Assembly (NCBI RefSeq): GCF_932294415.1
Contig: NC_065545.1
Span: 42,756,327-42,820,326 of the forward strand
Source of the DNA: Quercus robur
Taxonomy: Eukaryota > Streptophyta > Magnoliopsida > Fagales > Fagaceae
Reading direction: 5' to 3'
DNA: 64,000 nucleotides
Below are positions 1-64,000 of this stretch, one piece after another; position 1 is the first letter of the stretch; each line of letters begins with the position of its first letter. Below the pieces are notes generated by a model. The model saw nothing but the letters and a program-made list of their open reading frames with translations, was not told the origin of the DNA and searched no databases. The position numbers and the translations under genes are program-made.

Positions 1-823
1 TTAAAAAAATAAAAAATACCCTTTTAGTTTTGGAGTGTTTGCCACTAAATCAATCAAAACATGATAACAGAACCAGCAAATAAAACAGAAAAAAATTAGG
101 AAGATAAACAAAACAAAATATCCTAAGGCTCAAGTCAATTACAAAATTGATATCCATGAATTCCTTTTGTGTTCTCCTCCAATGTTCATATGAGAGACTT
201 GGATAAAATTAATTGCAGTAGGTGATTTGCTCTTAGGTGATATGCTCTTAGTAAATTTAACCGGAAAATGAGATAGTTTTCAAGAAAATGAACCACTTTC
301 CAAAAAACATTAATGCTAAAACAAACAGTGCGTCAATTCAAAATACAATGATCAAACAAATTTAAAGAATGGATTATAAAATAACTAGCCTTTTTTCATG
401 TATTAAACAAGTGCTTAAAAGGGTAGTTTTCCAATAAATAAATTAGACTTAGTCTTATGCCTACATGTTAACATAAGAAGGGCTTCAGTGATATTAATTT
501 TCACTCAATAGACCTCAAAACCCACTTATCCAGTCCTGCAATAGCATTTAAGGCATTACCCTCACAGTTACTGACACGGCATTACCTTACATCCTACTAC
601 CATTACTAGGCCATCAGTATGTTATAATAGCCTCTCCAAAAAAAGGGGGGTAAGGTTGTCTACCATCATCTCTCATCCACAAAAGTGAGAGCTTTGTACA
701 CTAGGTACGACCTTTTTATGTTATAATAGCCAACAAAAAAGTACAACATGCAAAAAGAAAGTGAAGTGGCCTTGTCCCCAACAGTTTTTGTGACGTAAAC
801 CTTTTGGTAAAAATCTAAATTAC
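1..823. other. AT-rich DNA without a recognisable gene
   Basis: I see no coding exon, RNA gene or structured repeat here. The stretch probably lies inside, or 3' of, the minus-strand ZNF830-like gene whose first two exons are at 2370-2800; its later exons would be off the left edge. The last bases (about 810-823) match the sequence after the LINE poly(A) tail near 1825 and are the likely 5' copy of that insertion's target duplication. Confidence 0.5.
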
Positions 824-1823
824 CGCAAATAATTTAATTTAATTTAATTTAAGGTTGGGGTGGGGAATAGAGTGAAATTCTGGACGGATAGGTGGTGTGG
901 AGACCTCCCTCTCCAGTTGCTTTTCCGACCTTGTACACTTTTGTTGCAAACAAAGAAGCCTCCGTAGAATCATCTTTGTTGTGCCAAGGAGAGGGGAATA
1001 GGAGAACTTGGGATGTTCGCTTCATCCGGGGTCCTAATGATTGGGAGGCAAATGTGGTGGTTGATTTCTTCCGAGTCTTGGCTCCCAATCAGCCCCTTGT
1101 GACTGAGGGTGATCGTTTGATATGGAAATTGACAAAGAGTGGGGATTTTACTATCCGCTCCTTTTATCACAAGCTTCATGGTTCTTCTTCCATTGTCTTT
1201 CCATGGAAAGGTACTTGTAAGGTTAAGGCACCCCGGCGTATCTCTTTCTTTGTTTGGACAACGGCATGGGATAGGATTCTCACAGGTAATAATTTGAGGC
1301 TTAAGGGCTACGACTTCGTTGATTGGTGTATTATGTGTCGGTGCTGCAGGGAAACAGTGGATCACTTGTTGTTACATTGTGGAAAGGCTTATTGGCTGTG
1401 GTGTTTTGTCTATAGAACCTTTGGGATTTCATGGGTCCCCTCTGGCACGATGTCAGATCTCCTTTTTAGCTGGTGGAATTGGTTGGGGAAGCGTTCATCT
1501 CACATTTGGAATTTAATTCCATTGTGTCTGATGTGGTGTGTTTGGAGGGAACGCAATCGGCGAACTTTTGAGGATTTGGATAGATCCGATGACCAAATGC
1601 TCGTTCTCTTTTCTGGTTCCCTTTTTGATTGGGCTAGGGCTTGGGGACTCACATCTAGTGATTCTCTCCCGCTCTTCCTTAGCTCTCTTCTTCTTTGTTC
1701 TTAATGTTTTTATTCTCCTATGTTTGTTCTTTTCTTTCTTTTCTTGTACATTTTGTTGTGCTAGTGCTTTTTTTTAGCAGTTTATTGAATATACTTGCTT
1801 CTTACCTATCAAAAAAAAAAAAA
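824..1823 (+). pseudogene. LINE (L1-like) 3' fragment: zinc-binding and tail region of ORF2
   Basis: This is the C-terminal part of a plant L1-like ORF2, downstream of the reverse transcriptase. The frame at about 895-1704 shows the zf-RVT pattern: an F-W-T-T-A-W-D run, then C-x2-C and a D-H-L-L-L-H-C block, then W-R-E-R-N-R. The usual upstream block (F-W-T-D-R-W-C-G-D) is visible at about 872-910 in another frame, so a frameshift near 920-930 breaks it. The 3' end has the LINE-like ending CTTACCTATC plus a poly(A) run at about 1810-1822. AAAATCTAAATTA recurs on both sides and looks like a target duplication. The copy is 5'-truncated and dead. Confidence 0.8.
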
Positions 1824-2369
1824 TCTAAATTATTTATAAATATATATACACATTTAAAAATTATAATCCTTACTGAAAAACGTACATTAATCATAAGGGA
1901 GGTTTTAACCACTTTAGAATAACTTTACAAGTACATCATAAAGCATTGCACCCTCCAACATTCATAAAGACAGTGTTATATGGTTTTTTCTTTTTTTTGA
2001 TAAGTAATGTTATATGGTTTCCTCTTATTCACTTTAACCAGGGATGAATAGAAAACCAATATCAGACAGTGCCTTCTCTAACTGGGAAATTTCTGAATAC
2101 AACCAAGTAAGCATAGAGGAACTCTCACAAATATCATCATTGCACTTTCCACACCAAAAAGGTGGGAAAAACCCTTAGAGTTGAACGCACTGCAATTATG
2201 GAAGATCATAATTCATAATGGAGCTACATCTAAGCATGTCAACCTGTGTATATACATGTGATTTGTTTGTAATCTAATATTTTTATGAGTGATCATATAA
2301 GCTAGAGCCCATGATATATTTACATGTCAAGGATTCATACATGATATGGTAGGGATCGTAAAAAATCAC

Positions 2370-2800
2370 CTCATGATGTTTACGAGAAACTTGGTGGGCA
2401 TCCCAATGGGATTCGGATTTCAAAACGAGGTCACAAACCCTACAGACAGGCTGCTCAAGCTCATTGTACCTGCATATATTACATGAAAAGACAAACATAC
2501 AGTAAGAAACTTCATCATGAACAGAATAACATACTTAAACAAGAATAACTAAACATGCCATTCAGAATACATAAGCTTTATATATATATATATATATATA
2601 TGCGTGTGTGTGTGTGTGAAAGAGAGAGTGTACTTGGGTACCTAAACAAACATCGCCAAAAACAATTACTAACTGCAAAGTTCACCAAAAACAGAAGAGC
2701 GAAAAGCTAACCTTACAAGAGGAGAATCTATGCGCTTGTCTTTCTTCTTTGCGTTCAATTTAGCACGATACACTGCCTTTTTCCTCGCTTGCGCATCCAT
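2370..2800 (-). CDS. ZNF830: Zinc finger protein 830-like (ARS1-type), first two exons
   Basis: Exon 1 is complement 2712-2800 (ATG at 2800) and exon 2 is complement 2370-2469; 89 + 100 nt gives 63 codons ending in phase 0. Donors (GTTAGC, GTGATT) and acceptor (TGCAG) are canonical. The peptide opens M-D-A-Q-A-R-K-K with a lysine-rich helix, then R-Y-N-E-L-E-Q-P-V-C-R-V-C-D, and a C2H2 finger C-x2-C...H-x5-H ending S-R-K-H-H-E. This matches the conserved N-terminus of plant ZNF830, called ARS1 in Arabidopsis, a nuclear protein linked to ABA and ROS responses; the animal homologue is a splicing-associated factor. The remaining exons are not found in 1-2369 and probably lie beyond the window. 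Reading through the donor would give a short alternative tail ending at 2283. Truncation of the gene cannot be excluded. Confidence 0.82.
2581..2622. repeat. Compound (TA)n-(TG)n microsatellite
   Basis: A run of TA dinucleotides passes into a GT/TG run, followed by a short GA-rich piece. It lies in intron 1 of the ZNF830-like gene. Confidence 0.9.
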
Positions 2801-3584
2801 TCGATTTTTAGTTTAGGGTTCTATATTCTAATTTTCGAAACCCCCAAACCAAACGTTAAAATCAATTAATCAATCCAAACCAAATCCAAATGTAAAATCT
2901 CATAACACACGCTGAGTAAGGGGTTTTTGGTTTGGGTCGGTGCTGGATAAGTTTGTAAAGGTACAGAACGGCGCCGTTTATTGTAAAAAACTAAATAAAC
3001 AAAAAACCCTCTTATAAATTTAGGGCGGTTGTGGTGCAGTTTTGGGCTATTTTTGGCACCATATTTTGCACTACAGTTTGGCCAAAACTATAACTGCATA
3101 TCACCTTAGTTTTGAGATCATAGGTACAGGGTAGTATGATGTACAAGGTGTGGTTTGAATAGTTTTGAGCTGGTATATTTTTCAAATTTTAGGTTTTTCC
3201 TACTCAGCCTAATGGTAGTGTGCGGTGGGACACAGTGACTTGAGAGAGATTGAAATCACATATCGCGCTGCATCATGCAGTGCAGTTCATTGCTACCTAC
3301 GGTGCAGTTATACCATTTTGTGAATGGTTATGGTGTGGTTTTTACGGTTTGGTAAGCACTCCATCACTACTTTAGTAATACTTAATTGTGACATTTTGAG
3401 ATGGGTTTTAATTTTTAAATAGTGTTTCTCGCTAGGAAGAGTAAAAAGAAAAAAAAAAAAAAAAAAAAAAAGAGAAGGTGATTTAAATTTAACGGTGTTT
3501 GCCAGCTTTGGCTAATTAGTCACATGGTTAGAATATATTTAACTTTTGTCATTTTCTTTTTTGTTTTTCAATCTTATAACATTA
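2801..3584. other. Upstream region of the ZNF830-like gene; no other gene seen
   Basis: This is the 5' flank of the minus-strand ZNF830-like gene and probably holds its promoter and 5' UTR. A small GC-rich patch (ACGGCGCCGT near 2970) is the only notable motif. A homopolymer A run of about 22 lies near 3449-3470. The rest is unassigned AT-rich sequence. Confidence 0.4.
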
Positions 3585-3961
3585 TTTTTCTAAAAATTTT
3601 ATTTGAAACCCGATTTCAAAACACAATATTGACGTGATTTGTGTTTGACTCTTTTTTGAAAACACGTTTTTAAGAAGAGAACCAAAAAAAATGTGTTTGG
3701 CTCTTATTTTATAAACAAGTTTACCTATTAGTTGATTCTCAAAAAAAAAAGTTTACCTATTAGTTTGAATGATTGATTCAGATTTGAAACATCAGATGGT
3801 GTGGACTTCACAACTTTTCTATTTATTCACAAGATTGCCACTGACTTTAGTTCTCTGTTTTCAAAAAACATCGAAAATTTTGTTTCTTATTTTTTTTGTT
3901 TTACATGAAAATTGGATTTGGTTTTATGAAAACTGGAAACAATTGCCCAACAACAATCGCA

Positions 3962-4063
3962 CTACTAGGGGAGGTTGTATATTATGTTTCCGTAACATGC
4001 GTCCTCCCCCTCACATGAGGTTGGATGCATGTTATGGAAACATGATGAATTTTCTCCTAGTAG
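3962..4063. repeat. 102-nt imperfect foldback, copy 1
   Basis: The arm beginning CTACTAGGGGAG and containing ATGTTTCC is matched by an inverted arm containing GGAAACAT and ending CTCCTAGTAG. The arms are about 40 nt with a short loop. The same foldback recurs at 8382-8483 and 20808-20909, each 102 nt. It may be a tiny MITE or a hairpin-forming small-RNA source; no function is shown. Confidence 0.65.
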
Positions 4064-4155
4064 GGTCCACGATTTTTAGACAACAAATTTTTTAAAAAAA
4101 AAACATGTTGAAAACCATTTCACCAAATAGACTCTAGGATCTAACATAGGACTTA

Positions 4156-4362
4156 GTGTTAGTTTGGATTGCGCTGAAATTTCATTTTAGCGCGTTTGCG
4201 TCCCTGTCAGTGGATCCCGTGCACTGTTCACAGGACCCACAAGTTATCTAATTTAGCAAAAATTTTATTAAAACTGAATCCTACGGTACTATTCACACAT
4301 TTAAAAATTATTTTGCTATAATATTTTCAATTTTCAACAATAAGTGGTATTCAAACAGACCC
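4156..4362. mobile_element. Small Tourist-like MITE, copy 1
   Basis: It is flanked by TTA on both sides (4153-4155 and 4363-4365). The ends are loosely inverted (GTGTTAGTTTGG against CAAACAGACCC). A TTA duplication with such ends is typical of PIF/Harbinger-derived MITEs. Homologous copies are at 9564-9771 and 21882-22089. Confidence 0.65.
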
Positions 4363-4793
4363 TTAGATTCTTTTTAGAATTCTCATGATAATTCCACCAT
4401 AAGCTTCTTAAATTATTATTTATTCCAATTATTTAAAAATGAGTGATTGTGAATTTTACCATGTCATCCGTAACTTAAATGGATACCAAAAACTGATAGT
4501 CAAAATTTTTAAAAATATTTATGATGTATGATTCATGCGTTTCAATATGAGTTACATGAGTTAATAAGATTATAAGGATTTAATAGTATAGTTAATCCGA
4601 CCATAGGACCCCTTAGTTTGTAACTGGCGGCTAGACCATAGTAACAAATAATATATATGACAAAGTTTGGTGGGTTGGATTGGATTGTCAACTTTTTATT
4701 TTTTATTTTACGGTGGATTGAGTTTGGTGCGTCAGTAGATTCATAAATCCGCCTAACCCGACGTGACCTACCTATATTTAATATATATTTAAA

Positions 4794-4979
4794 GGGTAAT
4801 GCTAACGAGTGCCCTTAGGGCACTCATTAATAATCCATTTTAGGAAAATTTTGATACCACTTTTATGGGAAATAAAAAAAAACTGTCAAAATATTAATTA
4901 CTTTTTTTTCATTTCCCATAAAAACTTTTTTTAAATGGATTATTAACAAGTGCCCTAAGATCACTCATTAGTATTACCC
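4794..4979. mobile_element. 186-bp foldback MITE with 9-bp target duplication
   Basis: The two ends are long inverted repeats beginning GGGTAAT and containing TTAGGGCAC. ATATTTAAA occurs at 4785-4793 and again at 4980-4988. A 9-bp duplication points to Mutator-like transposition. The empty site is preserved in the homologous segments near 20150 and 22515. Confidence 0.85.
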
Positions 4980-4992
4980 ATATTTAAAATAT

Positions 4993-6908
4993 GAAATGGG
5001 TTTAAGTTACATTTTTTTTAAGCTATAGATTTCCAAAATATCTAATGGTAAAAAAGAAAACACAATTTTTTCATCTCATCATTAAATACTTACCTAATTA
5101 ATAACATCCTTATTAACTCTCTCCTAATTAATTACTTCTTGTCTCTCTTTTTCTCTCTCTTTATTTCACTATAATTCATTTTTCCTCTATCACCTTCCTC
5201 GTCCATTTTCATAAAATGTTCAAGCAAAAACGTTAACACCAGGAGCAGCAATTATAAGCATCAGATAGTTACTGCCATATCATCAATTTGGTTGTAATTT
5301 TAATCTCTTTTATTCTTCTTGAATGAGAGAGTAAGTCTCACAAAGTTAAGAACTATCACAAACTATGGCTTTGGAGGGGCACCAACACTCTTTGAACCAG
5401 TAATCTCTGTTATATCTATTTGCCCATTAAAACTAATCCACTTTACAAACTGAAACTCAGGAACAACAACACAATTACAATTAATTTTCTATTGCTTTTC
5501 TAATTCAAAATTTGTTTTCAAATTTTCTCTTCCATTTTTTTCTTCTTTGGGTTTCAAGAGTTATGGGCGTCAAATATTACCTAGCGGAAAAAAGAAAAAA
5601 GAAGCTCTAGATGAAACTACATTGAGATAATAAAAAATAAAAAATAAAAAAGCAGGGTGGGAGAGATAATAGATCCAATCTGAAAGTGGCGCAAGATAAT
5701 AGTGATGAGGAACAAAGACTTAGAAAGAAAAAGGAAAACAAATAAGGACATGTACAAGGAAAGAGAGAGTAGTAGTGATAGTCTAGTAGAAGAAGATGTA
5801 GGGTAAAAGAGTATTGTAAATATATTTGTAAGGGCAAAACTTAGGTACAGTACCTTAGGTACAGTACATTAGGTTCCCTACTTAAAATTTTGACACCTGT
5901 CCAGTTTAACAAACAAACTAAACGGCGTTAAAACTAAAATATCTTCTTTATTACTTTTTTTTTTTCCTTCTTCATTCTTTTTCCTGTACTGCACACGGTT
6001 TCTCTTCCAAACCCAAAACCTTTCTCTTCCAAACCAAAAAACCCATATTTCGTTCTTCCTTCTTTTTCCAGTACCTGCAAATGGCTTCTCTTCCAAACCC
6101 AAAACCTTTCTCTTCCAAACCACTCATGACCCTTCTCTTCCAAACCCAAAACCCAAAAAAAAAAAAAAAAAGATTATCTCATACCTCTCTCTCTCGGTGT
6201 ATGTATGTGTATCTGTTTCCTTTCTTCTTTTCTAATCCATGATTCTTTCTTTTATGATCTATGATTCTTTCTTTTCTGATCTATGATTCTTTCTTCTTGT
6301 CTGATCTATGATTCTGTCCTCTTTTCTAATCTATGATTCTGTCTTCTGATCTATGATTCTTTCTGTCTTCTGTATGTATTTATGTGTATCTGTTTCAGCT
6401 TTGTTGATGTTAAGTGTGGAAGTTTCGGGTATAGCTGAAAAGGGTCCCTTTTTTGGTTTGAAACCCAATAGATCTAGCTTTTATTTTTTGATCTTTCTTG
6501 TTTGGTTACCGAGAAAATGAGGGAGAAGGGTCTTTTCTAGTTTGAAACCCACTAGAAAATGAGCCAACTGGAGATTTGCGCAGTACGGGAAAAAAACGGA
6601 AGAATGAAAAAGAAAAAAAAAATTTAGTTTAACGCCGTTTAGTTTGTTTGTTAAACTAGACAGGAGTCAAAATTTTAAGTAGGGAACCTAATGTACTGTA
6701 CCTAACTTTTGCCCTATTTGTAAAGTCATTTGGCCAAAAAAAGAATATATATGTAAAAGGTTTTAAACAATAAGTATGGAGAGAGAAACAAAACTGCTAT
6801 TAATTAAGTGAATAATGTGTAAATTAATTAGCATTTAATGCTATTTTTTTTACCGTTAGATCTTTTAAAAATCTATAGCTTAAAAAATGTGTAACTTGAA
6901 CCTATCTC
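4993..6908. mobile_element. Non-autonomous Mutator-like element hosting a nested element
   Basis: Terminal inverted repeats of about 55 bp carry AAGTTACA and AAGCTATAGATTT at the left, inverted at 6865-6908. The 9-bp duplication TTAAAATAT is at 4984-4992 and 6909-6917. Subtracting the nested 883-bp element and its duplication leaves about 1.0 kb with no transposase frame, so it needs a transposase in trans. The other copies of the segment have the uninterrupted site. Confidence 0.85.
5832..6714. mobile_element. 883-bp Mutator-like MITE nested in the element at 4993-6908
   Basis: It has long terminal inverted repeats of roughly 100 bp that include GGGCAAAA, TTAGGT, AAAATTTT and AAACGGCGTTAAA. 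The 9-bp duplication TATTTGTAA is at 5823-5831 and 6715-6723. The interior is pyrimidine-rich with repeated TCTTCCAAACC and GATCTATGATTCT units. No transposase is encoded. Confidence 0.85.
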
Positions 6909-7873
6909 TTAAAATATATATATTATATAATTTTATTATTTAATCTTTTGTTTATCAACTGGGTTGGGATAAAATTATATAATGTCCTACTAACTTTGAA
7001 GTACTAATAAAATAGTTTGTGTCAGTTTGATACTATGCTCAGGTTTATTAGGTTATAATTTTGCTTTTATTTGTTTAGTGTTGTTCTAAAGCTTAATTAA
7101 AATTAAAAAAAGAAAATATCCAACCCATGAGTCCAACCCAATCCAGTTGAGTTGGGTTGGACCCTTGTGATGAGTTTGGATTGGATTGGGTTGAATTTTT
7201 TTCAACTCGACTATGATGGAATAGATTAAAAAGGCCTCTCAAACCAACCCATGCCATTCAACAATTTCAACAAATTGTAAAACAAGTTATGTTTTTTTTT
7301 TTTTGGAAACTTGAAACAAGTTATGTTAAGTATATTTTTAAACTTTTTGTTTTTTTGGTTTGTTTAATATGATAATTCGAGGGGGTGTGAACCCTGTGTA
7401 TGACGAGAAAACCATCAAATGCCAGCTTAGACTTATTGTTTTAATATAAGGTCATTTCACGTTTTCTAAAATACAGGTACAATAGTATTTCTAAATACAG
7501 TTATTATTATTAGATTATTTATTATTTTGAAGAAAGACCAAGATAGGCAAAACTGCGAGTGTCCTTGAAGACGAAACAGAAAAGCAAACTCTGTATGCGT
7601 GCGTTACACCTAATACCGCAGATGATTTCGTGGCGCTACCTAGAATGGAGACGAGCAAATCTAAAAACACCTCAGCACCCACCGAATATTCCAATTTTAT
7701 TTCTCACACAAGAGAGATGGAATACGATGCCACCCACCCACCCAAGCAAAATATCGCATGCACGTTTTTATTTTTGGACCCAATTCAATTCTAATCACCA
7801 TACACCCTGCAAATTTCTTTTTTCTTTTTTACTATTTTTACACTCCTTTTCCTAATTATTACTAAGAGTCACT

Positions 7874-7874
<1 letters not shown>

Positions 7875-7907
<33 letters not shown>
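7875..7907. repeat. (CT)n-(TA)n microsatellite
   Basis: CT repeats pass directly into TA repeats. The matching place in copy 3 (about 26815-26830) is much shorter, so the locus has changed length since duplication. Confidence 0.9.
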
Positions 7908-8381
7908 AAATAAGCAAATGTACATTTCCCTTTAATAATAAATTAGTCAGTAATTCACGCAACGCACAAAAAACTTTAATAAAATATATTTTTAATGATT
8001 TTCTCTTTCTTTTATTTAGTATATAAATATGAATTTTGATATTATGATAGTTATTAATATACATTAATTATAATTTTCTTTGTGTATAAAATATTAAATA
8101 CAGAATTTGATCATTATAATAGTTATTAATGAGCATTTATTTTGAGAATGTTTTATATGGAACTACTTTAAATATAATTATGATAATTAATATTAGGTTT
8201 TTAATAAATATATATAAATAAAAAGTTAAATTTTGATACAGTTTAGATGCTATATCTTAAGTTTTTCAATTAAATTTAAACATGTATTTGCATTGATTAA
8301 GTAGTAACATGGTTAAATTTAATTGTCACTAAAAAAGATAGTTTGACATGCACTGTATTGATTAATGCAATAACAATCGCA

Positions 8382-8483
8382 CTACTAGGGGAGGTTGTAT
8401 ATTATGTTTCCGTAACTTGCGTCCTCTCCCTCACACGAGGGTGGATGCATATTATGGAAACATGATGGATTTTCTTCTAGTAG
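8382..8483. repeat. 102-nt imperfect foldback, copy 2
   Basis: Same foldback as at 3962-4063. Its loop and arm substitutions are shared with the copy at 20808-20909 rather than with copy 1. Confidence 0.65.
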
Positions 8484-8581
8484 GGCCCACGATTTTTAGA
8501 AAACAAATTAAAAAAAAAAAAAAAAAAACATGTTGAAAACCATTTGACTGAACAGACTCTAGGATCTAACACAGGGACTTA

Positions 8582-9560
8582 GGCTGTGTTTGTTTTGGGT
8601 GTAAATGATTTTCGAAAATGCTTTTCTGGAAAAGTGGATGTTTTGGCTGTTACTGAAAATTCGGTCAAACTGAAAATGTTTTCAGTTTGACCGTAAAATA
8701 AGGCTGAGAGGGCGTAAAATAATTTATGTTCTCATTTTCACTTCAAATCACTTCTGCCCCAGGAAAATAGAAGAGACAGACAGACAGACAGCAAGGAAGA
8801 GAGATCGCACCAACACCCCAGTACCGACGAAGGCGAGATCGATCCACATCCAAGAGCTCCGACGAACCCAGAAAACCCAAGACCGAGCTTATTCGTCAAG
8901 CAATGCCCAAAGAGAGAGAAAGAGAGAGCGAGAGAAGGAAGGACTCAGACACGCAAATAGAGAGAGAGAGAGAGATCGCGCCGTCAAACCCATTCCTCAG
9001 ATCGCGAACCCATAAATCGTCAAACACATTCGTCACTGATCGTCGCGAACCCAGAAATCGTCAAATCCATTCGCCACCGATTGTTGCGAACCCAGAAATC
9101 GTCACACCATTCGTCAAACCCGAGATCGTCCCGCCGATCAACTTACTCTGGGTCGATCTGGTCAATCTCGTCGCCGATCCGCTTGCTCTCTTTGATCTCT
9201 AATTTTCTTCTTGTTGTTGTGGTAGCGTGGGTGGTTCTTGTTTTGTTGTTCTCTGATTTTGGCTTGATCTCTGATTTGATGAATTTTTTTTTGTTGGGTA
9301 TTGAGAATTTGGGTTTTGATGAATTTGGGTTTTGTTGGATTTGATGATATATTTGTTTGGAAGCTGAGAAAATGTGAGAAACATGATAAAAATGAGTTTT
9401 CTAGAGCATTTTCAAGAATACAACCAAACACCAGAAAATATTTTCCAAAATATTTTTGGGAATGCAACCAAATATTTGAAAATATTTTCCTTTCCCAAAA
9501 ATAACATTTCCGGAAAATATTTATTTTCCGGAAAATATTTTATGGGAACCAAACACAGCC
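8582..9560. mobile_element. 979-bp Tourist/Harbinger-like non-autonomous element, copy 2
   Basis: The ends are perfect 13-bp inverted repeats or close to it: it starts GGCTGTGTTTG and ends CAAACACAGCC. TTA is duplicated at 8579-8581 and 9561-9563. TTA duplication plus this end sequence is typical of PIF/Harbinger. There is no transposase. The interior (about 8760-9340) has a GA-rich leader, repeated CGAACCCAGAAATCGTCA blocks, then a T-rich intron-like stretch, which resembles a captured host 5' leader and first intron. The copy at 21001-21878 sits at the identical site. Confidence 0.85.
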
Positions 9561-9563
9561 TTA

Positions 9564-9771
9564 GTGTTAGTTTGGATTGCGTTGAAATGAAATTTCGGCA
9601 CATTTGCATCTTTGTCAGTAGATCTCGTGCACTGTTCATGGGACCCACAAGTTGTCTAATTCAACAAAATTTTCATTAAAACTGGGTCCCACGGTACTAT
9701 TCACACATTTAAAAATTATTTTGCTACAGTATTTTCAATTTTCAGCAATAAGTGGTATCCTAATAGACCCC
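9564..9771. mobile_element. Small Tourist-like MITE, copy 2
   Basis: Homologue of 4156-4362, bounded by TTA at 9561-9563 and 9772-9774. The larger Tourist-like element inserted at its left TTA. Confidence 0.6.
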
Positions 9772-9895
9772 TTAGATTCTTTTTAGAGTTCTCATGATAA
9801 TTCCACCATAAGCTTCTTAAATTATTATTTATTCCAACTATTTAAAAATGAGTGATTGTGAATTTTACTATGTCATCAGTAAGTTAAATGGATAC

Positions 9896-10362
9896 TGATA
9901 GAGAAGCGGAAAATAATCCATCTCCAGCTCGTCCAAATGGTTCGTCCAGAGCCTATAGCGCAGGTTGATCCAAGAGTCAACCCAGAAGAAGGAGAAACGT
10001 CCATTAAACAATAGCGCCACTCTATAAGTTAAGTCTCCCATGGATGACATGATCGTCCATGAAGGTCGTCCATGAGCAGCCATCAGATATCCTTGGACGA
10101 CCAAACAGTCCTACACCGGATGGACGAAAGCGCAACACTTGAATAAGTTAACTCCCACTGGCGGTTATAGTTTTTATATCCGTTGAGGCAGTTAACTCCG
10201 GCGTTGTTGGATTCCACAAAACCTAGGGAGGTTATTGGACAAATAACCGCCCCAGGCTCCCTATATAAGGGACCGGTCTGAACCCGACAGAGGTAAGATT
10301 TTCTCTAAGACAAATTTCCAAAACACTTGGAACTTCTTTCTCAACGAGTCTAACTTCTCCAT
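9896..10362 (+). repeat. 5' LTR, lacking its last ~127 bp
   Basis: It matches 19246-19712 of the 3' LTR without length change. At 10360-10362 (CAT) it jumps directly into gag. A TATA box (TATATAA, 10262-10268) is followed about 30 bp on by the probable transcription start. Six TCGTCC/GGACGA motifs lie in this LTR. Confidence 0.95.
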
Positions 10363-11716
10363 GCAGACGTCATCCGTGCAGAATATGCAATCCATGGCGG
10401 CTGCAATGGCGGAATTGACTCGCCAAAACCAGGAGTTAAGGATGGAGATCACTCAGAGGAGACAGACACGTGAGGAACATGCAGGGCAAACGCAAGGCCA
10501 TGGTGACACACAGAATACTGAGATTGGAAGTCAGTTTAGAGGCACTACTTCACGGACAGTGCCACACTTGAAAGAGGAGATGGACCAAATGAAGAAAGTC
10601 ATGGAGGAGATGAAGGAGAACATGAGGAGAACGAATCCTATAGAGGATTTGGTCCACAGGACTGACTCTCCTTTTACGGCTGCCATCAATGGCCACCCTC
10701 TACCATCAAAGTTCAAACTACCTTCCCTGGACTCGTATGATGGGACGCGTGACCCCTTCGATCACATTGCAACATTCAAAACAACAATGCACCTTCAAGG
10801 GGTCCCTGATGAAATCATGTGTCGAGCCTTCCCTACTACCCTTAAAGGCCCGGCACGAGTTTGGTTCAGTAAAATCCCCCCAAGTTCCGTAAGTTCTTTC
10901 GAAGAGTTAAGTAAATTGTTTGTTAACAATTTCATCGGGGGACAGAGGCACAAGCGCTCTTCGTCCAGCTTACTGACCATAGAACAAGGGGAGAACGAAA
11001 GCCTGCGGTCATTCATCACTCGCTTCAACAGAGAAGCCCTTAGTGTGGACGAGGTGGACGACAAGCTTCTATTGGCAGCCTTCCACAATGGGATTAATTC
11101 AGATTTGTTTATCCACAAGCTATATGAGAAGGAGCCCCAAACCATGGCCGAGCTCGTCCATTCGGCTCAGAACTTCATGAATGCAGAGGATGCGATCATA
11201 GCCAAGAAGAGGAAAAGAGCTGAGAGGATGGAAGCGCACCCAGCTCGACACTCAGAACAAGCCCCTCGTCCAAAGAAGGGACGGACGGAAGATAGGAAGG
11301 AACGAGATAACAGGAAGACAGGTCACTTGGGAAGAAGCCAGAACTATACGCCCCTAAATACTCCACTTAATCAGGTGCTCATGCAAATCAAAGACGATCC
11401 TTCTTTGAAATGGCCAGAGAAGATGAAAGGGGATCCTAACAAGCGCAATAAGAACAAATATTGTCGCTTTCACAAGGACCATGGGCATGACACAGATGAG
11501 TGTTATGACCTAAAACAGCAAATTGAGAACCTAATCAGACAAGGAAAGTTGAAGCACTTCGTTGGAAGGGATCGTACAGATGAGAAGCTGAAAGGCAAAA
11601 TGGAAGAATCATCCTGGCCCCCACTAGGAGAGATAAGGATTATCGTTGGAGGGAACTCGATGAGGCAATCTTCCAAGTCGAAGAAGACGTATCTTAAAGC
11701 GGTACAAAACGTCTAG
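10361..11716 (+). CDS. gag: Gag polyprotein of the Tat-type element, N-terminally shortened
   Basis: The 451-residue protein forms the virus-like particle and binds RNA. A Gln/Glu-rich coiled-coil region spans about residues 5-95, then the Retrotrans_gag domain (about 120-280, with F-D-H-I-A-T-F-K, A-R-V-W-F and F-I-T-R-F). A basic linker follows, then one zinc-knuckle-like motif at about 368-381, with spacing C-x2-H-x4-H-x4-C in place of the common C-x2-C. The first ATG here is an internal Met: the second element (63387 onward) shows about 32 further N-terminal residues, lost here in the deletion joining the LTR to gag. Gag ends at a UAG (11714-11716) and the pol frame continues in the same frame 30 nt later. 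Confidence 0.93.
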   Translation: MQTSSVQNMQSMAAAMAELTRQNQELRMEITQRRQTREEHAGQTQGHGDTQNTEIGSQFRGTTSRTVPHLKEEMDQMKKVMEEMKENMRRTNPIEDLVHRTDSPFTAAINGHPLPSKFKLPSLDSYDGTRDPFDHIATFKTTMHLQGVPDEIMCRAFPTTLKGPARVWFSKIPPSSVSSFEELSKLFVNNFIGGQRHKRSSSSLLTIEQGENESLRSFITRFNREALSVDEVDDKLLLAAFHNGINSDLFIHKLYEKEPQTMAELVHSAQNFMNAEDAIIAKKRKRAERMEAHPARHSEQAPRPKKGRTEDRKERDNRKTGHLGRSQNYTPLNTPLNQVLMQIKDDPSLKWPEKMKGDPNKRNKNKYCRFHKDHGHDTDECYDLKQQIENLIRQGKLKHFVGRDRTDEKLKGKMEESSWPPLGEIRIIVGGNSMRQSSKSKKTYLKAVQNV

Positions 11717-11746
11717 CTCTCTGGACGATCACCAAGGACGAGATCA

Positions 11747-14700
11747 ATGGACGAGCCAACCATTTCCTTCACCAACGAAGATGCTGAGAGGATCCATCAC
11801 CCGCATGATGATGCGATCGTCATTACACTGCTCATTGCAGATTATACAACCAGGAGAGTGTTAGTTGACAATGGAAGTTCAGCAGACATATTATACTACC
11901 CCGCCTTCCAACAAATGAGGCTTGGACGAGATCAACTTCGTCCAGTATGCTCGCCACTAATAGGATTTGGAGGAATGAAGGTGCAGCCCGTGGGTACCAT
12001 TACATTACCAGTTGTGGTAGGGCCATACCCGCAACAGGTAACCAAGGAAGTCAATTTCCTTGTGGTAGATTGTGCATCTTCATACAACGCCATTATTGGA
12101 AGACCCACTCTTAATAGTTGGAAGGCGATAACTTCGACTTACCATCTATTAGTCAAATTCCCTACGGAGTACGGGATAGGACAAGCACAAGGAGATCAGT
12201 TGGCAGCTAGAGAATGCTACTTAGCCATGATGGCTTTGGACGAACAGGTGCAGACAATGAGCATCGAGGAAAGAAGAGTTATTGTAGAGCCCACGGAAGT
12301 GTTGGAAGATGTTCTTTTGCAAGAAGATGATCCTGAGAAATTTACCAGAATTGGAACATGTATGAAGGAGAAGGCAAGGGAAGACCTCATCCAGTTCCTG
12401 AGAAAAAGTATCGACGTTTTTGCATGGAGTCATGACGACATGCCAGGAATCGACCCAAGTGTGATCACTCATCGGTTGAATGTATACCCCTTTTTTAAGC
12501 CCATCCGTCAGAAGAAGAGGGTATTCGCTCCCGAGAGGGACAAGGCAATCAAGGAAGAGGTTCAAAAACTGACCACGGCAAAGTTCATTAAGGAAGTCTA
12601 TTACCCCGATTGGTTAGCCAATGTGGTGATGGTGAAGAAAGCCAATGGAAAGTGGAGAATGTGCGTAGACTTCACTGACTTGAACAAAGCATGTCCCAAG
12701 GATAGTTATCCTCTGCCACGCATTGATCAATTGGTGGACTCTACTGCTGGCCATCAGTTGCTGAGCTTCATGGATGCCTTCTCAGGATATAATCAGATCA
12801 AGATGGATGAAGCTGATCAGGAAAAGACTTCCTTCATTACCAGCCAAGGCTTGTTTTGCTACAAAGTGATGCCCTTCGGCTTGAAGAACGCAGGGGCAAC
12901 TTATCAAAGGTTGGTGAATCACATGTTTCGTTCACAAATAGGACGGAATGTGGAGGTTTATGTCGACGACATGCTTGTGAAGAGCATAGACGAGGGAAGC
13001 CATCTAGACGACCTACAGGAAACCTTTGAAACACTTCGGCGATATAAGATGAAGTTGAACCCAAGCAAGTGTGCATTCGGAGTATCGTCAGGAAAGTTTC
13101 TGGGGTTCATGGTCTCGCAAAGAGGAATTGAGGCAAATCCGGACAAGATCCAGGCTATATTGAACATGGAGCCACCGAAGAGTATCAAGGAAGTCCAATC
13201 TCTCACAGGACGAGTTGCCGCTTTGAATAGGTTTGTTTCGAAAGCCACAGATAAGTGTTTACCTTTCTTTAAAGTCCTCAGGAAGGCATTTGAGTGGACG
13301 GACGAATGCCAAAGGGCCTTCCAAGACCTGAAGAACTACCTCACAACTGCCCCATTATTAAGTCCATCCGTGCAAGGAGAAGAACTGTACCTATACTTAG
13401 CGGTGTCCCCACACGCCGTAAGTTCAGCTTTAATCAGAGAAGAGGGGAAAATACAAAAACCGGTGTACTACACTAGCCGGGCACTCAGAGGAGTGGAGGG
13501 AAGATATCCGCTCATGGAGAAATTGGCTTTTGCACTGATAACAGCCTCTAGGAAGTTAAGACATTACTTCCAAGTTCATATCATCAATGTCATGACGGAC
13601 CACCCGCTTAAGAAGGCAATGAACAAGCTGGAAGCCGCAGGACGACTGATTCAGTGGGCAGTTGAACTTAGTGAATTCGACATTCGGTACCAACCGAGAA
13701 ATGCAATAAAGGCTCAAGCTCTAGCAGATTTCATCGTAGAGTTCACCCCAAGTTACGAAGACCTGGGGGAAGGAGAGTACAACAAATGGGTCATCCATGT
13801 AGATGGATCGTCTACATTATACGCTGGAGGAATAGGAGTTGTCTTGCAGTCGCCAGAAGGGGACAAATTGAAATACAAGGCCCGTCTGCAATACCAGACT
13901 ACTAACAATGAAGCGGAGTATGAAGCCCTTTTGAAAGGGTTGGAACTGGCTAAATCCGTAGAAGCAGACTCAATACTTGTCCTGAGAGACTCTCAATTGG
14001 TCATAGGCCAAGTCAATGGCACATGTGAAGCCAAGGAAGACAGAATGAAGAAATATTTAAAGAAGGTAGTACGCCTTGTGAAGAAATTCAAAAAAGCAGA
14101 TTTTGTTCAAATCCCAAGGGAAGAGAATGTGAAAGCAGATACTCTGGCGAAGGAAGCATCTGCGAATGAGGCGATGGACGAAATGGATGATGTACACTAC
14201 ATGCCAAGTATAGACCTTCCAGAATTGATGCAGATAGGGGGAGAAGGAAATTGGATGACCCCAATAGTATCATACTTAAAGGATGGAAGTCTTCCAGAAG
14301 AGAAGGACAAAGCTAGGAAGCTCAGGGTCAAGTCAGCCAAGTATGTGCTTATGGACGAAGTGTTGTATAAGAGAGGTTTTTCCCAGCCTCTCCTAAGGTG
14401 TTTGGCTCCGGACGAGGCAAATTACATGTTGAGGGAGGTTCACGAAGGAGCATGCGGGAACCATTCGGGAGCCAGATCACTCGTTCATAAAGTCATCCGT
14501 AGCGGATTCTATTGGCCAACCATCCAAGCTGATGCTAAAGCATATGTCAAAGTATGTGATCAATGTCAACGCTTTAGCAACATTCCCAGACAGCCAGCAG
14601 AATATCTCACGCCAATGATGGCCCCTTGGCCTTTCGCACAATGGGGACTAGATATTTTGGGGCCCTTTCCGACTGGAACTCGGCAAATGAAGTTTCTGGT

Positions 14701-15487
14701 GGTGGGAATAGATTACTTCACAAAATGGGTGGAAGCCGAACCCTTAGCCAAAATTACGCAGCAGAATGTCAAGAACTTCGTCTGGAAGAACATTGTATGC
14801 AGATTCGGAGTACCTAGAGTACTAGTGTCTGACAATGGACGACAGTTTGACAACACACCCTTCAGGGAATTTTGTGAACAACTTGGAATGAAGAACCATT
14901 ACTCCTCGCCCTCCCACCCACAGGCCAATGGCCAGGCAGAAGTAGCGAACCGATCCTTGCTGAAGATCATCAAGACTCGGCTCGAAGGGGCAAAGGGGAT
15001 ATGGCCGGATGAATTACCAGGTGTTTTATGGGCTTATAGAACGACAGCGAGAACTCCAACAGGAGAAACTCCTTTTAAACTAACCTACGGAAGCGAGGCA
15101 GTTATACCAGCAGAAGTACACATGACAAGCCACAGGATGAGGAAGTATCAAACTGAGGAAAATGAGGAACAGCTCCGTCTTAACCTTGACCTTATGGACG
15201 AGGTCAGGATGGATGCAGAACAAAGGACAGCAAGGTACAAAAATCTCATGGCAAGACAATATGATGCTATGGTGAAGCCTAGGCGTTTCAACATCGGAGA
15301 TCTCGTCTTGAAGAGGGTTACCCTGGCAACAAGAAACCCGGCCTACGGGAAACTTGGCCCAAATTGGGAAGGACCTTATAGGATTATCAACTGCAAAAGG
15401 CAAGGATCCTACTATTTGGAAGCTTTGGATGGGCGGAGGCTGGAACACCCTTGGAATGTTGAGCACCTCAGGAAGTACCATCAATAA
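11747..15487 (+). CDS. pol: Pol polyprotein (PR-RT-RH-aRH-INT) of the Tat-type element
   Basis: The 1246-residue polyprotein is intact. The aspartic protease has D-N-G-S-S at residues 41-45, the plant variant of D-T/S-G. Reverse transcriptase has Y-V-D-D at 405-408. A Ty3-type RNase H follows at about 555-640, with Y-Y-T-S-R-A-L and T-D-H-P. A second RNase H at about 683-810 has H-V-D-G-S-S, N-N-E-A-E-Y-E-A-L and D-S-Q-L-V, the archaeal-like domain that marks Tat elements. Integrase has an H-H-C-C finger at about 897-940 and catalytic residues near D968, D1028 and E1063. It ends after a short C-terminal module finishing W-N-V-E-H-L-R-K-Y. It has no chromodomain. The frame is shared with gag across one UAG, so synthesis may need stop-codon readthrough; alternatively the UAG is a recent CAG-to-TAG change. 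Confidence 0.96.
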   Translation: MDEPTISFTNEDAERIHHPHDDAIVITLLIADYTTRRVLVDNGSSADILYYPAFQQMRLGRDQLRPVCSPLIGFGGMKVQPVGTITLPVVVGPYPQQVTKEVNFLVVDCASSYNAIIGRPTLNSWKAITSTYHLLVKFPTEYGIGQAQGDQLAARECYLAMMALDEQVQTMSIEERRVIVEPTEVLEDVLLQEDDPEKFTRIGTCMKEKAREDLIQFLRKSIDVFAWSHDDMPGIDPSVITHRLNVYPFFKPIRQKKRVFAPERDKAIKEEVQKLTTAKFIKEVYYPDWLANVVMVKKANGKWRMCVDFTDLNKACPKDSYPLPRIDQLVDSTAGHQLLSFMDAFSGYNQIKMDEADQEKTSFITSQGLFCYKVMPFGLKNAGATYQRLVNHMFRSQIGRNVEVYVDDMLVKSIDEGSHLDDLQETFETLRRYKMKLNPSKCAFGVSSGKFLGFMVSQRGIEANPDKIQAILNMEPPKSIKEVQSLTGRVAALNRFVSKATDKCLPFFKVLRKAFEWTDECQRAFQDLKNYLTTAPLLSPSVQGEELYLYLAVSPHAVSSALIREEGKIQKPVYYTSRALRGVEGRYPLMEKLAFALITASRKLRHYFQVHIINVMTDHPLKKAMNKLEAAGRLIQWAVELSEFDIRYQPRNAIKAQALADFIVEFTPSYEDLGEGEYNKWVIHVDGSSTLYAGGIGVVLQSPEGDKLKYKARLQYQTTNNEAEYEALLKGLELAKSVEADSILVLRDSQLVIGQVNGTCEAKEDRMKKYLKKVVRLVKKFKKADFVQIPREENVKADTLAKEASANEAMDEMDDVHYMPSIDLPELMQIGGEGNWMTPIVSYLKDGSLPEEKDKARKLRVKSAKYVLMDEVLYKRGFSQPLLRCLAPDEANYMLREVHEGACGNHSGARSLVHKVIRSGFYWPTIQADAKAYVKVCDQCQRFSNIPRQPAEYLTPMMAPWPFAQWGLDILGPFPTGTRQMKFLVVGIDYFTKWVEAEPLAKITQQNVKNFVWKNIVCRFGVPRVLVSDNGRQFDNTPFREFCEQLGMKNHYSSPSHPQANGQAEVANRSLLKIIKTRLEGAKGIWPDELPGVLWAYRTTARTPTGETPFKLTYGSEAVIPAEVHMTSHRMRKYQTEENEEQLRLNLDLMDEVRMDAEQRTARYKNLMARQYDAMVKPRRFNIGDLVLKRVTLATRNPAYGKLGPNWEGPYRIINCKRQGSYYLEALDGRRLEHPWNVEHLRKYHQ

Positions 15488-16640
15488 GTGCTGACTCTTC
15501 ACCAGTGTCCTTGGACGAGATGTATGGACGAGAAGAAGTGTACTACTGTCAAGTGTTTTTAAGTATTTTAATAATCCCCTAGAAAGTGCATTAGTGTTTT
15601 CACTCTTGTGCTATTCATGGATGAGTTGGTTTGTATTTTTAATTCAATAAGGCACTAGCTAATGAGCATGTGCCATGCCTGTGGACGAATGTGTTACATA
15701 AGTTTGGATTTTCAAATATATATATATATATTGTTTTCAAATATATTACTGGAATCCTTATATGTTCATTCAGATTGATCCACAAAAAGAAAGTAATCAT
15801 GGACGAATAAAATCCTTGGACGCAAGGATATATCGTCCACAAGTCTCCAAAGGAAAAATGAAAAGGTACGTCCGTCCAGAATATGGGACGAGGTGAAACC
15901 CAAGCTAAAAATAAAGCTAAGGTCCATCCGTCCAGAACATAGGACGAGATGAAACCAAAGCTAAAAATAAAGCTAAGGTCCATCCGTCCAGAACATAGGA
16001 CGAGATGAAACCAAAGCTAAAGATAAAGCAAAGGTTCATCCGTCCAGAACATAGGACGAGATGATAACTAAGTTAAGGGCATACTCGTCTAGACCTCAAG
16101 ACTAGATGAATTCCCAGAAGTGTTCGTTCGAGACATGGACGAACAAAGACTTCAAAACTAGCTTAACAATCCATTACATTGGACGAGAAATCGCTAAAAA
16201 GTCTAATCGTCAAGGACGACAAAAATGATCGTCCATAATTTTGGAATGACAAAAAATCTAACCAAAAGGAATCAATTTACTTTATCTTGGTGATGTAATA
16301 AAATTCACCCCCATGCCCAAGACGAGGTGAACTGAATTCCTAGATGGACGAACCACACTTCTGATATGAAAATAAAAATTCATACATAAAGCTGAAAACG
16401 TATATATTCAAACACAATGGAAGTAAAAATAGAAGTATTCATTTCTTTCATGAAATTCAAAGGGTGGACGACCAACGTCCAAAAACCCCTTTAGTTTTGA
16501 ATGTATATAAAACTCGTCCATAATCCTGGACGAGATGATTGTACTTGCATGAGCTTTAAAAAAAAAAGAAGTAAAAAGCCCAAAACAACGGGCACTTCCA
16601 TGAAAAGACAAATGAAAGTAAATTTTCAAAAAAATAGATT
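15488..16640. other. Non-coding spacer between pol and the convergent antisense gene
   Basis: About 1.15 kb without a convincing frame. By eye it holds about sixteen GGACGA or TCGTCC hexamers, the 56-bp tandem repeats, a (TA)n run at about 15717-15730, and the presumed 3' ends and poly(A) sites of the two converging transcription units. Confidence 0.7.
15865..16078. repeat. Four tandem copies of a 56-bp unit
   Basis: Units begin at 15865, 15921, 15977 and 16033, all exactly 56 bp apart; the last is partial. Each contains CCGTCCAGAA, then GGACGAG, then AAAGCTAAAAATAAAGC. Each unit therefore holds a pair of oppositely oriented GTCC/GGAC motifs able to form a small stem. There are no variable spacers, so this is not a CRISPR array. 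Confidence 0.9.
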
Positions 16641-18879
16641 TCACTTGGGCAAGCTCGCCTTGGGGTCGTCCTGAGTAACTTCAGTGTTAGCATCGTCCAT
16701 GATATTGACGTCCTCGGAACTCGTCTGCAACATGGAACTCTCTGTAGCAAGAGGAAGCTTGAAGGAGTTGAAGTCCAAATCAGGATATGCGTCTTTGGCA
16801 TCAGCACGGAAGTCTTCATAACCAGCTGCATAATGACTGTCTAGACGATTCTTATACTCGTCAGACTTCTTAAAAGCAGCAATTGCTTCTTCACGTGCCT
16901 TCTCCAAGGACGAGGTAAGCTCTGCAACTTGTCCTTCTAGATGGACGATGCGGGTATCCTTCTCTAAGTTGTCAGCTTTGAGCTCCTCAACATCGTTCTT
17001 CAGCTTCGTCTCGCTTCCCAGCAGACTATTAAAGTCCTCGGTCAACCTAATGACCTCCCCCTTCTTGGATAAGACCTCATGGCTTAGCTCCTTAGCCTTA
17101 TCCTTGGCTGTCTTGGCCTCTGTAGCAAGCTCCTTGGCCTGGCAAGTCGCTGTATAAAACTTTGACATGGCCTGCATTTGGACGAAAAGGAGTTAGACAT
17201 TTCATTCAAAATTAAATGTTTACACACAAGGACGAGGAAGAAACTTACCTTGAAAAGGTCATGGATGCCAGAACGCTCAAACTCCTTCACTGACATGTTG
17301 TAACATTCGTTAACTTCATGTTCAGTGACGATCCCTTTGAACGTCCTCCATGCATAACCCTCGTCCAAAACCAAATTAGAGGGACGGTCAGAGGACTCAG
17401 ACGAGCCAGGCTTGTGAGAAGTTTTGGGAGCAGGGGGAGGATCAGATTGGACAGGATGAACTATTTGGACGGGCTCCACGTCCACAGGTTCGTCCAAGTT
17501 CACTGTTGGTGGTACGAACTTAGGAACCTTGGGAAGGGAAGTCTTACTTGGCTTTTGCTTCTTGTGGCCACGACGACTGGGAAGGTCGTCCAGGTCCACA
17601 TTGCTTGAGATTGGCTTGGACTTCCTCTTCCTAGCCTGGACGGAAGCCACTTTGGGAGTTGGGGCAGCAACATCCTCGTCCCCGCTAGCCACTGTTTTCT
17701 CTTTGTTTTCCCTCATCGTACTTATCCCTATGACGAGAAAAATTACTCAGAAAGATTAAAAAATAAAAAGAAAGGAAACTGAAATAATAGAATGTAATGG
17801 ACGACACTTACTTCGACGAGTGACCTCCTCATGACTTAGGTTCTCAGCAGTAGGAACTGGACCAAGTCCCCAAGTTGCTAGACGACTAAGGGTAACTAAG
17901 TCGTGGAAAGTCCTTCCTGAAAAGGTGCGTACCGCTTCTGTACGATCCAAGGAGAACTTATCCAAGTGTGGACGAACAACAGCTGTATCACCAATAGAAA
18001 GGGTTAGACGAGTGACAGATAACATTTAAAAAAAAAAAAAAAAAGACAAACAGAATAAAATAGAAAGAAAAACATACCCTCAGGACGAAGGCGACCTAGA
18101 GGGCTGGTAAAAGGTGGGAAGAGGGGATTACCCACATCAGCTGGGTCCCCAGCCCAATTTCCAGAAATAATAAAATATTCTTTTTTCCAAAACCGGTCAG
18201 ACGAACTACGGCCCTTTATTAAACTGTAATATGAACCCCTGGACGAGAACTGGTAAAAGCCAGCAGATTTTTTGATTTCTGAAGGCTTATAACAGTAAAG
18301 GAACTCGTCCACTGTAATTGGACGGTCCCCTTCCAATGCCTCACGCCATAATACTTGCATGGCTACAATCGTCCTCCAACCATTGGGATTGAGCTGGTTA
18401 GGCCCAATACCCAACCTTTGGAAGAGTTCTCTGCAGAAAGAGTTTAGGGGAAACCTAAGGCCAGCTAAAAGATAAGAAGCATATACCCCTAAGCCAGAGG
18501 AAGGGGTACAACACCACTCTCCAACCTTGGGTAGACGAGGGTTAAGCTCTTTAGGGATTTGATATCTATCTACAAGAGTTTTTAACTTAGCATCGTCTAA
18601 GGTGGATGCTACCTCTGGGGCACAACTATAGATTACATCTTCTTCGTCCTCTTCCTCGTCTTGAGGAGGACTAGATGGCTGTCTGGACGAACTAGCCTTA
18701 GATCCAGAAGCTGCCCTACGTCGTTGTTCCTGAAACTCCTCTAAAGGAATGCCAGGAACCCCAGACGAGTAATGCTCGTCTGAGGAATCACTACAGGACG
18801 AACTACTTACACTACCCTTACTCTCAGAGCCGTCCAGGTAGTCGTCTATCTCTCTCTCTAAACTAGAAGATGAGGACAT
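16641..18879 (-). CDS. Antisense spliced gene of the Tat-type element (gypsy-type transposon domain + coiled coil)
   Basis: Four exons on the minus strand join without a break: 18078-18879, 17812-17982, 17249-17727 and 16641-17171. They sum to 1983 nt, 660 residues plus stop. Every junction is GT-AG (donors GTATGT, GTAAGT, GTAAGT) and phases agree (1, 1, 0). Residues 1-95 are Ser- and acidic-rich and probably disordered. Residues about 105-270 carry Y-A-S-Y-L-L-A-G-L-R-F-P-L, L-N-P-N-G-W-R and F-W-K-K-E-Y-F, resembling the Pfam 'putative gypsy type transposon' domain (Transposase_28). A Lys-rich region (R-K-R-K-S, H-K-K-Q-K) in exon 3 could be a nuclear localisation signal. The last ~180 residues form a coiled coil with K-E-L, E-L and L-K heptads. 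Antisense frames are known in Tat elements, but their function is unknown. Intact phase in a young copy suggests selection on the protein. Confidence 0.82.
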
Positions 18880-19050
18880 GTTTGGAATGTAGAAGACTTA
18901 AAATGAGAGCCTAAAAAAAAAAAGAGAAGAAAAAAAGAAAAGAAAAGAGGAAATACCTGATGAAACTAGGACGAGAGCTAGACGAGAATCTTGGACGAAT
19001 TGGCAGAAGAGAGAATGAGGAAAAAAGTGAGGGGCATGAAAGAGAATGTA

Positions 19051-19060
19051 CTATTTATAG
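19051..19060 (-). promoter_or_regulatory. TATA box of the antisense gene
   Basis: The minus strand reads CTATAAATAG about 172-182 bp upstream of the ATG at 18879. It lies between the antisense ATG and the 3' LTR, on the opposite strand to the LTR TATA. This supports an independent promoter for the antisense gene, with a 5' UTR of roughly 140-150 nt. Confidence 0.65.
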
Positions 19061-19245
19061 GCCCCAGCAACAGGGTCAACGAAACGACGTTCGCCACTCA
19101 GAGATAGACACGTGGCGATTCTTTTGGGAAACGAGATCGACACGACTGGCCAACCAACAGTTTCGCGACACGTGGCGTACGAAAAAGTGAAATTTGACCA
19201 AAATCACAACGATGTCCTGGACGACCCTTTGAACAAAGGGGCAAC

Positions 19246-19839
19246 TGATAGAGAAGCGGAAAATAATCCATCTCCAGCTCGTCCAAATGGTTCGTCCAGA
19301 GCCTATAGCGCAGGTTGATCCAAGAGTCAACCCAGAAGAAGGAGAAACGTCCATTAAACAATAGCGCCACTCTATAAGTTAAGTCTCCCATGGATGACAT
19401 GATCGTCCATGAAGGTCGTCCATGAGCAGCCATCAGATATCCTTGGACGACCAAACAGTCCTACACCGGATGGACGAAAGCGCAACACTTGAATAAGTTA
19501 ACTCCCACTGGCGGTTATAGTTTTTATATCCGTTGAGGCAGTTAACTCCGGCGTTGTTGGATTCCACAAAACCTGGGGAGGTTATTGGACAAATAACCGC
19601 CCCGGGCTCCCTATATAAGGGACCGGTCTGAACCCGACAGAGGTAAGATTTTCTCTTAGACAAATTTCCAAAACACTTGGAACTTCTTTCTCAACGAGTC
19701 TAACTTCTCCATCGGAGGGGGTTCGACCGGTCATCTCCGGTCTCCTCTTTGATCGCGTTTTCTTCCTTGCAGGCCATTAACCATTTGAACAGCCCACCGA
19801 AGCCAGGCCATTCCACCTTACTGATTCGGAGTACTATCA
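19246..19839 (+). repeat. 3' LTR, complete (594 bp)
   Basis: It starts TGATAG and ends CTATCA just before the GATAC duplication. TATA box TATATAA is at 19612-19618. A short purine-rich tract (ACAAAGGGG, about 19233-19241) precedes it and is the likely polypurine tract. The terminal 127 bp (19713-19839) are missing from the 5' LTR. Confidence 0.95.
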
Positions 19840-20807
19840 GATACCAAAAACTAATAGTCAATATTTTTAATAATATTTATGATGTATGATTCGTGCATTT
19901 CAATATGAGTTAATAAGATTATAAGGATTTAATAGTATAATTAATCTGACCATAGGATACCTTAGTTTGGAACTGGCGGCTAGGCCATAGTAACAAATAA
20001 TATATATGACAAAGTTTTGTGGGTTGGATTGGATTGTCAACTTTTTATTTTATATTTTATGGTGGGTTGAGTTTGGTGCGTGTCAGTAAATTCACAAATC
20101 CGCCTAACCCGACATGACTTACCTATATTTAATATATATTTAAAATATATATTATATAATTTTATTATTTAATATTTTGTTTATCAATTGGGTTGGGATA
20201 AAACTATATAATATCCCACGAACTTTGAAGTACTAATAAAATAATTTATGTTAGTTTGGTACTATGCTCAGGTTTATTAGGTTATAATTTTGCTTTTATT
20301 TGTTTGGTGTTGTTCTAAAACTCAATTAAAATTAAAAAAAGAAAATATCTAACCCATGAGTCCAACTCAATCCAGGAGAGTTGGGTTGGACCCTTGTAAT
20401 GAGTTTGGATTGGGTTGGGTTGAATATTTTTCCAACTCGACTATGATGGAATAGATTATTTTTCTAAAAATTGTATTTGAAACCCGATTTCAAAACACAA
20501 TATTGACGTGATTTGTGTTTGACTCTTTTTTGAAAACATGTTTTTAAGAAGAGAACCAGAAAAAAATGTGTGTGTTTGGCTCTTATTTTATAAACAAGTT
20601 TACCTATTAGTTTGAATGATTGATTGAGATTTGAAACAATAGATGGTGTGGACTTCACAACTTTTCTGTTTATTCACAAGATTGCCACTGAATTTAGTTC
20701 TCTGTTTTCAAAAAACATTGAAAATTTTGTTTCTTATTTTTTTGTTTTACATGAAAATTGGATTTGGTTTTATGAAAACTGGAAACGATTGCCCAACAAC
20801 AATCGCA

Positions 20808-20909
20808 CTACTAGGGGAGGTTGTATATTATGTTTCCGTAACTTGCGTCCTCTCCCTCACACAAGGGTGGATGCATATTATGGAAACATGATGGATTTTC
20901 TTCTAGTAG
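20808..20909. repeat. 102-nt imperfect foldback, copy 3
   Basis: Same length and arms as the foldbacks at 3962-4063 and 8382-8483. Confidence 0.65.
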
Positions 20910-21000
20910 GGCCCACGATTTTTAGAAAACAAATTAAAAAAAAAAAAACATGTTGAAAACCATTTGACTGAATAGACTCTAGGATCTAACACAGGACTTA

Positions 21001-21376
21001 GGCTGTGTTTGTTTTGGGTGTAAATGATTTTCGAAAATGCTTTTCCGGAAAAATGGATGTTTGGCTGTTACTGAAAATTCGGTCAAACTGAAAATGTTTT
21101 CAGTTTGACCATAAAATAAGGCTGAGAGGGCGGAAAATAATTTCCGTTCTCATTTTCACTTCAAATCACTTTTGCCCCAGGAAAATAGAAGAGAGAGAGA
21201 GAGACAGACAGTAAGGAAGAGAGATTGCACTAGCACCCTAGCACCGGCGAAGGCGAGATTGATCCACATCCAAGAGCTCCGACGAACCTAGGAAACCCGA
21301 GCTCGTTCGTCGAGCAATGCCCAAAGAGAGAGAGAAAGAGTGAGAGAGCGAGAGAAGGAAGGACTCAGACGTGCAA

Positions 21377-21411
<35 letters not shown>

Positions 21412-21878
21412 CGTCAAACCCATTCCTCAGATCGCGAACCCATAAATCGTCAAACCCATTCGCCACTGATTGTTGCGAACCCAGAAATTGTCACACCATT
21501 CGTCAAACCCGAGATCGTCCCGTTGAATCGTCGATCAGCTTGCTCTGGGTCGATCGGGTTGATCTCGTCGTCGATCCGCTTGCTCTCTTTGATCTCTGAT
21601 TTTCTTCTTGTTGTTGTGGTGGTATGGGTGGTTCTTGTTTTGTTGTTCTCTGATTTTGGGTTGATCTCTGATTTGATGATTTTTTTTTGTTGGGTATTGA
21701 GAATTTGGGTTTTGTTGGATTTGATGATATATTTGTTTAGAAGCTGAGAAAATGTGAGAAACATGATAAAAATGAGTTTTCTAGAGCATTTTCAAGAATA
21801 CAACCAAATACTTGAAAATATTTTCATTTCCCAAAAATAGCATTTCCGGAAAATATTTTACGGGAACCAAACACAGCC
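21001..21878. mobile_element. 878-bp Tourist/Harbinger-like element, copy 3
   Basis: Ends GGCTGTGTTTG and CAAACACAGCC with TTA at 20998-21000 and 21879-21881. It is about 100 bp shorter than the copy at 8582-9560, mainly through fewer internal repeat blocks and a shorter right end; its (GA)n run near 21379-21408 is longer. It sits in the same position, so the insertion predates the copy 2/copy 3 duplication. Confidence 0.85.
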
Positions 21879-21881
21879 TTA

Positions 21882-22089
21882 GTGTTAGTTTGGATTGTGT
21901 TGAAATGAAATTTCAGCACATTTGCATCTTTGTCAGTAGGTCTCGTGCACTATTCACGGGACCCACAAGTTGTCTAATTCAGCAAAATTTTCATTAAAAC
22001 TAGGTCCCACGGTACTATTCACACATTTAAAAATTATTTTACTACAGTATTTTCAGTTTTAAGCAATAAGTGGTATCCTAATAGACCCC
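21882..22089. mobile_element. Small Tourist-like MITE, copy 3
   Basis: Homologue of 4156-4362 and 9564-9771, bounded by TTA at 21879-21881 and 22090-22092. Confidence 0.6.
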
Positions 22090-23094
22090 TTAGATTCTTT
22101 TTAGAGTTCTCATGATAATTCCACCATAAGCTTCTTAAATTATTATATATTTCAACTATTTAAAAATGAGTGATTGTGAATTTTACTATGTCATCAGTAA
22201 GTTAAATGGATACCAAAAATTGATAGTCAATATTTTTAAAAATATTTATGATGTATGATTCATGCATTTCAATATGAGTTAATAAGATTATAAGGATTTA
22301 ATAGTATAATTAATCCGACCATAGGATACCTTAGTTTGGAACTGGCGGCTAGGCCATAGTAACAAATAATATATATGACAAAGTTTTGTGGGTTGGATTG
22401 GATTGTCAACTTTTTATTTTATATTTTATGGTGGGTTGAGTTTGGTGCGTGTCAGTAAATTCATAAATCCGTCTAACCTAACATGACTTACCTATATTTA
22501 ATATATATTTAAAATATATATTATATAATTTTATTATTTAATATTTTGTTTATCAATTGGGTTGGGATAAAACTACATAATATCCCACTAACTTTGAAGT
22601 ACTAATAAAATAATTTATGTTAGTTTGGTACTATGCTCAGGTTTATTATGTTATAATTTTGCTTTTATTTGTTTGGTGTTGTTCTAAAACTCAATTAAAA
22701 TTAAAAAAAGAAAATATCTAACCCATGAGTCCAACCCAATCCAGGAGAGTTGGGTTGGACCCTTGTAATGAGTTTGGATTGGGTTGGGTTGAATTTTTTT
22801 CAACTCGACTATGATGGAATAGATTAAAAATACCTCTCAAACCGACCCATGCCATTCAACGATTTTAACAAATTGTGAAACAAGTTATGTTTTTTTTTTT
22901 TGGAAACTTGAAACAAGTTATGTTAAGTATATTTTTAAACTTTTTGGTTTTTTGGTTTGTTTAATTATTAATATGATAATTGGAGGGGGAGTGAACCCTG
23001 TGTATGACGAGAAAACCATCAAATGCCAGCTTAGACTTATTGTTATAATATAAGGTCATTTCACGTTTTCTAAATACAGGTACAATAGTATTTT

Positions 23095-26000
23095 ATTTTA
23101 ATGGCATTTTTTTTTTTGAGAAGATATTTTAATGGTATTATTTTTTTTTTGAGAAGATATTTTAATGTTAAGACTTAATGGCATACAACAAGCTCTAGCT
23201 TCCAAGCCTTCAACTTTCTTAGTTGAGTTAGAAAAGAAATTGCTTCTCGACCTGGACCTTGCCCTTGCCCAGGAAGAGGAGCTATGGGCCTTAAAATCTA
23301 GAGTTAATTGGATGGTTTTTGGGGATCGGAACACTTCCTTCTACCATCTCTCAGCCATTGTTAGAAGGAAAAGGAACCGCATCTCAGCCATAAAGAATAG
23401 TGTAGGGGATTGGTTTTTTGAAGAGGGTGCTATTATGGAGCATATTACCAAGAGTTTCATGGATCTTTACTCAACCTCCCAAGTTTGGTCTGATTGGCAT
23501 ACTTCTCCCACTACCCCTTGGCAACTCTCTCTCACAGAGAGTGAAAGAGATAATCTTGATGCTGAAGTTTCAGATGAGGAGATTAAGGCAGCCTTGTGGT
23601 CTCTTAAAGCCTTTAAAGCCCCGGGGCCGGATGGCTTGCATGCGGGATTCTTTCAACGGTTTTGGCTCATTGTTGGGGACTCGGTGAAGGTTGAGGTTAA
23701 AAAGGTGTTTATAGATAAAAAGGTCCCGAGATATTTAAACAAGACTCATATAGCGCTTATTCCTAAAGTCCAAGGGCCTGAAACTTTAGGGAACTATAGG
23801 CCTATTAGTTTGTGTAACACGGTCTACAAGATTATTACAAAGATTATTGTGGCAAGGTTAAGGCCAATTTTGGGGGAGCTCATTTCGCCGTTTCAAACAG
23901 CTTTTGTGCCTGGAAGGAGGGGAACGGATAATGCCATCATTGTGCAAGAGTTGATCCACACGATTAGCAAGAAGAATGGGAGAGTGGGCTACATGGCGAT
24001 CAAAATAGACCTTGAGAAAGCTTATGATAAGCTTGAATGGAGTTTTATAAAGGATGTTCTTGAGAAAGCAAATCTTCCAAAAAATTTGATTCAAATTATT
24101 ATGAGTTGTGTGTCGACAGTATCTTCTTCGGTTCTCTTTAATGGGGGTTGTTTGGAAGAGTTTTGCCCATCAAGGGGTATTAGACAAGGAGATCCCCTTT
24201 CTCCTTATCTTTTTATTCTTTGTATGGACTACTTAGGGCAGCTGATCCAAGAGAAGTGTGAGGAGAAAATTTGGACTCCGATCAAAGCATCTAGAGGTGG
24301 ACCGGCCTTTTCTCACCTCTTTTTTGCTGATGACCTTGTGTTGTTTGCTAAAGCTGATCACACTAATTGTTCAGCTATTCGAGATGTTTTGGATGAGTTT
24401 TGTGATATTTCTGGACAAACTATTAGTGATTCCAAGTCTAGAGTTTACTTTTCTCCCAATGTGGATCGTGATACAAAGGAATCCCTCAGTGATATCCTTG
24501 GTTTTCAATCCACCTTAACAATTGGGAAATATCTTGGTATCCCCATTAAAGTTCCGGGCTCCTCGACTCGGGATTTCAATTTTGTTGTGGATAGGATGAA
24601 ACAAAAGTTGGCGGGGTGGAAGGCTAGTTTGCTCTCTCAAGCGGGAAGGGCAGTGCTTGTTCAGTCATCTTTGTCAACAATTCCTAATTATGTGATGCAA
24701 TGCACACATCTTCCAGCTAAGGTGTTGGACAGTATAGACCGGGTGAATAGGAATTTCCTATGGGGGTCTACTGAATCCTCTAGGAAGATGCATTGGATAG
24801 GTTGGGAAAAGGTCACTAAACCAAAGGAGGAAGGTGGTTTGGGTCTCCAAACAACTAAGGGTAGAAATACAAGTTTGCTTGCAAAGCTGAATTGGAGGTT
24901 TCAGACGGAGGGGGATTCCTTATGGGCCAAAGTAATCAAAAGCAAGTATTGCTCCCAGCAGAGACTGAGGTCAAGGAGCAGTGACAAGCTTCCTTGCTCT
25001 CAAGTTTGGGCTGGAATGAGGAAGGCTAAAACTATTTTTCAAAATGGAACAAGGTGGTTTCCTGGAAGGGAGAGTAATTTGAATTTTTGGTTTGACTCTT
25101 GGACAAGTCTAGGTCCTCTAAGGCAGGTGATTCAAGGGCCTTTGCCTTTGGAAAGTGAGAAGCTGAAGATTAGAGATGTTGTTGATGATTCAGGGTGGAA
25201 TTGGGATCTAATCCCTTTTGATCTCCCTTTGAATTATAAGAAAGAGATACAAGCAATTCCTTTCGCCCTAACTACTAGAAGTCAAGACAGATTGGTTTGG
25301 GTGGGGGCCAAACATGGAGATTTTGATCTTCACAGTGCTTACAGAATTGCAGAGAATTTGGGAGCTGGTGAGCCTTTCCATGGGAAGTGGGTTTGGGATT
25401 TAAAAACTCTTCCTAAAATCCAGTTTTTCCTTTGGAAGTGCTGCCACAATAGTATCGGGGTTAGAGAGCGCTTAGTTGCTAGAGGCATTGGCACGGATGC
25501 CACCTGCCCTTTATGTCAAACTGGTGTTGAAACAATCTCTCATGCTCTTCGAGATTGTCCCACTCTCAAGGATTTGTGGATTCAGCTGGGTATTTCAGTT
25601 AGCAATGGGTCTTTCTTTGTGCAAAACTTTCATTCTTGGCTACCTTCTAACTGTGCAAATGATAAGGCAGATCTTTGTTCCCCCATTCCTTGGAAAATTG
25701 TGTTTCCTTTTGCTGTTTGGACAATCTGGAGTCATAGAAATCAGGTTGTGTTCAACAACAAAACTCCCAATTCTTCTTTAGCCAAAGATATAATCCATAG
25801 AGCCACGGAGTTCTTTTATTGTGCTTACTTCCCAAAAATAGCATCTCAATTGATAGCCAAACAGATCCGTTGGGAGAAACCTGGGCGTGGGTGGGTTAAG
25901 TTGAACACGGATGGGTCTTCCCTTGGAAATCCGGGGCTAGCAGGAGGTGGAGGCCTTATTCGTGATGAAGAAGGTGCTTGGGTTGTGGGTTTTGCTAGGA

Positions 26001-26433
26001 ATATAGGAATTTCTTCTAGTTTCATAGCAGAGCTTTGGGCCTTAAGGGATGGGTTGATGATCTGTGTTAATAGGAATTTTAATGCTGTTGAAGTTGAAGT
26101 GGATGCTAGAGCTGTAATTGATGTTCTCTCTGCTTCAAATTGCACTAATAGTCTGGCTGCCCCCTTGGTTGATGACTGCAAGCATTTGGCTACTCAGATC
26201 CACCAAATCTGCTTTAAGCACTGTTTTCGGGAAGCTAATCGAAGTGCAGACAAGTTGGCTAGGATGGGAGCTGCTCAGGATAGTCAGTTTAAGTTCTTCC
26301 CCTGTCCGCCTGTGGACTTAGTCAATGTTTTCAATTCTGATTTGAATGGTTTGTCCTCAACCAGGATATGTATTGACTCTGTTTTTGTTCCTTAGTTCTT
26401 AATGCAATCGTATTTTACCAAAAAAAAAAAAAA
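23095..26433 (+). mobile_element. 5'-truncated L1-like LINE inserted in copy 3
   Basis: The matching empty site in copy 1 (about 7480-7515) defines the insertion limits. The 3' end is a 13-A run. The 5' junction has two copies of a T-rich GAGAAGATATTTTAATG unit. About ten bases of target appear lost, and I find no clear target duplication. The endonuclease part of ORF2 and all of ORF1 are missing. Confidence 0.85.
23165..26395 (+). CDS. LINE ORF2 remnant: reverse transcriptase, zinc-binding region and RNase H
   Basis: This is an uninterrupted 1076-residue frame. Reverse transcriptase spans about residues 150-450: K-A-P-G-P-D-G, A-L-I-P-K-V, K-I-D-L-E-K-A-Y-D, R-G-I-R-Q-G-D-P-L-S-P and the catalytic F-A-D-D-L-V-L-F. 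A thumb/connection region follows, then zf-RVT (F-F-L-W-K-C-C-H-N, C-P-L-C, S-H-A-L-R-D-C) at about 750-800. The plant-LINE RNase H is at about 910-1045, with N-T-D-G-S-S, A-E-L-W-A-L, V-D-A-R-A and E-A-N-R-S-A-D. The N-terminal endonuclease is absent through 5' truncation, so the start codon is just the first ATG in the remnant. The copy cannot nick its own target, but its open frame implies recent insertion. Confidence 0.93.
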   Translation: MLRLNGIQQALASKPSTFLVELEKKLLLDLDLALAQEEELWALKSRVNWMVFGDRNTSFYHLSAIVRRKRNRISAIKNSVGDWFFEEGAIMEHITKSFMDLYSTSQVWSDWHTSPTTPWQLSLTESERDNLDAEVSDEEIKAALWSLKAFKAPGPDGLHAGFFQRFWLIVGDSVKVEVKKVFIDKKVPRYLNKTHIALIPKVQGPETLGNYRPISLCNTVYKIITKIIVARLRPILGELISPFQTAFVPGRRGTDNAIIVQELIHTISKKNGRVGYMAIKIDLEKAYDKLEWSFIKDVLEKANLPKNLIQIIMSCVSTVSSSVLFNGGCLEEFCPSRGIRQGDPLSPYLFILCMDYLGQLIQEKCEEKIWTPIKASRGGPAFSHLFFADDLVLFAKADHTNCSAIRDVLDEFCDISGQTISDSKSRVYFSPNVDRDTKESLSDILGFQSTLTIGKYLGIPIKVPGSSTRDFNFVVDRMKQKLAGWKASLLSQAGRAVLVQSSLSTIPNYVMQCTHLPAKVLDSIDRVNRNFLWGSTESSRKMHWIGWEKVTKPKEEGGLGLQTTKGRNTSLLAKLNWRFQTEGDSLWAKVIKSKYCSQQRLRSRSSDKLPCSQVWAGMRKAKTIFQNGTRWFPGRESNLNFWFDSWTSLGPLRQVIQGPLPLESEKLKIRDVVDDSGWNWDLIPFDLPLNYKKEIQAIPFALTTRSQDRLVWVGAKHGDFDLHSAYRIAENLGAGEPFHGKWVWDLKTLPKIQFFLWKCCHNSIGVRERLVARGIGTDATCPLCQTGVETISHALRDCPTLKDLWIQLGISVSNGSFFVQNFHSWLPSNCANDKADLCSPIPWKIVFPFAVWTIWSHRNQVVFNNKTPNSSLAKDIIHRATEFFYCAYFPKIASQLIAKQIRWEKPGRGWVKLNTDGSSLGNPGLAGGGGLIRDEEGAWVVGFARNIGISSSFIAELWALRDGLMICVNRNFNAVEVEVDARAVIDVLSASNCTNSLAAPLVDDCKHLATQIHQICFKHCFREANRSADKLARMGAAQDSQFKFFPCPPVDLVNVFNSDLNGLSSTRICIDSVFVP

Positions 26434-27290
26434 GTTATTATTATTATTAGATTATTTATTATTTTGAAGCAAGACCAAGATAGGCAAAACTGCGAGTGTC
26501 CTTGAAGACGAAATAGAAAAGCAAACTCTGTATGCGTGCGTTACACCTAATACCGCAGATGATTTCGTGGCGCCACCTAGAATGGAGACGAGCAAATCTA
26601 AAAACACCTCAGCACCCACCGAATATTCCAATTTTATTTCTCACACAAGAGAGATGGAATACGATGCCACCCACCCACCCAAGCAAAATATCACATGCAC
26701 GTTTTTTATTTTTGGACCCAATTCAATTCTAATCACTATACACCCTGCATATTTCTTTTTTCTTTTTTTACTATTTTTACACTTCTTTTCCTAATTATTA
26801 CTAAGAGTCACTTCACTCTCTCTCTATATATAAAATAAGCAAATGTACATTTCCCTTTAATAATAAATTAGTCAGTAATTCACGCAATGCACAAGAAACT
26901 TTAATAAAATATTTAAAAAAATGATTTTCTCTTTCTTTTATTTAGTACATAAATATGAATTTTGATATTATGATAGTTATTAATATACGTTAATTATAAT
27001 TTTCTCTGTGTATAAAATATTAAATACAAAATTTGATCATTATAATAGTTATTAATGAGCATTTATTTTGAGAATGTTTTATATGAAACTACTATAAATA
27101 TAATTATGATAATTAATATTAGGTTTTTAATAAATAAAAAGTTAAATTTTGATACAGTTCTTTATATGCTATATCTTAAGTTTTTCAAAAAATTTAAACA
27201 TGTATTTGCATTGATTAATGTAGTAACATGTTAAATTTAATTGTCACTGAAAGAGATAGTTTGACATGCAATGTATTGATTAATGCAATA

Positions 27291-28595
27291 ACATGATTAA
27301 ATTCAATTAGAGAATTTAAGTTGTAGCATGTCCGAACTTAAAGTTTTTATATCATGTATATGGAGTATATTAAAGTCGAAGACAATTAGGATCAAAATTA
27401 TTTTATAATTGTTGTCAAACTTTATGCGTCACATGTCCAATTTAATTTTCTCAATTTGAGTGACAAGTGACCTATTCACAATAATTAGCACAAAAGCCAC
27501 GATGGCTATATCACTCACTTAGGTAAAGATCACCACATTATCAATACTATTAAATTCTTCTATGTGTAAGTAAAAGTCAAAATCTAGAATATGATTTTAT
27601 GAACATGAGTGCTATAAATGTGAAATAAATAGTGTTGGCATGCATCATTTGTAATACAGAGGTTGTGCTTAAATTAAATAGTAATAGAGACTACCAATAA
27701 AAATAATTGAGAAAGTTTAGAATACAACTCTTGTCACAAATTTTGTCAAAATTATGACATGGTCAATTGTGAATGATGGAGAAAAAATGGCAGATTCATG
27801 TGAAAGTAATTATCCACCACTTATAGATAGCTACTTTCGTAAGTTATAGCGAAAATAATTAGGTCAAAGAAATAAAGAGAAAAGTAAAGGAAAATGTTAA
27901 AGGTATTACAAATAGCTTAAAAACTGATTGACAATGAATGTGATCTATGCACTTTAACCATGTAATAAACAAATATTTGATTTTTAAATTTTTTTTAATA
28001 ATGGTTGGCACATTGGTTTTGTAAGCTTTATATAGTAAAATTTATAATATCCGATCAATTTTACAATATTACAAAAATAACTTATCATCTCACACACACA
28101 TGGGCTCACTACAATGTAAAATTAATTTTTTTTAATACTAATTTAAGAATGTTGTGTCTTTATTGAGTAGAACTAACAATTTTTTTTAGAGAAAATTTTA
28201 ACCTATGACATAGTTCCAGTAGGACTAACAAATTGTTGTGAATATATATATATATATATATATATAATTATTAATTAGTGGGCTTTAACTTTTCTTTTTT
28301 GGGTAAAACAAACACAGGCAAAAAAAAAAAGAATAAATGAGGTTCTAACATAAATGTGGGCTATAACAACTTATTGTGTGACATTTGTTTGTATGTTTTA
28401 TATAGTAAAATTAATAGTATCCTATAGTTAAAAAAGGGTTAAAAAAAATTAGGTAGAAAAGAAAAGAGAGACTAAGAAATAGGGTTGGCAACATGATGTG
28501 AGAGTGTGACCAACCGGGGCATGATGAGCGTGGGCGTTAAGTTGGGAGAATGAGATCCATCCAATACCATGACCAATAGAGGTGCAATAGATACT
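27291..28595. other. AT-rich intergenic DNA upstream of the kinase gene
   Basis: No coding exon is evident. It contains a (TA)n run (about 28241-28266) and distal promoter sequence of the CDKF-4-like gene. Confidence 0.5.
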
Positions 28596-28610
28596 ACTAC
28601 TATATATAAA
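28571..28610 (+). promoter_or_regulatory. Core promoter of the CDKF-4-like gene
   Basis: A CCAAT-like element (GACCAATAG, 28571-28579) lies about 22 bp before a strong TATA box (TATATATAAA, 28601-28610). Transcription would start near 28635, just before a (GA)n tract (28673-28691). Confidence 0.55.
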
Positions 28611-28634
28611 AAGGGAAGGTAGGGGTAGAATATT

Positions 28635-30958
28635 TACTTGGTTGGCACGGAGCAAAGGCAAAGGCAAAGAAAGAGAGAGAGAGAGAGAGATATTCAGATA
28701 TCTATTTGGGGGAAACGATACGGCAATTTCGGTTGCACGCATAGAGAGAAAGAGGGAGAAGCTCTGGATTCCACCTCTTCCCGTCCCTCGCGACGGTGCT
28801 TATGCCGCTTGGCTTTCTCTATCAGGTCCTCTCTCTCTTTCTCATCAGATCTGATTCCCGTGCTTTCTGATTTAGGGTTAGGGTTTCGTTTTATTTTTCT
28901 CAATTCGATTTCTTTTTTGTTTGTTTTCTTGGATTTTTTTTCAAGGATTTCGTTTGATTGATGAGGATCTGAATCGCGGTATTTTTTTTTGAGGGTTATT
29001 AATTGGTTTGGTTTGTAAAATTTGAGATTGCTATCTGCTATTGATTATATATGGCGACGAAATTCGTTGAAGTTGGAATTCTGTTTTGTTTATCACTACG
29101 AGGGTTGTTGTTAGATTTTCTCTGTATCATCGCAGCTTTGTCAGGATTGTGAAATTTTGGATTGTGAAATTTAGATATTTCGTGGGTTTCATCAATTACG
29201 GTTAGGGTTAAGATTCGATGCCTCTTTTTAAGGGTTATGACTTGTGAATTGGTTTGGTTTTAGAATTTGAGATTCTCATCTACTATTGATTATGCGTTTT
29301 TATTTGTTGAAGCTGGAATTCTGTTTTGTTTATGTATTGTGGCATGAGGGTTTTTGTTTTGTTTTTAGATTTTATGTGTATCATCGCAATTTTTTTGGAA
29401 TTGTGGATTCGGATGCACTGCAGCTTTTTCTTTTGCGATTAAAATGTTGGAGTCAATGTCTTAAGGGTTATGAATTGGTTTGGTTTTAGAATTTGAGATT
29501 CCCATGTACTATTGATTATGCATTATTATTTGTGGCAACAAAATTCGTTGGGTTGAAACTACGAGGAGGGCTGTTAGATTTTTCTGTATCATCTTACGGT
29601 GGAATTCTGTTTTTGATCATGTTTTACTATGGCCCTTAATTCAATCTCGTCAATAATCTTTGTTGTGGTCTACGATTCAGTTTGTGTTTGTTTGATTTTT
29701 TCTTGATCACAAATCATAGTTTCATATTATTGTTGATGGCTGTATTAGATTCCAGGTTTAATTTATTCATAATGTATAACAGGACAAGAACATTTTTTGT
29801 AGGTTAGTATTCAGGGGTGAATGAAAGATAAGCTTTATTTGCAACTACTTTAATCTGGAACTTATTGAGATTGAATGCTGTAAATTTTTATGACAGGTTC
29901 TGCTGGGCTTGGATTTGAAGGATTTTAATTTCTATCGTAAGATATGGAGCAAGTCCGCTTCTGGTCAAATTGCTACCAATACAGGGTGTTTTCGTTCCAG
30001 GAAGTTCTTGACTGGAGGTTTCTCATCCTTGGAGATTTTCTTTTGGTTTCCTTTGTTAATTGCACTTAGCGGTCAGCTCTCAAATGATCATTGCCGAAGG
30101 CGTAATGCAAGTTTTTTCTAAGATAGGTGTTGGATCTTTAGTGCACTTGTATAAGTAAGAGCTCTCTCTCTCTCTCCACCCCCCCTCTCTCTTTTTCTGG
30201 GTCAAAATCTTGCTTCACCTTCTAACAATTTTTTTGTTGTTAGTGCATTGCTGATACGACATCCGGTAAAAAATTTTGGGAAAACGTCTTCCGGGGTAAA
30301 TAATATCTTGCATCTGTTTTTGTTATTATATTTTTCTATATTTTAATCCATTTAATAATTCTCCTCTCTAATCTTGTTGCTCCTTTCGTTCAACAGGGCT
30401 GAAGTCTGCCATTCAAACTTGGAGGTTGCTTACCATAGTTGATATTAGATAAGCAGTTGTGTTGAGTCTGTGCAGACAGCACAAGTCTTAGTTATTTTAT
30501 TGTTGCTCCTGATGGGTGCTAAATAGCTGAAGATTTGACAACAAATTCTACTTAGAATATGAGGTAGCTATTAGTAGTTAAGTTTTAAAACCTTGGGAGA
30601 CTGTGTCTTGAGGGATCCTGCCTGTTGGCTAGGGAAATCAATTCTGGTTGGTTGTTTGATTGTTTTAAATATGTTCTCTAGTACTTGTCCTTTCTTACCG
30701 TCCATCCCGTCTTGCTGTCTTGAAGTCGTGGGATTAGCAATAAATAAGGCTCTGCAGCCCGTCCATCATAAAATTTCTGGTGTTTGGCTCTTGGGTGTCA
30801 TGGCAGAAAATTAATGGTGGATTCAGCTGAACGAGTGAGGCACTTGTGTATATCTTATAATATTTCCGAAGGATCATCTACTGAAGATAAATGCTATTTT
30901 TCTTTAGTGAGTTAGTATACTTTTCTTGAATAAAGAAGGGAGTCGCGTTTGTTCCACA
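28635..30958 (+). other. Probable 5' UTR exons and leader introns of the kinase gene
   Basis: The GA-rich leader likely ends at a donor near 28825 (ATCAG then GTCCTC). A candidate 40-nt untranslated exon is 29897-29936 (acceptor TGACAG, donor GTAAGA). The T-rich 28826-29896 stretch, with repeated 'GGGTTATGAATTGGTTTGG'-like pieces, looks like a long first intron. Exact exon limits need transcript data. Confidence 0.4.
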
Positions 30959-33900
30959 ATGATGGAGAGGTGAGTTGTGTTACTGTGGGACTTGCTTTAT
31001 AGTATTTATTTATGTGTTATCATGTTGAATCCTTACAGAAGTTTTGGTCTAATCTAGGTACAAGTTAATCAAGGAAGTTGGAGATGGAACATTCGGATGT
31101 GTTTGGCGAGCTATTAATAAGGAGACTGGTGAAGTTGTAAGTGTGTTTTAAAATTCATTCCCTGTCTATGTTGTTCCTCACCATTCCTGTTTCTAATTTT
31201 TTGTTCAATTTTAACAGGTTGCAATTAAGAAGATGAAGAAAAAGTATTACTCATGGGAGGAGTGCGTAAATTTGAGAGAAGTGAAGGTAATATGATCTTT
31301 CATAATCAATGCTCTATTCTGTGGCTGCTATACTGCAAATACATGATGGGTTTCTTGTTATGGCAGTCATTACGGAAAATGAGTCATCCAAATATTGTGA
31401 AGCTTAAGGAAGTCATTAGGGAAAATGACATCTTGTATTTCGTGTTTGAGTACATGGTAAATGGCATCTGTCCTTTCTAATTTCTTGCTGTAATTGTGAC
31501 AGCTAATTGTTAATTGGTTGTTTACATTTAATTACTTAATGTTGTGCTTCAGGAATGGAACCTATACCAACTCATGAAAGACAGGGAAAAGCTTTTCTCT
31601 GAAGCTGAAGTCAGAAATTGGTGTTTTCAAGTTTTTCAAGGTCTTACTTACATGCATCAGCGTGGATATTTTCATCGTGACCTTAAGCCAGGTAATTGTC
31701 TTCCGTTGTTATTCATGGCCATCTTGGTGAATTTGATTGATTGAAGAGAAATCAAAGGGTATTCTGAATTTTGTACAAAATGCTCTGTTGAATTTGTTCA
31801 AAGAATCATATTCTCATGGAATATATTGCATGGAGAAAAATTGCAATATCTTTATTTATATTATATTGGAAATTATTTGAATTTTATATGCTTAAGCCAA
31901 TGCATATCAGTTGTTATTGTATCTGCATATTTTATTTTGCTGCTAGATTCTTTTGTTGTAGTATACAACTGACACCTGCAAACCTCGTTGCAGAAAACTT
32001 GTTGGTTACAAAGGACATAATCAAGATTGCTGATTTTGGTCTTGCTCGGGAAATCAACTCGCAACCACCATATACGGAATATGTCTCGACACGTTGGTAT
32101 GTGTTTTCTTCATTTTCTTTCTAATCTATGAGCCTCTGCTTGTATGATTGGTATCAAGTTGTTACTGTGGTATTTTGACTTCTAATATGTAAAAATTGCA
32201 GGTATCGAGCCCCTGAAGTGCTGCTTCAGTCATACCTTTATAGCTCTAAAGTTGGTTAGTGTTTAGTTTGAATAAACTTGTGGCTCACTTATATAGATGC
32301 CAACAGTTTTAATCATATAGTACTTACACATGATTTTTCCATTCTGACCTCTAGATATGTGGGCAATGGGTGCTATAATGGCTGAATTGTTCACTCTCCG
32401 TCCTCTTTTTCCGGGTATTAGGTACATATATTTCCTTATATGAGAATTGAGTATCTATTTTGTCTGTTGTTTTATTTTACAAGGAGAGGCTTAAATTGCC
32501 AACCACTATGCTGATTGATTTGATAATTGGGGTAATGGTGCTGTTTTTTAGATGGACATTATTAGAATCTACTTAATAGCATATAAAATAGTTAGCATAC
32601 TTCTTTTTGCACTTCTCTTTTTGTCATTTTATGAAGTTGCTAAAAGGTCAAAAATATTTTTGTTGTCTGAATCCTGGTTTGAAGATTGATAATTATTCAG
32701 GTAGAGATCTGCTAATTGGATAGTCATTAATTGATAGCGATTCTTCTGTTCATAATAATTCTTGCAGTGAAGCAGATGAGATATATAAAATATGCAGTGT
32801 TATCGGCAGCCCAACTAAGGATTCCTGGGCTGATGGACTTTGTTTGGCAAGGGATATCAACTACCAGTTTCCCCAGGTCAGTTTTGCTTTTCTGGATGTG
32901 GTGCATGCATTTTATATGCATGTGTCGAAGTAGGTTAGAATCTTGAAATTTTCTTCTAGGTAGGTATTAAAAAATATTTGCTTATATGTGCATATTATGT
33001 AGCTCGACTTCATCTAGTGCTTTAGGCCTGGCCATGTTAGCTAGATGTGGCAAAACACAGCTAAATTCTTTGTCATCTTGTAATTTGGATGGGGAGAGAG
33101 GCATTTCTTACTGTGAGGGGAATTGCCAATGTTGGCACTCTATGATCTAATGGAAGATAAAGTAGTTCAAAAATATATCACCTTTTCAAATATAATTTCA
33201 TGTGAACAGCTGAGTCTGATGATACCTATTCCAAAAACTACATGGTTCTGAGTTTTTGACCATTTGTGTTTTCATCCTCTTCGTACCATGTGACTGCTGA
33301 ATCTGTTGTTAATTATTTTAAAAATTAAGAAAGTCGAAATGTATGGAAGTTTAATATTGCTTGTAATTTGTAATTTGACACAGTTTTCTGGTGTTCATCT
33401 TTCTGTATTGGTTCCATCTGCAAGCAATGATGCGATCAGCCTTATGACAGTGAGTAAAAATTCTGTAAAAAATTGAAGCTTTTTCTTTCTCAGACCCTGT
33501 TGCAAGATGATTATATTATGTTATTTTAATTCTTAAAACATAAGAGAAGAACTCTTTATTTTTCCTTTCTATTTTTATGGACATTTTCTTGTTTGTTCTA
33601 ATTTTTTCTTTTTAAAAAACTAGTCACTTTGTTCTTGGGATCCTTCCAAGAGGCCAACAGCTGCTGAGGCCCTTCAGCATCCTTTCTTCCAGGTTCTGAT
33701 TAATCTTCATAAATCTGTGTGTTGATCTTTTACTTTGAATTTGAGTTAGATGTAGTAAGTAATGTTCAATAAATTTTAAAGCCAAACTTCATTTGTGTGG
33801 CAGAGTTGCTTTTATGTTCCACCATCCCTGCGTTCCAGGGTTGCAGTTGCTAGAACACCTCCCTCTGGTTTGTCTTCTTCATACTTAAAAGTTCCTTAAT

Positions 33901-36478
33901 TTAAAGTGCACCAACTTTGGATTGCTTTACCTGTAATATACATGAACCTAACTATATTGCATAATTGCAGCCAGAACAAGGGGAGCATTGGAACAACAAT
34001 CTGCTAAGAGACATTCTGGGGCTTTAACTACTTCAAAGCTAACCAGCAATTATCCTTCTCCTAAGTTACATGCTTCCTTAAGCACAGGTGGTAGCTATAA
34101 TAGATTTGGCATTTTGAATTGTCTTTCTGACTTCTATAACTAATATTGTCTTACAAGGTATGATCTGTGGCTAGTTGTCTTGTTTAAGATGAGCTCATGA
34201 TCTCTTTATATTAGGATACGCACTCTGGGATATAGATTCAGATTTCTAGGGTTGGATAAAATATGAAGCACATTGTTTGCTAAGTACTCAAAAGTAAAAA
34301 ACTATTACAAGGATATAAAAGCCCTATTCAGAAAAAAGACATTGTACATAGCATGACTGTGTAAGGTGAAAAACTTGACTCTGGACTGCATGGAATGCAT
34401 GAACAATGCAACTGGAAGACCTCCTAGATGATTGCATGAACTTGCAAGGAAGTTGCTGGTCTCTGCTACAGTAAACTAGGGTCATTGAATGTACTACATC
34501 TAGACTTGAATCCTCTACTTAATTTTAATTTATAAACATATGGGCACTATGCATGACATTGTATACTGTCAAATCTGATCAGGCAGATGTTATAGGTAAA
34601 TAACAGACAGTAGGGTTATCTCAGTGTGCTGTTGCAAGTCATGTGTGAGACCAGAGAAACTGAAATAAGTGCTGCACAGAGATGAATCTAGCAATTAGAA
34701 TGTCTCGTTAATGATCCAATCCATATTGGTAGGCTTTTGGTGTATACTTTTATTATCAAGTTGAGCCTAATATGCCCACTTTCATGAAGAACCATGATTG
34801 AACTGTGTCAAAAATCATGGTTTGTGCAATGCTTTTTTTTCTTAATAGTTCAAGAACATACAAGGTTCCATTATCTGTTGGAATATGTTTTTAGGGTTTT
34901 GGTGTACACTTTTATTATCAAGTTGAGCTTAATATGCCCACACTTTCACGAACCACGATTGTACTTTGTCAAAAATCATGGTTTGTACATTGCTTGTTCT
35001 TATAGTTAAAGAACATACAAGGTTCCATTATCTGTTGGAATATGTTTTTCTTTTAAAATAAGATGTGGTATGCTATATTCTCATCATATGCTAAATGTTC
35101 TTACAGGTGTGCAACGCAAGCTGGATTTGGTTGACCAGGTAAGATGCTGAACAAATTTTCTGTATACTTTGTAGTTTTTGCGCTTTTCTTTGATTGCTAA
35201 ATTAGCATTTGTTATTATTATTATTTTTTTTTAGCTTTTTGTAAGATCAGGTCGAACATGTGTTTAGGTTGGTCTTTTTTCTATTCTGTTTTTTGCCTGC
35301 AAGCCCTTTTTCTTTTTGGGAAGAACCAGTTTGTGCCCAGACCTGTTTGGCATTGTCCTGCAGAGCTTCTCTCTCTCATGACTGTCCTAATTTTAATGAT
35401 TCTCATGAAAGTTGATTGTGCACCAATTTGTCTACAACAATGATTTTCTTGGAAGTCAAATACTAAGTTAATGAATGAGATGTTTGATGATTATGATTTA
35501 TAGGGAAAATATTGTGTTAATACTAATAAAAGAGAATAAAAAAGTTCACTGTGTTAAGAGTTAGCCATTGGTTGCAGTTAATACCGAGTTGCTTCATATG
35601 ATATAAGAACCCTGGCTACGTGATGGAGAAAAAAATGTAATGGATATTACTGATAAACTAATATTAGAGCATTCATAAAAAGTTCATTGTGTTAAGAGTT
35701 AGCCATTAGTTGCAGTTAATACTGAGTTGCTTCATATGATATAAGAACCCTGGCTATGTGAAGGAGAAAAAAATGTAATGGATATTACTGATAAACTAAT
35801 ATTAGAGCATTCATAAACAATCAAGATATTGTCATTTTTCATTTTCAGTTGTTGTGAATTTGGTTTTTGCCTTCCATACTTCATTTCTGTACGTTAAAAC
35901 AAGTTATAGTTTTGGCAATGCTTTCTGTTTGTTAAAACATGTTTTAGCTGTGTGCCAACTCCTATGTTTTTGTTGTGAAGGACATGAGTAAGAATGATAA
36001 ATCTCTCAAGAGCTCTGTTAAACAACCAAGATATCGGCCACCAGGAAAGAACAGCCCAAGTAAGTTTAAGCTGAAATACATCTTATGTTGCTTTCTTATA
36101 TTCTTTTCATTTTTTCGATTTTAAAAATTATTCCTACAAATTAAAAGTGAGTTTTATACTACATTGTACATTTTAATTCTCCAGAATTAATGTATAGGCC
36201 TATATGTTTGACTGTATGCCTATTGGTTCGCAGCCTCCACTAACAAGGGGAAGACTGGTCGGGGAGTTTTGGAGGCAACTGAGAAGTTAGCAAACATGAC
36301 CCTTGGTTCTCGGAGGCAGTTTGTTGGGCAGCCACGTCACTCTCCCATGAAGACTGGAGTCCAGTGCCCACCCATGAAGGCTGGAGTCCAGTGGAATTCT
36401 GGATCCGGCGACATGTTTCTCAGGCATGCCCAGGACATTCAGCATGGCAGAACATATTCGAGGAAAGTTGTGGGTTGA
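30959..36478 (+). CDS. CDKF-4: CDKF-4-like serine/threonine protein kinase (RCK/MAK family)
   Basis: Sixteen coding exons: 30959-30969, 31058-31136, 31218-31286, 31367-31456, 31553-31691, 31994-32096, 32202-32254, 32355-32421, 32768-32876, 33384-33449, 33624-33692, 33804-33867, 33971-34087, 35107-35138, 35981-36059, 36234-36478. They sum to 1392 nt (463 residues) with GT-AG borders and agreeing phases. Motifs: glycine loop G12-D-G-T-F-G17, catalytic Lys34, H124-R-D-L-K-P, D143-F-G, activation-loop T157-E-Y159, then W-Y-R-A-P-E. It lacks a PSTAIRE helix and has the MAPK-like T-E-Y, placing it in the RCK (MAK/ICK/MOK) branch, whose plant members are named CDKF;4. The C-terminal ~180 residues are basic, Ser/Pro-rich and low-complexity. 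Known members regulate growth and cilia length outside plants; the plant role is less clear. Start: tandem ATGs at 30959 and 30962. Confidence 0.93.
34731..35050. repeat. Tandem duplication (~162 bp) in kinase intron 13
   Basis: The sequence from about 34735 (TTTTGGTGTATAC...) recurs from about 34897, including CAAGAACATACAAGGTTCC and CTGTTGGAATATG. The copies differ by several substitutions and small indels. Confidence 0.85.
35541..35816. repeat. Tandem duplication (138 bp) in kinase intron 14
   Basis: AGTTCACTGTGTTAAGAG at 35543 recurs as AGTTCATTGTGTTAAGAG 138 bp later. Both units run through GATATAAGAACCCTGGCTA to TTAGAGCATTCATAAA with only a few differences. Confidence 0.9.
36344..36397 (+). 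repeat. 27-bp in-frame tandem repeat in the last kinase exon
   Basis: CCCATGAAG...GGAGTCCAGTG occurs twice at 27-bp spacing, encoding P-M-K-T-G-V-Q-C-P and P-M-K-A-G-V-Q-W. It lengthens the disordered tail by nine residues without shifting the frame. Confidence 0.85.
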
Positions 36479-36525
36479 AGGACATTCAGCATGGCAGAAC
36501 ATATTCGAGGAAAGTTGTGGGTTGA
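36432..36525 (+). repeat. Exact 47-bp tandem duplication across the kinase stop codon
   Basis: The unit starting AGGACATTCAGC at 36432 is repeated exactly at 36479. The first copy encodes the last residues and the TGA (36476-36478), so the second falls in the 3' UTR. An AATAAA follows immediately at about 36525. Confidence 0.9.
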
Positions 36526-39510
36526 ATAAAACGCTCGCTGATGGCATACATACATACATATATATATATATATATGTGGAATGTGCTAGTACCTGCTATA
36601 TCGGTGGCTTTGTGCCTACTTTTGTTTTGTTAAGACAAACATACGTACCAAGTCCTCTGTCACTTATATTTGTCCTAAGATACTGTCCTCTGTGTTGTTG
36701 ACATAAACTTATTTAGTTGGAAATGTTTGTTGCTTGTTAAGTTTTGCTCAGTTTTTCTTGTGCTTTTGATGTGCTTTAACTGTTCATTGGTGTAGAGGAC
36801 CTTGCAGCAGCCTGTTATGGTGGGCACAATTTGGATTGGTGCAGTAGGTTGACGGGTTTTGGCCATCCTAGTTGAATCATTCCACCATGGAATGCTGTGA
36901 GATGTAAAAGTTAGGGAAAAAAACAAATCCTCTTACCATTATAACCTTTTACTTTTTTATCATCTTTGACTTGTAGATCTCACAAAAAGTGATAATTGCA
37001 TGGTGAAATAGATCTAAATTTAGACACATTCAATTTAAATGATGCCAAATGCCAAAAATAGTTATAAAGTTAAATTACAAATTATAGTCCCTAATTTTGT
37101 CTAAAATTCAACTTGACGCTGTACCTTTAATATCTAATTTTGTTTGAAATAATGCCAAAATAGTAATAAAGTTAAATTGCAAATTATAGCCTCTAATTCT
37201 GTTTAAAATTCAATTTAATACTGTATCTTTAATTTCTAATTTTGTTTAAAATTCAATTTAACACTGTACCTTTAATTTCATTCAATTTAGTTCTACAATG
37301 TCATTTTGTTATTCTAAGAACCATTGATCTAAGTCTACGATAGGATGTTAAACACCCACCTCCGGTAAAATGGTTTTCCAGACTATGGCAGCTGATGGAC
37401 ATGTCATTCCATACAATGCGAGCATTACGTCTTGTCATTCATCATAGAACATGGATCAAAATAGAAATTTGAAATTTTAATCAGGAGTTAAAAAGATAAA
37501 GAGTATATGAACTTATGACCATGGGACTGTATGCATTGATCGAAAATTATGAATTCTAGAGAAATCACGAAGGAAGCTTGTTTTGACATGGACTTGATAA
37601 AGATTATGGATCTAATATATGAACGTGGCAAAGAAATAAAAATTAAGAACATGTTATAACATGCATGAGAACTTATGAACATGGCAAGAGCAAACATAGT
37701 TTTACATGATTTTCCTATGAACATTTGAAGAACATGCATACATCATAACATTTACATCTTGGCTAGAATGGAAACATCGTAATAAAACATGTTAATTTAA
37801 GCATGGAAACATCATGATAATTCTAAAAACACATTCAATAAAACAATATAATAACGTAAAAATGCTAAATTATATCTTCATAAAAATTGAAGTGGAAAGA
37901 GTTCACTAAATTTCTTGAGGGGAGGCATTAAAGGAATCACTTGTACTCCAAGACTAGAAAGATTGGATGCATGATGACTATTCTTTGCTTCCTCTAGAGC
38001 TCTAGGGGAATGGGATACCTTGAATGGAGAGTCCTCTCCTCAATTTAGAGTAGTGGGAGAAGTCTTTAAAAATGGTGGATTTTCTACAGATGATTGGCTC
38101 AGGGTTGGCAAAATTTTGATTCGAAAAGATGGTGAAAGTGGGAGGGAAAAGCTGAAAATTTGAATCTTGAGTCCAAGTGTGTTGATCTACTCTAGGATTT
38201 GTCCCACTATTTGCCGATCAACAAATGGGGACTAGGCCAAGTACTGATCGACACTTGAGCTTAGTTTTAGCTTACATTTTTCAAATTTTGAACTTCCAAC
38301 AATCCTTTGAGTAGGAAACTAGTTGTTGCTCATGAAAGATTTCAATTTTTTTGCTAATTTCCAGTTAGAATATCATTATTTTGATATTCATAAGTCTATT
38401 ATTTTTTAATATTCTTCTTTAAACAAGATAATTTCAAAAATTATCAATATCTAATATTCCAACGCATCCAATTCATGCTTTCTCACGATAATTTTAAATC
38501 CAAATTAGTAGGGTCATGATACATCATTAATTTAAATTAGTTCCCCAATGGACCAATTTAAATTGATCGTTTACAATCACAAGTGATTAGATCTAAATCA
38601 TGCAGGTGCATTCTAACCATTGAGTTTTGATTTTACGATATCTTTTGTTTCAAAGGTCTAATTAGGCCCATGACATATTGTTTTGATCGTTAAAATTTCA
38701 AGATTTATTTTAAGTGAAGTATATAAAAAGCTAATAGTCAAAATTATGATTTTGCCCCAGGGATGTAAAAATCATTTTGCCAGTGAAGGTTATAAATGGG
38801 GTGTCTACACCTGTGAAGCAAAATTCTTGGTTTTGCCCTTGAAAAATCCAAAAAAGATATCCAAAAAAGATTTTAAGTTAATTAGAAACTTAAAATTAAC
38901 AATGTGATCAAAATTACCCAACAATAATTTTGTGAAAACTATAAACTAATAAGCATTAAAATAACAACCATGCATAAACTCTAAACATTAATCTCGCAAA
39001 TATAAACTATCCAAATCTCGAATACACCTTAGGCACTCTCAGATTAACAAATTCTTTAACTAGGAAAAATTTTGTCAATTCTTACATTCACCAAAGTTAC
39101 ACCACTTTTATATATAGGGCCAGCTATACCTTATCAATGTGAGACCACCACTTTTAATATGATAATGCACCTATTTATTTTTCTTCTATCCGATCGATGT
39201 GTGATTTTAAAACTAATAAGAAAATCTCTAAATTATTTCCATATGAGTTGTACTAAGCAATTCGTAGCTTAGAATTATTCATATAACGAGAGTTGAAGGT
39301 ACAAACACAAGTGTAAAGCACAACAATATGTTCTAAAATCCATCTTAAAATTGGGATAATCGTAATCCCAATGTTCTAGCGTCATAATTAGAATAGCTTG
39401 ATAGTTTAATACAACCCATCAAAGGTGCATAGAGTTATGGGGTACCGTAGTCGAGCTTTAGAAAAATAGGTCACCAACTTTTATTTCTTGAACTTCAACA
39501 TTCAAGTCAA
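36526..39510. other. Kinase 3' UTR and intergenic region; no gene seen
   Basis: The first few hundred bases probably hold the kinase 3' UTR, including a (TACA)n-(TA)n run at 36546-36575. From about 37040 to 37290 a diverged repeat recurs three times (AAATT-CAAATTATAG...CTAATTTTGT, about 100 bp apart). The rest to 39510 is AT-rich with no supported exon and ends in the presumed 3' UTR of the MSL10-like gene. Confidence 0.5.
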
Positions 39511-42500
39511 TTAAGATTGTTGTAGCATCCTCCCATTCTCAATGTTCATTTTTGTGAGAAGAATCTCCCGAGGAAGAAGATGATACTTAATGCCAAGTGT
39601 CTCAAAGATCCTCTTCAACTCCAATAAAAGCTCTGTAATCCGATTGTTTCGTTCACCATAGTTTTGATGGTTGATGGTGTGTTGGACGCATAAACACATT
39701 TTTAATTTGTGCACATTCTCTATTTCTTTCACTGTTACAGAGTGTTTTGGATTCCAATACTTTGGCTTGCTCTCGATGTATCTACATTCACAAGAGTATA
39801 ACACTTTTTAATACAAATGAAAGCAAGATGGTACTAACAAATAAAAGGAGCAACTTACGCTTGTATGGCCTTCTTAAGTGAAATGATAATCTCCATTGAT
39901 GTTGAGAGATCAATGCTAAAATCAATGCAATCACTCATCTCTGGACTTCTGTAAAAGTTACTTATCGGCTTTGTGAGCAAAAGTGAGTTGGGGTAGTAGA
40001 TTTTCTCATTATCATATCGAAGAAAAACAGTTGTCAAAATGTTCATCTCTTCCACAATCATCTGTCCCCAATATATAAATGTAAGCACAAGTAATATATA
40101 TGAACACTGACACACACAAGCAAAGAAATATTTTTAATATAAGTGTAATAAGAAATTGTGGAGTTAGAAGATAGTGTACGTGTATATACCGTACTCTTTT
40201 TAGGTGAACTTACCTGAACACCATCGATGACACAACGATCTCCTATATCAAAAGGATGCATAATGAAGACGAAGATGATAGATTCAAAAATAGTCTTGCA
40301 GGTATTATGGAATGCGACACTGAAGAGAACTAGCTGGGTTATTACGAAAAAGATTATTTTGGTTGTCGCCAACTCCATCACGAGTAGGGACACCACAATA
40401 ATTATCACAATAACAACTGAGCTTGCTAACTTATGAAGTTGTTGTACTGCTGTCTTGGTATCATTCAATGAATGTGCTAGAGATTTTCGTTCAAAGTAAG
40501 CTCGAACCTAGTAGTGATTGCAAAGTCATTAGAAATAACAATTTTGAAATTTATTATCAATAACATACTTTCAAATACCATTTAATCAAACAAGCTGAAC
40601 AGGAAATAAGTATGTACGTAAAATGTTATCACTTTAATTTGCATAATTTGATATTGGTTCAGTGTTTCAGTTCCTTGATATATACCAAAAAAGGCATAGT
40701 ACGTTGAGGTTGAGAGCCGAATAGAGTACGTGCCAGAAGCATCATTGGAATTTACAGAGTTTGATTACGTATGGACTTAATTCTATTAACCTTATGTTAG
40801 TTAATATATTTTGCCATGAGACACATAATCAAATTCCACCAATTTCACACTGACAAATTCTTTAAATTGATCATATTGAAACTTTGCATAAACTATGGAT
40901 ATAAAACTTACCACCCAATTTTTAAATGAAGACTTGGAAATCCTTCCGGTCTCAAGCGATCCCTCAAAGAGTGGAAAAATTGTATGAATCTCAACTCTCT
41001 TCAAAAATCTCATTAGATCATCCTCTTCAATATACCTACAACAATCATGATTTGACATATTATGAATCACCATGTGCTGAGAATTGTGTGTAGTAAAACT
41101 CATTAATAGTTTCATAAATTGTTAACAATTTATATTGAATTTAGAAGATATAAACAAGAGTGTAACAATAGATATTATTGTATATGAAAATTGATTTGTA
41201 AATTTAAATGCTTAATCATGCATATATGAAAGCTACTCAAATCTTGCTAACAATGGTTTCTATTTTTTTTTCTTTCTTGAATAGTGGTTTCCATAGTTAG
41301 TGGTATGTGGCAAGCACTCAAAGCTTTCAATTGAAGTCAAAATTAAGACGTTATAATTCTAGCAAATAAGAGTTATGCTGGTGCCACAACTTGTGTCACA
41401 ACTTGCCAGGAGGTGTCCTCACATGGACCCACTATCATCCCTCCACCACTCACAACTCATCACATGGACAAATTGTGACACAAGTTGTACAGCAAGTTGT
41501 GGCACCAACATAACTTAGCAGATAATGTCCACATAGTGTTTGAAAATGGTCTCTTGTTTCTAGCTGTACTGAGCTTGGTCTTATATTGCTTGTCAAAATT
41601 GTAACTCTCACAATTTTCTAAATTTTTAATTTCTGATGATTTAAAAAAAAAAAACCCATGATTTTCAACACCAACATGTCAATCTCACTCATATGACTTA
41701 ACTGCTTATCAAATTTTGAATCGGTTGATGAAGCTACTCTTGTAGTACCAACAATTATTCTACCTTAAGGTAATAAAGGGACATTCACCAATATTCCCTA
41801 GAAGACAACCAAGGTACCTTTACAAATTCTCAAACCTTCATCGATTTATTTATATTATATATTGAGAATCAACATACCTAGCTAAAAATAAAATTTTTCT
41901 TCAAATTTGTGTAAAGAATGTCGATCAAAGTCTAAACAAAACAATCAGAACTTGGATTATCCAAAATGACATGAATCTGAGGATGGGTGGACTTGCATAG
42001 GGTTGTCGGACTTTTATTAGCTTTAATATTTGGTCTGATCATTATTGACACTTAAGATTTAAGACCCTATAAAACAATAATATACTCTTTTGTATAGTCA
42101 GAATATAGAAATCAGACCAAAATCTCTGAGAGCTAGTTTTCCATCCTAGTTGATTCGTGATTTTAGCCATTTATCTGTCTTTGTGTGTCATAAAAATTAA
42201 TATATGAAGTCCTTATTTATTGGAAACTCACAATCACATGAATATATACAAGGTTATATTCCTCCACTCTGCATATATAGATTATATATATATATTCCTT
42301 TTGTCGTGGGATACTCACTGTGCTTAGAATGGTGGTCCTGCATTAAAAATTAGTGGATGCTTGGGGGTCGATCATGATCATGGTACTCAAAATCAAAAAT
42401 GAAGCTAAACTGACCAGTGGATACTTTACAATCACTGAATTTTAATTAGTGGGATAAGCCGTACCAGATCGAGCAGAACCCTGCAGATCATGATTCCATG

Positions 42501-45500
42501 CGAGGATATACTAAACCTTTTGAAACAAGAACTCTAGTGCTACATGGACCACTCTTGTATTGTGGTGGGAAAAAAAGTCCGACTCTTTGTGACATGCTTG
42601 GATTTTGTGGCCTATTCCACTTACTCTTCCTTCATGGGGTTCAATAACCACGTTAGTGGTGATAGTTACCACCATGAGTACAGAAAACACAGTACATTCA
42701 AAATACTTGATGTCATATCAGTTGTCAACTATTTTGAAATCGTCAAAATATGATTTTAGTTAAAATTGTAAAATTATACTTTCAAAACATGATTTCATAT
42801 TAATTTTAACTAAAATTGTGTTAATTTCAAGAATTAATTATTTGTTTATATACAGATATTTTTTTAAATAACAATTTTTTTTGGGTGTAATACTACTTTG
42901 ATTAACTTTTAACAAAACACAATTAGCATAAAAACCAAATAAAATAGTTTCAAATGGACAACGAAATCAAGCCCACCGATCGTGAACTTGAGGTTTGCTT
43001 GACGAAATGTTTGTATTAAAATTTCAGCGTGATGTCAAGCTTAAGCCCCAAAGAATAAGAGGGTTAAAAAAAAAAAAAAATTTTTGATGATCAAGAAATT
43101 TAAACTATTCGGTATAGGAATTTGAGCACTATGCAACATCACACTTATATTGTGTGGGTTCCCTCACTCGTGAGCCCACATAATATGAGTGTGATATCAT
43201 GTCAAGAACTAATTTAACAAGCGATGAATAATAAATAATTAACGTTGATATACTATTTTCTTTTTGAGAATAATGTTGATATACTATAATTTATCACTAC
43301 CGAGTAAAGTGTTATTAATATTTGCACTATTTCTTGAAAATCTAGTTAAATTGTAATTGAGTTTTCTTGTAATCATTTATATATATATATATATATATAG
43401 ATTAAACCTATTTAGTATACATCCTATGTGGTATTAAATACACACCCGCATGACATTCAAAATTCAGATTCTCGCATTCCAAAATGTTTCAATATTTTCG
43501 CATTCCAGACAATTTGTGTGATTTCAATTGAAAAACGATACTACGATAGGAAAGAAAAAACTGCTTGAATGATATGAGTTCAAGAAGCATGAGTTTGACT
43601 TGCATTAAGAATTCCATTCTTACATACTCTTACTTTTAGTTTTTACAATCCAATTTATAAACTCAAATTTCACGATTCCAGTTCCATCACAATTGTAAAC
43701 TTGTGTCTGATTTTTTAAGCCAACATGTCGAAGATCAATGTTTGTGAATTAAAAAAGTTATAACAAGAGTCTTACAAAGCTGGCTATATATAGTTCCCTA
43801 TTTTTTTTTATTAGGGTGAAATATAAAAATCACTCCTGAAATTTGGGATATTGTCAAGTAATATCAAAACTTTTCAATTTTCCCTACTTCATACAAAGAA
43901 CCCTTAATATTGTTTGTATTCTTTTTTCCCCAAAACAAATTTCTGGTCAAATTAATTGCCAAAATGCAATCTCACAATGACTGCATTCTGGCAATAATTG
44001 TACGAGAGTTTAAATAACAAATGGTAGATTAGATGATAAATAGAGAGAGAATGAAGTCGAAGACTTAAAGGAATAGAACTTTCAAACGGTGTTAAGTGTT
44101 CATTGTACTTATAGGTCAATTAAAAAAAATATTCTTGGTAGTGTGTGTGGCATGAGCCCAACCTCAAGAGTGACTATTGTATTTTACCCTTCTTATTATT
44201 ACTAAAACTTGGGATGAAACATCTGCGAACTATCTGTTGTTGTTGGATAAAATAAAAAATAGATGTAATTAAATAAAACATTTGATGAAGTGATATCATA
44301 AGGTTTTTTATTTTTATTTTCTTAACTAAGTGAAACAAACTACCTGCTATATTAAATGTCAAACATAATTTTGATTATTCTCACGGATATGAATTGCAAG
44401 TCAAATTAAGGCTAAATTAAAACTCCAAAAAATTCTGCTAAGAATTTTAAAATTGATATAATTAAGTTTATTAATCATATGGCTCTTACCTCTTATTTTG
44501 TTAAGCAATATAAAAAAAATCGAATATACTAGCTGTATATATGCGTGCAAATTTATAGTCATAATAGAGATCATGAAAAAGAAACCAACAAGAAAGAAAA
44601 CAATAAACCCAATTATAGACTAATTATAGTTGTCATGCAAGTATTAAGACTTAATTAGACAGAGAAAGAGAGAGAATAATTACTTGGCACCCGTTTTGGC
44701 TACGTTCTTGAAAATCCTTCGAGCACAATTCCGAGCCTCCCACTCGCTGTTAATTTCATCCTCAGCCTTGCCAAAGTCATCAACAGTCTTTGAAATTGTA
44801 GATAATCTAGTGTACCTCACATAGTTAATAAGCCTCTTCACACTCCATGTGGAAGCTCTCTTTTGCATGTTCAGCTTCCTCAGCTTCTCCATATCAATTT
44901 TCCTAGACCCCAACTTCTTCAACTTGTACATGTTTCGATGGACTTGATCGATCTCTTCATGCTCATCGTCCATCAAAGGAGGACCTGAAAGTGTTTCCAG
45001 TATGTAATGGTGGAAAACACTTTCTTTCATCCTGTCAAAGTAGGTTGTGACATGAAATGATGAGGCCAGAATTTTGACCAAGATAATCTTGAGAAGCCAA
45101 ATAGTTGCGCCTAATAGTACGGCCACCAATGCCTGGAAAAACTTTTTCAGTATTCTATTTTCCTTCTGGACTTTATTGTTAAACATTAAGGTCCATGCAA
45201 GCAAAACAAGGCCTAACCAGACACAGTTTTGGACACTCTTTCTAAGTCCATAAACGAAGTATAGCACTCTTTCTTTGAGCATGAAGTTCCTCTCGATTAA
45301 GAACACTGCAAAACCCATCACCCAACCTGAAACCAAGCGGCCACTGAAGGTAACCATTACCATTATGCACCACTTCCAGACTTCCCAACCCCATATAAGT
45401 TCGTTTTTCAAGGAAGTAACTGTGAGGGAACACATTAGGCAAGCCATTATGATGATAAATAAAACCCATTCCACAATGAGTCTCCATTGAACTTTTCGGG

Positions 45501-45852
45501 TCTTCTTCATTTTGTACCTTTCTGATCGTCTTGTTTCTCCATCATCTTCCTCAACTTTTTCGCTCCATTCATCATCATCATCATTGTCTGTGGATGAATT
45601 GTCATCTTCAAACTTATGGGGTTCAATGACCCAAGATTCAGCTGCGATTTTTGTTCTGAACTCTGCCAATCTAGACTTTGGTTTGGAGAAGCTAAGACGG
45701 CGTAGGGATTTCTGGTTTTGAGTCTTTTCTTCTGGTGCAAACTGGTCCTTATTGAGCTCAGCAGCCATAGATGGAGCTCTAGGATTTTGTTGGTCTAGGA
45801 CGAGAACAACTTCATCATGTGAGTTTGCTCCTTCAATCTCTGCTGGCTTCAT
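39511..45852 (-). CDS. MSL10: Mechanosensitive ion channel protein 10-like (MscS family)
   Basis: Five exons on the minus strand: 44684-45852, 40912-41035, 40214-40507, 39859-40061, 39511-39781. They sum to 2061 nt, 686 residues, with GT-AG borders and matching phases (2, 0, 0, 2). The N-terminal ~150 residues are acidic and Ser-rich. Four hydrophobic segments follow in exon 1 (near W-V-L-F-I-I-I-M-A, W-K-W-C-I-M-V-M-V, V-W-L-G-L-V-L-L-A, A-L-V-A-V-L-L-G-A). Two more in exon 3 include the pore-lining segment before H-P-F-D-I-G-D-R-C. The MscS beta domain (E-E-M-N-I-L-T-T-V-F-L-R-Y-D-N, Y-P-N-S-L-L) follows, then a soluble C-terminus. This is the plasma-membrane MSL group; MSL10 conducts anions under membrane tension and its N-terminus triggers cell-death signalling in Arabidopsis. 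It is slightly shorter than Arabidopsis MSL10. Intron 1 is 3.6 kb and contains a MITE. Confidence 0.94.
41388..41517. mobile_element. Foldback MITE in MSL10 intron 1
   Basis: Inverted ends GTTATGCTGGTGCCACAAC and GTTGTGGCACCAACATAAC lie about 130 bp apart. The flanks TAGCAAATAA and TAGCAGATAA form an imperfect 10-bp duplication, fitting a Mutator-like MITE. Confidence 0.7.
43374..43399. repeat. (TA)n microsatellite in MSL10 intron 1
   Basis: A run of about 13 TA dinucleotides near the middle of the long first intron. Confidence 0.9.
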
Positions 45853-46234
45853 CTCTGTGCCTAGCTCTTGGTCTTGCTCTTCTCGATAAAGTTGTTTGCC
45901 TAAGCTATAAAGTACTTCTTAGTCAGTGCGCTTGGAAAATGATTCCCAAGTTGTTTGCCTATGCCATAACAAGTAAGTGTGGTACAACTTGTAGGTGACT
46001 GCTGAGACTTCACTACATTTTAGGTTCGAGTTCTTACGAGGACTGTAATTGCAATTCTGGAAGTCCCAGAAACCAATAGAGCCTGCGGTGTGTGTGGGTT
46101 CGGAGTTTCCGAGCTCCAGTTCGAGTTGGTGGTACCCATGGGCTTATCCAACTGTTCCATGGGGTGTGGGACAATGACTGCCACACACGAGTCCCCTTTT
46201 TTGGATTCTCAAAAAAAAAAAAAAAAAAAAAAAA
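45853..46234. other. MSL10 upstream region with a possible SINE-like retroposon
   Basis: This is the 5' flank of the minus-strand MSL10-like gene. A plus-strand block from about 45960 ends in a run of about 26 A (46210-46234). It contains GGTTCGAGTTC (46022-46032) and CAGTTCGAGTTGG, which resemble the pol III B box. I cannot find a convincing A box or target duplication, so a SINE is only a possibility. Confidence 0.35.
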
Positions 46235-46916
46235 AGTAACGACAGTGACTTCTGAGATTAGTTTAATTGATATTTTTTAATGTTTTCAAATGAAATATTC
46301 AGGCTTAAATCCTCAAATTAAAATTAAAATTTTTTATTATAAAAAACTAACATTTTAAAGAAATGAAAATCATTCTAAAAAAATCCTTACATGAATAAAT
46401 CTTTGCTTTTTTGATGGATTACCTTTTTATTTTTTGGACTGAAGTACCATTACTCGCTTTTTGGACTAACTTATTTTTGCTTCATTTTTAATAGTCCTTT
46501 TTTTTTAATATTTTTTTTATCTGAATTTGGAGATTTTTTTTTTCTATTTTATCTATCAATTTTTTAAAATACTTTCCAACAAACTTTATACATACCCTTT
46601 TCCTATCTCATTTAAATAATAATTTTTTTATTCTTAAATAAATATTAGCGAATATTTAATTAAGCTGTTTCACATTTTATTTTCTTGAAATCAAGTGACT
46701 CTCTAGGCATGTAGAGCCACGGTAACTCTTTTTTTTTTTTTTTTTTTAAAAAACCTAAATAAGGGCTCTTTTGGAACCCAATTTTGTAAGCTCATTCTCT
46801 AAAAGGTTGAGAAAATTGACTTTAAAGAGAGATGCTTTAATATTCCTATTTTTTCTTTTTGATTAATTGATGAAATATATTTTTTGCTCTCCAAATTATT
46901 ATCATCATCATCATCA

Positions 46917-46948
<32 letters not shown>

Positions 46949-47364
46949 GAGAAACAACCTTCAAATTCAAATTACTCGATTCAAGAAACAAAGTTCAATT
47001 TAAGAACAAAATAAGTCTTCACCATTTCTGTAAAGTTTATCACAAAAGTGTAAGGATCGAGGATTATTTTTTCTTTATATCTAAAGCGAGGTTGGTATGT
47101 ATATCCATTGTTTTTCCCTTGCAGATGCCTGTGGACCTTTGGTGTCTTTGTAGGAATTAAAAAGGTGATGGCAATTGAAAATTGTAAAAGGGAATTTTTT
47201 TTTTCTTTTTTTTGCAAAAGGAAAATTTTTTAAACCACGTTTTCAGAATCTTATTTCAATACTTGGTGCGGCACTTCTAAAGTGTATTTTTATTATGTCA
47301 CAGCTGAGGTAACATTCGCCTGCAACATTGTCCTCTCTAATGGAAGTTTGTTGGTGCAATGAGA
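46235..47364. other. AT-rich intergenic DNA with homopolymers
   Basis: No gene is supported. It contains T-rich runs (46729-46747) and the trinucleotide microsatellite described separately. Confidence 0.5.
46901..46948. repeat. (ATC)n-(ATT)n trinucleotide microsatellite
   Basis: About six ATC units pass into about nine ATT units. Confidence 0.9.
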
Positions 47365-47368
47365 AATG

Positions 47369-47534
47369 CCGGGGACATCAACTTTGACACAATTTTGTAT
47401 TATAATTCGCCACATAGTGAGTTGTGATTGATAAATAAGGGTGTGTTAGTGGGCCATGTGGAGACACATTCTTACTAATTACAACTTACCATGTGACGAG
47501 TTGTGACACAAAGTTGTATCAAAATTGATGTCCC
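47369..47534. mobile_element. Foldback MITE
   Basis: The left arm reads GGGGACATCAACTTTGACAC and the right arm ends CAAAATTGATGTCCCT. Inner arms share CACATAGTGAGTTGTGA-like and CATGTGACGAGTTGTGA pieces. It resembles the MITE in MSL10 intron 1 in its ACAACTTGTG-type core. Boundaries are approximate. Confidence 0.6.
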
Positions 47535-47548
47535 TAAATTACTTTGGT

Positions 47549-47673
47549 GCAATATAAGAGTAATGTTAGGACTACATAAATTGTACAATTTTTTCTATAG
47601 CTTACCATGTGACGAGTTGTAGGTGATATATATGTGTGATGGTGACTTTATGTGATCCAAGTATTACTCCTAA
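47549..47673. mobile_element. Short foldback MITE next to the preceding one
   Basis: Ends GAGTAATGTTAGGACTACAT and ATGTGATCCAAGTATTACTC are inverted repeats. The core again contains ACCATGTGACGAGTTGT. No clear target duplication was found. Confidence 0.6.
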
Positions 47674-47689
47674 TATAATTCTACATGAA

Positions 47690-48111
47690 TTAAGAAAATG
47701 AACTCTGGGCCTTGAGAGACGCCTGATGCCTTTGTGTCAGTCTGAATCTATTGGCTGTTGAGATTGAAATTTATGCAAAAATTATTTTTGGCTGGGTTTT
47801 TGGGAATCATAACAGTAATTTACATCATGTTTCTCCTATTATGGATTGCAGGACTCTCATTAACCAAATTCCTCAAGTGAGGATGAATCATTGCCTCCGT
47901 GAAACCAACAAGGGTGCAGATGTTTTAGCAAGGAAGTGATTCGGATCAAGCCAAGACCTCTTGTTTTTTGATAGTCCGCCTATGGACTTTTATATGCTTT
48001 TGTTTTATGATGATGTTGGTATGCATTATTAGAGGCCTTAGTCTCTATATGTTGACTTTGTTTGGTTTTCGTTAATGCTATTTGGTTTCTATCAAAAAAA
48101 AAAAAAGAAAA
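47690..48111 (+). pseudogene. LINE 3' tail: C-terminal RNase H fragment
   Basis: The frame to 47939 ends with an R-M-N-H-C-L-R-E-T-N-K-G-A-D-V-L-A-R block, the last helix and D of plant-LINE RNase H. Upstream, G-L-E-R-R-L-M-P is off-frame, so it is broken. It ends in a LINE-like 3' UTR (TTGTTTGG...GGTTTCTATC) and poly(A) at 48100-48111. Most of the element is missing. Confidence 0.7.
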
Positions 48112-49757
48112 TTAACTAACAATTTTTTTTTAATGTCTAAAAAATATTATTACTAAAATTACCAAGTAAAAATATCATCAAATACAAAAATACAAATATT
48201 TACGTGGAAAATATTTTCTTCTTGAAAGGAAAAATTATGAGACAAATTTCAAATAAATCGACTATTATAAAATCAATTACAATATCTTTTCAAATTTATG
48301 TCTAACATGAGATCCACACCAAACAAAATATATTTTATCTTTAGGAATTAATACTAACTCACATGAATCCTTCACTCTCTACTAATACAACTCTACATGG
48401 TTGTAGCATCCAAAAAGTCTCTCCCTAGAGAAAACCTTAAATTTATCTTCCAATATATATAACACTCACTGCACCCTTTTATTTATTTATTTTTCCTTCT
48501 TCTCACAATGGTTCTCACATGGATACTTTTCCTTTTAATGCAACTCTCATTGGCTTGCGAGTTGCACTCCTCTTCTTTTTTTCCTTTTTTCCCCCCTCTC
48601 ATTATGTGACATTGATTCAAACCTCACAATTTTTTTCTTGATTTGTGCGCTTTACAAAAACTTTGTAGAGAAAACTCAAACCTTGTTGTTTCTCTCCTTT
48701 TGCTACCTCCCAAACAAAAATTCCTTTTTTTTGGGTCTTGGTTTCAAGCTCAACTTTATGATCATTCAATTTTATTTCCTTATAAACTTCCAAATGAAGC
48801 CTTAGTACTTAAACTGTGGAGGAATCTCATATGGGTAAGCCTATGGAGTACGGATGAGGAGGTTGGATATCTTGTAGGGGTACTTGGTCGTTAGGCGTGC
48901 TTATCTAACCCTTTCGTGGTTAGTAATGCCCAGATTGTATAATTGCAATTTTTTCTTGGAATCGAAGCCTGAAGACATTTCCCTTTATAGGTTCATGCCT
49001 TGCATTTCCTTAACTATTTTGTCCTACATTTAACCCTTGAGAATAATCACATGGCCTGTTTGGCATTGAAAAAAGAGAAAGAAGATACTACATGAAGAAG
49101 ATAAGCTAGAGCCCGATGATGGAATGGAAGACCTAAGATGGTAGAATAGAAGATCAAGAGTCAGAAGGTTGGATAAAATCTATTTGGTTGAATAAGAGAC
49201 TTTTCTTCGCTTATATGAAGGTGTTCCCCAATTCCAATGTCCTACTTTAAAATGGCCTTTCGAGACACATTCTTGTCCAATCTCCATTTTGAGGCTGCTT
49301 GTTGTAAGGCTCCAATTGAGGAGCTTCAGGATATCCTAAAGGTCTCTCTTGTCCCCCGGCTGGTCGTAAGTAAAGGGTGAAAATCTCGCTCCAACCCAAG
49401 CATTGCATTGGTTTGTTGAAGGTTAGGTCAAATTGGTTCACTTTTCAACATGGCCTGGACCTGAAGCCTCATTCTCAATATTTTTCATACTTGATAGTTT
49501 TTCGTGGCATGCTCCCACTATAGTCTCCAAATTTGTTTGTATTGTCTTTTGGTTTTAACAACGTTTTGATTCAGTATTGTATCGATTGGAGATTTGACTT
49601 TGTTTACAAAGGGTTATGGTTACCTGCCTCAACAAAGAGGACTTTACCATTGTAAAAAAGATTGTGATGATAATTATCGATAATACATGCTTTGCTGAGA
49701 TTAGTCACAATGATGTTATCGATAACTTATAAACTAAAAATACTACAAGTTAAACTA

Positions 49758-49809
<52 letters not shown>

Positions 49810-50680
49810 ACTACACATCAAAGTAGAAACCATAAGAAAACAACTAATATATATGCATTAAACTAAGATAATTCAAATATAACTACTTACTTGCACTAAT
49901 GCACCAAGCAGATTACAAGGCACCTACTCTAACTCTTAAGAATAATTAGAAAAGTTGAGTATAAATGTGAGTGATCCTTTCTTTTGCTTGAAATATCGGC
50001 CTCTCTTTTGATCTTCTAGGACTTCTGTTCATCGCACTATCTACCTTCTAAAACTAGGCAATAATAACCTTCTTTTGTTTGAATTAAGAAATGGCTGTAA
50101 CTGTCGTACTCCACTACCTGCACCTTCGGCTTTGATGATAGAATGCCATTTCATTTATCACATGTTAAAATTATGGTGATCCCTGGCCATTTAAGCAGTA
50201 CATGCTCTTTCCACATGCCTTGTCCCCTCAGTGCTACATGTGACTATTTACTTTAAAACTAACAAATATGTGGATCCATCCAAATCCAGCAGGCTTCATT
50301 CCCACTTGGCAAAAATCCATTTCATCCACGTAGACAAGCAATGTTTAGAAAGATATTCTGGCAAGTCCGCCTAGAAAACAGCAAGATGATCAGAAAATCT
50401 GTCTTAACATACAATATTTTTTACCTACATTGAGTTCATGGGAATCAAATCTACAGAGGAAATTATTCAAACTGGTAATTATACACACAAAAAAAAAAAA
50501 AAAAAAAAGGCCTAACGATTACAGAATTAGATTGGCTAAAAGAAGGGGTGAGAAAATGAAAGTAAAAATCCCAAACAAACTATAGTGACATTACATGAAA
50601 GTAAATTAAAATAGGTCATTCATTTGAGATATGGAAAAAAGGTGTTAAGACTGCACCTCACTGATTAGAGCATAAACCAC
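48112..50680. other. AT-rich intergenic DNA; no supported gene
   Basis: Short frames at 48643-48894 (plus) and 49247-49441 (minus) have no recognisable family. A poly(A) run of almost 50 lies at 49760-49807 and another of 19 at about 50491-50509. The 3' exons of the unknown minus-strand gene at 55-57 kb could be hidden here, but I could not identify them. Confidence 0.4.
49760..49807. repeat. Long poly(A) homopolymer
   Basis: An almost 50-base A run, with no obvious retroposon body directly upstream. Its length in the assembly may be unreliable. Confidence 0.85.
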
Positions 50681-53600
50681 TTTTTTTTTTTGGGATAGGT
50701 AAGAAAATTTTGTATTAAAAAGAAACTACTCCATCAAAGAGATGAAGTAAAAGAAGGAAATATGTATAAGCAACAAAGGAAAACAAAACAACTTATGTAC
50801 AAGAACAAAGTGAATCTAAAAACAGCGGAAGGACTTGGTAGAAGTAAATCCCCACGCATAAGACCAATCAAACAAAGTGGTCGCAAACAAAGCTAAGAGC
50901 TTATTACCAGAAAGCACCGAATCTACAAATATGGGATTATTTCTCTCCCTCCAAATAATCCACATCACACAATGTGGTACCAAATTCCAAACATTTGAAA
51001 AATGCTTCCCCAACCAATTCCTCCAACGGGCCAGCAAGTTGGTAACCCTCTTAGGTAGAACCCAAGAAACACCAAAAGATCTAAGGGCAAAGCTCCATAA
51101 CCGAAATACCTCACCACAATGTAGGAGCATATGATCCACTCTCCCCATTACAACTACAAAGGCAACACCAATCCATAATAGTGCAGCCTCTTTTCCTCAA
51201 ATGGTCCGTTGTGAGAACCTTCCCCCATGCAGTTGTCCAAACAAAAAACAACACATGACGTGGAGCCTTCACACCCCAAATACTCTTCCAAGGGAAAGTA
51301 ATAGAGCTAGATCCCCTCAATGCACCATAAAAGGATTTTATATCAAAATCCCCCTTTGACCCCAAACACCACCTCATCTTATCTCTACCCTCAATAGGAG
51401 GACTCAGTGACTCCAATGTATGAGCAAAGGTCCCCACCAACTCCATCTCCCATCAATTAAAACCACGCCGGAACTGTATATCCCAATTCCACCCTTCCTC
51501 TAAAGTGTGGCTCACCACCATATCTACCACAAATGCCTCCCTATAAGTAGCAATTTCAAATAGTTTCGGGAAAGTTCCTTTCAACGATTGATCTCCACAC
51601 CAATAGTCATGCCAAAATTGGATTCTACTCCCCAAACCAATCTCAAAGTAAAGCAACTTGCTAAAACTCTTCCAACCTTACTGTATGCCCTGCTATAAAC
51701 CACACCCTTGTGAACCACTACGTAACTTCGAAGACCACCCCCATTACGTCCCAAATTTCAATGCGATTACACGCTTCCATAATCTTGTCTCCTTGACCCC
51801 ATAATGCCACAACCACTTACCCAAAAGAGCTTTATTAAAGGTAGTAATTTTCCTTATACCCAGCCCACCATCAACAAAAGGATAACACACCTTATCCCAC
51901 CCTACCAAATGAAGTTTATGCTCACCTGCCAAACCACCCCAGAGAAAATCCCTCTGTGACTTCTCAATCCTATTAGCCACCCTAGTAGGAATGGTGAACA
52001 GAGATAAAAAATAAGTGGGGATACTCGAAAGAATACTCTTAAGCAAAGTCAAGCGACCCACTTAGAAAGATGCATTTTTTCCACCTAGCCAAGCGTTTTT
52101 CCAACTTCTCCAAAATTGGGTTCCATATAGAGGACGACTTGTAACATGCTCCCAAAGGCATACCAAGATATGTCATAGGAAAAACCCTAATCTTGCAGCC
52201 CAAAACATCTGCTAACTCATCCAAATTATTAACCTCACCAACCGGAACCATCTCACTTTTACTAATGTTAATCTTTAGTCCAAATTATTCACCTCACCAA
52301 CCGGAACCATCTCATTTTTACTAATGTTAATCTTTAGCCCTGAAAATGCTGTGAAACAAGTTAGCAACATCCTCATACAAAGAAACTGTTCAACACTAGT
52401 ATCACCGAACAAAATGGCATTATTTGCAAATAACAAATGAGATATGCATAACTATCACCTCCCACACCGCGCACCTTAAAATCCCTAATAATACCAGCCT
52501 CCTCCATACGCCTAAGCATCTTGGAAAATACTTCCATCATCAGAAGGAAAAGCATAGGAGATAAAAGATCCCCTTGCCTTAAACCTCTCGAATTAGGAAA
52601 GAAACCAGCTGGAAAGCCATTGACTAAAACTGAAAACTAGACAGTACAGATACAAGTATGGATCCATTGTCGCCATCTAACTCCAAAACCCATCCTTTCT
52701 AACAAGTAAAGCAAGGCTTCCTAGTTTACATGATTATAGACTTTTTCCATGTCCAATTTACAGATTACCCAATGTATCTTACTACAAATACGACTATTAA
52801 CACACTCATTTGCAACCAAGATTGAATCCAAAATTTGAAAACCCCCCACAAATGCATTTTGAGATTCAGAAATAAGGCCATCCAGCACTCCTCTCAACCA
52901 GTATGCCAAGACCTCAGACAACATCTTATATACACTACTCAGTCTAAAATTTCTAATTTTAGACGCTTTATGTTTCTTAGGAATAAGAGCAATAGATGAA
53001 GCATTCAAGGACTTCTCAAATTTACCATACTCATAAAATTCATCAAAGAATGCTAAAATATCACTGTCCACAACCCTTCAACAATGATGGAAAAAAGTCA
53101 TCATAAATCCATCAGGTCCCAAGGCTTTGTCCCCCTCCATATCATGCACAACCTGTATAATTTCTTCCTTCTCAAATCTCCATTCAAGCAAACCACTCTC
53201 CAATTCCCCAATAGTATCAAAATTCAAATCATCCACCACTAGTCGCCATGTTTGTCTCCTTATAAATTTTGATAAAAGTACACCACTTGAGCAACCACCT
53301 TAGCCACCATCCACCTTTAAATTACCCAAATAATTATTTCTTTTATGTGAATTAGCCATCCAATGATAAAAATTGAGCTATTATCTCCCTCCTTAAGCCA
53401 TAAGACTCTAGACTTCTGTCTCAACAATATTTCCTCCAATAAAGCCAACTGCTTCACCTCTGAAATCACTCTATCCCTCTCCCTCTTCTCCTCAAGTGTG
53501 ATCCCTGTAACCCCTTCCTTCCTATCTAACTTCACCAACTCCTCCAACGAAGCCTGTGACTCCACGCTATCAACTACCACCGCTGATTCCATCACTCTCA

Positions 53601-54790
53601 CCCGATGCACCAATTCTCTAACAGTATAGAAGATTGAATCAGTCCATAGCATTGCCCGATCCAGTGACATCAACAAGCAAGTAAACTCCAGGGTAATTCC
53701 CATCAAATCTGATCTCAACCCAAGCACCAAACACCCCACCGAGACAATCACTCTACTTGATTGCTTCGATTGACTCGATGAGATAAAAGTCTAGTGCGTG
53801 ACCATGACGCTGCTGCCTTTGAAGATTCTCCTCATTCCCAACTACTATGGGCATCAGATGGTATAACTAGATGTCCCAAACCCATCTGGACTTCACAATT
53901 ATCACAGGCCAAAATAAACTCACCAGCCTTTAGTTGGGCTTGAGGTAGGCCTATGTTATTATCGTGACTGGGCTTAACTGAACCTTCTGTCTGTTCTTTT
54001 GTTTTTAAAACACCTTGGTCCATCTGGGTATGTGTTGTGAGTAACTTGGCTGAATAGACAAAATTGTCTATTCCTTTGTGAAACCCCACCGAACCTGCCT
54101 CTTATTTCCTTCACTGCACACAATCGTTAAACCCCTCCTTAATACTATAGATTCCCATGATTTTTGCAATTGCTGCTCATCGGTAACCCCTCTGGCAAAT
54201 TTTTCTGGTTCATCTCCTTCTCACCATGTACTGCTCTCACTGTGTTTTGTACAACTAACGAAGGGTCTTTGACAATGCTTTTTCCCTTGTCAATTGCAAG
54301 AGGCCTAGAATCTGAAACCACAACATTCTTTTGCTTCTCTCCTCTAATCACTACTGCAAAAGATTGAGAGACGCACATTAGAGTGCGGCTGCTTGTGCAT
54401 ACAATCTGAGATTTTCACTGGCCTTTTGGGAGTAATTAAACTCTGCAACTCAAATCCGAACCCCCTCCACCCATGCATCACCTTGCCTTCTGGTATGATC
54501 ACCAATCTCCTACAACCCCCAGCCTTAAGTTCAGTCATGACAATATATTTTGCAAAGCATTAGAACACTTCTAAAACATATACATAGTATTGCCCTCTTT
54601 GAACGTAAGGAATTGTTTAGGATTACGATCTAACACCGTTTGCTCCAAGTTTGACAGCAACCATTGACGTGCTTTTTTTCCCATACAAACCAATCTCGAA
54701 TAACTCAAAAAAGGTTCCCCCTTCCTCCACCACTAGTTGAAAAAACTTAGCTTCAATTGAAAATTTGCGAATGCCCCCCATCTAAACAAA
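50681..54790 (-). pseudogene. Degenerate L1-like LINE, about 4.1 kb
   Basis: Read on the minus strand, it begins near 54785 with a DUF4283-like block (V-V-E-E-G-G-T-F-F, K-A-G-G-C-R-R). Next come a pre-RT region at 53320-53751 (R-V-L-W-L-K-E-G-D), RT fragments ([13 protein letters not shown]), thumb and connection pieces to about 51744, then zf-RVT (about 50830-51330) and a tail with TTACCTATCCC plus poly(A) (T run at 50682-50692). The catalytic F-A-D-D is F-A-N-N (GATGAT changed to AATAAT, complement 52419-52424). Frameshifts and stops are frequent, and the endonuclease is largely missing. A roughly 60-bp piece is tandemly repeated near 52225-52340. Confidence 0.85.
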
Positions 54791-55121
54791 ACACCAGAAC
54801 AGAAAAGAAGAAAATCTATGGCTGAAACTAACTTTTAGCAAAATGAAAAATGAGATAAAAGATGAGCAGAAACCACATTTATCTTCTCAGACAGAATGGA
54901 TTGATCTGTAATTTACTTGGAAAACTATAAACTACTAATGCGGCAAGTATTTGACATATCAAATATATAATGTGCACACACACAGAATCTGTATGTTGTT
55001 TTACATAATTGTAAATATAGACATTTTCACACATTGGAGAAACTTAATATTCCAAAAGGTCAACAGTAAAACCAAGTGTAAAGCTTAATAATTGAGGTAA
55101 GAGATGAAGTGATGAACTTAC
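54791..55121. other. Intron or flank between the LINE and the unknown gene
   Basis: It starts after the donor at 55121 of the exon to the right. No further exon was recognised before the LINE, so the LINE probably sits in an intron or 3' flank of that gene. Confidence 0.4.
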
Positions 55122-57137
55122 ACTGCTCCAAGACACAGAATACCCATCAATACAGAGCAACCAACTTCCAGCATTGGCTTGCAAACCCAGCACCCTGTTT
55201 GTAGTATCAAAATCTGGTAGCTCAATGTCATAAGTGTCATCATGAGAAAAGTTTTTTTTTCTTCTCTTTCTTTTTCCTTTCTTCCTGTGCTTAACTCTAA
55301 CTGATGCTTTATGATCCAAATCAGAACCACTTTTTTCAGATAAATCATCATGATGTAGCAATTCATACTTATTCGATGTGCGAAAACCTATATCATTATC
55401 CTTAAATAATGATTCCCAAGACTCGGGAGTCTGGCAATCCTCTGACAATCTATAGTACAAAACCCAAGACTGAAGCCCTAGCCATTTTATTGCTTTAACG
55501 GTCTTTGTTTTGAAGCACTTCATAAAAATGGGCACCAAACTATTGGCATTGCTTGGTATTGCACATATCTGTGACACAATGTCTTTAATTTTTGCATGTT
55601 CCTCCTGGCCTTCTTCATCACGTAGAAGCCGAAGAAGTTGGCGTCCTTGATTAATAACCGCATTTAACAATAGCATCTGATCAATTGATCCACAGTCACT
55701 GCACTTAGAAAGTATAACCTCAAACAAGTAAGATGAATTACTAAAATTCTTAGGTTCCAGTTTGGGGTTGAGAAGTTTACCAAGCAATACCAGGAAATTA
55801 TTCAAGTCCCTCTCTTCAAGAACAATAAGAAGGCGGTGACACAAAGAAGAGAAAGATTCCTCAATTAGGAACTTGTTTATGACTTCCCATACATCTTTTG
55901 AATCCTCTTTGTACATCAAATCAACAAAATACTGTAAAAAGAATTCTCTATCAATGAACAAAATTTCACCATCTTTGACTGACTCAGCGAATTCATTGGA
56001 TGACCAAAATTCAGGAACATTTTCCAGGAAATTCTCAACAGTTAGTTGGACATCCAAATCTAGAAAGTAATGGGGCTTTGTAGCAACCATAGCAGGCGAC
56101 TGTCCATGTTTTCCCTTCCATTCAAGCTCCTCCCAACAGATATCACGATTTACAAAAGCAAATTGGGATAGTGCCTTAGCACCTTTTCTGTGCTCCACTC
56201 CACCACCGGCAGCAAAATTAGAAAACCATAGCAATATACGTCTAGAATTTCCTGCCTTGTTCAGCAATTATAGCACAATCAGAACTTTGAAAAAGAAAAC
56301 TCAAATTATATGAATTATAAAAGTTTATACATAAATTTTTTATTTTTTATTTTTTTAAATAAATTCCTTACGAGTGGGGGGAAGGAGGATCCAAACCCAG
56401 GTTTTCCCCATGGAGAGACCAGGCAATCCTACTAAACCACAAGGCTCTTGGCTTCTGCCTCACATTTTAATGCATGTAAATAATAAAGGAACATTACAAT
56501 ATATGTGCCAGCCTCAAAGTAGTCACTCATACTCTCCTAATGACCAGGCAAAAATAATTCTACAAAGATAGGAAAGTTCACAAGAAATTTCTAAATGAAT
56601 ACATAACTGAACAGTAAGACATAAAGCTACAAGAAAGGGGATGTAGATGATAATATTCCACAAGAAGAAACTGAGGCTACAAAACACGGAGAATAAAATG
56701 CAATTCTTGTTGATTTCATTTTTCTTTGAAAATGAGATGGGCACAATTAGTAACGTGGACTAACCTTCAAAAAACTTCTTTAGCATGTAACTTTTCTTGG
56801 CAATGATGGAGCCCATTATCTGTGGCCTTTTCTCAAATATCAATTGCAGGAGTTGAGATGCTAACAAGGCCCGCTTTGGTGACTTATTAGATCTCAACAG
56901 ATTAACAAATAACTCGCGCTGATGGTAGGAAGTGACAGAACTCATGCCTGCTATAGTCTTACAAAGCCATAGTCGAGCCTCTGACCGACCTTCAGACGTC
57001 ATCAAGAATGAGCAAATGACTGATTCCAATTTATTCAAGAGAGAGATTCTAATACAGGAAGAGTCATCTACATCCCCATCCCCATCCCCATCCCATATGG
57101 GCTCTGACAAAAACAAATACACCATTCTGTTCTGTGT
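55122..57137 (-). CDS. Conserved-looking protein of unknown function (two internal exons)
   Basis: Two exons are clear on the minus strand: 56765-57137 and 55122-56251. Together they give exactly 501 codons, joined in phase 1 (donor GTTAGT, acceptor GGCAG), with donor GTAAGT at 55121. I do not recognise the family. The protein looks helical and repeat-like (many Leu/Phe, runs such as L-L-N-K-L-E-S-V-I-C, F-L-V-L-L-G-K-L-L), which would suit an alpha-solenoid scaffold. A strongly basic stretch (K-H-R-K-K-G-K-R-K-R-R-K-K) follows an acidic Ser-rich piece and looks like a nuclear or nucleolar signal. A possible first exon is complement 57812-57838 (nine codons, phase 0, donor GTTAGG). The 3' end was not found. 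If intron reading continued, the frame would stop at 55044. Confidence 0.65.
57067..57096. repeat. (CCCATC)n hexanucleotide repeat in coding sequence
   Basis: The repeat encodes the D-G-D-G-D-G-D stretch of the unknown protein. Its length can vary in whole codons. Confidence 0.8.
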
Positions 57138-57811
57138 CTAAATATCATCAATATGTTCAAACTCAGATACCTCCAGTCCAAATTAAAATGGGCTCCAGAA
57201 AACAAATTCCTGCATAAACCAATTAAAGTTTTGATGATCTCTCAAATCAATTGGATAATAGAAATTTAATATTTTTATTAAAAAAAAAAAAAAAAAAAGA
57301 GCCCAGATACCAACATTCTATTTCTCATTAGGTGATATTGGCACTTTCCACATGATCAAATTCCTCATACAGCAAATCATAGCCATAGGGGAGGTAAAAA
57401 GTGTCCCAAATAGAGTACATGGTACCCCAAAAAAGGAAAAAGAAAAAAAGTTTTAGGGGCATACTGAAAGAATCTTATATAAGTTGTGTGAAGAAGAGGC
57501 GTAGCCCATGTACATAGGAAGGAAGTATACAAGATAAACTTGAGAAAAAGTAAATTAAATGGGTCAATACTACTCAATAGACTCACTCAAGTTAGACAAA
57601 GAAAAACACACACTGCTACTGCTACTGCTACCCAATAAAGCACGGACACGGCCATTTGCCTGCCGTACCCGTGTCGTACGCGTACGCCTGGAACACGGCT
57701 GCAGGCGTGTCGTTTCTTTTTTTTTTTTTTTTTTAATAATCCGACACGGCCGGGACAAGGCGAGGACACGGCGAGGAGAGGGGAAAGAAAAAAAAAAGTA
57801 AAAATCCTAAC
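57138..57811. other. Probable intron 1 of the unknown gene, with a GC-rich island
   Basis: Most is AT-rich, with a 19-A run at about 57280-57298. From about 57636 to 57780 it is unusually GC-rich, with repeated GACACGG and CGTGTCG motifs around TACGCGTACG and an 18-T run. Similar words (GTACTCGT, GGTGCTTCCTAG) recur at 58677-58770, so both may be parts of one dispersed repeat family. Confidence 0.4.
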
Positions 57812-57906
57812 CTGAAAAACGCTGCGTTTTGAGAGCATCCCTTGCACCCAAAATCAATTTCCTCTCCCTCCGTCTCTCAGTCTCACTCTATCACGCCGAT
57901 CTTCTC

Positions 57907-57939
57907 TGCCTCTTCTTCTTCTTCTTCTTCTTCTTCTTC
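57907..57939. repeat. (TTC)n microsatellite
   Basis: About eleven TTC/CTT units. It lies upstream of the candidate first exon of the unknown gene and would be in its promoter or 5' UTR. Confidence 0.9.
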
Positions 57940-58780
57940 GGGAGAGCTGATCAGCCAATCTTCTTTCCCTCTTCTTCTTTTTCTTCTGCCAAATATGCCC
58001 TTACATATTTTACAGTTTTCCCCCTTTTGCCCCCTTGTGAATTGGGTACTTTGGGAGATGTTTCAAAAAAATTTTAAATTCTTTTTAAAGAATTTCAATG
58101 TATAGGCGTTTGGATACTGCTACGGGTATTTGGGCTATTTGGTAGAGAAGATTGGGTAATATTATTTGTAATTTTTTTAAATACATGTATGTAAAAAAGT
58201 GTGTGAAAATATTTGTAATATTGTTTAAAATATGAAAATGTGAGTTTGAGATGGCTCGCCAAATAAACTCTATTTTGTTGAAAATTGAAAACAATAAAAA
58301 AATAATTTCAGATTACTATTCAGACTAACAAAATACTATTCATTTGCCTTACTGCAGTGTTCATGTTTCATGAATAGTGAAAGAGGCACTGGTCCCAAAA
58401 AAAGAAAAAAGAAAACACAGATGTGAGCAATGAAACACGTATCCAAATGCGTACATAGTGATTGTTGTTAATGAATGTTAAACAAAATAATAAATACATA
58501 ACATAGTTTTTATTTTTTATTATTAGGGTAGACAGTTAGCATTTATATATATATATATATATATATTTATATTATTGGCTAGGCTTTAATATTCTTCTAA
58601 AATAATTTTAAAACAATTATTTTTTGTTATAAAACAAATTTTATAAGCTTTATAATTAATTAATATACATATCATCGCCGTACTCGTATCTTACTTTTTC
58701 AAAAATTGTTGTGTTTCTGTACTATGTTTGTACTCGTGCATGTATCCTTGCAGGTGCTTCCTAGCCGCTAACCATCCAAT
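57940..58780. other. AT-rich intergenic DNA
   Basis: It includes a (TA)n run at about 58542-58566. The piece at about 58090-58470 (TTTGGATACTGCTACGG... AACACGTATCCAAATGCG) has loosely inverted ends and may be an old hAT- or Tourist-like MITE. No gene is supported. Confidence 0.4.
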
Positions 58781-59720
58781 CTTATCAAGTCTTCATCGGT
58801 ATAAGCTTGGACTCCTAGGTTGATTTCTCACAATCTTCAAAGCTCCAAGCATTTCTTTCTCTCCAAATACCCAACATAAGACGAAGGGATAGCATTCTAT
58901 ATGCATGCATTGTGGTGTCTACCAAACTTCCCTCTCCAACAAGCTAAACGGATCCACCACACGTTTAGACATTCCCACCTGAACAAACAAAGGATCATAA
59001 TTCATAATCAAAGTGCATTAGTTACTCCATAATGGAGAAGTAAATGATCTGTAGTCTCCCCAGTTTTCCTCAATGCTTTTATTAATACAAAGAAACTAAC
59101 TCTCATTTGTTCCTTTTTCATCCAAATATTCTTCAAAGGACAATAGGAACCTTCCTTAGAGCACACAACTCTATAAAAAGTTTTTATCTCAAAAGTATGG
59201 CTTTTGAAAAGAATCCAACACAACTTATCTTTTAACCACCCACCTCAAATTAGTTGAGTATAACACATCCTGAAAATATGATAGTGAGCCCACCCCCCAA
59301 TCTTGCATACATCTCATAAAATTGATATCATCATGCTAGAAACAAGATATGTGCCATTTCCAACATCAAATCTGGAAAATTTGGAGAACACCCCATCCCC
59401 TCCTTATATTTTTCCATAAACCTATCCCATAACCTCCAAAGCCACTTCCCCAATAGTCCCCAATTAAACATTAACAAATTCCTAATACCAAAGTCTCCAA
59501 GTTAAATGGGTGCACAAATTTCAGACTAGCATCCTAGGTCGAATTTTAATTTATCATCCATAGAAAATTTTTCAATACGCTTAACTATATCAATTGGGAT
59601 ATGAAAAAGAGACAGAAAATAAATTGGTAATTTTGAGTGGGTATTCTTTATCAAAACAACTCTTCCTCCTTCAAATAGCTAAAGCCCCATCCAATCAATT
59701 CTTATTTCCATAATTTTTTG
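58781..59720 (-). pseudogene. Degenerate LINE fragment
   Basis: On the minus strand, 59008-59223 retains zf-RVT-like text (F-E-I-K-T-F-Y, K-N-I-W, R-V-S-F-F-V, T-D-H-L-L-L-H). The stretch to about 59720 contains G-K-W-L-W-R-L-W-like and R-V-V-L-I-K-N-T-like pieces of the RT C-terminal region. It is heavily mutated and truncated at both ends. Confidence 0.6.
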
Positions 59721-61153
59721 TATAATTACATCCTAAATTAGATTTGTTTGAACTTTGATGTAATTTCTTTAATGTGCTCTGATACCAATTTTGCTGTAGA
59801 ATCTTTATTACAATCAAGGAATTGTAATAATTTTTAGCTTGAAAACCATGGCTTTTCAAAAGGGGGAAACTAGCTTTTATCTTCTCCCTCTTGCTACATG
59901 TTAATAGCATATATAGGAATTTCACAAAAGATTCAACCCAAATTTATACAACCACTTGACCATTCCATGTAATATGCCACATTTGCATTTCTATCACTGG
60001 CCATCAAAAATAATTTAGGAAATCAAAAACGTATTGCCACAACAAGGATCATGTCAAAACAAATTTTGGGTTTCATTTAATATCTCATCTAGCATTGTTG
60101 GGCCATCATCCTTTTTTGTGATATTTGTTTTCATAAACTCACTTCATAAGTACTAGTGACAATGCCTAAACATATAGGTGAAATCCCATAATTATTGTCT
60201 ATCACTCACTCACTCTCGTAGTGTTTCCTACTCCTCTACATAGTTTACATAGTTTGTTAAAACCAATTGCCAAGTAAATCTTTTTTTATTAAAATTTCAA
60301 ATAAAATTAGAAAGCAGGCAACACATCTGAACCCTAAACAGGATTAGTAGCTAAGAAAGTGAAAAGTAGAGCATATTAGACAAGAATGTACAAAAAAGAA
60401 TCAAGAAGAAAATATAATAATTTGATGATAGAGAGGAAGGAAGAGAACGCTAACCTTATATCCTTAATTTCTGGACTACACTCAATATAGATAGTATACT
60501 CCCTCGTTTTTCTTTTCTTTTAAACCGCCATGCAAAATTACACCTGACATCAGGCCTTTCCAGATGTCCAGTAGTACTCAACCAAACTTCAAATTAATCT
60601 AATTTTTTTAGAAACAAATTAATCTAATTCTAATAGTACAGAGTATACCTTGGAACTAAAAAACTAAATAATTAAAAAAAATCTAGAAATACCTTTTTGG
60701 TCCTTATATTTTCATATCATTCAATTTGATCATTGAATTATTATACTTGCTATCATTTTAATCCTTGTAGTTATCTTGTGACAGAAGTGTTTACGTGGTT
60801 GATGGATTGTACCATTAGCACACATGTACCTAATAAAACAATATAAATATATTTAATTAACATTTAAAAAAGAAACATCAACATTGTGATTATAAAAAAA
60901 TCCACATCAACATTATAATCATCAAAAAAGAAAGAAAGAGCATCCACATCATATTTTATAGCCAAAAAAAAAAAAAAAAAAATCTAAATGCCTCAAATTT
61001 TAAGATTATACCAAACCCAACCCATTTATTTTAAATGAACCCACTCCTATTAACCTAGTTATTTTCACTTGCAGAATTATACTATTTTGATTTTAATTTT
61101 TTGTTTACTAGGTTGTATTTGTATCAAAATATTAAATTACCATTCACCTTAAT
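59721..61153. other. AT-rich intergenic DNA
   Basis: No exon, RNA gene or intact element is recognisable. An A run lies at about 60964-60981. Confidence 0.5.
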
Positions 61154-61385
61154 TGTCATGCCCCGACTCATCATGGACATGATATCGTTCTCTTTAGTCT
61201 TTAGGAGTGTCACGCAATCTTATCCCTTAAGGTTTTAAAAGGCTTCACACCAATTAGAGTTTTAGGCCTTCATATAAGGTGTGAGACCTTTCCCTATTTA
61301 GGCAATGTAGAATTTTGTCAAGATTTGGTTCTCCCTCACCCCACCTCACATAAGAGTTCTATTGGACTTTTGAGTCCCCACATTA
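61154..61385 (+). repeat. TRIM/LTR-like fragment
   Basis: The segment starts TGTCATGCCCCGACTC and runs through TTTTAAAAGGCTTCACACC, a TATAAGGTGTGAGACC block and GGCAATGTAGAATTTTGTC. This layout resembles a common small plant LTR/TRIM-type repeat known from many angiosperms. No partner LTR was seen, so it would be a solo or fragmentary copy. Confidence 0.4.
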
Positions 61386-62560
61386 ACCTTCTACAACAAT
61401 TTGATGAGTGATTAAAAACTTCTATCCACACTTTAATCTTCATTTTCCTTGTTATAAGAATAAGATAAAAGTTGAATTATGCCCCATGTGACTACAACAT
61501 AAAGGAAATGTTATAATTGATTAGTATCGATTAATACAATTAATATGTAACTTGCATATCATATCATATACTATACAATAAAAATTGGTCTTAAAAATCA
61601 TGGCTACACCAAGTGTTTATATTCTCAAATGCAACAAAAGGTGCATGATTCCTAAGCTTATTAAAGGCTCGAATAAATTACACAATTATTCCATTATAGT
61701 TTGAGATGATTTTAAATTAAAACCATAAATTTAAAGGGTTTATAGTTAAAACAACTAGCTTTTTAAATCATTTTGATTCATTCTTTCAGTGAGTCTCTAT
61801 TAACTACAATTTGATTAAAAAGCTATCTAAACACAAAAATTCATTTGGGGTGAATGTATAAGATACTGATACACTATATAAGAATGGTAAAATTATATGA
61901 TAATTATCATCAAAACATTCACTATAAAATTATATCATATAAGTTCATGTCCAAATCATATCATATACCATATGATAAAAGTTTTGTTCTATACATTGTG
62001 GGTGTACCAAGTAGATGCTATCACCTTTTTTATAATTTTTTTCCCCTTCTTATGTCATTTCACAAATCATAAACATATAAAAATAATTCAAATATTTACT
62101 TTAAGTGATACTCTATTATCAAAGTTAATAAAAAATAAAAAAATACTCTTGAATTAAAATTCTACTACTAAGAGTTTTTATAAATTTAAAAGAGATTTGA
62201 TTATGTATTTTATATTATTTTACTAATTTACCATAATTTTTTTCCCTTTAATAATATAAGTAAAGTTTTTAGAAATTTAATTATGTATTTTATATTATTT
62301 TACTAATTTACTATAATTTTTTTCTTTAATAATATAAGTTGGGCTGTTGTGTTTGGAATATACGACCCTATGTAAGTATTATAAGTTGTAAGACATAATT
62401 ATAGCATAAGATTCATTACAAGTACATTAAAAATATCAAAATGTTTTACTTTAAAAGAAACTTCAATACCAAAGTTTTAAAAGTTTTTGTGATTAAAACT
62501 CAATTATCAAAAGTTTTGGGACATTTTGAATGAGTTTTATTATTTATTTTAAAAGAAATG
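61386..62560. other. AT-rich intergenic DNA
   Basis: A diverged 80-bp tandem duplication occupies about 62195-62340 (ATTATGTATTTTATATTATT repeated, then CATAATTTTTTT and AATAATATAAGT). No gene is supported. Confidence 0.5.
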
Positions 62561-62664
62561 TTATGTCCACAACAGTTTAACACCAAATTATAGGTGGTAG
62601 GTTGTTATAGGTTGTTATTAGTAGAGTAAAAAAGTAATTTTAATGATCGATTCAAATTATAACT
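62561..62664. mobile_element. Part of a MITE interrupted by the second LTR element
   Basis: Left part only: GTTATGTCCACAACAG, then TAGGTTGTTATAGG, then TTCAAATTATAAC directly before the LTR. The style is that of a common 'CCACAACA' foldback MITE, and the missing right half would be beyond the window after the LTR element. Confidence 0.35.
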
Positions 62665-63324
62665 TGATGGTGTTACAAAAAAACCACCAACTCCTGATCT
62701 CATCCATATGGCTCGTCCAATGAAAGACCAATTAGAGCGAACCAAGCGTATGTAGTGATTGTCCCAGTAATGACCTTGTCCGTCCTTAGAAACATTTGGA
62801 CGGACAAGATCTACACTTGAAAAGGGAATTAGGAAGAAGTGAATGCATGAGGAAAAGTCGTCCCAAATAACCTCGTCCGTCCTTAATAAAGGATGAACGA
62901 GTTTATTGGACAACGTGTTGGACTTTGGACAACTTTGATTTCCATCGAGCGTAAGGGACAAGTTGAATTGCTATGAGCTGAGTTTTGCATTAACCATTAT
63001 GGAACACAGGTCCAAATAAGGTAACTTCCATGGCGGTTATGGAAGTTATCCCCGAATCCTCCGAACTCCTCAACAATAGGAACAGTTATTAAACAGAGAA
63101 CCGTTCACACATGCTATATAAGCATTCATCGATGAGAAGGTAAAGGTCATTTAGACACTTTTTTCAGAAATTACTTCCTTTTTACTTGGAATCGCAAATC
63201 CACTGACTTTATCATCGGAGGACTTTTGGCCGGTCCCCTCTGACTTAGTATTTGTTTTCAGGATCAAGCTCTAAGATCATCAACGCCTAAGACTTTCAAC
63301 TTATTGATTTCTAAGGAATCATCA
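62665..63324 (+). repeat. LTR of the second element (about 660 bp)
   Basis: It starts TGATG and ends CATCA, an inverted pair like the TGATAG/CTATCA of the first element. TATA box TATATAA is at 63115-63121. Several CGTCC/GGACG motifs occur, including TCGTCC near 62714, 62860 and 62874. The left boundary rests on the inverted end only. Confidence 0.75.
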
Positions 63325-63326
63325 AC

Positions 63327-63344
63327 TGGCGCCGTCTGTGGGAA
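63327..63344 (+). promoter_or_regulatory. Primer-binding site of the second element
   Basis: TGGCGCCGTCTGTGGGAA follows two bases after the LTR end. The leading TGGCGCC pairs with a tRNA 3' end (...GGCGCCA). The exact tRNA could not be assigned here. This site is absent from the first element. Confidence 0.8.
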
Positions 63345-63386
63345 GGAGATTGTTTTGCAGTTTTCTTTTCCGTGACAAAAGGTTGG

Positions 63387-64000
63387 ATGGTTCGGACCAA
63401 ATTGAGGGTTACTAGCCCAGGCCATCAGGGAAGCAGAGACGCTTCAAGCAACCCCCATCGCGATCGCCAATCTGCATCGGTCATGCAGACATCATCTGTC
63501 CAACATGTGCAATCTATGGCGGCTGCAATGGCGGAGTTAACTCGCCAAAACCAAGAGTTAAGAATGGAGATTAATCTGAGAAGGCAGACACATGAAGAAC
63601 ATGAAAGAGGAGGACAAACACAGAGTCATGATGATAGAGAAAATACTGAAATTGGAAGTCAGTTAAGAGGCACCACTTCATGAACGGTACCACACTTGAA
63701 AGAGGAGATGGACCAAATGAAGAAAGTCATAGAAGAAATGAAAGAGAATATGAGAAGGGCGAATCCTATAGAAGATTTGGTCCACAGAACTGATTCCCCC
63801 TTTACGGCTTCCATCAACGGTCACCCTCTACCATCAAAGTTCAAGTTGCCTTCTCTGGATTCATATGATGCAACGTGTGACCCATTTGACCACATTGCTA
63901 CTTTCAAGACAACAATGCACCTTCAAGGGGTCCCTGATGAAATCATGTGTAGAGCCTTCCCTACCACCCTTAAAGGTCTAGCACGAGTCTGATTCAGCAA
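63387..64000 (+). pseudogene. gag: gag of the second Tat-type element, with nonsense mutations
   Basis: It starts at ATG 63387 (M-V-R-T-K-L-R-V), giving about 32 residues before the internal M-Q-T-S-S where the first element's gag begins. TGA at 63681-63683 replaces an Arg codon of the first element, and TGA at 63990-63992 replaces the Trp of A-R-V-W-F. Between them the frame is open and close to the first element. It continues past the window edge. Confidence 0.9.

Follow-up and report, generated by a model that had tools for sequence, protein, structure and literature searches.

The locus raises the question of what an intron-containing gene, carried antisense within a Ty3/gypsy retrotransposon, does for the element that bears it. 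To our knowledge, no function is known for the TRP28 protein, which is conserved across flowering-plant Retand elements. The window analysed, the whole stretch of 64,000 nucleotides of Quercus robur contig NC_065545.1, has a G+C content of 36%, and the element occupies positions 9896-19839 (Table 1).

Table 1. Positions in the window of the retrotransposon, its antisense gene and the associated motif sites.
Feature	Positions	Strand	Remarks
Target-site duplication GATAC, left	9891..9895		from sequence
5' LTR, truncated copy	9896..10362	+	~467 of 594 bp; six TCGTCCA/TGGACGA sites at 9929-10127
gag frame	10361..11716	+	Retrotrans_gag, E=2.2e-15; start probably missing
pol frame	11747..15487	+	order: reverse transcriptase, RNase H, second RNase H-like (RVT_3), integrase
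Noncoding spacer, pol to antisense gene	15488..16640		1153 bp
56-bp tandem array in spacer	15863..16064		3.6 copies; GGACGA and CGTCC in each unit
Antisense exon 4	16641..17171	-	531 nt; coiled-coil-like region, acidic tail, stop
Antisense intron 3	17172..17248	-	GT-AG, 77 nt; one TGGACGA inside (17179 on +)
Antisense exon 3	17249..17727	-	479 nt; basic stretches at residues 357 and 376
Antisense intron 2	17728..17811	-	GT-AG, 84 nt; one TGGACGA inside (17798 on +)
Antisense exon 2	17812..17982	-	171 nt
Antisense intron 1	17983..18077	-	GT-AG, 95 nt
Antisense exon 1	18078..18879	-	802 nt; start codon, acidic N-terminus, Transposase_28 match
TATAAATA (TATA box), presumed core promoter of antisense gene	19052..19059	-	sequence match only
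Two CACGTG boxes upstream of antisense TATA box	19109..19174	-	starts 19174 and 19114
3' LTR	19246..19839	+	594 bp; same six motif sites as 5' LTR
Target-site duplication GATAC, right	19840..19844		from sequence
Span of 51 TCGTCCA/TGGACGA sites	9929..19477	both	LTRs, gag, pol, spacer, exons, introns, antisense leader
13-bp TCGTCC pair in LTR	9929..9947	+	second LTR pair at 10053/10066
Three TCGTCC sites at 13-bp steps, spanning gag-pol junction	11723..11754	-
13-bp pair directly after pol	15513..15531	-
13-bp pair (TCGTCC and TCGTCT), presumed 5' leader of antisense gene	18980..18998	-
Second element LTR	62683..63331	+	limits set by eye

Judged from its sequence, the insertion is young, because 3 of the 469 bases aligned between the two LTRs are mismatched. 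Elsewhere in the window the unoccupied site is preserved in two paralogues, at about 22209 (96.5% over 601 bp) and 4482 (90.4%). A repeated family with copies of several hundred bp to kilobases, 69-97% alike, occupies 3581-9963 and 19840-22810; the retrotransposon was inserted within one copy of this repeat, and the other copies represent its empty site. The 5' LTR matches the 3' LTR over part of its length and is then followed directly by gag coding sequence. Comparison by eye with a second copy indicates that the end of the LTR and the leader with the primer-binding site are missing from the first, and the first codons of gag are probably absent from it. By these features the carrier copy is defective, though young. 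A sequence-only reading of this DNA had taken the carrier to be young, which is borne out by the LTR comparison, the GATAC duplication and the empty sites; the loss of the 5' LTR end and the stretch following it, which that reading had overlooked, means that the carrier is not intact. Searches of the gag and pol frames against Pfam yielded no proteinase match at E ≤ 1; some published Retand clusters have no aspartic proteinase.

The second copy, a Retand-like element at the right edge of the window (62683-64000), comprises an LTR, leader and gag start. By eye, its LTR is followed by the leader and by an upstream in-frame start of gag. The gag product shares 87.8% protein identity with that of the first element over 172 aligned residues and contains a stop-like disruption; the LTRs of the two elements can barely be aligned. 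Other features of the window include a LINE-like non-LTR retrotransposon on the plus strand at 23165-26395, with a 1076-codon frame matching RVT_1, zf-RVT and RVT_3, and a further zf-RVT fragment at 892-1704. A 390-codon frame on the minus strand at 44680-45852 gave a match to Telomerase_RBD (E=0.00099) that lies under the Pfam cut-off.

The antisense gene had been proposed from the sequence as four minus-strand exons with GT-AG splice sites and 660 codons, convergent to gag-pol and preceded by a TATA box in the same orientation. This description holds, and the positions of the four exons are exact. The exons, running from 18879 to 16641, sum to 1983 nt, equivalent to 660 codons and a stop, with no internal stops in the reading frame. 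Both gag and pol lie on the plus strand, so that the gene converges on them, and TATAAATA starts at 19059 on the minus strand, 180 nt upstream of the start codon. The donors read GTATGT, GTAAGT and GTAAGT and the acceptors ACAG, ATAG and GCAG. Introns are 26-35% G+C and 40-59% T, compared with a G+C content of 47-51% in the exons; using codon statistics from gag and pol of the same element, the joined frame ranked top of the six frames in all four exons. Since the introns are T-rich and GC-poor and the coding frame ranks first throughout, the four-exon model appears better than chance. The argument that such introns would persist since they are not spliced from the genomic RNA is sound as reasoning.

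The predicted protein matches Transposase_28 (PF04195) in Pfam with E=6.6e-07 and 29.9 bits against a cut-off of 26.2. The domain had been expected over residues 105-270; the match lies above the cut-off and covers residues 133-174 only. An acidic N-terminus and a basic region, both anticipated, were found: the N-terminus is Ser-rich with net charges of -7 (residues 1-60) and -5 (residues 61-120), and the basic stretches are RKRKSK (357) and RRGHKKQK (376). For the coiled coil, a heptad-like hydrophobic pattern near residues 492-559 agrees with the proposal on a crude score only. The C-terminal tail is acidic. A search of PDB sequences with exon 1 returned none of 177,635 entries at E ≤ 10, and an AlphaFold model of the exon-1 domain (187 aa, no alignment) had a mean pLDDT of 40.6, too poor to use. 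DUF1985 and DUF287, the domains of VANC proteins, were absent from the eight Pfam matches at E ≤ 1, and the gene is therefore not a VANC by family.

A second line of evidence comes from a short word dispersed through the element. TCGTCCA/TGGACGA occurs 51 times within it and three times in the remaining window, one of the three lying in the LTR of the second element. With the 3' LTR left out of the count, 45 sites are found, whereas 500 dinucleotide shuffles averaged 0.90 and never exceeded 5. The word is the top 7-mer of the element (-log10 P 57.6) and of the two element-overlapping chunks among eight of 8 kb (28.5 and 31.9), whereas the best 7-mer in each of the six chunks outside the element reached 3.9-5.5, distinct flanks being counted in this comparison. 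The motif was picked from the same single element, and its excess is still extreme against the approximately 8,000 possible 7-mers. It is densest in noncoding parts: exact sites per kb number 12.8 in the LTR, 10.4 in the spacer and 5.5 in the antisense leader and promoter, compared with 3.7-6.3 in the antisense exons, 3.7 in gag and 2.1 in pol; the introns range from 0 to 13 (2 sites in 256 bp). The spacer contains 12 exact sites, against a shuffled mean of 0.09. Strand use does not depart significantly from equality (20 versus 31, P=0.16).

The bases flanking the sites are unconserved; the motif is therefore not a copied longer repeat, and an origin as a copied tandem repeat was rejected. A purely protein-driven excess was also rejected, pol excepted, after permutation of synonymous codons. 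The antisense exons hold 9 sites compared with 2.07 after permutation (0/1000 permutations as high) and gag 5 compared with 0.41 (0/1000). In pol, 8 sites compare with 4.18 (12/1000), other 7-mers exceed the motif, and the amino acids MDE underlie four of the eight sites; the excess there would be mostly an amino-acid effect. A 41-bp tandem array rich in TCGTCA lies to the left of the element and outside it (9002-9116), its repeated word being related to the motif and not identical to it.

Sites of the motif also tend to be paired. Six pairs of TCGTCY on the same strand are separated by 13 bp, and any other distance from 7 to 40 bp yields at most two. The 13-bp distance was picked from the same element and the test allows for a choice over 7-40 bp: one of 5000 sets of jittered positions was as good at any such distance. 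For TCGTCC, five pairs were counted (1/5000 jittered sets), and for the strict 7-mer three, a weaker result (39/5000). Two of the six pairs have a site in common, and the bases between paired sites differ. Pairing of this kind is what a protein binding as a tandem dimer would select, and the heptad-like region of the antisense protein would fit such a mode of binding.

The LTR of the second element contains 9 motif cores, compared with a mean of 0.71 and with none of 500 shuffles reaching 9; three of the cores are intact and six are CpG-decayed, the decayed forms having been chosen after inspection of the data. No cores occur in the kilobase preceding this LTR, and a 10-kb control contained 4 against a mean of 5.40. 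The exact TCGTCCA is found once in the second LTR and 13-bp pairs are absent from it; the 516 bp of gag in this element show no excess (1 versus 0.52).

Database searches for relatives were largely negative. Against viral contigs, exon 1 of the antisense gene gave 18 pattern matches and part of pol gave two, none of them relatives, and the reverse transcriptase pattern gave no match. Against genome contigs the reverse transcriptase pattern retrieved a single contig, L001, filed under Streptomyces clavifer, in which positions 2498-4642 encode a Ty3 pol of plant type, 40% identical, that includes two RNase H-like domains; its presence there is probably due to contamination. No 7-mer is dominant in L001 (best -log10 P 4.1; one TCGTCCA), which is a weak control, the region between pol and the 3' LTR being absent.

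Our preferred explanation, put forward tentatively, is that the locus is a young and defective retrotransposon of the Retand kind whose spliced antisense TRP28 gene may encode a VANC-like, sequence-specific activator of its own family. TCGTCCA is likely a protein-binding site; that the antisense protein is what binds it has about an even chance. We infer both the identity of the binder and its activating or anti-silencing effect. The gene would give rise to a nuclear DNA-binding protein recognising TCGTCCA, partly as tandem pairs spaced by 13 bp. Sites on both strands have built up in the element: those of the LTR lie before the sense TATA box, and others occur in the antisense promoter and leader, the spacer and the introns. 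Binding would then keep the family's own copies transcribed despite host silencing, as VANC does for VANDAL. The earlier suggestion of a nuclear regulator of the element fits these features, and the dispersed motif offers a new clue to it; as a discovery the antisense gene was overstated, in view of the antisense genes already described (PMC11963269 and PMC7264820, partial texts).

Alternatively, the element may recruit a host transcription factor through the motif, and the antisense gene may be a normal TRP28 accessory gene of Retand that serves a different purpose, such as bringing the preintegration complex into the nucleus. At the level of DNA the motif gives a strong signal, but nothing ties it to the antisense protein; nuclear and retrovirus-like accessory roles have been proposed (PMC7264820 and PMC11963269, partial texts), and the six sites of the 5' LTR all precede the sense TATATAA (10262), in the region where host factors act. 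Such a factor would readily account for enhancer sites within the LTR. It explains the dense sites in the spacer, introns, gag and antisense exons less well, and we regard this explanation as unlikely, while giving it appreciable weight. It is considerably less probable that the excess is a functionless by-product, either of old tandem-repeat remnants or of mutational or compositional bias. The 56-bp array of the spacer does carry related words, and such arrays are frequent in Retand elements (PMC11963269, partial text), but the counts were made on distinct, unconserved flanks and the excess survives both dinucleotide and synonymous-codon shuffling outside pol. Furthermore, the word contains CpG though the window is CpG-depleted (0.43 observed/expected to the right of the element).

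That the antisense frame is untranslated and its RNA is what regulates the element, for instance through double-stranded RNA, has been raised as a possibility (PMC7264820, partial text). It appears more doubtful still, given 660 open codons across three well-formed introns, a coding-like frame in four of four exons and a Pfam domain above cut-off. The least probable explanation is that the motif acts in RNA, as a packaging or Gag-binding signal or as a regulator common to sense and antisense transcripts: its density through the transcribed body, gag included, would suit this role, but both strands are used and the six sites in each LTR precede the sense TATA box, so that those of the 5' LTR would fall outside the genomic RNA.

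Returning to the preferred reading of a Retand element with a self-activating TRP28 protein, the comparison with known systems begins with Retand itself. The element has the Retand order of reverse transcriptase, RNase H and integrase and also a further RNase H-like domain, which is a trait of the Tat clade. Its LTR (594 bp), internal region (8,883 bp in this truncated copy) and interval from pol to the 3' LTR (3,758 bp) fall inside the Retand ranges of 315-1,194 bp, 7,380-12,869 bp and about 2,933-6,566 bp, respectively (PMC11963269, partial text). Further points of likeness are an antisense Transposase_28 gene between pol and the 3' LTR, a long pol-3' LTR region and a tandem array adjoining pol (PMC11963269, partial text). 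The same source reports antisense TRP28 ORFs in 97% of recently active Retand clusters, calls them characteristic of the lineage, predicts DNA binding and suggests a regulatory role; the available part of its text mentions no dispersed motif such as that described here. No report of a dispersed motif in Retand elements was found among the matches listed from open-access literature. That study scored ORFs, whereas a four-exon spliced model is presented here; the word "intron" is absent from the main texts of both PMC11963269 and PMC7264820, so that the division into four exons may have gone unreported. Taken alone, the antisense gene is a further example of a published Retand hallmark and mostly not new.

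HBZ of the human retrovirus HTLV-1 is a spliced antisense product. Like the present gene, it is encoded antisense close to the 3' LTR, and it is a nuclear regulator, as proposed here, but the protein is unrelated to antisense TRP28. Its function is mentioned in PMC11963269 (partial text). A parallel in plants is gene23 of maize Grande (Gomez-Orte 2013), an accessory gene in antisense orientation that is transcribed from a promoter of its own and whose product is nuclear (PMC7264820, partial text); the same source urges the examination of spliced antisense transcripts.

The VANC proteins of VANDAL elements offer the functional precedent. VANC21 binds a 9-base motif that is dense in the noncoding parts of its own element and removes silencing there (PMC5735166, partial text), and the present locus resembles this in having an element-encoded protein alongside a short, strongly enriched motif that crowds the noncoding parts of the element, in places within tandem repeats (PMC5735166 and PMC10398659, partial texts). 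A second member, VANC6, has the motif AGTTGTCC (PMC5735166, partial text), whose partial likeness to TCGTCC is probably due to chance. According to the same partial texts, VANDAL is a Mutator-like DNA transposon with DUF1985/DUF287 proteins, the VANC21 motifs are arrayed in one orientation, and binding and demethylation by VANC are experimental findings; the present element is a retrotransposon with an unrelated domain and sites on both strands, known from sequence alone. A bolder form of the comparison, which we consider unlikely as yet, is that Retand evolved VANC-like self-recognition independently of VANDAL, with TRP28 reading a paired motif private to its family and reactivating only its own kin. 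The approximately 50 copies of a 7-base word in a TRP28-encoding element reduce the question of the role of TRP28 to one binding assay. If true, self-recognition would explain why almost all Retand families with recent activity retain the gene, and TRP28 proteins would supply sequence-specific epigenetic activators. Sequence-specific anti-silencing would then have arisen at least twice among plant mobile elements, in DNA transposons such as VANDAL and in retrotransposons.
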